NCBI GenBank assembly: GCA_031763025.1
Contig: JASSKH010000039.1
Span: forward strand, 1,612,001-1,676,000
From: Macrocystis pyrifera
Lineage: Eukaryota > Sar > Phaeophyceae > Laminariales > Laminariaceae
Direction: 5' to 3'
Length of the DNA: 64,000 nucleotides
Part shown: positions 1-64,000 of the stretch, one piece after another
Position numbering within the stretch: the first letter of the stretch is position 1
Layout: each line of letters opens with the position of its first letter
Program-made: the position numbers and the translations under genes
Notes under the pieces: model-generated
What the model saw: only the letters and a program-made list of their open reading frames with translations
The model's database searches: none
What the model was told of the DNA's origin: nothing

Positions 1-752
1 CCGAACGGCTTTCTTTCCGCCTTCGTTGATGAAAACACCCACGAAGCCTTTGTGCACGGCCGTAGAAAGCGGAGACATGCTGCAGCCATTTATCGCGCAC
101 ATCTGATGCATCGCCCCCAGCGACAGCAGTCAGGAGACCACACCCTCGTGACTTCCAGCGCATGCCATATATAGAGGGATCCCACGTTCGGAATGGCAGC
201 GGTCAAGCGTGTCGGGCGCTCTGGAGCACAGCATATCGAACACGTCAATGTGACCGCGGCCGGCCACTACGTGCAGAGAGATGAACCCCTTGTCTTCCGC
301 GAAGGCCGGGTTGGCACCTGCCTCGAGCAGCAACTGGACCACTTCCTCGAGCATGAGACCCCAAACGCAAGTCACCATGAGTGGGGTGAAGCCTTTGCTT
401 GAGGTCGGCGCAGGACCGCTTCAGCAGCAAGCTAGTGATTTCGACTTTCCCGCTCCTAGTCTCTAAATGCAGGGCCCTTTCACCAAGAACCGTGTGAACA
501 GTGTCTGGCGTTGGGCATGGGACTTAGATGGTGACGGGTCTGTTGGGATCTGCCCCTTGTTCCAGCAAAAAAGATGGCGATGCGAGCATGATTGGCTAGG
601 GCGGGCGCCACGATGGGCGGGTAGGGTTCCCCTTGAGCCCCATTCACGCTCGCTCCAGCTACAAGCGCGGCCCTCACTCGTCTCATGCTTCCATCCTTCA
701 CAGCAGTAAGTAGTTGCGCATCAATGTTGATTATTGACATACGAGCACCCAT
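1..752 (-). pseudogene. Ankyrin-repeat protein gene, disrupted copy
   Basis: Reading down from an ATG at 752, the N-terminus (DAQLLTAVKDGSMRRVRAAL) is a typical start of an ankyrin stack. Further ankyrin helices follow in other frames: LLEQGADPN near 555, a repeat around 380-460 (ALHLETRSGKVEITSLLLKR), and the best one at 130-378 (VVQLLLEAGANPAF then GFISLHVVAGRGHIDVFDML). The repeats must be read in more than one frame and stop codons interrupt them, so no intact product is possible without several introns at improbable places. The pattern continues to the window edge (STAVHKGF near 40), so the 3' end is cut off. Ankyrin repeats mediate protein binding; no other domain is seen. An intron-rich real gene is the less likely alternative. 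Confidence 0.7.
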
Positions 753-1672
753 GCATCAGTTTAACGTGACCACGAATGAATGCCGGTGGTGCAGCGGCGG
801 TGGCATCAGCGGGAAAGCACGACGGGAACGTTAAGCGGAAACTCGAAGGTTACTTCGCGACAGACCTCGATGCACGTCTCCTACGCCCTTCGGGATGACT
901 GTTCCGAGTGCACTCCGTGCTAGATTCGGGGCAAGCAAGTTGGGCGAGGCAACCGACAAGGGGAGACGCGGTATGTTTGACACTAAGAATATGTGGGTGA
1001 GAGAACCGACGTCAGGTCACATTGGTCAATGAACAGTCCCCGAAAATAGTGAAGTGAGGGTTGGACCACCGGATGGGGCAGGAGGCCTTTTGTATAATCC
1101 AATACGATCGGTGTACGTGCAGAAGAGCACAACCTTTTCGGATAGACGCCGCGTTGACAGGCACACTTGGCACGGGGGTTACCCCGGGCAAGCCCCCCGC
1201 ACTCAGCACGGAGATTACCTCGGGTAAGGCCCCCGCGCTGGGGCAGGAGGCATCATATACTGCAAAACGTACTTCAAATAATCGGTGTAGCACAGAGGAA
1301 TACTACAAAAGGCCTTTCTCGTAACGCTGGAACACGCTGGCTATAATACTTGATTTTTTTTCCAAACTTTGTTTTAATCGTTTGTTTACACGCGTTGCAT
1401 AGGCGGCTCGCTAACCCATTTCTTTGCGACCCTGACCAGCGACAACCAATGCCGAGTAAGTACTCGTATAGTCTTTTTCTTTGTGCTGAGAGCGCGCCGT
1501 ACGGATATCATTCTGCAGCACTGCGTGTCGTCCAAAACCTTGCTGTGATATTACAGTTCCTGTGTTGAGATTCGGGCACTCCATCCACGTTGTTTATACA
1601 TTGCCTCCGCATCCCGAGTTCCTTCGTATGGTCGTAGCTGTCATGGGTACTTTGTTTCAGTCACTTTTGAAC
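753..1672. other. Gene-free stretch with a local duplication
   Basis: No coding signal. The segment about 1073-1145 (GGGGCAGGAGGCC, then a CGGTGTA motif and a CAGA-rich stretch) recurs diverged at about 1242-1318. Between them lies a short GC-rich repeat of TTACCCCGGGCAAGCCCCC type (1178-1240). Confidence 0.4.
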
Positions 1673-1679
1673 ACCTCGG

Positions 1680-1910
1680 ACAGACAGATCATGATCTATC
1701 TACGTGCAGTAGATCATCCAGCTCCTAACTTGCTGTTGTGGGAGGTTGTGCAGGATCTGCATACTCGTAGCACGGGTCTTAGGGTCAGGTTATGGCTAGG
1801 CAGGGAATATGTTTTAGATACTGCAGACCAGACGGTTCTCAGCCGGCAACACGAGCAAGACCATCGAGATCAAGGATCTGTCTTCCCTGATTTACCTACT
1901 GTAGATCGTC
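1680..1910 (+). repeat. GATC-rich interspersed repeat (family R3), copy 1
   Basis: Shares the blocks CAGATCATGATCTATCTAC, TAGATCATCCAGCTCCTAAC, GTTGTGCAGGATCTGCA and TACTGTAGATCGTCAG with copies near 14640, 15780, 20190, 31960, 36850 and 38980. Short ORFs across these copies follow the repeat, not a gene. Class unknown; no terminal repeats recognised. Confidence 0.6.
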
Positions 1911-2790
1911 AGTTGTGAACGATCTGGGGATGATCTGTCCGATCTCCCAAAGGAGTCTACCGCTAACGATGGGTTTCGTCAAAGTGATCCTTGGGGGCAA
2001 GTCGTCATTGTGTTGAGTTTCCCAAGCACCCGTCAAGTTTGGTTAGCGCTTGCACTGCGCTGTGTGTTACCATCTACCTAGTATACCTCAGTAAACCTAA
2101 AACTGCTGTGGTGTGCGCGCTCATTCTGAGTCGTTATACCTGGGCGTTTCTTTCTTGGAATTTAGTTTTCTTTGCGCTACGTGAGCGAGCGTATCGCGGA
2201 CCTGAAATTGTCGGCTCTATCGGCGACTCTGACGCAGAATTATGACATCGACACCGCGATGTGCTACATTTTATGCGGGACATTACTATACTGTAGGTCT
2301 TGCCCCAATGCGCAGCCACGCCGAGACACCCAGGGCTCATCACAAAATTCATGGACCTGCCGGTCTTCACTTCTAATGCCAGATCGGTCTACGTACAACT
2401 GCTTTATACATGCGCGCAGGGAGGGCAAAACGGCGCAGATAGTGCTGGTATGGTGTAAGAGATAGTAATATGGGGGGTTTGTTATCGATAGGAAGGAGTG
2501 CATGCCTGCCGACAAAGCACGATCGATCAAAACAGCAATGACCGCACACCCAATTCACACTCACCACAATAAATTTGCCAGCACCGCTACTTTGGCTTTT
2601 GCTTGAAGACAACGCAAAGTGGGCATGAGGTTCATTCGAGAGCATTTGTCGTACGAGATCAATAGAACTAACCCCAACCCTATCTCTGAGCCTACGTCAA
2701 TCAGATGTAATCACCTACTATTATTGGTTGGCATTGTTCCCGTTGTCTCGTACACAGCAGCAGTGTACCTCAGCTCTTTCGTATGAATAT
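1911..2790. other. Gene-free stretch
   Basis: Short overlapping ORFs on both strands with no recognisable domain and no splice-supported exon. No repeat family identified. Confidence 0.3.
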
Positions 2791-2804
2791 TTTGTACCTG
2801 GTAT

Positions 2805-3065
2805 GCTCTACTATCGAGTAGCATTGCATATGATATACTACATGTATGAGAATCGAGTTCGATACCATACTGATGAACAACGATCGTAATCGATACGATT
2901 TCGATGTTTGATGCATCGAAGCGTTCGTTCGGCATCTGCATAGAAAACACGAGGAAACCCAAGGATACCAGGGGATGTAGGGCCAAACACTTTCGATTCG
3001 ATATATCGAAAGTTCGATAATTTGATATGGCAAAACCGTCGGTACGATATTCAACACTTCTGCTT
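2805..3065 (+). repeat. TCGATACGAT-rich repeat (family R9), copy 1
   Basis: Rich in TTCGATAC / ATCGATACGATTTCGAT words. It aligns with 42225-42430 (same sense) and 19845-20085 (opposite sense): each has the GATACGATTTCG block, a TTTGATG..GAAGC block and a GGGAT/GGGGATG stretch near the middle. About 230-260 bp; class unknown. Confidence 0.55.
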
Positions 3066-3319
3066 GGCGTCAAGGATGATCACCACGTATTCGACACCAT
3101 GCATGCTTGATGGCCGATTGCCATAACTACTACTTGTCACTCTGACCCAATCAGCAATGGTTGGTAGGATATGCCTTTTCGTCGCGTACACGGCGTGCAT
3201 CAACCATACGTAGCAGTGTCGAATAAGAAATCCATCTCCGTTATCTAGCGAAGGAGCGGCCGCTCGTATTGTCCGCTTCCGTCACCACTGCGACTACGAC
3301 TGCTTGACTACAATACAAT

Positions 3320-4160
3320 GCTTCTTTTACACTGCCATTCACTGCTACTGCTGTGGGACTTATTGAAGGCAACGCACACTGTTCCCAGAAGGCAGCATCC
3401 AGATATATATATATTCGTTCATGTTTTATTGAAGTGGCGGCCGCTTGCAACGGTTCGATCACTCATTGCGACTGACGCGTTCTACGATAGAGATAGCACA
3501 TTTCCGTTTTTTTTTTTTTTTCTGAATGACGGGGTTCCTCCTTAACCCAAAATCGTCGGAAAGCCAAAAAGCCAGTCTTGTTTCGAAAAATGGCAATTTT
3601 GTATACTTGGGTCATGGGTCTATTCATCGGGATGCAATTTGTTTTTTGCTGAAGTCAGTTTTCGAGTGAGGTGTGAGGTATGGAGCTCCTTAAGTGAGGA
3701 ACCTCAGAAAAATTAGGGTCAACCTCTATCGTAGAACGCCTCGATTGCAAAAAACAGAGGCAGCATCCACTGAACACAACGCGACATCCATTCCCATAAT
3801 CTATTCAAGTCGCGGACCGTTTGCCAGTTTATTTATTTATTTATTTATTTTTATCCTCCTTGGAGATCTGGTAAAAAAAGCTCACGCCCAACACAGTTTA
3901 ATAGTTCGCTTACATCACCGCCACTGAGCTTATTTCATACAACGCACACTGAATACAGCCCAACATCCATCCCGGTGACCAATAAATAGAGGCAGTCGCT
4001 CGCACGGCCACCACCCATTGCGGCTATTTTTAGGTGACGAACACTGGACACACGATGCCTGGTGTATCATCATTCCCCGTCATCTATTGTACAGTGGCGG
4101 TCACGCGCAATGGCTTCGCTCACACTAAACCACTACTTTGACGGGTTCAAGCCAGCGCAC
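3320..4160. repeat. Degenerate tandem array with a MITE inside
   Basis: A unit containing CACACTGAACACAG, GACATCCATCCC, a TTTATTGAAGTGGCGG-like block, then a GCTCGCA..CATTGCG block, recurs at about 3372-3475, 3766-3930, 3940-4035 and 4045-4150. The first and second units are separated by the MITE at 3475-3743. The short ORFs here are translations of the repeat. Confidence 0.5.
3475..3743 (+). mobile_element. MITE with TIR GGCGTTCTACGATAGAGGT, copy 1
   Basis: About 265 bp, bounded by GCGTTCTACGATAGAG on the left and CCTCTATCGTAGAACGCC on the right, which are inverted repeats of about 18 bp. A second full copy lies in opposite orientation at 60176-60438; both share GAATGACGGGGTTCCT, TTTGTATACTTGGG, ATTCATCGGGA and TTTTGCTGAAG in the same order. 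No ORF, so non-autonomous. It carries the AGCTCC..AAGTGAGGA..CCTCAGAAAAT block that recurs all over the window. Confidence 0.75.
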
Positions 4161-4479
4161 AATAAGTGCGGCATGCCATCCATCCCATCCCGTTTTGAGT
4201 GCGAAAAGGCATCATCTCGCTTCTTTCCTATAACTATTGCAAAAACGGCAGTTGCAAGGGAGAAGGGTTTCCCGAGGCATTATCGTCAATCCATGGGTGC
4301 GATTCCCCCGTTCTCGTCTCCGTCGTCAACAACGCCTCCGCGAGGTTTTCCAGCGTTGGTGGTCCACTTTTCTAGGAGTCCCTCTTGTTGATCTCGGACT
4401 GTGGTGTGCTGCGTCCCTCTGGTGCCCCGTGCTCTGACCTGAGCAACAAGCGGTTCGGTTTGACTTGGCCTTGTTTGTT

Positions 4480-4665
4480 TTTGTAGTTGTTGGTAGATGG
4501 TATTGGTGATGGTAGTTGTGGTGGTAGTGGTGGTGGTGGTGGTGGTGTTAGTAATGGTGGGAATGGCGTTTAGTGTTGGTGTTGGTGGATATGGTGGTGA
4601 TGTTGACGGTGTTGGTGTCGGTGTTAGTGGTGATGGTAGGTGGTGGTGATGATTGTTATCGTAGC
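4480..4665 (+). repeat. GTG/GGT-rich simple repeat
   Basis: Almost continuous GTTGGT/GGTGGT trinucleotide-like sequence with few cytosines. Low complexity, non-coding. Confidence 0.75.
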
Positions 4666-4973
4666 ACGGGTGGCCAGGACACCCCCGTGCACATTATGGA
4701 CGTACACATATCCATGTGAAGATATTGAACAATTGTGCGAACCTCCTCGAGGGATCGACAACTTCTCCATTCCGTACGCCTAATAGTGTTTGTGCTACAT
4801 TGTTAAAACGTGTCCACAACACTCGTTTTACGCCCCCATGGTGCAAGGGGAGAAGGTCCCGGCCATCTTTGTAGGTATTGATGGCGTTGTTGCTCGCGGA
4901 AGCCCTCGAAGGATGAAAAAAAAAGTTTTGCCCCCCTACGATAAACATGGATCCCTGTACCTCCCCACACACG

Positions 4974-5048
4974 TTACTGTTGTAACATCGCGTCGTACGT
5001 TAATTCGTATGTAGTTTGGGATCAATGAGGCCTCCTGCTGCGACCAGC
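4974..5048 (+). repeat. 75-bp duplicated segment, left copy
   Basis: TTACTGTTGTAACATCGCGT through GATCAATGAGGCCTC is repeated nearly identically at 5362-5445. This copy has the plain site CGTATGTAG (TA at 5008-5009), which makes it the empty reference for a 7-bp insertion in the other copy. Confidence 0.85.
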
Positions 5049-5361
5049 CGGAGACTCTCACCCAGGGTTACTACTCCCGCGTTGGTTGTCTGGCGATCAA
5101 CACGGCACCTCGTCGCAGAGAGTAGGTACCCCGGTAAAATAAACACTAACAAAACTGATGTCGTTGTCGACGGTACACCTAGCTACCAACGATGGGCGGG
5201 CGGGATGGTCTGTTTTTTCCTAGCCTCTTTCTACTTTGTCGTGCTGTTGTAGAGCTGCGATATCGCTCACGGAGTGATACTCAATCACTGTCTCCCCATA
5301 CAACAAGGAGGCTTTCCCGAAAAGGGATCCACCCTGCTGGCGTCCCCTCTTTTCTGGTCCA

Positions 5362-5445
5362 GATTACTGTTGTAACATCGCGTCGTGCGTTAATTCGTAC
5401 CAGGTATGTAGTTTGGGATCAATGAGGCCTCTCTCTGCTGCGGCA
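5362..5445 (+). repeat. 75-bp duplicated segment, right copy with 7-bp TA insertion
   Basis: Same segment as 4974-5048, but CGTATGTAG has become CGTACCAGGTATGTAG: CCAGGTA inserted after TA (5398-5406). The flanks are otherwise intact, apart from GTACG versus GTGCG a little upstream and a TCTC expansion downstream. Confidence 0.85.
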
Positions 5446-5449
5446 TGAG

Positions 5450-6265
5450 AACATACCCATACTTGTTGACCCTTCTCTTATCTCAATGTCGTCGCTCGTT
5501 TGATGCGTATCCTTTTTGCGGGTGCTTTCTATTCCTTATTGTCCCCAAACGTGTAGCCTAGTTGATTAGGGGTTCTGCTACCGTTGGTTGTCCCGTGGGA
5601 ACGTCGTGTACGATTTTCCAGACCCCTCCGACGGTGATACGCGCTGAGGTATGCGATCGCGGTGTGATGCACCCGGAACGCGTTTACCTGGTTGTCGGCA
5701 CGCAGTGTTGTAGCGTGTCTCCGTGCGGTTCTTCCGGAACTAACATACGCTTGTGTCGTGCTTGGGGGGCGACAAAGGCGGAGCGTTTATGTAGGTGGTC
5801 TCCAACACTATATTTTCTCAGATACCGCAGCCCGCCCCCCACCGTAGATACCATACGCTTTCGTCTAATGAAGCACGCATAACGTCTGCCACAGTCGGCA
5901 TGTTTTCTACGTTTCGCTTGGTCCTCGCCCCCTCATCCCATTTGTTCCTCATTCGCGCGCTATACCTGAGCAGCCATCGCTGAAGGACGCAGTTCAAGAG
6001 GAGAACCGCTTATCTTGTCCCGAGGAGCATCGTCCCTGTCACTTCTCCTCTCCCTCCCCCCCGCCCCTTCCGCCTCTTGGACGCCCTCCAAACCTGAGGA
6101 GTTTGAACATTAACGCAATGCCGCGATCGGCGTCTACGAGAGGCGTCTTAAGGCAGTTAGTCAAGGAAGTCATGCAGCGAAAGGGGGCCCGCATTGTTTT
6201 TTTTTCCTTGTATGAGCCTTTTGACCATTAACCACGCTCCCTTTCGAGACGGAGAGGCAGTAGGG
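5450..6265. other. Gene-free stretch
   Basis: ORFs up to 106 codons without domain or splice support. A C-rich patch (6050-6080) is the only composition anomaly. Confidence 0.3.
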
Positions 6266-6269
6266 GGTA

Positions 6270-6440
6270 AGAGAGGTGTATTCATGTCATGCATGCCCTT
6301 CGTCGTATGAACCATATACGTTCGCATACCTAGGATACCGAGACGGACCACGCCGGGTTTTCCCCACCAAGGCCAACATTGCTTGCACCAAGCGCGAAGC
6401 TCCGTGAGGTGTTGGGCGAATCGCATCAGGATCCACACAT
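6270..6440 (+). repeat. Interspersed repeat R1, partial copy
   Basis: GGTGTATTCATGTCATGCAT to GAGGTGTTGGGCGAATCGCAT aligns to the 5' third of the full element at 63119-63670, with the diagnostic GCCGGGTTTTCCCCACCAAG and TTGCACCAAGCGCGAAG blocks. Confidence 0.7.
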
Positions 6441-6444
6441 GGGG

Positions 6445-7570
6445 AGAGCTGTACGTATACGTATATCACCCTAAGCCCCTTTCCTAAGAAAAAACGCACG
6501 GTACGCACTGTCGACGCGTGCGAGGTGCCATGGGGGTACTGTACTTTTATTTGGTCAAACTGTCACCGGTACTGGTGCGGTTCCTCGACTGAGGGATTAC
6601 CCAATGAGACCTTCAGACCTTCAGGCATGCCTTATCGTTGATCTCGTTTTCGCTTTACAGTACTCCTAAGATCGGCCGGGGTTGAGCGTCTATTCTTTTC
6701 CAAAAACGTTTTTTTTAAGGGAGGGATGATCTCGTGGAGATCGCTCAGGTGAGGGTCCTCAGAACAAAATGGTGCTGTAGAAACCCCTGCCACACCACAC
6801 GTGTTTTGACCGCAGGTGGGGGCCGGGACCCCTCCCTTGCATAATTTGGGCGTAGTAAAAAAAAGCTTTGTAGAAAAATGTAGCACACCGTTAGGCTTGC
6901 CGCATTGAGAGTTTGCAGACCCGAGCTCATCACGAAGGCTCTTCTACCCCCTCTCTACTACGATACGTGCCCTGCATTTTATCACGAACAGAGTTCAGCA
7001 CTTTTTTCATGGGATTACGTGTTCGTCTTAATAACAGTTTTATTTCGCCAGATTGTCGGACAAGGTGAGAACGACTCAGGCAAGGCAAGGCACCTCATAC
7101 AAATAAGGAGCTATCCTTGATATCACTCTAGGCGTAAATATAATGATCGTTTATACATTAATACCAATACAAATCGATACTTATTTTTACGGCCGGACTG
7201 GTTCACCCCTATCATTCCACGCGTCTGTTAATAGCAATAGCCCTACAGTACTGTACAACAAATAAACTCGTAAAATATAATTCGAACCGGTAGTTGACCA
7301 CGTCGGGAGCTCAACCGGTTCAAGAATGTTGAGCTAAAACCTGCCGCCCCTAGTATCGTGGGACGAGTACTTACCGAATGCGAAGCTCGGTCCTAGGTCT
7401 GAATAATCATCGCCGCCACCACCGAAGCACCTGGGGGGGTTGGCTACGAGCCCGCCCCCTTCGCTGGTGGATTGGCGCATCTTGAAGCCAGATCGCATCA
7501 CGTATTTGTGGGGGGATCGGTCTCTCTTCGATCTGTCCGACGTCGGAAGTGAGTATTAATAGTAAGCATA
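6445..7570. other. Gene-free stretch
   Basis: No supported exon. AT-rich between 7120 and 7290. No repeat family recognised. Confidence 0.3.
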
Positions 7571-7579
7571 CGCAACAAG

Positions 7580-8062
<483 letters not shown>

Positions 8063-8064
8063 AA

Positions 8065-8835
8065 ACAAGAGATGGATTTGATGATGAACGACGAGTCTGA
8101 TAACCATCACAGCAGCCCAACAATGTAGTCTATCGATGCATAGTTTTTCCGAGCAACGAATCGATCGACCGAAGTGTGCAGCCATCGCAGGTGTCCAGCA
8201 TTGAGCAACTAAGGCGCCCGTCTGACACTAATGACACGAAATACTTTACTCACAGCCGTTTAAAAGACAGCAATCGATGCATTTTGGTCAGACGAAGGAG
8301 GACCAACACTTTGTCACGCCAGAGGCACGGCTTTGATATTTGCGCGTTCTTTCTCACCTTGATCGGTAGCGAGACGCTGTGCTGTTTGATACCTGCATGC
8401 AGATTATGACGAAACATGGACGAGCGAGGAGGGGGGGGGGCAAGGGTTTGTAGAGGGCTGGTGCTATGGTTGGGAAGGGGGGGGGGGTATGATGCCGTTA
8501 TGTTCATATCGCGTTTAGGCCCCGCTCAGACGAGAGGATCGATACCTCACTGGAAATTGGTCTGGAAGATGCGCTTTTGGCGAAGCGTAACGAACAATCC
8601 CCTGGCGGTGCGTATCACGGAACAAAAAAGGCATACCACCCTGGACGAAAAAATAAGGAACCTCTGTACATTAATATGAGTACCAATAGGTCCTTATATT
8701 GACAGACACCCAGAGTGGTGTGTGCTGTCTTCACGCTCCACGGCTGGATAATAGTACGAGTAGTGCGGAATATCGTTTGCGTTTTGCACTATTTTTCACG
8801 GCTGTTCACCGATTGGTTCAAATCTCGCTTGTCAG
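8065..8835. other. Gene-free stretch
   Basis: No supported exon. Contains two poly-G runs (8430-8440, 8477-8487). Confidence 0.3.
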
Positions 8836-8837
8836 GT

Positions 8838-8995
8838 CTGATCGGGTCGGGTAAGAGTGTGACCCGATCCGACCCGTGACAGTTTGAACACTTTTTGACT
8901 CGACCCGACCTACCCGACCCAACCCGACCCAACCCGACCCGATCCGATCCGACCTTACCCGATCCGATCCGACTCGACCAGAACCCACCCGAGAG
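8838..8995 (+). repeat. GACCC / GATCC pentamer-like tandem repeat
   Basis: Degenerate CCCGACCCAACCCGACC and CCGATCCGATCC strings. At 8838-8880 the complementary GGGTCGGG faces CCCGATCC and could fold into a hairpin. Confidence 0.7.
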
Positions 8996-9171
8996 ATTAA
9001 AAAAAAATCCTGACTCGAACCAGGGGTGGGTCGTTTTCCGTGAAGACCCTGGAATTAGTAGTCGACATATACCTACTGTATTAATATATATGAATATTCT
9101 ACATTATATTGTTAATCGGGTTGCACTTTTCAGGGTCATCTTTGGGCTGACTTACCAGTGGAATGATGTAA

Positions 9172-9265
9172 TGACTTGCTAACAGTGTAGAGCTCTTCAA
9201 GTGACCTGCTAATAGTGTAGAGCTCCTCAAGTGACTTGCTAGTAGTGTAGAGTTTCTCAAGCGAA
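9172..9265 (+). repeat. Three tandem 28-bp units
   Basis: GTGACTTGCTAATAGTGTAGAGCTCCTCAA is repeated three times with few changes (9172-9201, 9202-9231, 9232-9261). The AGCTCCTCAAG core is also the hairpin block of family R2. Confidence 0.75.
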
Positions 9266-9699
9266 GAGCCTAATATTATAACATATGGTCCACGCCCCCT
9301 TATGCATAGTATCCGACTTACTCACCTGGGATTCTACGCTGGTGATTGACGCCACAGAAGTCACGCTGCCTTCGTCCTCAATCGGAGAGGAACACACCTG
9401 TGCTTGTGACTGCACCTGCCGCCCCGGGGATCCTCTCGAACCAACCCCTCCCTCTCCCCCGCCACTTCCTGGCTTTGACCTGACATACCAAACAGGGGGT
9501 TCATGAGGCGAGGGAGGACGGAGGGACGGGGGGAGGTGGGAAAGGGGGGGGGGGGCAGGCATAGAGGGAGGGAGGGAGCTTGAGCTCCATGTCAGGTGGT
9601 GTCTGGCAAGGACCGATAAAATATCGTTTTCCAAGATAAATCCATGGCAACTCAGGGGACTTAGCGACGCTCCTACCATACAAGGGGATGTACTCGTCT

Positions 9700-10215
9700 T
9701 TTTAATATTATGCATGGTCGTAGTCGTTAAGACCGCCAGACTCTCGCATCCCTACATTGCTGGGACGGATCACTTCCGGGTTTCACCAACCAGTGAGACA
9801 TTGGTTGCACCAAGCGTGACGCGCCGCTAGTTGTTTGGCAAACTGCACCAAGAGCAAGCTACATTCTGCTCAGAATCACTTCGGTTTAGGACTTCCATCA
9901 ACACATTGTCCGTACGTGTTTGCATATGGATCACAGCAGTAATTCCCTTGATGTGTTTTCCGGTGTGGCCACTTATCGAGACAACAAGGTACTGTGTATC
10001 TGCGTCTTGGGCACCTGACCATATACACCCTATGTGATACGATCATCTTCCTTGTGTTGCGCTAAGGTTCCCCATTCCGCTCAACATGATCTAACTCGAC
10101 CACCATCCATGGTGACGGCCACCCCCCTCCTAAAACAAACGGTACCCTGCTTGCCATGTTTAACTCACACCGTGATTGACGTGGTTTACAACGTCGTTGC
10201 TGACCGACGACTACC
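9700..10215 (+). repeat. Interspersed repeat R1, near full-length copy
   Basis: Starts ATGCATGGTCGTAGTCGTTA and ends near CGTTGCTGACCGACGACTA, spanning the same order of blocks as 63119-63670 (GGATCACTTCCGGGTTTCACC, TTGCACCAAGCGTGACG, ACTTCCATCAACACA, GGTACCCTGC). No ORF that spans it. Confidence 0.7.
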
Positions 10216-10249
10216 TTAATTATGTACAGGTACAATGCACACATATATG

Positions 10250-10370
10250 TAGAGGGGTGTGTGCCCATTATCACGCATGGCCGCAGTCGTTTGACGATAG
10301 ACTCTCTCATCCCAACAATGCCCGGACGGAGCACGTCGGGTTTTCACCGACCAGGCGGGGTACTTAAGGT
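10250..10370 (+). repeat. Interspersed repeat R1, truncated copy
   Basis: Only the first 120 bp of the element (CACGCATGGCCGCAGTCGTT to GTTTTCACCGACCAGGCGG), directly downstream of the previous copy. Confidence 0.65.
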
Positions 10371-10724
10371 AGGGGATAAAAGGGTTGAGCTAGCTTTATG
10401 GTACACGTTAGACACGCCTGTTAGAGACAGGGGTAGCAGTGGTTCAACTGTAGTTGTTGTGACTGACAGGCTCGTTAACCCTTATGTGACCCGTTTCAAC
10501 GGATATAAGGGAACCCTTACAAGGGATACTGACCCAAACAATGATAACTGTGGTATTATCAGCGGTATCCGGTTGCGTCTGTGCCGTGTGACTCCATGCA
10601 TTGTAACCCGGACACCAATCATATTATCATGCCCTAATCACGTAGTGACCCTTGCCGGAATCATAGTCACTTCTCCCCGTCAACCCCTCCCCCTATCAGT
10701 CTCTATATTATATACCTGGTATAT
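10371..10724. other. Gene-free stretch with one open frame
   Basis: Part of a 180-codon plus-strand frame (10222-10764). It begins inside the R1 fragment and ends inside the next R1 copy, so the frame is probably fortuitous. The middle (10400-10700) has no recognised repeat and no domain. Confidence 0.25.
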
Positions 10725-11232
10725 GTATAGGTTGGGTTGGTGTCGGTTGGCGACGACGCTGTAAAACACGCCTCTCACTGCGTGAGTTAGACAGCCAGGG
10801 TACCGTTTTAGTTTTTGTTTTTCGGCGGTTACCACGGCTGGCGGTCAAGTTAGATCATTTTTGTGCGGGGAGAACCTTTCCTCCGCACAAGAGGGATGAT
10901 CGTATCACGTAGTGTGTATATGGTGAGGCAGGCACCCACGAGACAGTTACATAGTAAACCCATTACTGTCTCTGGAAGCGGCCACACCAGAAATGAAATC
11001 AATTCATTGATGCTGTCATCCATTCCAAGACAATCCGCCTCAAAAGCGGTTCGTAGTAGGATGCAGCTCACCCTCCATGCGACTCACCCAAAATCTCACG
11101 GCGCTTCGCGCTTGGTGCAAGCAATGTCTGCCTGGTCGGTGAAAACCCGACGCGCTCCGTCCCGGCATTGTAGGGATACGAGGGTCTATGGCTGTACGAC
11201 TACGGCCATGCATGATAGTGAGTACACCCCCC
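10725..11232 (-). repeat. Interspersed repeat R1, full-length copy, reverse
   Basis: Reverse complement of 63119-63670 along its whole length, from GGTTGGGTTGGTGTCGGTTG (10731) to GAGTACACCCCCC (11220). The site GAGTACACC at 11221-11229 is the empty state of the TA site that holds an insertion in the copy ending at 25425. Just outside, at 10713-10721, sits a TACCTGGTA. Confidence 0.75.
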
Positions 11233-12270
11233 TCCCCCCATCAGTCTTAACAGGGCTAAATGAGAAACTACCCGAATTCGTTGAAACAGCAGTTGCGTGT
11301 TCATGAGCACAATATTTTCGTTGTATTCGTTTTACGCCGTGGGATTGTCAATCGCGTTGCGCTTTCATCTCGCCTTGGTCTTTCTGGGACCCAGTGACTT
11401 GCGACCGAAACATGCACCTGGTATATGTGTAGTTCATCGACCGTCTAGAAGCAGCGTCAGCGCCCAGCAGCACGACTGGGACCATGCTGCCGCCGGTGCC
11501 GCACGACTCGTTTCAACCATCGTTATTCGGGCATCAGCTCGTGCAATGCACCGATCTCACAATGTCCGATCCAGCGATCGATCGACTCTTTGGAAGGTCT
11601 GTGTTTTAAGATCTGAAATCCTAAGAAGGATAACGCGAGACATTTTTTAGGCCAGGTATAAAACGCTTGAGGTGAGTATACAACCTGATAACATAGCGTT
11701 GGACCACTGCTACGATACAGGTAGCACTGTTTTCGCCGCATGGTGTTTGATTTCCGGAGCCCCCCAGCTTAGCATTTACCCTGTAATTACCCGGAAACAT
11801 ATCCCATTTGTGTCGCATTATTTCAGGTGTGACCCTACTGCAGGTCATGCGATTGTTCATCGGATTAAGTCAACTTATTGTCTCAAAGTCTGTTTTGAGT
11901 GGAGCATGGAGATCCTATACCATAACCAAATGAGTTTCTGAACAGTAAGGTACTGCCCCTACCAGGTGAACAAGCCTCATCGTAGGTACACCCCTACGCT
12001 GACGTGGGTGGTTTCCCGGCCGGGAGAGAGGGGAGGGGGTCATCGCTGTCTAGGGGCTATCGATCTACGGATACTCGGACGATTTCGCTGCTCTCTTGCC
12101 CTTTGGGGAGAACGGGAGAGGGATGGTGTTTGTGTATGTGTGTGGAAATTATGTTACCTCGATGCAAATATTGCTTGAGAGGGGGGGGGCTCTAGGCGAT
12201 ATCTGGCAGGGACGGATTAAATCGTAGTTGTCCGAAGGGAGTCCGTGGCCTCGATGGCCAGATTGAAGGA
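11233..12270. other. Gene-free stretch
   Basis: ORFs of 70-117 codons on both strands without domain or splice support. Confidence 0.3.
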
Positions 12271-12277
12271 GGCGGGG

Positions 12278-12460
12278 GTGTACTCATGTCATGCATGGCC
12301 GTACAGCAGTAGTCGTATAACCATCAGCCCTCGCACCCCTCTAATGCCGGGGAGGAGCATGTCGGGTTTTCATCGACCAGACAGGCATTCTTCTACCAAG
12401 CGCGAAAACCGGTGAGGCGTCGAGCTGCATCCTAACAATAACCGGTTGTCAGACGGATTT
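12278..12460 (+). repeat. Interspersed repeat R1, partial copy with 8-bp TA insertion
   Basis: 5' part of the element. Where other copies read GGCCGTAGTCGTA, this one reads GGCCGTACAGCAGTAGTCG: CAGCAGTA inserted at TA (12302-12311). Confidence 0.75.
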
Positions 12461-12556
12461 AGTTACATTGGGTGACAGCGTTGAATTCGTTCATTTGTTT
12501 TCTAAGGACGCAGGAGGAATCTGGGTAAATCGAGACGGCTTCGCGCGTGCTCTCAC

Positions 12557-12680
12557 CATTGACCTCTGACGGGACGGGTAGTCCCTCCCGGGCTCCTATT
12601 ACCCGCGCCAGTAGGAGACCTAGATCTAGAAGAACGTTCCCCGCGATAGTCTTGCACGATCGATCTCGTGTCGCCGGGCC
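12557..12680 (-). other. Possible exon, unassigned
   Basis: An open GC-rich segment between an acceptor (ACAATCCAG at 12681) and a donor (AATG|GTGAGA at 12557) on the minus strand, encoding about 41 residues including LLLARVIGAREGLPVPSEVN. The entry phase (0) would fit the end of the coiled-coil gene's last placed exon. No domain. Confidence 0.2.
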
Positions 12681-12704
12681 CTGGATTGTCCTATTCCATA
12701 ATAT

Positions 12705-12920
12705 AAATATCGTGATGATGTCCGGTAAGATTGCATTATGGTGTTCCATGCCGTACGAATATATTGTTACGATGTTCCGTCAGGTTGTGTCGTTGCGATG
12801 TTTCACGATATCATACTATGGTAATGTTCCGTGAGATTATGTCGTTACGATGTTCGACAATATTGTGTTGTGACGATGTTCCGTAGTATTGCATCGCGAC
12901 GATGACCCGTAAGATTCCTA
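12705..12920 (+). repeat. Minisatellite, about 36-bp unit
   Basis: Repeats of ACGATGTTCCGTAAGATT / TTGTGTCGTTGCGATGTT with heavy drift; five or six units. Confidence 0.65.
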
Positions 12921-12934
12921 CAACCGTGGTGGTA

Positions 12935-13086
12935 TTGGCAATCTGACCCATTTTGCTCCAAACTGGGTGTTGTGTCGTCCAAAGACCTCGGCTGTTTGAT
13001 TCTTCATTCGTAACTCCAGCACTACTGTGTGACAACAATTCGCGCAGACATGCGATAAACCCAAGCGTCTCCACGCCGAACAACTC
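12935..13086 (-). other. Probable exon or gene fragment, unknown protein
   Basis: Minus strand. An acceptor TTTCGTAG at 13087 opens a frame in phase 0: ELFGVETLGFIACLRELLSH, a short SSAG linker, then VTNEESNSRGLWTTQHPVWS and KMGQ. The hydrophilic, Trp-containing composition looks like real protein rather than translated repeat. It lies downstream (3') of the last placed exon of the coiled-coil gene, in the right strand and phase, so it may be its next exon. No clear donor. Alternatively a relic of another gene. Confidence 0.35.
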
Positions 13087-13479
13087 CTACGAAATCGAAG
13101 CAAGGCCCCTTTTATAGAATCGCAGTATGACGTAGCAGCCGTTGTGTAGCTGTGAATTCTAAATATACCACACTGTTCCTACAGTAGAATGAACAGCAGC
13201 GATATCACTATAGGGACGCAAAACCAGTCTATGAGATACTGCAGCCTAAGCTTCGTACCGTCGAAGTAGCGGATAAAAAAGGCCGAACCTAGTAGCGAGT
13301 AGTGTCAGCCAGATACGACATTTTACCCTGAGCAGGAGGAAGATCAGATCCTACTTAACCCGTCCGTCAGTCTGTGAAATGTTATTCTTCGTTTACAAAT
13401 GGCCAGCAGAGGCGTCACTGTAGTCCCCGCTCACGAGCAAGAGAAATGTTCTTCGCGATGGATACCCACGACGGATACA

Positions 13480-14285
13480 CGATGGTAATACAATGAGGAT
13501 GAGACGAAAGTACAACTGTTACACGACGGCAACACGAAGATTATATGGCGGCTACACAGTGGTTACGATGGTTATACGGCGGTTACACAGCGGTCACACG
13601 GCGATTGAGCGACGATGGTGACACGAGGGCTCCTCAACGGTTACACTTCGGTTTCATGACTGTTACACGGTGATTACACGGTGGATACACGGTTGCACGG
13701 CCGTTACACGGCAGATACGCGACGGTTATCCGATGGTTGCAGGGCGGTTACAGTACAGTTATACCTCGGTTACACGTCACTTACACAAATATCTGAAGAC
13801 GGTTGCATGGCGGTTGCACGGCGGTTTCATATCGGTTAAACGATGGTTACACGACAGGTGCACGACGAGCACACGGCGGTTACACGGCGCTCCCACGGTG
13901 GGCATACGGTGGTTGCATGACGGTTACCTTACGGTAAACGACGGCAGGTACAGGCTAGTTCCACAACGGTTTCATGATGGTTGTGTGTCGGTTGCACGAC
14001 GGTGAAACCGCTAGTGCAAGTTGGTTTTATGACGGTTATACGATGATTTCGATGTTGGTCAAACGATGGATACACGATAGTTGTAGGACGGTTACACGAC
14101 GGTTCTAGACGGTGATACTGTGGCTACACGACAGCTGCACGACGGCTACACGGTGACTACACGGCGGCGAGACGACGGCTACACGGCACTTCTTTGTCGG
14201 TCACGTACTAAGTACCAACGACTACTTAAAGGATACATGAGGGTTTCGCGACCGGTACAGGACTGTTACACAACGGTTAATTATA
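13480..14285 (+). repeat. 11-bp minisatellite, about 800 bp
   Basis: Degenerate repeats of GGTTACACGAC / GGTTACACGGC. Since 11 is prime to 3, the unit reads through as an 11-residue periodic peptide (RLHDGYT-like), giving a 111-codon ORF at 13670-14005 that is not a gene. Confidence 0.85.
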
Positions 14286-14639
14286 GGCTCACGGTGAAGG
14301 GCCGATCGCACGCCATGCATGCCGGCAGTAGATGAACCTTGCCCAGAATAGTTGCGCCCGCCTGCAGAGAGGCATGGGCAGAACAGATTCGGATCATTGC
14401 CGATGGAACTCGGTGTGATTGTTGTTTGGTGTAGTGTGCGGTATAGTGTGTAACTACTGCACAGTAGGTAAAACAAGTATAGACAGGAACGACTTTCTTT
14501 ATTGAAGTGCGAATCCCTCCTAGTTTCAACCATCGAGCTCGTCCATTCTTTCAAGTAGCAGCCGTTATTTGAAACTGTACTATGCCAGGTATATCACTAC
14601 TTCTTACTGTTGTTCAGCACTTATGTCGTATATTGGGCC

Positions 14640-14905
14640 AAATATTACAAACCTTGCACACGTCGGGCATATCACGATCTAAATCATCTACAGCAGATGA
14701 TCTGGATCCTAACTTGCCGCTAAGATACGCTGTGAAGGATCTGTACGTGCCAGATCCAACGCAGGAAGTATGCCATATATCCTGCAGATTGCATGGCTCA
14801 CAAGCGTCCAACGCGAGGGAAATAATAAACATCAGGGATCTACCTGCTGTATCTGCCCATAAGGCTCTAGATCATCAAGTGGGAATCGATAATCCGTATG
14901 ATCTG
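14640..14905 (+). repeat. Repeat R3, copy 2
   Basis: GCACACGTCGGGCATATCAC, ATCATCTACAGCAGATGATC and GATCCTAACTTGCCGCTAAG, then a GTGAAGGATCTG block. The 209-codon plus ORF (14582-15211) overlaps this repeat and has no domain. Confidence 0.6.
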
Positions 14906-15359
14906 TCCGAGTTTTTGACTTTCCAAACTGAAGCTATTGCAGAAGTCCAATGGTACAGCACTCACGGTGGCTGGGCTAAACGCTGCACACCTCGACCGGC
15001 AATGCTGTCTTCAACGAAGCGAAACACCTTCTCGTTCGTAGAAGTACCGACGCCGCACACTATTCAAATTAGTGTACAGCCAAGAGCCGCCTACCGCAAG
15101 CCCGACACACCAATCTCACGGGCTTCAAAAGTAGATATCTACAGTACCCCACGTATTGTTTTAGTGAAATACCGACACAGCGGGTTCCCATGCATGGGGT
15201 ATACACTTTAGGAGCTCCGTCAGCGAGAAGGGTTTGTGCAAAACATGTACCGTAAGACGGCTCGATATTACCATGTGACACCCATGTCTATACTGTGTAG
15301 CAGAGTGTGCCGGCTATCTAGTCCTCATTTTTGCACGCAAAGCTTTGAATCGCTGGCCA

Positions 15360-15530
15360 ACCTGCCCGGTCAACCTGTACAGCCAATCTCAATGGCCAAC
15401 CTGTATAGCCAGGCTCTGCCCATAGTCTGGATACCAAAACTATTAATATAATAGCCAACCTGAGTGCGGCTAACCTGTATAGTCGACCTGAAAGGTCAAT
15501 CGTCCTGTGTGATCTAACCTGTATAGGTTT
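15360..15530 (-). repeat. Minisatellite built from a splice-donor region
   Basis: On the minus strand the donor of the last placed exon reads CTATACAG|GTTAG (15519). The same block recurs four more times downstream as CTATACAGGTTAGCC, CTATACAGGTTGGCC, CTGTACAGGTTGACC and CGGGCAGGTTGGCC (between 15480 and 15360). The array has copied the exon end and donor several times. Confidence 0.65.
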
Positions 15531-15675
15531 GTACTTGGAGATGGCGAGCTTCATGCTGAGCTCAAGCTTAGTGGCGAACGTCTCCCTGACCTCCTCCGCG
15601 GGTCGATCCGGCAAGGGCCGAAGCCGCCTCGCCACTTGAACCACATCGGCCACAAACTTGTCCAGATAGCGATTT
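15519..15675 (-). CDS. Coiled-coil gene exon 20 (last placed)
   Basis: GAACCTCTCAG|A enters in phase 2 and fits exon 19; 52 codons, donor TATACAG|GTTAGA in phase 0. Contains NRYLDKFVADVVQVARRLRP and EVRETFATKLELSMKLAISK. Without splicing the frame stays open to 15318 through the minisatellite. Confidence 0.75.
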
Positions 15676-18600
15676 CTGAGAGGTTCAAACAACAATCGAA
15701 TCGTCACAGAACTACTGTAGGGTAAAATAGCCGTCAGGAGTGATACTATTAATAGAGTGCAAAAACAGCTTCACACGTAGGGCATATATGCAACGATCTT
15801 GATCGCAGATCACTCAGATCCTAGCCCGCCGTTTTGCGGTGTTGTGCAGGATCTGCACAGTACATGCGCAACACAGGAAACGTGTTTTGGGTAATGCAGG
15901 CTGTACGACTCCTACACGGCACCATGATCTATATATCGTAAATGGAGCAGGAATCTATTTTTTCCCTTGAGATACGTGGACCATGAAGTGGACTCCACGA
16001 TTTGTTCCATGCGCCAATAGTATACCGGCATTCAAAAACGTAGGTTCTACTGTACGGCCATACTCTACACAGATTGTGAGATGTTTAACTTCCTGTTTCT
16101 TTATGGAGACGGTATCACAAGAGGCCCGCAAGGGCCCATCTACCGTTGGGTCCTCCTCAACCATAACAATAAGATGATAGACGCCGGCAGGGCTAAGTCG
16201 GTCACGGATATGGAAGCCTATGCAATGCTTGCACAGAAAATGTTTGGCAAACATTCGGCTTTAGAGGGGTTCGAATGTCCCTATTACCACGCGAAAAGTT
16301 TATTTATGTACCTGGTATGCAGCTAAACACTTCAACTTGTAGTGCATCTCAAAGAGGTTGCGCCTATCTGACTCGGCCATGGTTGTTTATTTTGCGGTTA
16401 CAAAGTGGATGCTACGAGGGATCCGTTGGGTACAAACCTGAGCATCTCAACCGTCTTGTACCCGTGCGTATTTGATTTTAGTTTGCGGCCCGCGCGTGAG
16501 TGCTAAGAGCTTACTCTGCGTATTCATAGGGGTTCATATCAAGTAAAGCGGCGTCTCTTCACCTTACTGGCCCATTGTCGACACAATCAAGGAGCTTATC
16601 CACGGTATCGCCATTTTTATGGGATCTTAACATGAGGAGGAGCTCAATATCCCACTCGAAACATGACTTCCAATAACATTTTTTTCGCGGAGCACGACCA
16701 TCATTTGTATGGTAAACTATTACGGGGGAGTCATAGTAATCAGGACCCATCATATGCACAAAAGCATTTACATTCCATATTTTTTTGTGAGGCATAATTG
16801 ATCCTGATTGCTGAGTAATAATCCTAAAACAAACGTATTGGTAAACACATCATGCTATGTAACTGGTGTACAACAATAGTTGCTCACTTGAGGAGCGCAA
16901 CCAATCAGACAATGTTGCCTCAGAAGGGAAAAAAAAGTGCAACTCCGATCGTGGGATGAGCCAAAGGATGAAACTCAGGGGAAAGTTTCGTCGATAAGAA
17001 CGATCTAAGAGGGTAACAAAAAATCTGAGTACGTCAACCTTGTTGACCCATTTACCAGGTAGTTGACACAGAAATGGGGAAGATCGGGGGAAAGATTCGT
17101 CGATACGAATCACGCTGCTAACAGGGTTAGGCACAGACCTGAACATCTCGACCTTGCGGTCCCAGTCGCTGTCTTCCGCCGGATTTTTTCGGATAACTGC
17201 CTGGCGAGTGACCTCGTAGTCTGCCCGGGTGGCGATGTTCTTGGCCACCATCTGGGAAACCGCTGACAGATGCTTCTGAATAGGAGGAGAAAGACTGACA
17301 GGGACAAAACACAGCATATACAGGCCTCTAAACTGAGAGGGAAAAACATGAACATACAATCGCTTCCGAACGGGGAGATAATTACTACCAGGTATTAAAT
17401 AAGAGAAAAACATTCAATCGTAGCGACGGTCGCCTGACAACGCATTGTCTTCGGGGGCCGTTTTTACGAGATTCCACTCGGTAAAAACTTGAAAACGGTG
17501 CCTAGTCGGTGTGTGCTTTGAGTCGGGAGCCTGCCGTATGGGAACTGGAAACGGGTAGGGTACGGTGCTTACCGTAAACCAACCGCCAGAGTGAAGGGTA
17601 TGCCATCCACCGTGCACCAACCGTCAAGATGTAGGGTACGATACTTTCCGTACATCAACCCCCAACGTGTAGGATCCGGCGTTTACCGTACACCACCTGC
17701 CAACCTGTCAATAACGGCGCTTAGCGCATATCAACTCCTGGCATCTGAATGCTGCGGCGTTTTTCGTAAACCAACTGCCAGTATGTGAGGTACGGCGTTC
17801 ACCGTGCACCAACCGCCAACATGTGGGTCACGGCGTTTACCGCAGGGCAACCGGCAATATGTCGGGGACGCTGCTTACCCTACACGCTAACCGCCAACAT
17901 GTAGGATACGTCTTTTACCGTACGCCAACCGATGACATAGGATACGGCGTTTGCTGTACACTAACCACAAATATGCAAGGTACGGTGTTTACCGCACACA
18001 AGAGGCCGACGTAAACCAGGTAGGGTACGGGGCTTGTCGTACACCAACGGTTAGCATGCACCATGGTACATAGTACGCGTTTAGCGCATGACAAATGGAC
18101 TTTACAGTGTTCCAATCGCCAACATGTACGGTATGGGTCGTACTGCACACGAGCCCCCAACGCGTAGTATACGGCGCCAAACTTACACAAGCGGCCTTTT
18201 TTTTTTTAGGGTATTGAGTTTATCGTACATCAACCGCCAACAAGTAAAATACAGCATTTTCCGTCTGCCAACCGCCAACAGGTAGGAGGACACAGGTATC
18301 AACACGCCCAACACGCCCAACATCCACAATTGGTCAGCCTGAATCATCGATCGATCGACCAGGTGTGGTACGCCGATATCTTGATCGATCAACTAGTCAA
18401 ACTGTCAACGACCCCGTCACGTAGCCCATCGTGAATCAATCTTTCACCGTTGACCTTTCAACCAATCATCCACAATTCGATCAGTCTACGAGCGAATCAA
18501 TGCAACCGCCATCCGGCCTACTTAGCCTTCTACCACTCTACAATCCCAATCTAAGCTCTTGTCCTCATCTTAAAACAACACGCGCAAGGTCTGCCGGTCT

Positions 18601-21600
18601 CTATACTGGTACGCACTAACCGCGAAAATATAGATTTACTGTCGTTTGGAAGTCGCGCAGCAGGATATTTGTATCCGTCATGAACTTGTGTGCGCTGCGC
18701 ATGAGTTTTAGGGAAAAAACTAAAAATAGGTATGCCGTAGTGCGGAGGGGAGAGAGGAGCCTTACTAGGTGATTTCCGGTCTGAGTTACGACTAGGAGGG
18801 AGCTGGCCCCAGAAAGGCGAAGGTAATAAAAGGAATGGAAAAACAAAACGAACTAGAACACACACCTTTGGTGCACAATAAGGCGTACACCGGAGGCTTC
18901 AGACAACTCGAAAGGGGCACTGTTTCCGCCGTTCAAGTTAGAAAGTAGAATTTTCTCGCAACATTTGTTTCCGCTCGCACCTGAAAGGCTCGCTTAAGGT
19001 AGCTTCCCCCTCGAGCTCCGCGAGGTGCGCCCCTAGCACCTGCACGTGCCGTCTGCTCTGCACCTCCAAACGGTCCCAGCGCTGCCAAAAGCACGAAACG
19101 TCGCGTTACATTCGTGCGGCAATGGAGAGACAAGAAACAGAACGAGAGATACCACGGTGCTGTAGGGCGGCACACCAAACGTTTCTGATAACCCCCCCTT
19201 GAGGATCCCCGTTCATCATCGAAACGCCGACTTTGAGACAATGTTCAAGCTATCGTAAGGCAGTAGGCATAGCTACTGCACACTGGTACAGTAGTTCTCG
19301 AGCGCACTCACGCCCTCCTTCGTTGCGAGGGCGTCCACCGATCTCTGCACGCCTCGTAGGGTGATCACCACGGAGATGTTGCTCCTCTCCAACCGCTGCA
19401 TCCTGTCCCCGTTCTCCCCCTTGTACAATGCCAGCTCCTTCGCCAGCGCGTTGCTGTTGGCATTCCACATCGCCTGGAGGAAAGGGCAATGCCACGGTAG
19501 GGGGGATGCCTTATTGTTTGCTGAGCTCCACCACCTCCCACGAGGAGCTCGGTATCTCAACCGAAGCATGACTTCGAAGAACGCTCGTTCGCGCAAGACG
19601 GCCAAAATGGCTATGGGCTATTGGTAGTCTTAAAAATCAGGCAGTAAAGAATGTCATACGTACTAACGTCAAGGTAGTTGCTCCCAACAGAGAAGTTCAC
19701 CCGGTCGGAAAACATCAAACTATTGAGCGAAAAAGTGCACATTCTGCCGTTCGGGATAAGTCTGAACGGGGTTATCGCATTCGCTCCCACACACCAGTCC
19801 GATCGGTGGGGGTGGGGGATCGTCGGTGTATTCGAAGGTTATTGTTCTCTATCGCATCGAAAGTTTCGATAAATCAACACATCAAACCTTCTCTATATCG
19901 TTTCGAAGGCGTTTCGCCCTCAACCCCCTGGGATCCCCGCGTTTGTTTACGAAGACACTGAGACGAAAGCTTTGGTGCATCAGAATATCGAAATCGTACG
20001 TAACGACTACCAGGTATTCTTTTGTTTGTGTATCGGTATCGTATCGAACTTGATTATTATACGTACGATATCCAACACCTAGTTCTTCAGTTGACATTGC
20101 GAAGCAAGTCTTCATACCTCAAGCACAGGGCGGCTTTGAGAAATTTTGAAAGCACAAACGATGAAAAATTCTATGGCATAGATAGCTATTCAACGCATAC
20201 TATTGCACACTCCGGATGTATCCGATATATCAGATATACCAGAGAGATAATCTAGATCACCTACAGCTACAGTACATCCTAGCCTGCCGCTATGAGATGT
20301 TCTGTAGGATACATACGTACAGCAGTACATATCCCATCCAGACATCGTGCGATAGATCATGAAGATCACATAGCTCAGCCCCAACCTGGCCACATAGGCT
20401 GGGTCCTACAGATGAGCAACCTATATTTCCCGAAAAATCTCGGAGTAAAACCGCCAAGTAGGAACATGTGATCTGTCTGACGTGTGTAGCATTGCCAAAA
20501 ACAAACGATTTCCCGACAATATTGTGTAGTACCTGAGTTGCATTTGTCGTGCATGTTTTGACCATCAGGTGCTGCGTAGTGTCGGGTACATTCCCCCGTA
20601 ACCGGCGCCAACTGCCATACGTAATACCTTTGCAGTATATCAGGGTATTGTTTCTTTTGCCGTATGATTGGGCGAAATGTTGTGTGGAGGCGTGCCACGA
20701 CAGGGGTAGGACGTTTTTGGCCAACATATTTATGAATGGTCGCCATGCATGCTCCTTGACCCAACATCTTTGGAAAACCATTGGTGCTTTACACTATGTT
20801 TGGTAATGTACCATTCATTGGCTCTGGGATTGTCCGTCGGGTCACCCTTTTATCAATAGCTTTTCCTAAACTCAGCTTTGAAATGACCTAGTAAAGACTT
20901 ACTTATGGAATAGAGCTCCTCAAATGAGCAGCTCCAGACAATTTCGGTGCAAAAATACCCCTATAAGGCAAGCACGCCTTGAATACAATCTATTTACAAT
21001 CCAGGTTTCTAAAAAGAGACATCGACATCGAGCTCTTATCGCGTGAGGGGTCCGAGAAACACACATGACTCTAGGCGCCCCTCCTGCCGTAGTGTCAAGG
21101 CTAAAGGCTAGAGAGCAATGTCGACCCACGCTGCCATAGGGGTACGTATCATAGCACCGAATGCGTTTGAAGCCCTGAGGCGTGATGCGACAGAGGCGTA
21201 TCACGCATACTGCTGTACTATAGTATACTTGTAGTATATAGAGGCGTGCTGCGACAGGGGCATATCACGCATACTATATCGCTCTGACTCGTAATATAGC
21301 ACTTGTTTGGACTGTAGTATGCACATCAAGCGGAGCTAATATTTCCGGTCAGGTTGGTATTACTACCGTAGTTCAGTATGCTATCGTGACGAGGATCCAT
21401 AGGGCAGTACTCTTGGGCCATCCTATTGCTGGCTGACCAGACTCCTCAAGGCCAACGTCGTTGATCGAGTCGCATCCATTTGACTTTTCTCGAAGACCGT
21501 TGCTTGTGGTGAGGTATGGAGCTCCCTCAAGGCCGAGCGAAGAGCCTAATCAAAAATAAATGTTATATATGATACCCCTACAGCTGCACGAGTCCTCCAC

Positions 21601-24600
21601 ACTTGGATATAGTACAGAAGCTCACCCAACAACCCGTCGTCAGAAAAATGGGGTAGCTTAAGCCTGATACAAGCCAGATATCGAACGAGTATGACTGAAG
21701 AATACACACTGAATTCATAGATATCCGGTATATCCCCTCAATTTAGCGAGTTAAGGACTTACAGTACTCCATCAGTGAAACGTTTGGGCTCGAAGGAACG
21801 AGTGGCCGCGATCCCCGCCTCCCCCTTTACAGTGTGGGCGTAAAACAATCCTTGTGGAGACATGTAACAATGCAGAACGCCATTAAACGTACCGAATCGA
21901 GAGGTTGTCGCCACCTTGTTGTGAGGTATGCTGTAGCTGCTGCTGCTATAGCTGCCATAAGGTATCGTGTCCCTCATATGGCAAGCTTAACTGTTCCGAA
22001 CTACGAAGCTCAGGTCTTTCATTGAATAGTTTTATCCACCCCCTGCCCTGTGTAAACTCTCGGCAGTACAGCCTGTGCTGTCGAGGCGATCTCGCCGAAT
22101 GCTCCTCAAGGTTTGGGGATACACACCCTGTAGGGCAGCCCGTGCTGTATCGGGTGTAATCATTTTTTTTAGCAGGGTTTGACCATCTTATCTTGGCAGG
22201 GTGAATTCCGCCGTCCAAACCTGCAAGAGAGTGTTGGTGCACACCCTGTACACAGGCAGATACCCTGGAAGCATGCTATGGGAGGGTTAGCGCACCTCAT
22301 TTGTCTGAGGCTCCACTCACTCTAGGAGCTCGACGACTACACCTCACCCAAAAACTGACCTTTTATCAATTGCATCCAATGGCCTAGGGTCATCACGAAT
22401 ACTACCGTAAAACGCTCAAGATAACACGCCGCCTGGGATGAATTTCAGGCCCAGTTTCCCCCCAGAATTGCCTCAAGGGGGGGCAGGCATACCAAACGAT
22501 AATGGTGGTTTTGGAAATATTTCGTCGAGGAGGTTGCATAGACGTATCGTATCGCTGGGCGTACTCGGTACGCCCTCCCTCCCCATTGTCGAGAAACCCA
22601 GCCTTGAAAATCGTCCGAGGGTGTGTGTTATATATCTCAAGTGTTATAGGGTAATGTGTTACACTTGTGCGATTCCGACTACGGTGGGTAGTTTCTCAGT
22701 AGATTTCTCCGTCGGCCATAAATGTTTTCGCTACTCCTATCGTAGCACCCGTTCCTCGGACACACTGACTGCCGGCAATGTTCGATGTCTCCGCTGGCAC
22801 ATATTTACGCCCACTATTTTGAGGGGGGGGGGGGGGTCCCGGCCACCTGTGCCTGCAGCCCATACGTACCACTGTTGCATGCATAGCTCAACAACTTGGA
22901 ACGTGCAATTTATCGACGAAGAAGGTGCAGAAGGTGAAACCTACCTGGTGCTCGGTGGTGGCTTGAACGAAGGCTCTCGATGTCTTCACGTGCGACTCCA
23001 GCTCGCCGTGGTTATTTTGCACGGTGCCGAGCAGCCTCGAGACATCCTCCGACAGACCGCCGATTCGCCCGCTTACGATGGCCATAGAGTCAGAGATCTC
23101 CGCGGGTAATGACACCATATAACAAGGGCAAGGGCAAGAGCGCGGTGATCGCGGTGATGGCAGTGGCACGAAAGGCGTTAGGATGGATAGTGGTGCGCGA
23201 CAGGCCGTTAATTCGGCCGTTTTTTCGGTGACCATGAAGCCAGAGAAAATCGCATGAGACAGCAAGGGCCAGGATAAGACCGCGGAGCACAAACACAGAA
23301 AAGCGCACATGGGTTCATGCTGTGATAGACTGCCAGTTCAGCTGCTCACGGTGGCCATATACTCAAAGACCTCCGAAGACAAATGATGCGATAGAGCTAG
23401 AGAAGGGAAATGACAAGATGGAGGAGCACAAACACACGAACGGCGAACGCGGCTAGAGCTGCGACAGACCGTCGATACGACCGCTCACGATGGCCATGGT
23501 GTCAGAGATCTCCGCAGGCGATGGCGTGGCAATGCCATGGCAAGGTGTAAATATATGGGAGTTCGCAACACGAGACCGCCGCACACGGTTGGCACTCGGT
23601 TCTCGCTAACCTGGAAACTTGTATGGTAGTTCAATGACACGCCAATGTTGAATTGAGGGGTGCGCGACACGATAAAGTGCATAGTCATGGTTAGCGCGGA
23701 CCAGAGAGGCGTGCGAAGACAGGCATATTGAGGTTGAACGTTTGATCCCAAATATTTATAACTGAGTATTGTCTTACAGCTAAGCCGTTGCAACTCTCAA
23801 AGCACCCAATATGGTGTGATCTGGTATGTCTTCCGTTGCGTGCCTAGCCTATCTTACTGAGTACAAAGCGTAGCTCACACTGTTTTGTCAAGCAAATGCC
23901 GTTGTTGCGTGGGGGGTGTGGAGCTCCTCAAGCGAGGGGGCTCGAAAACGTTAATGTTACCGGTAGGTACTGCTTCTTCGGGAATACACGTTTCTAAACG
24001 TACAGCTTAAGCGACGCACGCGGACAGGGCAACAGCACGGAGTTGCGTGGCACAAGAATGTCGCGCGGTTAGCGCTACCCTGGACCATGGTTTCGTCAAT
24101 TGTTGCGATATATCGTTGAGGGAACAGTCCTATCCTATATACACAACATTGACAATGTTCAGGGAGGCAACACAACCATAAACCGTTGCAAATGCCTTCC
24201 GAATAAGGTTTCGGCCCTGTGTTTCCCCCCCTCTCTGTACACGTTTTTGAACGGTCGACGTAATATTGACTGGAGTTATCTTTGGAAAAGTGAGCAGTGT
24301 CACCTCCCACGTGATCAGCGCTACTTCCCACGCTTTGGTTCTGTCTGTTTATAGTTTGTCGACATACACATAAATACGAGCGTGGATATATTCCGGGTTC
24401 AGGGCGTGGTAATTTGTGTCAATAGCTGTGGTGATATTAGCGTGTAAGTGTCGATGGTGGTGAATGATGCTAGGATATAGTGTCAACGGTGATGGTTGAT
24501 ATTGGCATTATACTCGTGCATGCAGCAGTAGTGCCGGTCCCTCTACGGTGACGGTTTCATATGCGCTAGCCCACAATAACGGCACTATTGCGGCAACCGG

Positions 24601-27600
24601 AACTATACACTCCGCACACTGCCACACGGGTAGATCCTATAGTGTCCGTGCCAAGCGATCCCACACGCACTATCGCGGGCAGCCGACACTACTCGCCCGG
24701 CACTATAGAGGGACTACCTTCGCAATGGGAGTTGTGGTGGTTGATATTGGTGTGTTGTGTGAGTGGTGGTACTTGACGTTTGTCCGGGAATGTGAGACGC
24801 CTCTTTTTCAAGTTATGCGACCGGCCACGAGACGATCGTCGGGCAATGCAGCGACCCGCTTAGCGTTTCGACGATCCGCGGCACGCTGTGCGGCCACTCG
24901 ATCCGGGTGATTACAACAGTACAGTTCTATTCGCGCCGGAGTGCGTTTACCTTTATGCCTGGAGGTATCAGTTTACCCCCCTTTATTTTGGTTGTTTTGT
25001 GTTCAACGGTCACCACGGCTGGCGATCGAGTTGGAAAACTTGTTCGGGGTGAACCTCAATTCCGCCACAAGGGGGATGCGTGTGTCCCGTAGTGTGTGTG
25101 TACAGTATACGATAAGGCACCCACGAGGGAGTTGCACAACTATACCTATGCCTGTCTCCGGAAGCGGCCACATCAGAAAATAAATAAATGCATTCGACGC
25201 TATCATCTTGATGCAAGACAGTCCGCCTCACAAACGATTCTTAGTAGGATGCAGCTCACCCTTCACGAGACTCGCCCAACACCCCACGGCGCTTGGCGCC
25301 TGTTGCAAGAAACACCTGCCAGGCAGTTCGGCGAAAGCCTGATGACGTGCTCCTTCCCGGAACTGTGGGGATGCGAGGGTGTATGGTCGTACCATTATGG
25401 CCATCCATGACACGAGTACCAGGTACAACCCCCACCCCCCATACACATTATCCCACCCCACCCCCTCACCCCACCTCGCATCCCACCCACATCTCCCCCC
25501 CCTTCCCCCCCCACTATACGTCACTCTCCACTATACCCCTCCTTCCCTTCTGGACGCTGCAAAAAAAAATGGAACGACATACGCACCTTTTTGTTTAGTT
25601 CTGGTAGTCTTTCGCCGGTCACTTGCTGGAGCTTTGCAAGCTCGTCGCTCAAGACTTTTGACGTGGACCCGATGGCGTTGACCTTGTCCGCCGACGTTTG
25701 TCCGGCCGCCATCGTTTCGTCCAGGCGTGTCCCCAGCAGGGTGATCTGGACGGAAACGTACCAAGCGCGAAACATCACGCATCAAGCGTTGTCCTTGCCT
25801 CTGACGCGTGTTTGCCTTGTAGGGCTGGCACCTAAATTTCTGAGGCATTAGCTCCTCTGAGGAGCTCTAGATACACCTCACCCAACTGCCGACGTTTGAG
25901 AGCAAAACATAGACTGAAATCCTGATTCACAATCAATCCCATAGCTCGGGTTTCAAAACGAACTGCATGCAAAATCCAATCTTGAGTGGGGTACAGATAC
26001 GTGTTAAGTTAGCGGTGCACCTGTTTTTGCCTTCTGTGGCTCCTGGCTTGAAGAATTCTATATTATTACGAGGAGCCACAGTTATTAGGACCAAATATTG
26101 TTGATAAGAATACGTAAATATGTAGGTTTTCATGTATACCATAGGTCCTGTTAACTATGGTCCCTCGTAATGGTAAGAAGTCACAAAAAAACGAAGTGAA
26201 GAGAAAAATGAGAGCGCAACCCGATGGCCTAGGTAGGTATACAACGATTAACATGTACCTTTATGTCACAAACATACGGTGTTCCAAAAAGGAGGCATGT
26301 CTTATAGGGTCGTTCCTCAGCTGCCTCATAGGCCGACAAGTTCTCACCCTATCGTAGGATGCGTCTATTCGTATTAGTACTGTAAGACAGACACTCGCCC
26401 GAGCGGTCTAAGCGCGGAAGTGAAAATGGATGTAACATTCAACGTATGCACGGCGGCGCATATCCTAAAGCAGAGAAGCACAACATCTAAGTAAAACCCC
26501 GCAAAACAAACAGACCAGAGGCACTCGTTCGAGTGGCTTTGAGCTGCGGAAAACCGAGATCCCAGAAGTGGTGCCCCCTACCGCAACATAGTTTCACATT
26601 GTAGTGTAGTATATACAGGCGTGCTGTGGTAGTGTGGAGGTAGTAGCACCTACATTTTCTGAGGACACTGACTTGATTATAGTATAGGAGCTCTGTATCT
26701 CACCCAGAAAATTAAGTGGAGAAAAACTATTATTAATACAGTAATAAAGCTGCAGCCCGATCAATGACCTCGAAGCCTACCAATGTTGCTGATACTACTA
26801 CTAGTAGGAATATCAAGCGAACAGTATTGTAAAGCACTGCTATTATTACTGGTATTCCAACGATATTGGGCTGAGGAGTCCGGCCATTCCCAGTGACACA
26901 ATTTGGTCATAAACTGCCACTCCTATCGCAGTATTCCTCTATGACAGCAGTATATACCAGGTAACAATTAAAATATACCCTGGTAGTGAATATATAATAA
27001 TCATAATATGTGTGATATGCCTATGCCAGTGTAGTGGTCCGAAGTTCCCGCGCAAATTTGATCATCCAGTCGGTAGTTGGGTCAAGGTATACTTCTCCTG
27101 AGGCGTCTGAGTAACGCCTGCTGCGATAGAGGAGCACGGCCAGGGTAGAGGGGTACCACTTTCTGGCTCAATACTTTCTGACCGGTCGAGGTCTTGAAGT
27201 GAGCAAGTACACTGTTAGTAGTACAGAATCGGTTACTACTGTGGGACATATTTATTATTTTAATAGGAACATGTGTGTTAGGACTCTAATGCCTACAAGT
27301 GTTGGTCGGGCCGCGCGAACAAAGTTCTTCGAAGGCGTGTTTCGGGCGAGAGATATTACGCTCCTCGTGTGGTGATGAGGTGACGTGGTGATGTGAGGAG
27401 CTCAAAAGATAAGGCACCACTCCCCCACCGTGGCATTGCTCATAGGTAGCCCCGTCTGATCAAGGTGTCACTGGGACTGACGGGGCTCCTTAAGAGCTCC
27501 CTAAGGGCTCCTTACGGTCAATAGCAGCACTGATGAACTGCCCAATAAGGCATCAAGGCATTAAGGCTCGTCGTATAGATGTAATTCACTGTATACCTAC

Positions 27601-30600
27601 GGTAGGACACGGGATTTCTCACTTCGTCATAATGTATCCCCTGGTACCAAAATTTTGTGGTGAGGCGAGGCAGGGAGCTCTTCAAGCCAGGAGCTTCACA
27701 AAACGTACTGGTAGGAGCTGCCGCTGCCGACGTAGGAAACATACTATATCACGAGTCTAGCCCATACCCTAAACCGAACAGGAGTGACGCTTAAGTGCTT
27801 CGCTCTCGTCGAAACAGCGCCTTACCCCCGTGCCGACATCGCTTCTGTATATAACGCTTAGATATCTTGTTTTTCTAGCGGGGGCAGACGACGAGGGGGG
27901 GTGGTACTGGTTGCCGGAACCGGTGCTGGCGCAGGTGTTCGTGGTTTTCTTTCGTTGACGCACTGCTTCGCGCTCTTTCAAAGGGCGCTTGAGGTTATCC
28001 AATGGTTACCTTCCTCATCAACACAGATCGCGCTATAATCGTTTGAGCATGACATATCACTTGCAACATCTTTTTCAAAATCGCACCCTGTGGTCAACGA
28101 GGTCCGACGTATGATAGAACGGAGACGGTCGGGCTGGTTCTTTCATGGCGCACTTCGGCGTGGCCTTAGTCTGTTGTCAACACCCTTTCGAGCGGGTCTA
28201 TAGCGCACCTCGTTATTGGTTGGTCTCAGTCTGCGCTCAATGCCCTTCTCAATGGATCTGTATCGGACCTTGTCATTGACTTCTTCTACCGTAGAGTGGG
28301 TAAGATGTCATTATTTTTCACTCGGGCCACTGACTGCGCTTCAATCAAGATTGGGCATACACATAATTTGTTGACGTAGAGAAGCAAATACTTCACTCAA
28401 AATTGGACATAAACATGTGTTATTTTACGCAGAACAGCAAATTCAAATTGTATGGCGGTACATATCGAGAAACTTGAAAGCTTAAAATCTCAAGGCTGAA
28501 AGAAATAAGGTAGTCACCCGGCCGAGTGGTTGGAAGCGGCAGGAAACACAGTACTGGTACCTAAAAGCGACTCACCCCCCTACTGTAGTCATTGATTGCG
28601 CTTAGCCTGCGCTTAACGCCCTTCAGGACGGATGTATAACGCACCTCAGCTTTTACTGCGCTTGCCGTAAAGTGCCCTGGTTGGACAGCAGCAGGGGTGA
28701 TGTGATCGTTTCTCGGTGTTCGTTTCGTCGACAACGGAGAGGGTGCTTAAGTTGAACAATATCCAGTCAGTTTCTAAAAGCTCTCGACCAAAAGCCCAAT
28801 GGTAAAAACAAACGCCTCGGTAAGTTCGGCATGGGCAACCTTCCCATTGCCAGTGAAACTGTCCGACGACAAACAACGATCACACCCCTGTGCGAGATCC
28901 GAATCGCCTTTCGCGTAGTTTGTGCTTAAGGTACTCTTCAGCGGGTCTGTCTATAGCCCACCTCATCTTTGACTGCGCTTAGCCTGTAGTCAACGCCCTT
29001 TTCAAAGGACGCCATGAGGTCATCGTGGGCAACTTGCATGTTTTCCTCCTGCGCTCTGGCTTGCTCCATCAATGCATCCTGCACCGCTTCCACAGCTGCG
29101 TGGTACAGCAGCAGCAGCAGCAGTAGTGGAGCCGCGGGAAGACAGTCACGTAACGAAATATGCTCGACTGGTGCAACATACGTCCTTCTTCGGACCGGTG
29201 CTATGGTTGACGTATAGATCACCTACATTTTCTGAGGCTCCTGGCCTGATTGAAGAATAGTGAGTGGACTCCATTGCTCACCCGAGGAGCTGATCATTAA
29301 AAAAGAGAACAAAAAATTGCGACCCGAATGATAGTAGATATATCACGAATATTGTTGCAAAACAGTCATTTTTTTTTCCCCAAAAGGGCCCCGTCTATCG
29401 TAGCACGGGCTGTTTTTTTTTTTCGAGTGCTTCCCCGGATATTGCTACTCTTCCTGGAGGTGTTTATGAGTGAACGATGTAGAAGTGTACCAGTATGTTG
29501 CACATGGTCGAGTGACAAACCTAGCGTTATGGAATGCTGTTAGTATGTTGTACATGGTCGAGTGACAAACCTAGCGATATGGATTGCTGTTAATATCGTC
29601 ATCACCGTTTACAAAGCTCTGCAATCACCTTCCCAATTTTCGAATGTCAACGCCCTTGTTCAAACACAACGGGATTTCGTGCCCAATGTTGTAGTAGGGG
29701 TTGTAGCGTTAGCGCAACTAGGCTATTATCGCTTCCTGAACAAGAGCTACGGATTTATTCACACAAACTCAAGCTATTCATTATTTAAATCGTTGACGGT
29801 ACAAATTAACCATGGTGACAGCAGCGGCCACGGCATGGTTGGCGGACGATACAATGGTTGGTGTCCGGTTTACAATGGTTGAATGCAAGGACTCGTGCGG
29901 CACCGGCGCAACATGATCCTTCCAGTGATGTCTGGGCGCGTGTTCGTAGATTTTACAATATGCTTCGTGATATATCTACGGTAGGCTTTGCACGGGACTA
30001 CAGTATTTATCGGCGTGAAGTAGTCGTTTGATGTCGACACATAAGTTTTCGGGTGGGGTACGAAGCAAGCTCTTCATAGTGAGGAACCTCAGAAAATAGC
30101 GTATTCTTGCTGTATGCTTTTTAGAATATGTTCTTGGTTTTACTATACCCCCCCCATGATGAGTACACCCCCATGCCTGGGACTAAAAACACCAAGCAAG
30201 TGGCGTTTCATGTTGGGTTTTTGCAACTACTCCTGGTCAACCTATTTATATGTGTGGTCTCTGCGACGGGAAAGTCCAAACGTGTCTGATCCAAGTATAT
30301 TATGAAGTGTTCGCATTCAGCGTAGGGGTTTACCCCAGCTGAGACCCCCCTGCCTTGGGGCCGGGGGGCTCATCCCATCCATCCATAACTTTACATCGAA
30401 TACACCTCATATATTCCGGCCGTAAAATACCACGTGTACCAGGTGCCAGCGGTGTTCCGTACTTCTTTCGGATGGTGCACATGGTGCCTTCGAAAGCCGG
30501 TATACGTAATTCTACTGGCGATACGTCGAATCACGGTAGACCTTCTACAGAAATTACGAGTACCTTCAGTAGATGCCTCCTTCTCTTGTATTTCTTCTGT

Positions 30601-33600
30601 CAACGCGCTCAGCTTTTGAGAGCAGTTCTGCAGCAGCTCACTCATCTCTCCGTCCACCTGATCGAAGGCGAGCGTCAGACACGAGGGGTAGAATCGAGCA
30701 ACGGCCAATCCGGTAAGCAGCGCATCACCAAATGTTCAACACCCCACATGGAAAATCAAACACCAATCATTAAGCGTCAAACACCGGTACGCTGGTACCA
30801 CGGCTTCGTCAATAAACGTAGATCATCCCGTGCTCCTGCAGCTCGTTCTGACTGGCGCAGTCCTCGACCCCTCCTTCGGCTCACCTTACTCTCTACGTCC
30901 CTCAAGCTCGCCTCTAGGTCAGATATCATCTGTAGCATGAGCATAGTATCACGGCACAGGGGTTGGATTGGGTTGGGCTGGGTTGGGTTGAGGTGTGGTA
31001 GCTAATGGGTGCGGTAGATCATGGGTGTGGCTGCTCATGGGTAGGACGTTAGGTGGTTAGGTAGGTGGCTGGATTGGTGAGTGGGTGGGTGGTGGGTGGA
31101 TGAGGGGGTATGTGGGTGGCCGGGTCAACAGGTATGGACAAACCAGGGGCGGGCGAGATGTACGCGCTCGTGAACCCACACGAGCACGAATCAAAGATTT
31201 GCTGTTCTTGGTGGTGGAAGGGAACACGGATACAGGATCATGCCTTGCTAGGCAACGATAGATGCTCGTCAATTCAATGCACAATGGCCGATGTAACGTC
31301 AAACCTCGTCGACTCCCGCGCGCGCACGCTGCTGTAGGGGAGCGTTCTCTACGGCACTTGACACACACCTTTGTTACCCCCTCTCCGACTTGTCCTTTCA
31401 CCGTATCCGTGAGGGTTTCCAATTGGTGGTCAATTGTTCCTTGGAATTCCTCCAGCTTCTCAGACAGCTGCTCCGTTGTTTCCTGGGGTAAGCCGGGGCA
31501 CATTTCGGACACACATGTCAGGCGCGTGAGAGGTGCTTCCTCAGCCGGATGTGCCTTATGCAATGGTTCGCGTGGCAATATACCTGGTATTGGGCTTGGT
31601 TTAGGCTGAAGATGTGAACGGGTGGGTGAATGGGTGGGTGGGTGGGTGGGTGGCTAGGTGGCTGGGTGGTTCGGTGAGTGGGTGGGTGGGTGGGTGCGTT
31701 GGTACGTAGTCGAGTTGGTGGGTGGGTGGGTGGGTGAGTAATGGGGTTGGGAAGTGGGTAGAGCGGGTGGGCCATTCAGTAGGACACGGTGTAGCAGTAG
31801 CTTCACCCTTTACAGAGGCGCGCGGCTTTTCCCTTGTCCAGTCTCTGGTTGATCGCGTGGTCACGTTATGAATATGTCTATAGCACGTGTATGCCTATTG
31901 CCAATGGGAATGGAGACACGACTGACATCTAGTGGATTTCGTGACAAGCTCGCAAAGAAGCATCACACACGTCGGGCACATCAGATCCCCGGTTTCAGGG
32001 TCCATATCGTTTGGGCAAGACGTATACCTGGTTTACGTGACCTACATCATCTAGATCCTGTCTGCCGGAAGGGTTGTTTGTGACACGGCTCCCTCTTCTT
32101 GAACACATGTTTGCTGGGTGATACGTGTATGTTTTCAGCTCTTGCACAACATCCCCCAAAAGCGCACATAAGATCTCGCTAATCTGTTATATGGTGATGT
32201 ATATCCATGACCTATCCGATCGTTGAAATGGTTGTGTGTTGGTTCTCCTGCAGTTGATCACGGCCCTACCCTTGGTGTCGTACATACCAGGGCATTGGAG
32301 ACGATATAAACAACAGGCTCGTCGACTGCTTGTCAGTCTCCTCCTGAAACCCTTCCGCGTGTCGTGAATGATACCAGGTACACCGGTTGAGGGAAAAAAT
32401 TAAATATAAAAAATGCCTCCACTCTCCCCACTACAACCGGGCGAATTCAATGACGAGGTTTGATGAAGTGTCGATTTTTGGAAGTAATATTACACTATCT
32501 AGAGCATTTAGTTCGTCTACAGTGCATCTTCATAACCTGCTGCCGTTGCGACACGCTATGCAGACTCTGCTTAGTACAGGCCCAACCCAAGAAACAGCGT
32601 CTAGACCATGGAGATTATTTCGGCCTCGAGCCGGCCTCATGAGGCAGCTCACACAGAAAGGTGCCTGTCTTCCATGAAGCTTCTATAGTGGGTCATGTAG
32701 TTGTTCAGGAGATCGGCGATCTGTCCGAAGCGTGAGTTGTTTTCCCTACCTGAGCATGGAGCTGGGACCGGTCATCCTTTCAACACGCGAAAAATACTCC
32801 TGCGAGTGAGGCATCGGTTGGCTCACCGACTGCGCGACCATCTCCTCCCGAACCCCTTCCGCGTCTCTCCGGAGATCCGCCACACTGTTGGCAATCTCCT
32901 GGAAGGAAGGTGGTGGACCCTCTCCATCTGATAGATCTACCCCGAGGAGAGCAGTGATTACTCTGATCTTGTCGTCCACGTCCTCGCCGGCGCTGTGGCC
33001 CGTTTTCGTCCGCACGGACCGGGAAAAAAAAACAGGCCCAAAACCAGACAGGCAGTAGGTTAACAGCATGGTATGGTAGCGGGTGTATGTGCAGGAAGTG
33101 TCCAGAACAGGCAGTGTTATAATAGAGGCCTGTTCCCGTACGGGGTGGAGTGCACCTACGTGCAAACAAACAGGCAGTATAAGGGGTCTGGTTTGATACG
33201 GAGGGGGGGGGGGGGGGGGGGGGGTACCTAGGTTTCCAAAGTCAGTGGAGGCACTACTAGAGGCATGTTACGGTAGGGGGCAGTATAGGCGGTGGACCCT
33301 TTCCTTCGAACGGATATATCTCGAGAACTGCAGTTGTTCCCCGCATCTTGTCGTCCACATTTCCCTCTGCGCTGTCGCCGCTATCATCAGACCGGCGCAG
33401 GAACCGAAATCAACAAAGCCAATAAAACAGTCTGTTGTTCAGCGGTATACCATCGTAAGAGAGCTGCCCCCCCCCCCCCCCCCTTCTCGAAAATTATGTA
33501 TCCCGAGTATTTGTTATCGTCGACCCTTGGGTGCTATCGCAGGTTTTGAGGTGCTCGTGTGGGGAGCCCCAGAAACGTTAGGTGCCCTTACCCATACGGT

Positions 33601-36600
33601 GAGGCATGCTACGATAGTGGTACTGCACCTTTTTTTGTCCAAGACATTCGTGGCCGACGGGGCTCTTTAAGGTCTTAAGGGCACCAAGGAACTAACCAAT
33701 AAGGCATGCCTAAATTCCAATAAGGGTTGCCTGATCTTTGGAAGGCGTTTATTTTTGTTCCGTGTTATTCGTGATACACCTAGGCAACGGGATGGTTCAT
33801 CATGTTATGCTTCCCTTTTATATCAATATATGTTTTGTACCGCTTGTGTGATAGTTTTACTGATATACTCCAACTTCTTGTTTTCAGGAGTAGCGCATAT
33901 ATATTTTGTTGGATTGCGCTAACCACACACTTTTCCGAAGTCATGTATCAGGTGATGATATGTAGGTATAGAGATCCTGGTCTGAGAGGGGAGTTCAGAC
34001 TATACAGCACCACCCCTGCCGCCGCGGCAATGCCCCTGGAAATTTTCTCAAGTGAGGACCCTCAGGCAAAAAATGGGTGCAACCATGCGATAACATGCAT
34101 CGTGCAGCACACGTCCGGAAGGCACGTGGGATGAGGTTGGGCCGAGAAGAAAGGAGGCATGTTTTGCCTTATGGGGGTAGTAGCACCTATTTTTTGTGAG
34201 GTTTATACCTTAATGACTTAATTCTCGTGTAGGAGCTCTATACCTCACCCACAAACTGATGCTGAGAAAAACTGCAACCCGAAGAAGAGTCTCAAAGCCT
34301 ACTATTACGGGGGGGACCATAGTAAATAGGACCTACAGTACACACAAAAAACCTATATATCTCCGCATTTTTAGTAACAATATTTGGTCCTATTTACTAT
34401 GGTCCCCGGTAATAATGTGTGTGTTCTTCGCATTAAACCGTTCTTCTATCCGTCGACACCCAGCACAACCAGTGTCCGTGCCGATTCTTCAATTCTAGAG
34501 AGATACTCGTACAAGTTCTGTCGTCACAAAACTACGCCACATAGACACTACATTGTTATGCAGTAAGCAGAGTAAACAACGCAATGCCATGCCATCATCC
34601 TGGATACGACAGACACGACATACACATTCTGTAAATTAGAGATACCAGAGGAAACAAAAAAAAAAAGAAAGCCAAGAAACAAAACAACTAGTACTATCAG
34701 TAAGTATATGACCAATAGTAACGTAAAACTCTATGGAATTCCATCGATATCGGTTTCGGGTGCCCGGTCAGTCGGATTTATTTAGGTCAAAAAATAGGGC
34801 GCAGTGCCCCTATCGTGGCACGCCTCCACTGCGATAAGGGTACTGTACCTTTTTGTGGCTAAACATGTTATGGCTGACGTTCCTCCTGGACTGGAGGGAA
34901 GTGGCCATTATTATTGCAAAAAAACACATACGGCAGTAGTGTTCTGTAGTGTTTGCTAGATACTTTCGCTTTCGGTGTTGGACCTCACGTTGAGCTTCCA
35001 TTTGACTGCTGCCATGATAAGGGGAAAGGGCGTGCAGTATGACGCCATTCTTTTCACTGCAGCGTTTGCGCCCACTCGGACGAGTGGATCTGTGGCTCAC
35101 TCAAATTTGGACTTGAACATATCTTGTTAGCGTAGCGTTAGCAACAATGCCATGCCATGGTGGGGCGTATCGTGAAAACCAAACGCTTCAAGGCTCATGA
35201 CCGCATATACATTAGCTGGGCAGTCACTAGGCCGGGTGGATCTGAGCGGCTGCAAGTTTAGGACATAGACGTGGCTCCCCCATCGTAGAGCCAGGGCTCG
35301 TTTTATCTCCAAATAGTTGTTTGGGTGAGGCGTGAAACAAACGCTCCTTCAGCGGGGAGCCTCAGGAAATTAATCCGCGCCACCCTGCCGTAGCACTCGT
35401 CAAACGGCCTGTCGTTCGAGCAGCGAGGGTGCGGCTCCTTTAGGACTTGAGGCTTGATTCATTACATCTCTTGGCAGCCCGACGTTGTACATCCTGGGAT
35501 GTTTATGCCCGATCCTTGCATAGCCCCCGCAGGAGCGCTGACGGGCGACGGTGCGGTTTTTAAAGTTTTGGAAGGGTTCTCACTGTACCGTGAAGGGTCG
35601 ATTGTCACTGGACCGGTTTGTAATTCCGGCAGCACGACGTATACGCCAATGTCTCTTGATGTCCACCCATGGCGTGAGAGGAGCGCTCTCACACACTACT
35701 ACCTACGGTAGCGCAGGAATGAGCGCAAACTACCAATGGCATTTGCGGTATATATACGGTATGTATCACTGTCAGCAGCAGTCGACCTTTTTCTAAAGGG
35801 TGGATCGTAATTGGAACGCTGTGTATCCCTGGCAGCCAAGCGTTTGCTTCGTTTGTGTCTGTTAAAGGTCTTCTTTGTGTGCTACGAGGCGCTCTATGGT
35901 AGCCATCGCAGGGGGAAATCCGCCGGTGATGCGGAGTCGTACGCTCATTAGGAGTCGACCGTGTTCTAGAGGGTCGACTATCTTCGCGACGTTGCCTCTG
36001 GAAGTCCGGTGTCGTCCTCCCTTAGGGTCCTTGGCAGGTCACGTTTGCTTTGCCACTAGGTGGACCAAGTCACACCCAGAGGAACTATCCTCAGCTCTAT
36101 AGGAAACCTCGATATTTAAACAAAATTATTCTGTCGCGCCGACGGCCGTTTTTTCCTAGGGCATACTGTACCTACACGCATGCATCACTTGGAGGATATG
36201 TTGGTGAGTTCATCTTAACACGCTCACCGCTGTATATCCGAAAATGCGTCTTCTATCCTGTCCATGAGCAGCCCGTTGGTCGCCTGGGTGGATTCCTTTA
36301 TGATTCGGACCTGGTCCATGACTCTCAACAATTGCTCGGATACCTGCGGTGTTTTTACAACAACGATTCGGGTTTGGTATTCCTGCACAATTAGTTTCTT
36401 TATTGCACCGATCTCGCACTGTTCCCTGACATACGTGTGTTTTTTTATCTACGCTGGCATAGTCAGGATATTTGTGCAGGTTGCCTTGTTTATCGTACAT
36501 GTAGTTGTTTGTTGCATTATTACGTTCATATTTAACAGTTACGTCAGCTATGGGGTCGACCGAATCGATGGATTCTCGGCTGCGCACCGCAGGTACGTAC

Positions 36601-39600
36601 TGAAACCCTTTCACTGATGGTATCTCAATCGACACCGACTATTGCTTATTTGTAGAGACTGCTGCGATGAACACACGGCAAGAGGATTGAAGTACCAGCT
36701 TTTAGCGGGTAAGAAGTTTACGGCGAAGCACAGCAGTACAGCAGTGCTCGTGAACCGACCCAATCGCGTGCGTCCCAAACAGTATTACGTATCGGACCAC
36801 AGAAGTCGACATGCTAGCGTTCGGGTCGTTCATACATCAGTCCGATGATCTATTCAAACTTCGTGATCTACAGTAGTTCTCTCGGGGCTCATGTTGCCGA
36901 GCGGGAGCCGTATGACCTGCATGATCTAGCGTATGTTCCTTGGGCAGGATATGTGCGGTACAGATCCTGCACAACCTCTCAAACGGCAGGTTTGGATCTG
37001 CTGTAGATGATCTATCTGTAGATGATCTGTCTGAGGAGTGGAATATTTGAAAAGCAACGTGCACTCTCCTCTTGCTTCCTCCATATCGTGTGTCCAGATC
37101 AACGCATGATGGCTCTAGAAAACGAGCAACACAGACCACAAAGCCGTGGCGAGGCGCGTGGCGGATGCACGTCTCTGCGCAGCACTATCCCATTTTGAAC
37201 CCAGGGAAAATCAAATGAAAGACATGAGATCAGTGCGGGTACACAGATGGCCGTCCCCCCCCCACCCCTGCACATTGTGGACGTATAAAACCCTTGTAGA
37301 GGCATTGACCAAAATCTAGTACACCACTAGGCCGACTGATGTCGACAGCTTGTGGGGTTTGGCGCAATATTCAACCTCTCCTTAAACATCGTTTTACGCT
37401 CCCGGCCACCTGTGTAGTGGCCGTGCAACACACGTGCGCATAACACTGTCCGGAAAGTAAACACACGATCCCCTAGCACAGATTAAGCCAGGGCCGGTGC
37501 GTGTGACCGATGCTGAAATAGTACGTCACTTTATTTCCCCTCATGTTCACGCCTAAGGCTCCACAAGGGTTGAAACGATGCTACTCCGATCGCACTTCAC
37601 CTTCTCGTCCACTAAGCTTAGCCTTCCTTCAAAGGCTTGCTCCATCTCCTCCCGCATGCTGTTCATCTCCACGATAATCGCCTGAACGGAAAACAGCCAG
37701 TCCCACCGCGGAAATTATGCTACTAGGTTCTAATGGAACTACTAAGTTCTAATGGAATATTGTTTTCTGAGGAAACTTCTCCTCCTGCATGCTCTCCATC
37801 GCCACCATTATCGCCTGGACGGAAGACAACTAGTTGATCCCTCCCCTCCAGGGGAACATAATGCCCCAATGTTGAACACTGTTTACTGAGAACTTTCCCC
37901 CCCTCCAAATGCTCTCCATTTCCACGATTTATCGCCTGAAGGTAAAACAGTAAAACAGTCAGTGATGCCCTCTTTCCCTCCCCCCTCTCCCCGCGGATAT
38001 GATTCCCCCACGTTGAAACCCTACACCGCGTACTAAGGAAATTCCTCCTCCGGCATGATTCGTTTCCATGCTACTCACCTGCAGGGAACACAAACAGTAA
38101 CCCCCCCCTCCCCCCTACGCGTGCGGAAATGGCGCCTTTACGTGTAAAGTTAACACCGTTTACCACACGACGTGTGAGGACTGTCGCACCTTTCTCATGC
38201 TTAGCGCGTCCTTGTGGGTGAACTTCGCTACCAGCTCCCGGCCGATTCGATCCAATTCCATGTGCATGAGCTGCAAACACAGTCGACGAACGAAACGTAT
38301 CACGAGCCAGACACGCATGATACATGCATGAATGCCTGCGCATAAGTGTTTGCTTTACGTCACTACGGTGGTGGAGTTTGCACCTACTGTAGAAAACATT
38401 TTTAGTGAGGCTACTTACGTGAGGAGCCCGATATCCCAGCCAACAACCAACATTTTGAGAGATATCGAAGGCTAAGCCAGATGCCCAATCAAATGGACGT
38501 TCACATAACAATATGCAACGCACATCGGATGCAGATCTATTGGGCAGTTTGGGAGTCGAGGAAACCCCGTCAGTGGGAGATGTATGGGCTATAGTATAGG
38601 CTGTGCTATTATCAAGTAAAACCCCTACAGCAGCACGAGTTGGTTAGTTTTGATATACACGAAAATCGTTGATGATAGGACTAACGAGGGTGCGAGAAGA
38701 CGAAGGGGATGTCATAAGCTGGACAAGAACAGCGAACGAACAGCACACCGAGGAACGTTCTCCTCAGGATTTGGAGCCTACCACACACTTTGTTTCTTAG
38801 TATGCGTAGTTTTCTCAATGTAACGGCTTCGTGTCTACTCCGCATAGTCTAGCGGGTAATGCCGTACGAGTACACCCAATGCCATCCAATGTATTAGGAA
38901 ATCCAGTTCGGTTGGGTCTGACGGATGTATGAGCTACTATTATATTCCTGCGGGAGAACGTTTAACACCCCGGACATGTCATCTACAGGCCATCACCGAT
39001 TCCCGCTTCACCATCCAGATCTTCCAGGGCAGGTATATTCCTGATCTGTATGATATTGCCCGTGTGGGCGGATGGGAGCCGTGTATATCTAACGATCCAC
39101 TGTAGGGTATGCTATGCTGGCCAGGTTGAATATGGTAGGATGCGCACTGTTCAGACCCTGCGCGACATCTTGCAACGGCAGCTTAGGGTAGATAGATGGT
39201 GTAGATCGTGACATGTCGGAAGCATTGAACCTCTCACGAACGTGGTGCACAACCCCACCAGTTTTGGCTGAGAGTATTTCTTCAGGACCTTGTCGCCGAC
39301 GTCCCCAAGATTGGATGGGATGGGGGGGCGAAATATTCACGCGCGAAAGGGCGACCTAGGAGCACCCATGGCATAACGCAACGACACGCTTGGCACGCTC
39401 ACCCTGCCTTCCAAAAGCGCTTCTTTTTTGTTGGTGGCTACTCGCACTTGTTCAGCTGTGTTATTATACGTTCTTTTCATCTATTTCCAACACTCCCTTT
39501 CGTTTTCTTACGTTAAGCGTCCATTCTGGCCCCATACGGCAGCATCGGATTGCTGTTTAAACGCATCGCTTCCTGAAATAGCGTGGAACTAGGTTGGTTC

Positions 39601-42600
39601 ATGGCGTTCTTCCATCTTGCGCCTTTATACATTGCTCTATACTGGTATGTGATATACCCTTACCTCGTCCTGGGCGCTGTCGGTGGCGTGCTGGACTGCC
39701 TCTCTACAGGCGACAGGGTTCCCACAATAGGAAGAGAAACATGTTTCAGTCGCGGGAGGAAGGGAAGGGCGGGAAGGGAGAGGAGAGGGGATGATCGAAG
39801 GCGAAAGGGGGGACCAGGGGGTTTCCAAAGGAAGAGGCAAAATGGGTTTCAGTCAAACAAGGAAGGGGAAGGCGTTAGGGGGAAGGGGGGGAGAAGGTCT
39901 TAGCCAGAAACAGGATGTCCACAAGAAAAGGTGAAAGGGGTTCCTCAAGAGAAGAACGGGAGGAGAAGGGAGACGGGATTTATTCTTTGGAGGCAACTGG
40001 GTTTTGACAACAAAAGGCGCAAAGGGTTTCCGCAAGAGCAGGAAAGGGGGAAGAAGGGCGGAGGGGAGCGGGGAAGGGTACTGCTTTCTAGACAACAGAG
40101 TTTCCAAAAGAAGAATCGAAAACAGTTTCAGCAGCGGGAGGAACGTGGGAGCAGGGGGGTGGGGGGTAGGTTCTGTCATGGTAGTGGCGGAACGCTAACA
40201 AGGCAGCTGTAAATCAAGTGGAGTGCATATACATATTGCACTGACGCTGAAAGCAGAGTCCGGAGCGTTCTTCCTGAGAAATAGTCGCTGCCAGCTTGAA
40301 GAGAGTGTCGACCAGAGGAGTCAAAAAGGGTTGAGCTACGGTAATAACGCCTGCTACGATAGAAAAACAGTACCACGGTAGGGGTACCACTTTGGGGCCC
40401 AATGGTTTCTGACTGGTTGAGTTCCTCAAGTGAGCTGCTACAACAGTGTACTTGTATTATGGATATTGTGATGTACCCTGGCACTACTGAACATTGACTC
40501 ATACTGGCTATGTGCTAACATTTCCATACCAACTTGTAATAGAGGGCAGGCGCATATCAGTGTTGGTCAAGAACAAAAATCTTCGAAAGCGTGTTTCAGG
40601 TGAGATATCGACCTCGTCATGTAAGGAGCTTCAATAAAATAAAACACCACACCTACCGTGACATTTGTGGAGGGGGGGAGGGGGTTTCTATCACGGTAGG
40701 AGGGTTAGTAGAACGAGCTTACGCGTAAAACCGTCGAGCTTGTCTTGACGAACGCTGAGCGTAGCGCTTTGTCACCGACTCAACGACAGCTCTTCTGCCT
40801 ATTAAAATGGGTGTTTCACGTGTTCTAGCTGGCACAACTCCAATTCGTATACCCACGAAGTTGAATATTGCTATTTAGTGTTCAAACTGACAGAACTCTA
40901 GCGATTTTACCAATGGAGTTGAACATTTGTTCGGGCAGGACCTTATACCTGTGCTTGACATCTTTGTAGAACTGGTTGACATTGTTGCCCATGCTGACGA
41001 TCGCCTCCGCCACTGCCGCTAGCTGCTGCTCAGGCGTCTTGGATGAAAGGCTTTGGATGTTGGTCGTCTCGCATAAGTGCTCTTCATGATGGCGGACCAA
41101 AAGTAAGAGATAGATCAGTCTTCGGAGTAGAGCACTCAAATGGCAGGCTTCGGGATGATACTCGTCTCGTACAACGGCTCTCAAAAACGCTGGTCAAGAC
41201 AGAAATAAAGGTTAACCTTCGAGATAGAGACATGCGAGACTTTTGATGCTGCTCGTCTCCCATAAGGGCTTGCTAATACAACGACCAATTTACACAACCC
41301 GGAGGCTCCAGGGGGGAGGCGAGCTTACACAAACTCGTCGGGCTTGTTTCGTGACAAGTCGTGTGAAGTTGGTCGGGGTCGTAGTGCTGCTGTGTGTTTG
41401 GGGGCCTTGGTGTTGTGTATGTTGAATGCGGCGGGGTCTGTGTTTTCTTCAGGCGCACGTTGCCTATGCTACTACAACTACCACGGAATCTTGCCTCATT
41501 CACCTCTCTACCACAAGGGGGGGTACTTAACCGGGTAATCACTTTTGTTTAGGAAGCGATATGGAGGCTGCATTCCCCTTACGAGCCGTGAGTATAACTT
41601 CATAAATGCAACCACAATACGCACTTATCTTCGACAAGTGATGTATGTAGCACAAAACATTATCATGCACCCTAAGAGAATGAGCGGCAAATTAAATAAA
41701 CCATCGCATTGCTTTGAATTACCGTGGTTCCTACATACGTATGCCAGCATTATTCCGGAACGTCCCGAGCGCTTAAGGTAAGGCACTATTCACTCAGTTA
41801 AAAAAATCGTCCGCGAAACTCTAAAATTCACCACGGGTGCTGAATAGATACAAAGTCAAAGGTAATTACGACTTACTTTTTGAAAATACGATATCGGGCC
41901 CCTTTTCATTTGACGATGCCAATCTCTCCTGCTGCGCCTTGTTCCTGCACTCCAGGTCGTCCACTCTGCCACCAGCATGCATGAAAGGATACCCGCGTCG
42001 TTAGCTTTTCCAATTGAGCCTATTTCCCTCCTCTCATGTATTGGCTGTCAAAGCCTGCGGAAACCCTCGGGCCTATTACCGGCTGTTGCAAAGTCAACTG
42101 CACAAATACGAGTACTCATTTCGTTATTTCTGGTTGTCGTCGCCCACGCATGCACCGCGGCATTGTCGGGGGGGGCGACGACCTGTATCCGGAATATTTT
42201 TTCCAGGAATCGCAGGCACTGTAGTGTTGGACATCAGACGAGAATCGACTTCGATACGATATTCATGGACAAAAAAGCGATTCGATACGATCTCGGGACA
42301 CTTGATAGCGTGAAGCTTTCGCTCAATATTCGCAAAACAAACGCGGAGATGCCGGGGGATGGAGGGCAAAAACGCGTTCGATACGATAGATGTGTGGATG
42401 TTTGGATTGTATCGAAACAATCGATACGTCGTCTCACACTACAGTAGTCGCAGCACACGCAACGCGCGACCGATGTATGACCTGCACATATTGTACAGCC
42501 TGCAAAGTCGAGACTAGACCTTAATCAATCACAGCTTGAACCGGCTGCAGCAACTGTCAACGGGATCCGTACCGTTTACGGCCTCACAGTCTTACCTCGC

Positions 42601-44204
42601 CCTTTTTACTTTGGTTTTCCATTTGAAGTGGTAATCACTGCCAGGTGCGCAATGGGACCTCGTGGAAATTAATGCAAGCCCATGGGCACTGCCATGAAAA
42701 AGACCGTTGTTGTTGTATTTCGGAAGGAGATGCCACCGTCGTTGTAAGGTACACCCTTCATAATCCTCTGTTGTTTTTTTCCGTGACAGCAATACTGCTG
42801 CTGCCGGTGCCACGGAGCGTAGGATACAGGAGGCGTCACGTCGTACAGTAGCGCCAAAACTACGTAGAATGCAACTTACCACACGGAACTCTTTCAGATG
42901 TTCCCGCTTTTACGCCGCCACCGTCCGAAAAATCTACCCCCACTTTCCCGCGCGGGCCCACGCTACGAACATGCCCGTACCACCTGGAGCCTTGGTGTTG
43001 CACATGGCACGTATGTACTCGGCGACAAATCAAGCTCAAGATCATGTCAAGCAGAGAAAATGGTGTTGCTATTGTTTCTGGTACGAGTAAAAAGGCAGTG
43101 CCAACTGATCCTAGTGTGTTGTGTTGTACCATTACTCGGTGGTCCAGTGATGCCCTCGAATGCTGCTACTGTAGGGCTGATTCCGTGAGTTCAAATCCAA
43201 CCGTGGTGATAATTTCTATATTTGCAAAACTAGCAAAGGAGTCAACTGCTGAGAGCGCGTAGCGTGGGTAGACGCAATTGGACGCGGGTCGACGCGGGAA
43301 GAAAGGCTGAGGATTTCTCGCGATAAAAACGAAGGCACGAAACGTAGTGAGGAGGGGGGAGAAGAGTCTACCATGTGACCCCGGATCTGAGTTATGACTA
43401 GAGGAGTGAGAGAAAGAAGGGCGAAAATAGCAGGAAAAAAAAAGAACAAACGAACAAACGAACAAACAAGCAATTTGTAATATGATCCTGGCACAGTTTT
43501 AGACAGTACAGGCCTCGGGTCACGAGAGACCAAGCTAGGCCCTCCAATGACTCGGATCGAATTCGACACATCTCGGTGTGGGGCTCCCTTTGTACTGTAG
43601 ACAAGTGTCACCTCTATCACCTTCAATCCCACTGATCCTATTTTTCGTCTACCTGGTATACAACACGAGGTCCGCCAAAGTACGACAAGTCCCCCGTACT
43701 GAAGCGCAACGATCTCCCAGCTGAGTATTACTAGTCTCTTCAACGTTTGTGGAGACCAGGCCTTACTAAAATTAACGCCTGCGTGCCATGTCGCGCGTGT
43801 GTGTCGGAGATTTTCCGTTCATCCTACAGTAACTCGGGTACGTAATCTATACCTCAGCAGCATGCCTCCTACTGCTGGCGGTGTTTGACCGACGCCGCTG
43901 TCACAGCTGTACGCGTCACTGCATTCGACAATCTCGCGGAACTCCCAAAGGGGCTACTCGTAGAGCGATAGGAAAACAAAAAAGCGATTGACCCCACAGA
44001 TACACCATCAAAGCTGCAAAGCTAAAGTACAGCATCCAAGTTGTGTATCCTTTCCGCACATACACTATGGGCTTTTCGTCAACAGCTCCTCTCTTTCTTC
44101 GTCTCTCTCACTCACCTGTCTGTCAGCTCCTTCAAGGCGCTCTCTAGCCCGGAACTCGTCAGCTCGACGCTCAACAGTTCCACTTGTTCGTCATGACTAA
44201 CCAT
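15519..44204 (-). CDS. Large multi-exon coiled-coil protein gene (partial; 20 exons placed)
   Basis: I placed 20 exons between an ATG at 44204 and a donor at 15519. Junction phases agree along the chain: 2, 1, 2 or 0 (one ambiguous), 0, 0, 0, 2, 0, 0, 0, 0, 1, 0, 0, 0, 0, 2, 0, 2. The summed length of 2094 bp is exactly 698 codons. Introns run from 42 bp to about 4 kb and are full of repeats. The protein is hydrophilic and mostly heptad-like (LKELTDRVDDL, ELLQNCSQKLSALTEEIQ, QLSEKLEEFQGTIDHQLETL), with no signal peptide, membrane span or catalytic motif seen. The last exons (from 17275 down) look less coiled-coil and more globular (RYLDKFVADV). No terminal exon or stop is certain; candidates lie at 12.5-13.1 kb. 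I do not recognise the family; a structural, cytoskeletal or tethering role is only a guess from the coiled coil. Several exons are multiples of about 27 codons. Confidence 0.7.
15770..15885 (+). repeat. Repeat R3, copy 3 (short)
   Basis: ACACGTAGGGCATATATGCA, then AGATCACTCAGATCCTAGCC and TTGTGCAGGATCTGCAC. In intron 19 of the coiled-coil gene. Confidence 0.55.
15955..16330. other. Unassigned intronic sequence with open frames
   Basis: Both strands are open for 80-100 codons (plus: VTDMEAYAMLAQKMFGKHSA; minus: VYHLIVMVEEDPTVDGPL). No domain, and no splice pairing with neighbours. Could be a fragment of an unrelated gene or element. Confidence 0.2.
16975..17132 (+). repeat. Tandem duplication flanking exon 19
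   Basis: GGGGAAAGTTTCGTCGATAA (16979) recurs as GGGGAAAGATTCGTCGATAC (17088), each followed by a GA-rich then GGGTAAC/AGGGTTAGG block. A TACCAGGTA lies between them at 17054-17062. Confidence 0.6.
17139..17275 (-). CDS. Coiled-coil gene exon 19
   Basis: Strong acceptor (CTCCTCCTATTCAG|AAG), phase 0; donor TTCAG|GTCTGT in phase 2. Contains LSAVSQMVAKNIATRADYEV and PAEDSDWDRKVEMF. A decayed copy of the exon end and donor is at about 16425-16460 (GTTGAGATGCTCAG|GTTTGT). Confidence 0.8.
17490..18300 (+). repeat. Minisatellite, about 38-bp unit, roughly 20 units
   Basis: Units of the type AACCGCCAACATGTAGGGTA followed by CGGCGTTTACCGTACACC. Lies wholly in intron 18 of the coiled-coil gene. ORFs here are translations of the unit. 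Confidence 0.85.
18640..18694 (-). CDS. Coiled-coil gene exon 18
   Basis: ATGCGCAG|C in phase 2, ACGACA|GTAAAT in phase 0; 18 codons, AHKFMTDTNILLRDFQTT. The donor is weak, but the alternative (CGCG|GTTAGT) would not match the phase of exon 19. Confidence 0.5.
18720..18860 (+). repeat. Repeat R5, fragment
   Basis: CCGGTCTGAGTTACGACTAG followed by a GGAGGGAG and GAAAGGCGAAG block matches 43375-43440 and 53935-54000, with an A-rich tail (GGAAAAACAAAACGAAC). Confidence 0.5.
18981..19081 (-). CDS. Coiled-coil gene exon 17
   Basis: CTTTTGGCAG|CGC in phase 0; CCTTTCAG|GTGCGA in phase 2. Contains RWDRLEVQSRRHVQVLGAHL then AELEGEATL. Confidence 0.7.
19312..19473 (-). CDS. Coiled-coil gene exon 16
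   Basis: 54 codons (twice 27), phase 0/0: TTCCTCCAG|GCG ... GAGGGC|GTGAGT. Contains NALAKELALYKGENGDRMQR and VVITLRGVQRSVDALATKEG. If the donor is not used the frame runs 13 more codons to a TAG at 19270, so an alternative end of the protein here is possible. Confidence 0.8.
19845..20085 (-). repeat. Repeat R9, copy 2 (reverse)
   Basis: Reverse sense of 2805-3065 and 42225-42430; CGAAATCGTACGTAACGACT corresponds to the GATACGATTTCGAT block. Carries a TACCAGGTA at 20008-20016. Confidence 0.55.
20190..20425 (+). repeat. Repeat R3, copy 4
   Basis: TCTAGATCACCTACAGCTAC, ACATCCTAGCCTGCCGCTAT and GTTCTGTAGGATACATACGT correspond to the core of the other copies. Confidence 0.55.
20430..22940. other. 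Intron 15 of the coiled-coil gene, part
   Basis: No further exon recognised. Holds R2 hairpin blocks at about 20900-20945, 21510-21545 and 22295-22360, a small duplicated GCGTGATGCGACAGAGGCGTA / GCGTGCTGCGACAGGGGCAT pair (21179 and 21245), a 17-nt poly-G tract (22824-22838 region) and a 223-codon plus ORF (22438-23109) that is antisense to exon 15. Confidence 0.4.
22945..23097 (-). CDS. Coiled-coil gene exon 15
   Basis: 51 codons, phase 0/0: CCCGCGGAG|ATC ... GAGCACCAG|GTAGGT. Contains MAIVSGRIGGLSEDVSRLLG. The acceptor has little pyrimidine; an earlier acceptor in the same frame is possible. Confidence 0.75.
23310..23520 (-). pseudogene. Two decayed tandem copies of exon 15
   Basis: GCGGAGATCTCTGACACCAT..ATCGTGAGCGG (23463-23515) and a weaker version GGAGGTCTTTGAGTATATGG (23320-23380) repeat the 5' part of exon 15, with the flanking GGAGCACAAACACA block also repeated. 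The nearer copy loses the frame early. Confidence 0.65.
23525..24975. other. Intron 14 of the coiled-coil gene, part
   Basis: R2 hairpin block at 23908-23950, and GTGGTGATATTAGCG-like degenerate repeats at 24420-24530. No exon. Confidence 0.35.
24985..25430 (-). repeat. Interspersed repeat R1, reverse copy with 7-bp TA insertion
   Basis: Runs from CGGTCACCACGGCTGGCGAT to CACGAGTACCAGGTACAACC. The end reads GAGTACCAGGTACAACC where four other copies read GAGTACACC or GAATACACC: CCAGGTA inserted at TA (25417-25425). Confidence 0.75.
25587..25745 (-). CDS. Coiled-coil gene exon 14
   Basis: 53 codons, phase 0/0: TTTCCGTCCAG|ATC ... AAAAAG|GTGCGT. Contains LLGTRLDETMAAGQTSADKV and LSDELAKLQQVTGERLPELN. 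Confidence 0.85.
26064..26175 (-). mobile_element. Small MITE (family R7), copy 1
   Basis: About 107 bp, inverted ends ATTACGAGGGACCATAGTTA / TAACTGTGGCTCCTCGTAAT on the reverse strand. Aligns end to end with 34303-34414. Confidence 0.7.
26176..27055. other. Intron 13 of the coiled-coil gene, part
   Basis: R2 hairpin block at 26640-26720 (TTTTCTGAGGACACTGACTT then GAGCTCTGTATCTCACCC). TACCAGGTA at 26955-26963. No exon. Confidence 0.35.
27060..27425 (+). mobile_element. Putative non-autonomous DNA element (family R8), copy 1
   Basis: About 360 bp, from AACGCCTGCTGCGATAGAGG to CACCACTCCCCCACCGTGGC. Diverged copy at 40340-40690 with the same order of blocks (GGGGTACCACTTTC, AAGTGAGC, AGTGTTGGTC, TCTTCGAAGGCGTGTTTC). 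The ends echo the CTACGATAG core of the 265-bp MITE. Confidence 0.55.
27955..28690 (-). pseudogene. Decayed tandem copies of the exon 13 3' half
   Basis: The block AAGGGCGTTGACTACAGGCT..AAG-GTGGGCTATAGAC of exon 13 recurs, diverged, near 28155-28215, 28225-28285, 28590-28660 and, weaker, 27960-27990. The spacing of the middle pair is about 66 bp. Frames are not maintained. Confidence 0.6.
28962..29095 (-). CDS. Coiled-coil gene exon 13
   Basis: CCACGCAG|CT enters in phase 1, GATGAG|GTGGGC leaves in phase 0; 44 full codons. Contains ALMEQARAQEENMQVAHDDL and FEKGVDYRLSAVKDE. Its last third resembles the end of exon 6 (FEGRLSLVDEK), suggesting common origin. Confidence 0.8.
29217..29302 (+). 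repeat. R2 hairpin block, well-preserved copy
   Basis: CCTACATTTTCTGAGGCTCC, CTGATTGAAGAATAGTGAGT and CTCACCCGAGGAGCTGATCA. About 20 partial copies occur in the window (also near 3670, 20905, 21510, 22300, 23910, 25845, 26650, 27655, 30055, 33548, 34035, 34190, 35335, 38395, 45305, 47300, 60205). It is the conserved interior or end of several related MITEs. Confidence 0.6.
29489..29588 (+). repeat. Two tandem 51-bp units
   Basis: AGTATGTTGCACATGGTCGA, GTGACAAACCTAGCGTTATG and GAATGCTGTT, then the same with four base changes. The GTTGTACATGG in unit 2 versus GTTGCACATGG in unit 1 is a substitution, not an insertion. Confidence 0.9.
30564..30657 (-). CDS. Coiled-coil gene exon 12
   Basis: TTCGATCAG|GTG in phase 0; ACTGAAG|GTACTC in phase 1. 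Contains EMSELLQNCSQKLSALTEEI. Phase 1 is matched by exon 13. Confidence 0.75.
30885..30929 (-). CDS. Coiled-coil gene exon 11
   Basis: 15-codon micro-exon, phase 0/0: ATGCTACAG|ATG ... AGTAAG|GTGAGC. Reads MISDLEASLRDVESK. Confidence 0.7.
30955..31135 (+). repeat. GGGTTGG / GGGTGG low-complexity tract
   Basis: TTGGGTTGGGCTGGGTTGGG then GGTGGGTGGTGGGTGG. Lies between exons 11 and 10. Confidence 0.8.
31369..31482 (-). CDS. Coiled-coil gene exon 10
   Basis: 38 codons, phase 0/0: TTACCCCAG|GAA ... ACAAAG|GTGTGT. Contains LSEKLEEFQGTIDHQLETLT, a clear amphipathic heptad pattern. Confidence 0.8.
31610..31755 (+). repeat. (GGTG)n minisatellite
   Basis: Nearly uninterrupted GGGTGGGTGGGT with CTAGGTGGCTGGGTGG variants. 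On the minus strand it gives a Pro-Thr-His ORF that is not a gene. A TACCTGGTA lies just left (31581-31589). Confidence 0.9.
31960..32265 (+). repeat. Repeat R3, copy 5
   Basis: CACACGTCGGGCACATCAGA, CATCATCTAGATCCTGTCTG and TATCCGATCGTTGAAATGG. In an intron of the coiled-coil gene. Confidence 0.55.
32827..32898 (-). CDS. Coiled-coil gene exon 9
   Basis: 24 codons, phase 0/0: CCTTCCAG|GAG ... CAGTCG|GTGAGC. Contains EIANSVADLRRDAEGVREEM. Only a 42-bp intron separates it from exon 8, so 32827-32992 could alternatively be read as one exon; the splice signals favour two. Confidence 0.65.
32941..32992 (-). CDS. Coiled-coil gene exon 8
   Basis: Short exon of 52 bp. Acceptor GGCCACAG with a TTTTTTTTTCCCGG tract upstream; one base completes the codon from exon 7, then AGEDVDDKIRVITALLG and donor GGG|GTAGAT in phase 0. 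A decayed copy of it (with VDDK retained) lies at about 33315-33375. Confidence 0.6.
33200..33224 (+). repeat. Poly-G tract
   Basis: About 24 consecutive G (one of several homopolymer G/C tracts; a poly-C lies at 33469-33482). Likely unstable and error-prone. Confidence 0.9.
33244..33400 (-). pseudogene. Decayed tandem copy of the exon 8 region
   Basis: About 380 bp upstream of exon 8, GGTGGACCCT..TCC, a TTGTCGTCCAC block and GCGCTGTCGCC repeat the exon-8 region. It still reads AEGNVDDKMRGTTAVLE after GACAG, but the donor GT is gone. Confidence 0.6.
34303..34414 (+). mobile_element. Small MITE (family R7), copy 2
   Basis: TATTACGGGGGGGACCATAG at left and ACTATGGTCCCCGGTAATAA at right form a TIR of about 25-30 bp around a 50-bp centre. 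A one-ended relic is at 16685-16750. Flanks suggest a TAA or TTA target site (as in PIF/Harbinger MITEs), not proven. Confidence 0.75.
34415..34695 (+). mobile_element. SINE-like retroposon (family R4), copy A
   Basis: GTGTTCTTCGCATTAAACCG, CCAGCACAACCAGTGTCCGT, AAACTACGCCACATAG and GATACGACAGACACGACATA, then an A-rich tail (AAACAAAAAAAAAAAG). Contains TACTCGTA (34504-34511) where copies C and D lack it. No pol III boxes confirmed; could be a LINE 3' end. Confidence 0.65.
35100..36220. other. Intron 7 of the coiled-coil gene, part
   Basis: No placed exon. A plus-strand frame at 35454-35710 reads MFMPDPCIAPAGALTGDGAV and looks ordered, but has no domain or splice partner. R2 block at 35335-35375. 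Confidence 0.25.
36228..36343 (-). CDS. Coiled-coil gene exon 7
   Basis: ACACCGCAG|GTATCC, phase 0 in; CAGCG|GTGAGC, phase 2 out. Contains VSEQLLRVMDQVRIIKESTQ and GLLMDRIEDAFSDIQ. Confidence 0.75.
36850..37045 (-). repeat. Repeat R3, copy 6
   Basis: GATCTACAGTAGTTCTCTCG, ACAGATCCTGCACAACCTCT and TGCTGTAGATGATCTATCTG match the R3 core in reverse sense (AGATCCTGCACAAC is the complement of GTTGTGCAGGATCT). Confidence 0.55.
37601..37681 (-). CDS. Coiled-coil gene exon 6
   Basis: Exactly 27 codons, phase 0: TTCCGTTCAG|GCG ... GAGAAG|GTGAAG. Contains VEMNSMREEMEQAFEGRLSL. Its acceptor and first half recur three times upstream in the intron. Confidence 0.75.
37770..38100 (-). pseudogene. Three decayed tandem copies of exon 6
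   Basis: Exon-6-like acceptor plus first codons recur about every 120-140 bp: CGTCCAG|GCGATAATGG (near 37822), ACCTTCAG|GCGATAAATC (near 37936) and CCCTGCAG|GTGAGTAGC (near 38084). Each is followed by a MExxH/MESM-like stretch and GAGGA. Donors and reading frames are degraded. A pattern of tandem exon duplication followed by decay. Confidence 0.65.
38190..38270 (-). CDS. Coiled-coil gene exon 5
   Basis: Exactly 27 codons, phase 0 on both sides: TTTGCAG|CTCATG ... AGAAAG|GTGCGA. Contains MELDRIGRELVAKFTHKDAL. Confidence 0.7.
38980..39235 (-). repeat. Repeat R3, copy 7
   Basis: ATCTACAGGCCATCACC, CAGACCCTGCGCGACATCTT and GGCAGCTTAGGGTAGATAGA. Diverged, same order as 36850-37045. Confidence 0.45.
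39403..39472 (-). CDS. Coiled-coil gene exon 4 (5' border uncertain)
   Basis: Encodes AEQVRVATNKKEALLEGR before a good donor AGG|GTGAGC. The acceptor is AAAAG at 39473 (phase 2) or AAATAG at 39481 (phase 0); the choice depends on the donor used by exon 3. No strong pyrimidine tract. Confidence 0.45.
39720..40175 (+). repeat. Polypurine tract of about 450 bp with degenerate internal repeats
   Basis: Very G+A-rich on the plus strand, with recurring GGGTTTCAGTCAAAC / GGGTTTCCAAAGGAAG / GGGTTTCCGCAAGAGC modules spaced about 50-60 bp. Lies in intron 3. Potential triplex-forming sequence. Confidence 0.75.
40340..40700 (+). mobile_element. Family R8, copy 2
   Basis: AACGCCTGCTACGATAGAAA to CACCACACCTACCGTGACAT. 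See the block order of 27060-27425. Confidence 0.55.
40949..41081 (-). CDS. Coiled-coil gene exon 3
   Basis: Acceptor ATGAAG after a pyrimidine tract (CTCTTACTTTTGG), phase 1, matching exon 2. Contains TPEQQLAAVAEAIVSMGNNV. Donor either CACAG|GTATAAG (40949, phase 2) or TATAAG|GTCCTG (40942, phase 0). A diverged copy of the 5' part lies in the intron at about 41220-41290. Confidence 0.6.
41877..41965 (-). CDS. Coiled-coil gene exon 2
   Basis: Acceptor GGTGGCAG, donor AAAAA|GTAAGT. One base completes the Arg codon from exon 1, then VDDLECRNKAQQERLASSNE, leaving in phase 1. Confidence 0.6.
42225..42432 (+). repeat. Repeat R9, copy 3
   Basis: GAATCGACTTCGATACGATA, CGATTCGATACGATCTCG and TTCGATACGATAGATGTGT. 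In intron 1. Confidence 0.55.
43185..43490 (+). mobile_element. SINE-like repeat R5, copy 1
   Basis: GAGTTCAAATCCAACCGTGG (B-box-like), TCAACTGCTGAGAGCGCGTA, then GACCCCGGATCTGAGTTATG and an A-rich tail (GGAAAAAAAAAGAACAAACG). Other copies: 49660-49920 (reverse), 53800-54030, 54200-54350, and a fragment at 18720-18860. Confidence 0.55.
44116..44204 (-). CDS. Coiled-coil gene exon 1 (start codon)
   Basis: ATG at 44204, 29 codons, donor GACAG|GTGAGT in phase 2. Contains VELLSVELTSSGLESALKEL. No acceptor with a pyrimidine tract is visible before it, so I take it as the first coding exon; an upstream exon entering at TTAG is possible. Confidence 0.5.
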
Positions 44205-46270
44205 ATTTGTTGTTTGTGCCCGAGTAGCTTTCCGGGTGGCAGGGGCGGGGTGTCCTGTTTATCTCCTTGTGTCCTCCGGGCCAACGGCTATATATACTCC
44301 CTAGGTTGGCGTTGGACATGCGAGCCCTATCGGACACAATGCATACAACCCGAAGAGCACGGCCTCGTGCCTTGCCTGCCAGGCAGGAGACTACGCTTGT
44401 GAGGTGTTCTGTGTTTATGCCGAGCCGAAGGACTCGGCCAAACGATCAATCCACCAACGAATGGATGTGCCGGTCAACAGTCGGTGAAAAAATCTCTCCT
44501 TCCAGTCAACCGGCGCCTAACCCGCCGCGTTTACTCACTTTGAAAGTCACTGGTACTTGGTACCTAGAGGATACTGGATACCGGATAGGATACAGCATAT
44601 CGGATACAGGGTACAACGGATACAGGTATGTTCGTAGACTGGATACAGAACGAAGGACGTGATATGATTAGTGACCGTATACGGTATACCGCGCCTGCAA
44701 TCTGTTTGGTGTCTACGAAACAATGTAAAAATGCGGTTGAGCTTTGCTACTGTATAGTGTGCAGTCAGTCACGCGCAGTGAAATACCCGAGCCACAATGC
44801 ACCCGTGGTTGTAGTCGTGGTTGCCAACGCTGCCTGTGTTTGCCTGTGCCTTGTAGGCCGACGACTCGCGGAACTTACATCGCCCTATAGGAAGCCTTGA
44901 AACCGCCTGCTTACTCACTCTACTCGTATTAATAGTAGTCATCCATACTATTAATACTAATACAGTGCTTCCGGCTTCCAGGTCAGCGGAGCCCAGTGTC
45001 TCTGAGTCGGTCGCAGTGTGGCATACGTAAGCGTTGACTCTCATGGAGCCGTCGGGCTGTTCCCGCGCTCAAGCGTAGCACCAAACCCATCGGCGCCACG
45101 GTGGTTATATTATAGCCTCACAGTAACCCCGAAAACAAAGACAACCCTTTGCGATTACACCCTGGTATATGAATAGTGGCCAAATCGGGGAGAATTACGA
45201 ATGAGTACAGTACAGCAGTATAGGCTAATAATAAAGAACCGAATTAAAACACACCTGATAAAACTCACTGTTGACCAATAAGTCATAAAGACCATGCCTT
45301 ATTGGGTAGTTTTTCCGTCGAGGAGCTCCGAAATAATTGAAGTTGTGTTAGCACGCGTCAACAGCGTCCAAATATTTAGCGTACGAATTCTGCTATATAG
45401 CAGCAACATCAGTTTACGGCGTGTCTTGCGTGCTATACAGTAGCAACTCGAAAATTGTGATGCACACCTACACCTAAACCTAAACGTTTTTTTGTGCAAT
45501 CACGGCAATGTGCCTGCCTGCGCGTGCGTAAACGTTTGATACGAAGACAGTCTTGTCTGGTAACCTAAAGCCTCAAGGCACCCGAAGGCAAAGTGCCATG
45601 CATTGCGGTGCGTGCCACAAATCGCGTACATCCATGGTCGTCAAAACAAGATGAAAGCTAGCGTTCACAGGAGGACTGGTGCTCGCCGATAGTGGGCAGT
45701 CTGTTCCCTTTTTCTACAGTGGCGTTGTCTGGTATCGTTCAAAAGGGCTAAAACGTCGACCACCTCCACCTGTACCATTTACACGATAATACCATGTGAC
45801 GCGTACAACTTTTTTTCGAAGCAAAGCACCGCGGGGCCAGGCACAAGGAAGCTTGGCGCGCTGCCGATGAGGGAGACTTGTTCGTTGCGGTTCGTGGGAC
45901 CATACGGTATCGTTCGCTATATCCCCAACAGTTTCCTTCAAGACCTCGATGCTGCGGCTTTTTAGGGGCGTTGACAGGCAGTGTATCCCACCCAACAACC
46001 AACTTTCAGAAACCTAAGTGAGCAACTGTACTGCAAGGCCAATGTACCGTTCCGTGAGCTCAATGCATCTACGGAAATGGAACGTAAAACACACATAGAA
46101 GATCGGATTCAAACGTATTAGGTTGTTCGTCAGATCTTCCCCGAATATTCAGATGAAAAGGTAAAGGCACTGCTAATACGAGTAGTGTACCCCTATCGTA
46201 GAGCTGACAATACCTACAGGAACCACAATCATATGTCTTTGCACAAATATTCACTGAACTAAGAATCGCC
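44205..46270. other. Intergenic region upstream of the coiled-coil gene
   Basis: No convincing promoter element. A TA-word cluster (CTCGTATTAATAGTAG, CATACTATTAATACTAATAC) is at 44920-44965. Possible R6 block (AAGACCATGCCTTATTGGG) at 45285-45335, shared with 27480-27575 and 33655-33740. Confidence 0.3.
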
Positions 46271-46278
46271 GAACGAGC

Positions 46279-46539
46279 TTCAATAATAACGGCCGCATAG
46301 GCCTTGCACATGGCGGTGATGTCCGGCACGATGTTCCTCTCGGTGGCACCCTCGCTGCTGACCGGAGCGTTGCTCCTGTTTGCCAGCAAACCTTTCAGCT
46401 GCTTCGTTACGCATGGCATTGTTGCTAGAAAAGGCGGTGTGCTGTTTGCCGTCGTCGGCAAGGGCTAGCGGCATCGCCTGAAGCTTGTCAGCTAACTCCT
46501 TGATCCTTCTCCTGGCCAGTTTGCCGAATTTCGGAACAA
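46279..46539 (-). pseudogene. Decayed second copy of the dynamin stalk exon
   Basis: Aligns with the functional-looking exon at 60814-61050: ARRRIKELADKLQAMPLALA versus AKRRIEELTDKLREMPAPLA, then KQLKGLLANRSNAP and DITAMCKAYAAVIIE versus GQMKDLLANSIKVP and DVTDMYRAYEAEITE. The two halves lie in different frames, the first half is also out of register with the acceptor, and the donor GT is replaced by GC. The intron just before the acceptor is conserved too (CTCGTCCCGCCCTTG in both), so this is a genomic duplication, not a retrocopy. No GTPase exon accompanies it. Confidence 0.8.
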
Positions 46540-46599
46540 CTAGTCTACCATAGGGGACAAGGGCGGGACGAGGGAAGGAAATAAACATTCAATTTGGGT

Positions 46600-48108
46600 A
46601 AACACGACTAAAAAAAGGAATTGTCAAAATGAGAAATCAACCAGAATGCGAGATGTCAGGATGAAATAATAAAAATTGGTATTTCAATACAGGAATAGGT
46701 TTACTTGGTTTTAACACCCTCCTCTGTCTGGGAAAAAAAACCAAATCGATCATCGATTACGTTTTTTTCGCATACTCCTTTTCAGGCAAAGGCTGGATTT
46801 AATCTTTCGTTCGAGAACAAGATCTGGCCACCGCCATTTCGAAAGACTTCCTAAATCATCATGAACGAGCACCACACAGAGCTTCAATATTACCGAATAA
46901 CGACCCAACGAGTGGAGCACGGACCAGTCAATGGGAAACACCACTACGAATTTATGATATTACATCATACCTTAGAGAGGGATAGGTATTCTAAACCAAA
47001 GTAAATATATAGTCGCATACAAAGCGTGTTTATTCAATTTCTTGAGCCGCCCAACTGAACCGCACGCTGCAGCCGACATGGACTCCGAATATAACTTGAA
47101 ACACTACGACACACGGTCTGTCACCTCCTGCATACAGTAAACCCCACCCCACTATAATAGCTCGCTTCTCAATGTGGCCTTCCGTGGAGCGTGGTAGCAC
47201 TGTTTCTTAATGCCGTGAGAAACAAGGACGGCGAAGATAGCAGATGTCAAGAGGAAACCAAAAACAAGAAGTAGCTCGCCGTTTTTCTCAAAGCCGGTTG
47301 TTAGGTGAGGTAAGGAGCTCCTCAAGTGAGGTGAGGAACCTCATAAAGCTTTATTTTGTCATACAGCGGTGAACGTTCTACAGCCGTAGTACCTCTTCCG
47401 CACCAAGGGTTCATTCACAGCGTGGGCCCGGCTTCGCAGTACCAGATATGAGATAGCGGTGACGAGAGAGCTATCATCATAGCTGCCTGTCACGTCGTTT
47501 GCCGAAAAGTGAACATTGTGGCTATGGTGTCAACATTCTGACGGCACTGGAACTTACCAAGTGCAAGTAGAAAATGCTCGTCATCAGAAGACGTGTCAGT
47601 CAGCACACGGTAGTCAGGCACTACGTGGATGTCGGGGGCCGCGAGGTGAACATTCGCCTCCGGTGGCAAAAGTGACCTATTACCCATCCATGATGCTGGT
47701 AGTCGGCAGGCGAGGACTCCACATGCGTCGCTATTAGCTCATGCGCGGTCTAGGGAAGTCAAGTGCACGCGGTTCACCAAAGCATGATGAGTTCATTAAC
47801 GAAAGGACGTGCAGGCTCACCGGAGGATCGCCGCCAGCAGCTGCTAGTCACCAGCGCTAAAGGCACGTCGACGAAAGATACTAATAATGAAGACGCTGTC
47901 CGGGGAAACGAAGCGATGGCGACTGCACCACTGTTCAAATCTTGAGTGGTGCAAACTTCTGCGACTACCTGGAGGGTGCGCTTCGGTTTGCCTGTTAATT
48001 CCCTTGGTTCTTAGTCTTGCCCTGTTACACGCAGTGTTTCTGTTTCTTTAGTTGGTTTTTTTCAAGTGTCTGCCAAACTCTTTGCTGGGACGCACGACAA
48101 TTTTTCTC
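46600..48108. other. Intergenic, no gene
   Basis: R2 hairpin block with TIR-like symmetry at 47300-47350 (GGTAAGGAGCTCCTCAAGTG). ORFs of 60-73 codons without support. Confidence 0.35.
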
Positions 48109-48116
48109 ATATTTTT

Positions 48117-48972
48117 TAGGGTTGTGAGTTGGCTGACTATTAGTCGCCACCTACTTATTAGTTGACCAGGCATTATAATTAGTTGCGGCGGTGCTAACTA
48201 TCCAACTATTTTTCACATCTGGGTTTCATTGCTTTTATTAAGGCTTGTTGGGTATGGGGTGCGTATTTCCCGGTATCTCCAAGTAAGTGGTACTACCACG
48301 AGCTAACTACCATGCTGCAAGCACACAGAGAGGTCTTTTGCAACTCATGGCGCGTCAAGCCATCACCATCGACTGTGCCGGTGCCGACGGTAGGACTGAA
48401 GGTGCCGGCAGCGCCGAGCCTGGCCTGGCAACAGACCAAGGCAGCGTTGAAGTGTTCGTCGAGCAAGTGACCGTTCCGAGCGCTCCTCCGCGACCGAGTG
48501 CGCGCAGCTAGCTGGTGTTAATTTTTGTGATATTTTACTGGTGGTCTGCTACTGCGTGCCGCACGAGTATTTACCGTTACGACACAATGTAACACCAGTG
48601 AGAGACCTTAAACGGGGACGGCATAATGTCCGTATATTCCTGGTGCATCTATCCCTATAAAGTCTGATAAACTGAGACGAAGTTGAAACTTTACCTTTCG
48701 TGATGAACAGCAGAGATAAACCGGCCCGATTTATCATATTTTTTTCGAGTGTCAAACGAAGCCAACTAGTTAGTGTATTTTTGGCCTCCGGCGGCGCCTT
48801 CAGCGGGATCCTCCTGGAGCGCCTCCGGCGGGCCCTCCGGGGGCGCCTCCAGCGGGGCTCCCTTGGCCGGGGGGAGGATTGTTTTGGCTTTTAGTTGACT
48901 AGTTGGCTGGCATTAGTTGGCTGGCGAAGCCAACTAATAACTAGGCGGAACTCCAGCCAACTCACAGCCTTG
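48117..48972. mobile_element. Non-autonomous hAT-like DNA transposon, complete ends
   Basis: 856 bp bounded by TAGGGTTGTGAGTTGGCTGA on the left and, read from the right end inward, CAAGGCTGTGAGTTGGCTGG: TIR of about 20 bp. An exact 8-bp target duplication ATATTTTT flanks it (48109-48116 and 48973-48980), as expected for hAT. Subterminal TTAGTTG/CCAACTAA motifs are repeated. The interior has a 74-codon plus frame (48287-48511) rich in Ala/Gly/Pro, but no transposase. Confidence 0.85.
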
Positions 48973-49009
48973 ATATTTTTCAATTTTTGCTTCTTCTCTT
49001 TCGAATAGT

Positions 49010-49310
49010 TTTGTTTGTTCTCTGTTTTTTGTTTCGTATTATGTTTGTGTAATGTACCTGTGCTTGTTTATTTTGTTTTCTTTCTTTCATAGAATGTTTA
49101 TGTCGTGTCTGTCGTATGCATTATGATGGCATGACATTGCATTGCATTGTCTACTCTGCTTACAGCATACCAATGTAGTACCTCAGCGACGTTGTTTTGG
49201 GACCACATAAGTTTTATCTCTCTAGGATCGAAGAATCGGCATTGACACTGATTGTGCTGGATGCCGACGGGTGGAAATAACGGTTTAATGCGAAGAACAG
49301 ACACAGTTTA
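49010..49310 (-). mobile_element. SINE-like retroposon R4, copy D (reverse)
   Basis: Reverse complement of copy A, ending in a T-rich stretch (TTTTGTTTGTTCTCTGTTTT at 49009-49075) that is the complement of the A-rich tail. Retains the empty TA at 49176-49177 and GAGATAAAA where copy A has TACTCGTA. Confidence 0.65.
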
Positions 49311-49659
49311 TTTATAGTGCCTTGAGGATAGCTGGCGTGGTGGTTGCAATGACGACCCAGCCATGGTCGACCTGGCTACGCAGCCTCAACAGTTATTTCG
49401 AGGTTCATTCGTTCTTCGTTTTGTGCAAATAAATTAACAACCTCGTCACCGCGGGGTTCGAAGTCACGAAATTAACGCTATACTACTGCAGTTGGTAGTA
49501 CTGCTGTACCAGGTAGGAGCAGAGCATTCGAGAACGCCACTATTACTATTAACAGACGGTATACGCATATACTGCTGTAATAGATATAGCTACTGCGTTG
49601 GACAACGGTCCAACGGTAGTTTACGTATTGCGCGAGTAGTTCCGACCACTTTTGTTGTG

Positions 49660-49920
49660 TGTTTGTTTTTTTCTTTGTTCCATCCCATCTATTTTCTCCG
49701 CCGTTCTTTTCTCCCTCTTTCCTGCGATATTATACTCGTACCTCAGGTTCGAGATCATGTGCAAGTCAGGCTCTCTCTTCTCCCTCTTCCCCGCCACGAT
49801 TCGCGAGCAGACTCCGGCCCTGTCTTCCCTCGTCGACTATTATAGCAGACCGTAGAATTGCGCCTGCCCACGCTACTAGGCGCTCTCAACAGTTGATTCT
49901 GTTTTTATTTATTGTTGCAA
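49660..49920 (-). mobile_element. SINE-like repeat R5, reverse copy
   Basis: CTCCCTCTTCCCCGCCACGA, GTAGAATTGCGCCTGCCCAC and GGCGCTCTCAACAGTTGATT are the complement of the 43240-43360 blocks. Confidence 0.5.
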
Positions 49921-50059
49921 CAGAACTGAAACGTTCGACCCAAGTGGGACTCGTACTCCGGCATCAGCTCGTACTATTATTAATAATGGCAGCATTCGAG
50001 GGTACTACTGCTGTAATAATAGCCCACCGGGGCTACCGGCTTACTGTTGGAACATTCCG

Positions 50060-50372
50060 CCGAAGGACACGTGTGTGTGTTCTTCACATCAAATTCTACT
50101 TTCTACCCGTCGACATCCAGCACATCCAGCACAACCAGTGTCGGCGCGATTGTTCAATCCTACAAAACTACGCCACTGAGATACTCCATAGTTATACTAT
50201 TAATAGTACAATGAGTAAGCAGAGTAGACAATTCAATAATTCAATGGCATGCCATGATACTGGATAGGACAGGCACGGCACACGATTCCATCAAAGAGCG
50301 AAAACAATAGGCAACCACAACAAAAAAACAAATCAAAAGAGAAAAAGAAGAAATAAAAAAAAACTGTCGTGC
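50060..50372 (+). mobile_element. SINE-like retroposon R4, copy B
   Basis: Same blocks as copy A, with an internal duplication (CATCCAGCACATCCAGCAC), loss of the CTAGAGAG..GTTCTG part, and CTATTAATAGTA inserted after GTTATA (50194-50207). A-rich tail to 50372. Confidence 0.65.
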
Positions 50373-50414
50373 TCCCGCGCAGAGGATGTGGCACAACGAG
50401 CTACAGAAACACCA

Positions 50415-50725
50415 CCACCATTGTGTATGTTCGTCACAATTAATCGTTCCTTCTACCCGTCGACATCCAGCACAACCAGTGTCCGTGCCGATTCTTCAAT
50501 CCTAGAAGAGACACAAGTTCTGTGGTCTCAAAGCTACGCCACAGAGATACTACTGTACGTTGCCACGTATGGAGTAAGCACAGTGGACAATGCAATGCCT
50601 GGATACGACAGGCACGACATACACATTCCATGACATAGAGAAACGAAAAGAAACAGAAAGGACAAAAGCAAAGAACAAAAATCGAAGAGAAAAAGAAACA
50701 AGAAAAAAGATAAGAAACAAACTGT
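50415..50725 (+). mobile_element. SINE-like retroposon R4, copy C
   Basis: Same blocks. TACTGTA at 50551-50557 where copies A and D have a single TA. Long A/G-rich tail (50636-50720). Fragments of the family also at 54583-54650 and 55465-55520. Confidence 0.65.
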
Positions 50726-50839
50726 GGGGGGAATGTAGCAGACACTTGAAAGGAACGAAAAAACCACTACTTGTCGTAAACATAGTAAGACTAAGAACCA
50801 AGGGAAAATAGCAGGCAAACCAAAGCACAAAGCATCCTC

Positions 50840-51265
50840 CAGGTAGCGGCAGCAGTTTGTGGAACGAGTAGCATAGCCAGGTTCTCCCTGCTAGTCCGCC
50901 TGGTACCTTCCTACCCTGTCTGCTGCCTCCGTCCTGCGTTCAACTATGCCCAGCCCCTCGGCGTCAGACAATACGAAACAAGCAAAACAGGCTCGTCATC
51001 CACCCACGCCACACGACTCCTTCAATGAGGCTTATCAATAGAAGAAAAGAAGACAAAGAAATAAAATGAAAATCACAGAGGATCAGCGCAAGAAATAAAA
51101 GAAGACAAAAAACAAAAAAAATAAAAGGAAGACAAGGGAGACTACTTTCGAACCAGCGGCACCAGTTGGTGGTACGAGTAGTATAGGCATGTTCTACTTC
51201 CTCGTCTGCGCGGTGCCTTGCTACCCTGTCTGCCATCTCCTTCCTACTTTCGTCCATCGCGGTTT
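50840..51265 (+). repeat. Diverged duplication, about 310 bp apart
   Basis: AGCGGCAGCAGTTTGTGGAA, CGAGTAGCATAGCCAGGTTC and CTACCCTGTCTGCTGCCTCC (50843-50930) recur as AGCGGCACCAGTTGGTGGTA, CGAGTAGTATAGGCATGTTC and CTACCCTGTCTGCCATCTCC (51153-51241), each next to an A-rich tract. Confidence 0.7.
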
Positions 51266-51299
51266 CCCTTCTACTCCTCCTGTTCCTCACCCTCCCCCA

Positions 51300-53200
51300 T
51301 TCCTTTGGACACCACCCGCAGCGGATGCGCGGCGCTGCCTACTCAGGCCAGCCTAAGCCTCGTGCCACCTCACCATGAACCGTTCGGCTGCTTCAAGGAT
51401 CCCCCGGTACCATTTCCCCGCCTTTTTTGCAGCAGTGGACCACAGCGCGGTCTCAATTCCAAACACCATCGGGGCAAGTTCCGTTGACCCTTCGGTAGCT
51501 CGGAACTCCCTAACTAAGGTCTTCGACTATGCATCTCGGCCAAGTCTTAACTGTCCGCCAGGTCTCGGGTTATCCCCACCAGCCATCGTCCCGAACATTA
51601 CCCGACTCCTTGCTTTGCCGTGCCACGCCCCCCGCAAAGAAGAGCCGCCGTTTGCGAACGGTCGTTTCGATGCTCTCGCAACGTGTCATCTTGAGGGACC
51701 TTCGGGTACGAGAGGGTGGTATGGTCAGTACGAAGTTGGCGCTGGAAGCCAGTGACTCGCAACAGGACTTGGTGGTGAGCCGTTCGAAGCTTGGCAAAGT
51801 GTTCCGCTCTAAGGGTTCACGTCACACACCCGTACAGCAGGGTCTCAATCACCTCGGCCTTCAGCATTCGGACTCTCAGGCTAAGGGGTGCGGTCGTCCT
51901 ATCGTACAGCTCCGGACCGAACCGTTTGAGGCATGCTCGCATGAGACGGATCCGTCGGTCGATTTGGTCGATTTCGAGCAAGAGGGCGGCGTTTTCGTGG
52001 ATAGTGCCGCCGAGGTATAAGAACTGGGCTGTCTGCTTATACTTCTAGCCTGCTGCTTCGATGACGAGCGGTGGTGCTAGGGTTGTCTGGTCTGGTGTTC
52101 GTAGAAGCATCGTCTCTGTCTTCTTTTCCTACACCGTGAGGCCTGCCGCTTCGAAGACAGTCACGATGACTGTCATCATTTTCGCGAGCCCTTCAGCCGA
52201 CTTCGAGACAATTCTTGCGTCATCGGCGTACAACATGCCCCATACAGCCCTTCGCACGCACGCCAACGGCTCCTGCTCCTCCGTTCCAACTACCGCAGCA
52301 TCACTGAGTTAGACCAAATCTCTTACGATGGCTTCATCTGCTGATCTTCTGATGGTTCGACAACCAACTACTGCACGGTATCGAACAGAAAATGCCCAAC
52401 TGCTTAAACCTAGACCCACCGGTGACAACAATGAACGCCGTCAACTTGGCTGAAGCGTACTAGTAGGACGTGTAACGCAGCAGCGAAGAATATGTAGAAC
52501 AATAACGGTGATAGCGCACAGCCTTGCCGGAGCCCCTGCGTGACATCAATCCATTCCGAGTGCTCGCCGTCATCTGTACGCACGCGAGCCCGCATGCCAT
52601 CATCGTGGAAATTACGGATAATTCTCAGCATCTTGGTTGGTACGCCAAAGCGTGTGGGTACCTCCCATAACAGCTCTCGGTCGGCAGAGTCCTACGCTTT
52701 CTGCAGATCGATGAAGCACACGTACAGGGGGATTTTCCTCTGTCGTCCAAGCTCTTGCAACCGGCGCACGACGAACAACATATCAATCGTTGATCGTGCG
52801 GGGCGGAAGCCGCGCTGTTCCTCCGGGAGTAATTCCTCGGTCTCGCATTAGTTGTTGAGGCGGGACGCGACGATTGTCAACAAAACTTTGCCTGCGTGGG
52901 CAACAAGTTAAACCCCTCTTTACTTGTTGCAATCCGTTCGATCCTTCTTTTTGCGAAGGGCCTTGATGATCGCATCTTTCCATTGCTGAGGGACTTCTCC
53001 TGTTACCCAAACATTGACAAGAATGTTGTGAAAGCACTGACTGGGCGAATGCGGGGTGGTCGATTTTCAGGAGTTCGGCCGGGAGACCGTCTGGCTCGAC
53101 AGCTTTCCAATTTGACATTCCGTCATCTCGTCCATGATTTTTTATCTCCGAGCGACAGTTTGAGCGGTCGTGGTGGCCAGAGGTCGATGATCGTGGGGGA
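51300..53200 (-). mobile_element. LINE (non-LTR retrotransposon), 5'-truncated, disrupted
   Basis: Minus strand: reverse transcriptase fingers (NWKAVEPDGLPAELLK near 53100), the palm motif [13 protein letters not shown] near 52520, the catalytic YADD at 52219-52230 followed by ARIVSKSAEGLAKMMT, the thumb region, CESIETTVRKRRLFFAG near 51680, and a C-terminal GKWYRGILEAAERFMV near 51400. Several frame changes and stops make it dead. No endonuclease domain upstream of 53200, so it is 5'-truncated, as LINE copies often are. The clade (RTE- or Jockey-like) cannot be settled by eye. No clear poly-T at the 3' side. Confidence 0.9.
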
Positions 53201-53799
53201 GTTCAAGCGATTTCGTGTTCACTAAATCTGAAAAGAGTACATATCTAAGCGTCAAGGGAAAAAGCAGGTAAACCGAACCAGATAGAAACAAAGACGTGTA
53301 TGGAGCAACAACGCAACAATCCCGGCGGAATTAATCTTGCTGACATTCGCTGGCAAATCTACAGACCGTACCGGTATGCTGGTATTTTATACCTGGTACT
53401 ACTGCTGTAGGGTGTTGGGGCGCAGCTCTATTGGTGGTGGTGTCTTTGTCCACGTTTTGTACGAGAAGCAGTTGCGTGCCAATGGTGCAAGCGTAATGCG
53501 CACATATTATACATGCAGATGGGGAAAACCTATTTCCCTGTTGTTGCCCCGACCACTGTTTGAGGCTGTAGGATGGCGGTAGCGGCAGCATTAAAAAAAA
53601 TACATAGCTACCATCATTATTAGTGGTTGAAAGACAAACAACAAAACCACGACCAAACCCGGACAACCGGGCAAAACCGTTTTTTTTTCTCAGTCTCTTG
53701 TGGTCACCCCCGTCGATAAAACTTTAACTTTCAGCTCGCCCCAATCAACCTACTCTTAATATATATACACAGTACAGTAGGCGCATTTCGACGCTATTA

Positions 53800-54535
53800 A
53801 TATTAATGGTTGACGAGGAAACAAAGGGCTGAAGTTTTCTCGCGATGAGAAACTCAAGCCAACAACCGTACGAGTACCCGCAGTGGGGAGGGAGGAGGGG
53901 GGGGGGAGGGGGGAGGTAAACCTGATACGGATGTCACCCCGATCTGAGTTACGACTATTAGCCTTATTAATAGTGGGAGATAGAACATTGGGAAGAGAAA
54001 GAAAAAAACAAAGTGTCCGCACCACCCCATCGCTATAGTTTCTGCAGGTCGTGGACTCCGTGCTGACTCTCCAGGTGGCGTTTTCATCGCGATTTATTTC
54101 GGCAGGTCGTGCATTCTATGTTGACTCTTCAGGTGGCTTTTTAGGGATAAAGTATGGCATACGCCCGAGGAAGATGAGGAAAAAAAACGTTCGTCAGATT
54201 AATTCTGGCGACAGAAATGAAAGGGGGAGGTAAGCAAGCGTGGTATGTGACCCCGGATCTGAGTTACGACTATTAATAGATTAATGAATGGGAGGGAGGA
54301 AGAAAAGTAGGGGCACCCTTTTATTTGGGAAGAGAGAGAATAAAACACAATGCCCGCACCACCACCCCGTATCGCGATATATTTCTGTAGGTCGTGGACT
54401 CCATCCTCCCTGATTCTCCACGTGGCTTTTTTTATCGCGATTCATTTCGGCAGGACGCAGACTCCATCATGCTTGCCGACTCTCCAAGTAAGTGGCTTTT
54501 TCAGGGATACGGCATACGCCCGAGGACGATAAGCG
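53800..54535 (+). repeat. Two tandem units of about 300 bp containing R5
   Basis: CGATCTGAGTTACGACTATT then CGCACCACCCC, AGGTCGTGGACTCC, CATCGCGATTTATTTCGGCA and CATACGCCCGAGGA occur at 53935-54175 and again at 54245-54520. Within each unit a GACTCTCCA..GTGGC block is itself doubled. TATTAATA words differ between the units. Confidence 0.7.
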
Positions 54536-54659
54536 GAAAGGGCATTCTGCGCGTATTTGGGAGTTGCATGGTGCCGACCCCCGAACGTGTGTGCATCCTT
54601 CACATGAAAGCGTTATCTCTACCCGTCGACTGTCGGCACCCAACGACAGCATAATAATG

Positions 54660-56050
54660 TAACAGGCTTGAGGGAAACCAACACAACAAAACGACAATCC
54701 CGGCGTACTCAACTCAATGGTTGGCGGGAAACTCGAACGAACACGTTCGGCTGGCCCAGTTCAGTTTGTGGAGTGATGCGTATATGTCCGCGTGTAGTCG
54801 TGTACGAGCGACCGAGTATCATTGTGAGGGGCATATACTCACATCCATTAGGTATCAGTATATGCCATATGCCTGTCCCCTATCCCCGTTTTTTTTGGAT
54901 TCGACTATTACTGTAATAGCAGTGGCCGCCCGGTGTTGACAAACCTCATTTTGGTGTCCAGGCTCAACGTCTTAGTTTGTTTCCGACGATGTATAGGATT
55001 TAGACTGGGTCTCGCCGTTGAGCTGTGTTTCTTGACCCAACTTTATTGTTATCCGCGCTACAACCTGAACCTATTTTCGTTAGCATCATGTTTGTTTCCT
55101 GCGGGCGCCCATTATTAATACAACCGCTTTTTTGCTGTACGAGTATGGGCTTTCACTTCGGACAACGGCAACAACTATGAAAACGATATGTTCTCGTGTA
55201 ATGTTGACAACTCAAGTGACCTGGCTGACAGAGTCCCGATGGCGCGCAGTGACCAGCGCTGGCATGATACTGATATTGCGGTCAGTAGAGGTTATTGCTA
55301 ATTCGACAAAATGGTTGAGGTATACTGTGCACGAGGTAACAGGCGGTCTGATCGGCTTTCGGTTTGGTTAGTCATAGTGTACTAATTCAAAGTCAGACTA
55401 CGAGAGTACATATTCCATGTTACATGTATATCTCGTACGTACGCATGTTGTGTTTTTCACGTTCTGTGTATGTGTTCTCCACATTAAACCGTTCTTTCGA
55501 CCCATCCATCGAGCATCGACTTCCTACACTACTGAAAATAGGGTTAGGGTACATATCTACAGAGTATCACATGCATTCTGCAGCTGTCGCAATTGACAGC
55601 AGTAATATGTTGACGGGTATAAACACACACAAGACTGCGTGTATGTAGGTATGTACTTATCGAATGTATTTTACCAGAGCTCCGAGCCCCCAGATATCGG
55701 TTCGTAGTTTGTTTCATTTCAACGGAAACAACCGCAACCAGAACCGTAGTTCGCAACGGATTTTGCTTTTACCCACTCCTAAACATAATCTTCCCGAAAT
55801 ATTTTACGTATTTATTGGGGCAACGGACAACCTTTCGCTTGCAAATATCCGGCGCTTTTGCATATCTATCTCAGGGGAGATATCGCTCACATTGTATAAT
55901 TGATAATCAGCGACCTACCAGGTACTGCGTACCAACACGCCTCTGACAAAACCCAGGGCGCCCACCAGTCCACACACATAGCTAAGTGATCGACTTCTCC
56001 AGTTCACAATCGTCTGTGGTTCAAACGACAGTAAGCTTGGTCGTCGAGCA
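54660..56050. other. Intergenic region upstream of the dynamin gene
   Basis: No gene. The segment 55160-55290 has an open plus frame (NYENDMFSCNVDNSSDLADR) with no partner. No TATA or other promoter motif I would defend; TACCAGGTA lies 130 bp before the ATG (55916-55924). Confidence 0.3.
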
Positions 56051-56052
56051 AC

Positions 56053-56958
56053 ATGTCTGCCAGCACCATAGACACCGAGATCGACGCGCGGTTGAGTCAA
56101 ACACTCGCGGCCGTGGAACAGGTTCGCGCAGAGCTTCACGGCATTGATGGGGTCTCTATCCCCGGTATCGTTGTCATAGGAGCGCAGAGTGCAGGGAAAT
56201 CGTCCGTCCTCGAGGCGCTTGGTGGCATGAAGCTTCCTCGTGGTCAAAACATTACCACGCGCGTGCCTCTGGTGCTCAGCCTGCAGGCCATCCCAGACTC
56301 CGAACCCCATGCCCTTATAAGCGGGGAGTCAAGTATAAACGCAGCGCGGAAAATCGAGATTGCCGACGTCGGCCCGGAGATTGAGGCGCTAACAATCGAG
56401 CTCGCTGGGGACGGAGCTGCGGTCAGTGCAAAACCCATCTACCTCCGGATAGTCCGTCCCTCGGGTCCTTCCCTAACTCTCATCGACCTGCCCGGCATCA
56501 CCCAATACTCCGTGGATGGCAGCCAGGACATCCATGCCGAGACCGTTTCCCTCGTGACCAAGTACATCGAGAACGAAAACATGGTCATCCTCGTGGTTAT
56601 TCCGGCCATGGACGATTTTGCGACCGCGGAGGCCGTCGTGCTGGCAAAGGAGGTCGACCCGCAAGGCAGACGCACTCTCGGGGTCGTGACCAAGGTGGAC
56701 AACGTTCAAGCTGGCTGCGGAATCAGGGCGAAACTTCGGATGGAACCAGGACACGTCCAGCTAAAGCTAGGCTTCATCGCGGTGATCAATCGCACTCCGG
56801 CGGAGGTCGACAATGACACGCCGGCCAAGGAGGTTCGGGCGAGGGAGAAACGCTTCTTCGATACCAATCCAGAGGTAACCGGTCTTGAGAAGGAGTTCTG
56901 GGGGTTGGACACTCTGGTGGCTCGAGTCGTAGACATCCAGGTGGAAGCGGTCAATGAG
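56053..56958 (+). CDS. Dynamin-like gene exon 1: GTPase domain
   Basis: 302 codons without a stop, strong donor GAGGTAAGTC. GC-rich and codon-biased compared with its surroundings, which marks it as the clearest protein-coding sequence in the window. Confidence 0.95.
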
Positions 56959-59900
56959 GTAAGTCGGCGGTATTGCACGTCGGAACTGTTGCTCGTAGCA
57001 TGTATTCGTGGGACATTACGCATTCTGCTGAGTATTGATCTTGGATGTGTGTGGTGTTTCCTTATGTTGTTGCCGGCAAGATCCTTTGGGGTGCCTTCGA
57101 GGTTCCGGTAATGATATTTTGTCCTCGCTCCTAAAACGTCACACGCTTTCGTATGCAAAAATATTGCCAGGGGACTTGAAAACCCGAAACCACACATACG
57201 TGGTATATGTGCAACATGTTCCCCGTCCCGCGAAATTTTCAACCCAATTTTCTCTTTTCCGAATCCCAGTTGTTTCCAATGAAAATATATCCCCAGGTTC
57301 CATAGACTATACTGGTACCAGGTAAGGCTAGAAGGCATCTCGTTGCAGGTGGATCAGACGTAATCTAAGTTGGTCGGTTTACGCGGGGCCCAAGAGAACA
57401 ACATTTTAGTGGTATTATTAATATGGCCGAACGGGGGGGGGGAATCCTTAATAATGATCTCGCCCAGGGCCTTGCGTGCATGCTTCGCATATGTACACTA
57501 GTTCTAGATTTCTCCACACCACGTTTGACGGAGAAAACGGCGATGAAGCGTGATTCTGAACGGCTATGAATTGTTCCGAAACATATGTTGCGTCAAATTT
57601 CTGAGAACTCAACGGGTTTTGGGGAGTTGGACCAATCAACCTCTGGGTTTCTGTTCAAGCGTTTGTTAAAAACAACTCTGTGGCGCGATAAATCGAACCC
57701 CCCTGTCCCCCCGGGAGGCGTTCGGGCCTTCCTCGTTTCATCGCGTCGTTATCATTCAGAGACAAAATCGAAACTAAGATAGAAATATCGAACGTTTTTC
57801 GGTAAGATTGTACATGCTGTGAATACTTTAATTGCCAAGCGATACACCGAAACGTCGGATACGATTAGAATGCATGCCACAAGCAGCATTTCAGGACATT
57901 CATCAGTCCACTTACGAGGCACACGACGAAGAGTGAAGCATGAAGATTTTTCGAGTTTTCATCTTCCGGACATTTTCTCGGAGCATTTGTTAAAGCACGC
58001 TTCTGACCGTCATCTTCTTCCTCTTGGTATAAGGATAACTATACGTACACGTTTCACGTGGTTTCGGCTCGACTTGGTCCGCTCAAAAACGGTTGCTGAA
58101 AGTTGATCATGACGTCAGAAACAATTAATTGGAGGGTTACAGCGCAAAATACTGACATACTGGCTATGGTATCGGAAAGCGACTTGGATGGTCGGTCTCC
58201 AGTCTCTAGAACGATTTCGATGCGCCTTTTCCATGAGATCACGACTGACTTTGTTGCAGCTGATGACGTTGGGAAACGATCGAGAAAAAAGGCAGCAAGT
58301 GGCATCGTGTCGGCAAGTACGCAAAAAAAAAGGGTTGCCTTTTTAGTTTTTTCCTTTTTAGTTCTGTTTTGTTGCTTGGTTCAACATGCTTATACTTTGC
58401 TTGTAAGCAAGTTTCGTGCTTTCGTAACTTTCTCAAAGGATGCTTTTTAAGCATGTTTATTAGATTCTTTGTCGTGAAATAAAAGCCGCTTTCATGCCGG
58501 GAGTGGCTTAGCGCTCGCAACACTCGTAGCCGCCCCAATGACTACGTAGCACAAGCACGGAGCACACAGACCACAGCAACTGGACCACACTGCAGTCGTG
58601 CCCTTGGCGTTCGAGTTTCTTCGTACGCTTCCGCCATGGATGGTGCCGAGTGTGATAGTGCAGCGGCGCCGAACACCCCACCCGAGTCCGGAGTCACGAC
58701 CACCGCGCTTATGGAGCAGGGGGTAATTTATTGTGTATCGTCGGTGTTGTTGGCGGAAGACGACGACAAGGACGAGGATTATTCATGCGAGAAGGACGGC
58801 GAGGTGAAGGTACCCCCAACCCTAGCCCCGCCGCTACTAAGCCCCCTTTGCCCCTGGTGTCGACAATGGCGCTGCTAAAACCCCTTACTTCTTCCTGCTT
58901 GTGCTCAAAAGACATCTGCCGCATCATGTCTTTTTGTTCCTTCTGCACGTAAACATGCAACCCGTTACACTCCGTCTACTTAATGGTATGCATACTCGGT
59001 ACTGTACTTCTATCTGCCCGTGTACCCGCCCAGGCTAAGTTTAATATTTAACGAGTAGTGAGTACCTCGGTACCCGTAGAACAGCTCCATTTTTAATTCC
59101 CGGAATATATGTAAACATATTTTTGATTCTTCTGTGGGCCCTTTCTGATGAGAGGGTCGGTAATGCATGACTCCAAAACTTCAACGTGTGGCTCTGAAAA
59201 GGAGAAAACAAGATAAACGCACCACGGTCCCAAAACCGATTACGATTATCTCGATCGAAGCCGCACAAACACAGTACATACACCTCGAAATGAGTAACAT
59301 GACTTACCATTCTCTACGCCCAAAATCTCCAGCAAGTCACATAGACGAAGGCAGTGTGTAAGAATATGCGTTGCCCGTTTCACTCGTACCTCAAAAACAT
59401 CCCACACTGATTCCAAGTCGTTCGTCCCCAAAAATAGTGGTGCAGTTCCAATAGGGTCATGAGTAGCTAGTTGAGACACGACTCCGACCTACCAAACACT
59501 ACCAGCAGCAGCACTACGCCAAAATCAATCTTGCATACAGGGCATGAGCACCTCCACGCTCGATCTTGGAGAAGAAGTAAGGCAGTCAGTAGTGTGCTCC
59601 AAGTCGTTAGAAACCAGGATGCTGAGAGCACTCGGCCACGTTGCACCCCCCCCCACATCAACCCCCGCCGAGATGTTAAAAGTGAGCCGGCCACTGAGTT
59701 GGGCCAATTTCCTGGTCGACGTCGACACCGAACTCCGGACGGACCACTGAGTGCGGTGACGCTACCGTCTGCACGCTGTCGTCGAACCTCTCGTTAAACA
59801 CCATGTCCCCGACGCCGGTAAGAGCGGGCATACAACGAGCCGAGACCACGGTTGACAACATATCTCACTTGACGCTCCGCACTCGGATCCGTGGCAAGCG

Positions 59901-61050
59901 CCTCCCATGAGAGTCATCCGTTTTAGTCGGGAAGTGCTTTGCCACCAACAACTATAGGCAGTAGGCGGGTGGGGTGCTGTCGAACATGTCCAAATTTTGC
60001 GAGGCGCAACCTTCGCACAACCAGACAGACTCGCGGGGGTGTTTAATGAAGCTGCTTCGTCGATTTGTACCACTTCTCCCCATCCATGTAAATGAAGACG
60101 AGTGGGATGACCGACGCTGTTCCTACCATGCTAAAATACGTATACAGCAGTGCCGCGGCGCTGAATTATGAAGGAGGCGTTCTACGATAGAAGTTCACCC
60201 TAAATTTTCTGAGGCTCCTCACTTGACCTTAAGGAGATCCATCCCTCACCCGAAAACTGGCTTCAGCAAAACCAAATTGCCTCCCGATGAATAATCCCAT
60301 GGCCCAAGTATACAAAAACAATGCCATTTTTTTAAAAAAAGATTGGCAGTCCGACGTTTTTAGATCAAGGAACCCCGTCATTCAGAGAACATTACTTGCA
60401 TAGCGGAAATTTTCTACCTCTATCGCAGAACGCGCCGGAGCCAATTAGTAAATTAGAATAAGCACGAAATAAGCAACCGAGTTGGGTGGCTTGGTTAAGG
60501 ATGCTTATGCGGATAAAAAAAATATGCACGGCCCTGTTGCTTTGGTTACGCATACTAAAAAACACCCCATAAAGTGATAAGCGTGATTATTTCGGCGCTT
60601 GCCAACACTATGGGTGGAATGAAACTGTTTGGACGGCTTTGTCCAGCATACTGGACATACTTATCTTTCTATAAACTGGAAACAATGACCAAAACTACTT
60701 GAAACTACAGCATACGACTAACAAAAACTACAGTACGTATGTAAGCAACTGACTATCCCACCCCACTCGCTCTTCTTTCTCGTCCCGCCCTTGGCTGTAC
60801 CTACGCCTACTAGTTCATCCTGGGCTTTGCCGAGCAGGCCAAGAGGAGGATCGAGGAACTAACCGACAAGCTTCGTGAAATGCCAGCCCCCCTCGCCAGC
60901 GACAGAGAGCGGGAGCTCGTCTTACTCCACGCTTTATCACTTGTAGAGGGGCAGATGAAAGACTTGTTAGCCAACAGCATCAAGGTGCCAGTGCACATCG
61001 TGCGAGACGTCACCGACATGTACAGAGCCTACGAGGCCGAAATCACTGAG
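56053..61050 (+). CDS. Dynamin-like GTPase (DRP4/Mx type), 5' part of the gene
   Basis: Two exons seen: 56053-56958 and 60814-61050, joined in phase 0 (GAG|GTAAGT ... CCTACTAG|TTC), giving 381 codons so far. Dynamin-family GTPases bind membranes, form helical oligomers through their stalk and use GTP hydrolysis for fission or remodelling. Exon 1 has G1 GAQSAGKSS (residues 43-51), switch I NITTRVPLVLSLQ (67-79), G3 DLPG (145-148), G4 TKVD (213-216) and G5 INRT (245-248). LPRGQNITTRVPLVL resembles plant DRP4C and animal Mx more than classical dynamin. Exon 2 is the beginning of the stalk. The rest of the stalk and the effector domain are not found before 64000, so the gene runs out of the window or has exons I missed. 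The start context AACATGTC is good, and the GTPase exon is intact. Confidence 0.92.
58103..58450 (+). other. Unrecognised 115-codon ORF inside the dynamin intron
   Basis: Begins MIMTSETINWRVTAQNTDIL, hydrophilic with a basic patch (GKRSRKKAA), then a hydrophobic stretch AFLVFSFLVLFCCLVQHAY near the C-terminus that could span a membrane. Not recognised. Could be coding debris of an element or chance; no splice partner seen. Confidence 0.25.
58636..58722 (+). other. Possible first exon or fragment
   Basis: ATG in a favourable context (CCGCCATGGATGG), 28-30 codons rich in Ala/Pro/Thr (NTPPESGVTTTALMEQG), then CAGGGGGTAATT, which could be a donor. No downstream exon identified. Confidence 0.2.
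60176..60438 (-). mobile_element. MITE with TIR GGCGTTCTACGATAGAGGT, copy 2
   Basis: Reverse of 3475-3743 with roughly three quarters identity; ends GGCGTTCTACGATAGAAG and CCTCTATCGCAGAACGCG. Inserted in the dynamin intron about 375 bp before exon 2. Confidence 0.75.
60814..61050 (+). CDS. Dynamin-like gene exon 2: start of the stalk
   Basis: 79 codons, phase 0/0, acceptor after a pyrimidine-rich stretch (CTCTTCTTTCTCGTCCCGCC), donor ACTGAG|GTTAGT. Contains EELTDKLREMPAPLASD, ERELVLLHALSLVEGQMKDL and DVTDMYRAYEAEITE, matching the first stalk helices of DRP4/Mx proteins. Confidence 0.88.
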
Positions 61051-62495
61051 GTTAGTTTGTCGACTCTTCTCAACAGTCTCGCGTTCGTGTGGTCACCTTG
61101 TAGCCCATAGGGGTACTGCCTATTCTTCAACGACACCGTCCAAAAGTCAAGCGTCCCGCGTGTTGTTGGCTCATTGGGTAGGGTTTGCTTCGATATAATC
61201 GAAAATCGCTCACAACCATTGGCAAAGGCAAAACTAGCTGCAGGTCGATAATAGTATTGTTGTAGTTTATACAGTAGTAGTTGTAAAATCTCGAAATATG
61301 AGTTGACGGTACGAGACTATTACATGCAAGAGTTGCGGCAAACGCAAACAAAGCACGACACGGTCATACTATTTGGCGGCCAACGAGAAGCCTAACCGTG
61401 TGCAAGCCTACTTAATGGGTGACGGAGACAGCAAATAAAAACAAATAACGGGTCATTGAGGTACACGAAAAATAGATAAAGCGGAGACGCACTTGTCACC
61501 ATGTGGAGATTGAAGAGAAACTAGCTGGTTGGGAGTTTCGATAGAAATGAAATACCCGACATGTTTTTGAACCGACTTTAGAATACCTCCCGCCGCCAGG
61601 ACTAAAAAAACAAAATGGGGTGTCGATTGTTTCTTCGTGTACCCCAGGGTCATCATGATGATTATTACTACGTTTGGACCGAGTGCTGGAGTAGTACCTC
61701 TATGTATGTCGCCCATCATCGTGCTACGAGTATGTTATTTCCGGACGAAGTGCTCGAGGCGCGCCACTATAACGGTATCCTTTTATGGCCAACACGTTTT
61801 GGAGTGACTGGGGTTCAGGAATCCGAAGTATCGATTTGTAGTTACGTAGTGCACAACAGTTTCCGTTCAGCGCTTACACCATATGAAACTGTTTGGGATG
61901 AATCTTGCACATGTTCTACTTGGTCGCTCCTGACGAACGTCTTTGCTGACGTCGTCGTAGGCCTCCTCGCACGCATTCTGAGCCGCCTGTCCATCTCAGG
62001 GCACATCGTTTGGCGTCTTTTGCTCATGGCACCGTAGTATCGCAATGCCCCCTTCATTCGTATCTAGGAAAACAGAGTAGACATTGGCGTTGTTACGCCG
62101 CCACTTGACCAGGTTGCTGCTGTCGGCCGCGTTGGGCACTTCCTGCTCCGTGAAAATGTCATACATAGACGGGCAGATAAATTTAGGTTGACCTTTACTC
62201 GCGCCTTCCAGTCGCGATAGGCCTGGTTGCCCCTCCCGCCAAAGCGCCGGAGGCACTTTGTCCATTGTATACGTATGTATTAATACATGTTCAGATTTTG
62301 TTTTGTATTGCTCCGCACCTACCGTAGTGCAATCGTACCGCAACTTTGGTAATTCCGATATTTTTTTGGTAGTCTCTGCAAACGTTGCCCCGAGGATAGC
62401 ATTACTGCAACCCTTGACCCTTTTTGCTCGGGTTAGCAGTTTTCAGCTACCACGACCCTTGGAAACTACAATATGGAAGGCATTAGCAACGGCGA
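61051..62495. other. Downstream of dynamin exon 2, no exon recognised
   Basis: Probably intron. A minus-strand frame at 61996-62343 (FICPSMYDIFTEQEVPNAAD) is compositionally protein-like but unidentified. Confidence 0.3.
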
Positions 62496-62499
62496 TAAG

Positions 62500-62980
62500 G
62501 ACGACCGCGAGATGTTAGATTTGTTTAATGTTGTCTACACCTGCTGCGGTGGTGTATCAAGCGTTGCGGCCTGTCATCGCTCCTTCCTATCAATAACGAT
62601 GCGCTCGTATCCCTCAAAGCTTTGGCTCCGTGAGATTTGATGATACAAGTGCCACCAAATTCTCAATCGATCACCCAGCCGGGATAATGACAGCAATGTG
62701 TCAAACATGTATCATGTTGTCTATGACACCTGCAACGGTCGGGAGTAAAGCATTGCGTCGCCCCTTCAGGTATGAATGCTCTCGTATTCTTCAGAGTTTT
62801 GGCGCCCTGAGTAATCTACCAGCCGCCATGATGACGACGTCAATATGCCAACCTGTTAGAGGTTTACTCAGGCACCTGCTGCTGTCGTGGGTTTACTGTT
62901 GCGGTCCGTCGTCGCTCATTTATCCAATAACGGATGCTCTCGCATTCCTCAACTTTGTGGCTCATTAAGGCTTTAGTCGT
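62500..62980 (+). repeat. Three diverged tandem units of about 180 bp
   Basis: Each unit has ACACCTGCWRCGGTSG, a CATCGCTCCTTCC/CGTCGCCCCTTC block, GATGCGCTCGTATCC / AATGCTCTCGTATTC / GATGCTCTCGCATTC and a CTTTGGCTCCGTGAG-like end (62530, 62725, 62875). Confidence 0.65.
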
Positions 62981-63118
62981 GTTTCTTGCCATATTGCTGT
63001 CATCGTCATGCCGGCTGGTAGCTCGTTTTGTAATTATGGGTGTCACCTCAACTAAACGGATCACCAAAAGCTCAGCGAGCCCAGAAATTGAGGAATACGA
63101 CCGCGTCTGTTCTTAGAA

Positions 63119-63670
63119 CGGGGGGGTGTACTCGATAGGAGGGGTGTACTCGATCTCATGCATGTGGCCGTAGTCGTATGACCATAGACCCTCGCATCCC
63201 TACAATGCCGGGACGGAGCATGTCGGGTTTTCACCGACCAGGCAGACATTTCTTGCACCAAGCGTGAAGCGCCGTGAGGTGTCCGGCGAGTCGCATGAAG
63301 GGTGAGCTGCATCCTACTAAGAACCGCTTGTGAGGCGGACTTGCATATGGATGACAGCTTCAATGAGCTAGTTTAATTTCCGTTGTGGCCACTTCCAGAG
63401 ACAGCAATGGGAGTACTATGTAACTGCCTCTTGGGTGCCTTATCTTGAACACTACGTGATACGATCAATTCCCTTGTGCAGAGTAAAGGTTATTTACTTC
63501 GCACAAATGATCTAACTACTGTAGACGACCAGCTGTGCGCGACCGCCAATAAAATTAAAAAAAAAAAAAAACGGTACCCTGGATGTCTAGCTCACGTAGT
63601 GAGCGGCATGTTATACAGTGTCGTTGCCAACCGACGCCAACCCAACCCATATATATAATATATATAATAG
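63119..63670 (+). repeat. Interspersed repeat R1, reference full-length copy
   Basis: About 540 bp: begins GGGGGGGTGTACTCG, passes GCCGTAGTCGTATGACCATA, GTCGGGTTTTCACCGACCAG, GAACCGCTTGTGAGGCGGAC, TTCCAGAGACAGCAATGGG and GGTACCCTGGATGTCTAG, and ends CCAACCGACGCCAACCCAAC with an AT-repeat tail. No coding capacity, no terminal repeats found; class (SINE-like or other non-autonomous) undecided. Confidence 0.75.
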
Positions 63671-64000
63671 GGCCAGGGGGATAGAACGGGGGGGGATGAC
63701 AGGCCACCGAGCAATCCTTTACCCATAACTGCAACAGGTGTCGCAGACGACAAGCATGTTTCATATCTTGAGTTCGCCGCCATCGCGGTTGGTCGATCGT
63801 TTTGAGTTTTGGGTTGCACTTTTACTAATGGTGCCACCATACGATCATGGAGCCAAACCTTTGAGGAACACGAGCGCATCCGTATCTGCAAGAAGGAGCA
63901 ATGGCAGGCAGCAGGTGTCGTTAACAATGACATAACATATTATTAGTACCTTGTGGTCGTCGTTGTTAGCGCTGTTCGCAATTTTTGTTGTTGCACTCTA
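63671..64000. other. Window end, nothing recognised
   Basis: A 65-codon plus frame (63738-63935) and its minus shadow carry no recognisable domain or splice sites. Confidence 0.3.

Follow-up and report, generated by a model that had tools for sequence, protein, structure and literature searches.

The window, a 64,000-nucleotide stretch (C129:1612001-1676000) of one kelp assembly of 537,376,219 bases and 223 contigs, holds two related segments, one of which carries a short insert at a TA dinucleotide (Table 1). Their letters read CGTATGTAG at 5006-5014 and CGTACCAGGTATGTAG at 5396-5411, and the CCAGGTA of the second has no counterpart in the first, just as the first-pass annotation had described. 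Positions 4974-5009 pair with 5364-5399 at 97%, and 5007-5041 with 5404-5438 at 91%. The earlier description of near-identical segments with an insert stood; its statement that they differ at one place did not, as they are further set apart by an A/G substitution (TACGTT versus TGCGTT) and, close to the 3' edge, by a CTC (CCTCCTGC versus CCTCTCTCTGC). Elsewhere in the window, an open frame on the plus strand (56053-57111) matches Dynamin_N (E 2.7e-39) and part of Dynamin_M, and a perfect (CT)51 tract occupies 7812-7913. Rfam (gathering thresholds) and tRNA searches of the window returned nothing.

Table 1 Features of the window bearing on the insert and its interpretation.
Feature	Position	Strand	Basis
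Putative LINE-like retroposon copy, truncated at 5950	4974..5950	-	copy comparison
Module 1 of retroposon 3' tail	4974..5042	-	fixed end of the element at 4974
Empty TA within CGTATGTAG, sister module	5008..5009	none	direct read, segment alignment
Module 2 of tail, carrying the footprint	5364..5445	-	about 390 bp from module 1
7-bp insert CCAGGTA (footprint CCAGG + duplicated TA)	5400..5406	none	derived on trees
TACCTGGTA footprint-type motif, own context	2795..2803	none	motif count + context comparison
TACCTGGTA footprint-type motif	10713..10721	none	motif count + context comparison
TACCTGGTA footprint-type motif	16309..16317	none	motif count + context comparison
TACCAGGTA footprint-type motif	17053..17061	none	motif count + context comparison
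TACCAGGTA footprint-type motif	17386..17394	none	motif count + context comparison
TACCAGGTA footprint-type motif	20008..20016	none	motif count + context comparison
TACCAGGTA footprint-type motif	25417..25425	none	motif count + context comparison
TACCAGGTA footprint-type motif	26955..26963	none	motif count + context comparison
TACCTGGTA footprint-type motif	31581..31589	none	motif count + context comparison
TACCAGGTA footprint-type motif	32372..32380	none	motif count + context comparison
TACCTGGTA footprint-type motif	43650..43658	none	motif count + context comparison
TACTGCTGTACCAGGTA: two footprint-type motifs, one TA in common	49499..49515	none	motif counts
TACCTGGTA footprint-type motif	53390..53398	none	motif count + context comparison
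TACCAGGTA footprint-type motif	55916..55924	none	motif count + context comparison
TACTGGTACCAGGTA: 4-bp + 5-bp footprint-type motifs, one TA in common	57310..57324	none	motif counts

The two segments belong, as modules spaced about 390 bp from each other, to a dispersed repeat, for which first-look searches gave 1326 and 1207 candidates. Copies of the repeat, compared over up to about 1.9 kb each, with six translated for open frames, end at a fixed point corresponding to 4974, outside which the flanks are unrelated; the opposite end is variable. At 5950 the window copy stops and the other 32 of 33 compared copies continue, one of them diverged, and some copies start at module 2 only. One fixed end with variable truncation at the other indicates a retroposon on the minus strand, putatively LINE-like, whose 3' end is fixed and whose 5' end is truncated. 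Because both segments are paralogous modules within a single retroposon tail, the pair alone cannot prove the direction of change; the family does.

A pattern spanning the variable ('hot') TA had 601 matches. Of the first 100 matches listed, 96 were empty, the four others holding CCAGGTA (the window copy), CCTGGTA, CCAC and one additional T. Non-empty sites were sought with a second pattern, which found 35 places (reversed control, 0), with CCAGG or CCTGG at 23 of them; the rest include CCAG, CTGG, CCTGA, CCATGG, CCTTTGG, CCAC and a CAG at the neighbouring TA, and two resemble plain duplications (for example C205:5524502, C197:1531182). An assembly artefact, which had been raised at first pass as a possible undoing of the claim, is unlikely because CCAGG/CCTGG recurs at this site on many contigs. 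We then assembled 130 modules from 70 merged loci; as 30 of these loci were taken from the 35-place set, non-empty sites are over-represented in the sample. Within it, 86 modules were in the 4-nt empty state and 44 in a longer one, some of the latter not being scars; CCAGG was present in 15 modules and CCTGG in 15, with both in two modules. Tandem scars at the hot TA read CCAGGTACCTGG and CCAGGTACCAGG.

A left-junction pattern, CGTTAATTCGTACC, occurred at 28 places, 16 of them shared with the 35 non-empty places and one of the other 12 being the filled site on C202 described below. The place at C220:10908363 (L017) carries CCAG, that at C218:14014105 reads CCAGG, and at C211:8438637 the coordinates position the right junction as a 5-bp footprint would put it. 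Thirty letters were read at each of the eight remaining places, giving CCAGGTA in L102, L105 and L106, CCAGGCA in L107, CCG in L108, the double scar CCAGGTACCAGG in L103, and, in L104, CCAGGTACTGGTA, after which the sequence departs from the repeat. The last of them (L109, C221:9777998-9778027) reads CCACTTTTTTG..., with CCACTTTTTTGTTC... after the hot TA, and may be another filled site holding a different element, of which the near end was read. A 6.5-kb filled-site candidate on C218, proposed from coordinates, turned out on reading to be two separate footprints.

Trees were built with the variable site masked, from 55 of the 57 two-module copies (two with an aligned length under 600 were dropped); an earlier tree held 54 of the 57, copies under 1000 letters having been left out. 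As to direction and INDEPENDENCE, the 15 longer states per module need 12 (module 1) and 13 (module 2) Fitch changes, close to the shuffled means of 13.3 and 13.4, so the longer states show almost no inheritance. They are derived, nearly always private to a single copy, and the insert originated many times over in different copies. On the earlier tree, C190_1909553, which carries CCATGG, and the window copy are nested in a young, otherwise empty clade of low internal support. The CCAG common to the C203 pair L011 and L012 is put down to duplication, since these copies are nearly identical. In this non-random sample, terminal branches had a median length of 0.020 where a longer state was present (27 copies) and 0.008 where it was absent (28 copies), as expected if scars accumulate with age.

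Together with a right-junction pattern (50 places), the left-junction pattern led to a filled site at C202:11112962 (L099), where 79 bp, CCACTCTGACCCGAAATATAAAGACC...GGTCGCTATATATCGGTTCAGACTGG, lie between CGTA and TATATAG and have the ends CCA...TGG. Because this copy holds an element at the hot TA, that position is seen empty, filled and scarred, the filled state in one fully read copy. The element has a predicted hairpin of -23.2 kcal/mol with arms of 21 pairs over 26 positions. Its family comprises 420 candidates, of which 40 were scored: 11 besides the query matched at 99% over all 81 letters, and for eight of those scored, the coordinates of reverse matches over 1-81 imply a TA on both sides. 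A related longer element in C207_4940214 (L091, at 2462-2632) ends in CCACTCTGGGCGG and CCAATCTGGACGG, with TA on both sides. In keeping with a Tc1/mariner-type miniature inverted-repeat transposon (MITE), the TA target is duplicated (L099 lies between TAs, and empty sites have one TA fewer), the terminal inverted repeats (TIRs) are short, 79 bp give no coding capacity and, by comparison of copies, excision leaves TIR-derived bases and a duplicated TA. No intact element with CCA...TGG ends was found in the window, where a scan for inverted repeats was uninformative (9 flanked by TA versus 14 flanked by AT). What the first-pass annotation called an empty-site and filled-site pair is instead, in the window, an empty site and a footprint. 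Another small inverted-repeat element, with ends like TACGGGGGACCATAGTAAATAGGACC, lies at about 34308-34399 of the window and at other loci (for example C205_5523002, C197_1529167).

The motif is not confined to the repeat. TACCWGGTA occurs 16 times in the window, in 16 different contexts, versus a mean of 0.57 in 100 shuffles; chance is excluded because no shuffle reached 16 and the two segments belong to a dispersed repeat. Among 16 dinucleotides tested as duplicates around CCWGG, TA gave 16 and the others 0-2, and CCWGG was the commonest palindromic 5-mer between TAs (16; next, 4). Against the sequences analysed, the other 15 window contexts matched only themselves, apart from one empty-looking match for that at 10713. 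Pairs of catalogued strings with a common TA showed a weak excess (7 versus 2.9 expected).

Across the genome, TACCWGGTA was found at 121,279 places versus 2,421 for the reversed control, about 50-fold more and on average one per 4.4 kb. The window's 16 contexts per 64 kb match this average, and high-copy repeats therefore need not be invoked, while regular spacings among the matches listed indicate that some places probably lie in repeats. The element-type start TACCANTCTG occurred at 10,597 places versus 2,215 for its control. The excess of about 8,400 ends corresponds to about 4,200 elements if each contributes two. Set against an excess of about 118,000 scars, this gives up to about 28 scars per recognisable element of this MITE type, an upper bound because elements with other ends starting CCA would leave the same scar.

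Searches for a transposase gave 39 genome matches to PF03184 (DDE_1), 28 without internal stops and 14 spanning positions 1-175 without stops. PF13358 had no genome matches (control genomes matched in 3 of 14), and PF01359 had none in the genome or in the controls and is thus uninformative. No TACCANTCTG end lay within 40 kb of the DDE_1 matches on C9, C14, C32 and C56, among the matches listed, and the PF03184, PF13358 and PF01359 searches found no transposase linked to CCA...TGG ends. Inward-facing TACCANTCTG ends at C4:120924-124628 (3.7 kb) and C19:45210-49192 (4.0 kb) are possible larger or autonomous candidate elements.

Other strings between TAs were also enriched. Insertions of 5-8 bp outside the main TA of the repeat copies duplicated TA in 10 of 18 rows, with no other dinucleotide above 2; since one C212 insertion (CAG, at the neighbouring TA of the hot site) was seen twice and one row is a tandem duplication, the distinct count is 9 of 17, one doubtful. 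These include CCAGG and CAG, and CTG, CTCG, TTAA and TTGG once each. Relative to a first-order Markov model, counts between TAs in the window and in 121.6 kb of flanks were, respectively, 16 versus 0.44 and 34 versus 0.73 for CCWGG, 41 versus 7.2 and 46 versus 11.6 for CAG/CTG, 15 versus 0.77 and 24 versus 1.28 for TTAA, 8 versus 0.11 and 17 versus 0.18 for CAGCAG/CTGCTG, and 16 versus 1.5 and 24 versus 2.48 for CGAG/CTCG. The flanks were masked only against repeat copies and downstream stretches, so a few upstream-flank sites of the duplicated C203 and C219 pairs are counted twice. CAG, CTCG and TTAA combine TA-flanked enrichment with new insertions in retroposon copies.

TACAGTA/TACTGTA stands at 41 window places in different contexts (for example 7244, 25101, 45206, 61270) and is also present as derived insertions in repeat copies, making it a second, CAG-type scar class. 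One derived insertion in repeat copies was seen for each of TACGAGTA/TACTCGTA (16 window places, for example 1461, 30555, 43082) and TATTAATA (15, for example 7554, 44949). TACGATA/TATCGTA occurs at 27 window places (for example 3043, 20037) versus 6.2 expected, and the non-palindromic 6-bp string between TAs in TACAGCAGTA at 8 (for example 12302, 20318, 49499) versus 0.11; in two repeat copies (L072, L073) TACAGCAGTA lies beside CCAGG or CCTTTGG. ATAATAA and ATAA look like microsatellites and were left uncounted as scars. Enrichment in the window or flanks extends to CGA, ATAG and CTAC, and to strings as short as CA and CG.

We conclude, with a probability of roughly 0.9, that CCAGGTA at 5400-5406 is the footprint left by a Tc1/mariner-type miniature transposon that targets TA and has excised. 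The first-pass annotation had proposed excision of a TA-targeting transposon; this is borne out by the spectrum of footprints at the same TA across repeat copies, by the derived and private nature of the longer states, and by the copy that keeps a 79-bp inverted-repeat element between the same TAs. A short inverted-repeat element with ends CCA...TGG would enter the first TA of CGTATRTAG, duplicating the TA, and would later excise, part of its ends staying behind. If the transposase leaves a 3-nt end (CCA) on each side, ends joined with zero overlap would give CCATGG (6 bp), a one-base overlap with an A opposite A mismatch would give CCAGG or CCTGG (5 bp), and a two-base overlap would give 4-bp products, CCAG and CTGG among them. 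These forms are present, the one-base class is dominant, and CCAGG and CCTGG are equal in number. CCAC equals four bases of the 79-bp element's left end; CCGCGG, CCTTTGG, CTAGG and CCTGA fall outside the overlap rule and may be later changes. The hot site would be a hotspot within a TA-rich target, tandem scars would form because the TAs retained in each scar are open to further insertion, and several element types appear to have scarred the whole genome by the same process.

It is very unlikely that the insert is instead ancestral and the empty sites are 7-bp deletions between GTA repeats (GTACCAGGTA to GTA), arising by slippage or by a reverse transcriptase skipping a small palindrome. GTA direct repeats do stand on both sides of the unit and CCWGG is present in several diverged copies, but the empty majority among the matches listed, the tree and a second TA all disfavour deletion. 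On the 55-copy tree, losses only would take 18 and 25 events in modules 1 and 2, versus 13 and 13 for gains only, and the longer states are mostly single tips, also within young empty clades. Where one module of a copy has a longer state, its partner is mostly empty: among the 57 two-module copies, 29 were empty/empty, 12 longer/empty, 12 empty/longer and 4 longer in both. At the second TA of the same repeat, CCAGG is present in one copy and 46 matching places are empty. Inheritance of one old excision in a retroposon master copy is scarcely probable. The C203 pair demonstrates that inheritance or duplication occurs, yet the states are scattered with almost no phylogenetic signal, the footprints differ between modules 1 and 2, and CCAGG and CCTGG are balanced.

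Highly iterated palindromic motifs are known from cyanobacteria (HIP1), and the very high copy number of TACCWGGTA would suit a motif of that sort, kept or spread by protein binding or repair bias and no scar at all. We hold this highly improbable, because in the repeat copies the motif comes in by insertion of 7 bp, which duplicates the TA, and not by substitution, because a single site shows 4-, 5- and 6-bp forms as well as tandem ones, and because in one copy that site is filled by an element whose ends match; other TA-flanked strings, moreover, show like behaviour. A domesticated transposase with programmed excision and dedicated end-joining, as for the internal eliminated sequences of ciliates, would add to the excision reading, not replace it, and would account for the surplus of scars over elements (about 118,000 excess scars versus about 8,400 excess TIR-type ends). 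Kelp scars are also uniform, whereas in the available text of PMC4423477 most of 94 rice excisions carried deletions or filler. Even so, programming seems very unlikely: nothing found indicates timing or programming, ordinary repeated hopping also yields many scars per surviving element, and the element count covers one end sequence type.

Excision remains the preferred reading, and with up to about 28 scars for every surviving element, the scar spectrum would form a countable record of hops. On balance we lean towards some 10^5 excisions by this element type and several times that over all scar types, the genome-wide figures for non-CCWGG scars being an extrapolation from the window and its flanks, and towards reading the spectrum as a record of both hops and joining rules. 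Empty, filled and scarred states stand side by side in one family, and about 10^5 further scars seem to be spread over the genome. Hop number, the ratio of excision to insertion, the position of end cleavage and the choice in end joining become countable in kelp, and the scars would be a ready marker set for kelp populations. At the level of titles and abstracts, the literature on footprints, MITEs and brown algae yielded no report of such scars. Papers containing TACCAGGTA or TACCTGGTA had, among the matches listed, titles unrelated to transposons, and the words 'mariner' and 'mite' are absent from the main text of the kelp genome paper (PMC10498591).

Several known systems leave comparable footprints. 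Stowaway elements in the strict plant sense have TIRs starting CTCCCTCC, and the Sleeping Beauty footprint is CAG/CTG between TAs, an odd-length palindrome with A or T at its centre. The kelp ends, CCACTCTG and CCAGTCTG, place the element outside Stowaway in that strict sense, and the insert CCAGG is not the 3-bp Sleeping Beauty footprint; CWG between TAs does occur elsewhere in the window. The available text of PMC1925063 describes Stowaway elements of Triticeae that were gained and lost repeatedly at a single site, with an insertion beside a footprint, and whose footprints fall into five types, each built from TIR fragments 1-4 bp long; that of PMC4561436 has mariner/Stowaway excision leaving TIR-derived overhangs. 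The kelp MITE is likewise short, TA-flanked and inverted-repeat, with footprints of TIR-end bases and a duplicated TA, and it too came and went repeatedly at one site across a tree, inserting also beside footprints already there. In contrast to Stowaway, the main kelp footprint is the 5-bp CCWGG, with parsimony requiring 25 changes for one TA position, over two modules, in 55 copies of one genome and about 10^5 scar-type motifs genome-wide.

The kelp scar shares with Sleeping Beauty an odd-length palindrome with an A/T centre, with the Sleeping Beauty/ZB type in general the TA duplication, and with ZB, which leaves 0-3 bp footprints and prefers palindromic AT targets according to the available text of PMC7913693, a preference for palindromic AT-rich targets. 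It differs in being 5 bp and not 0-3 bp long, and in a joining that would use a one-base and not a full overlap. With rice DNA transposons (PMC4423477) it shares the cut-and-paste mode of excision and the double-strand-break repair that comes after it; among 94 rice excisions, 8 left just the two copies of the target site and all others had deletions, filler or both, unlike the scars at the kelp hot site, which are short and mostly of few kinds. The published footprint studies compared here, to the extent of their available text, deal with tens of events, and the kelp repeat alone offers some two dozen independent events at one base position. The kelp scars are the same kind of event as the known footprints, with a different scar and a far greater apparent number.
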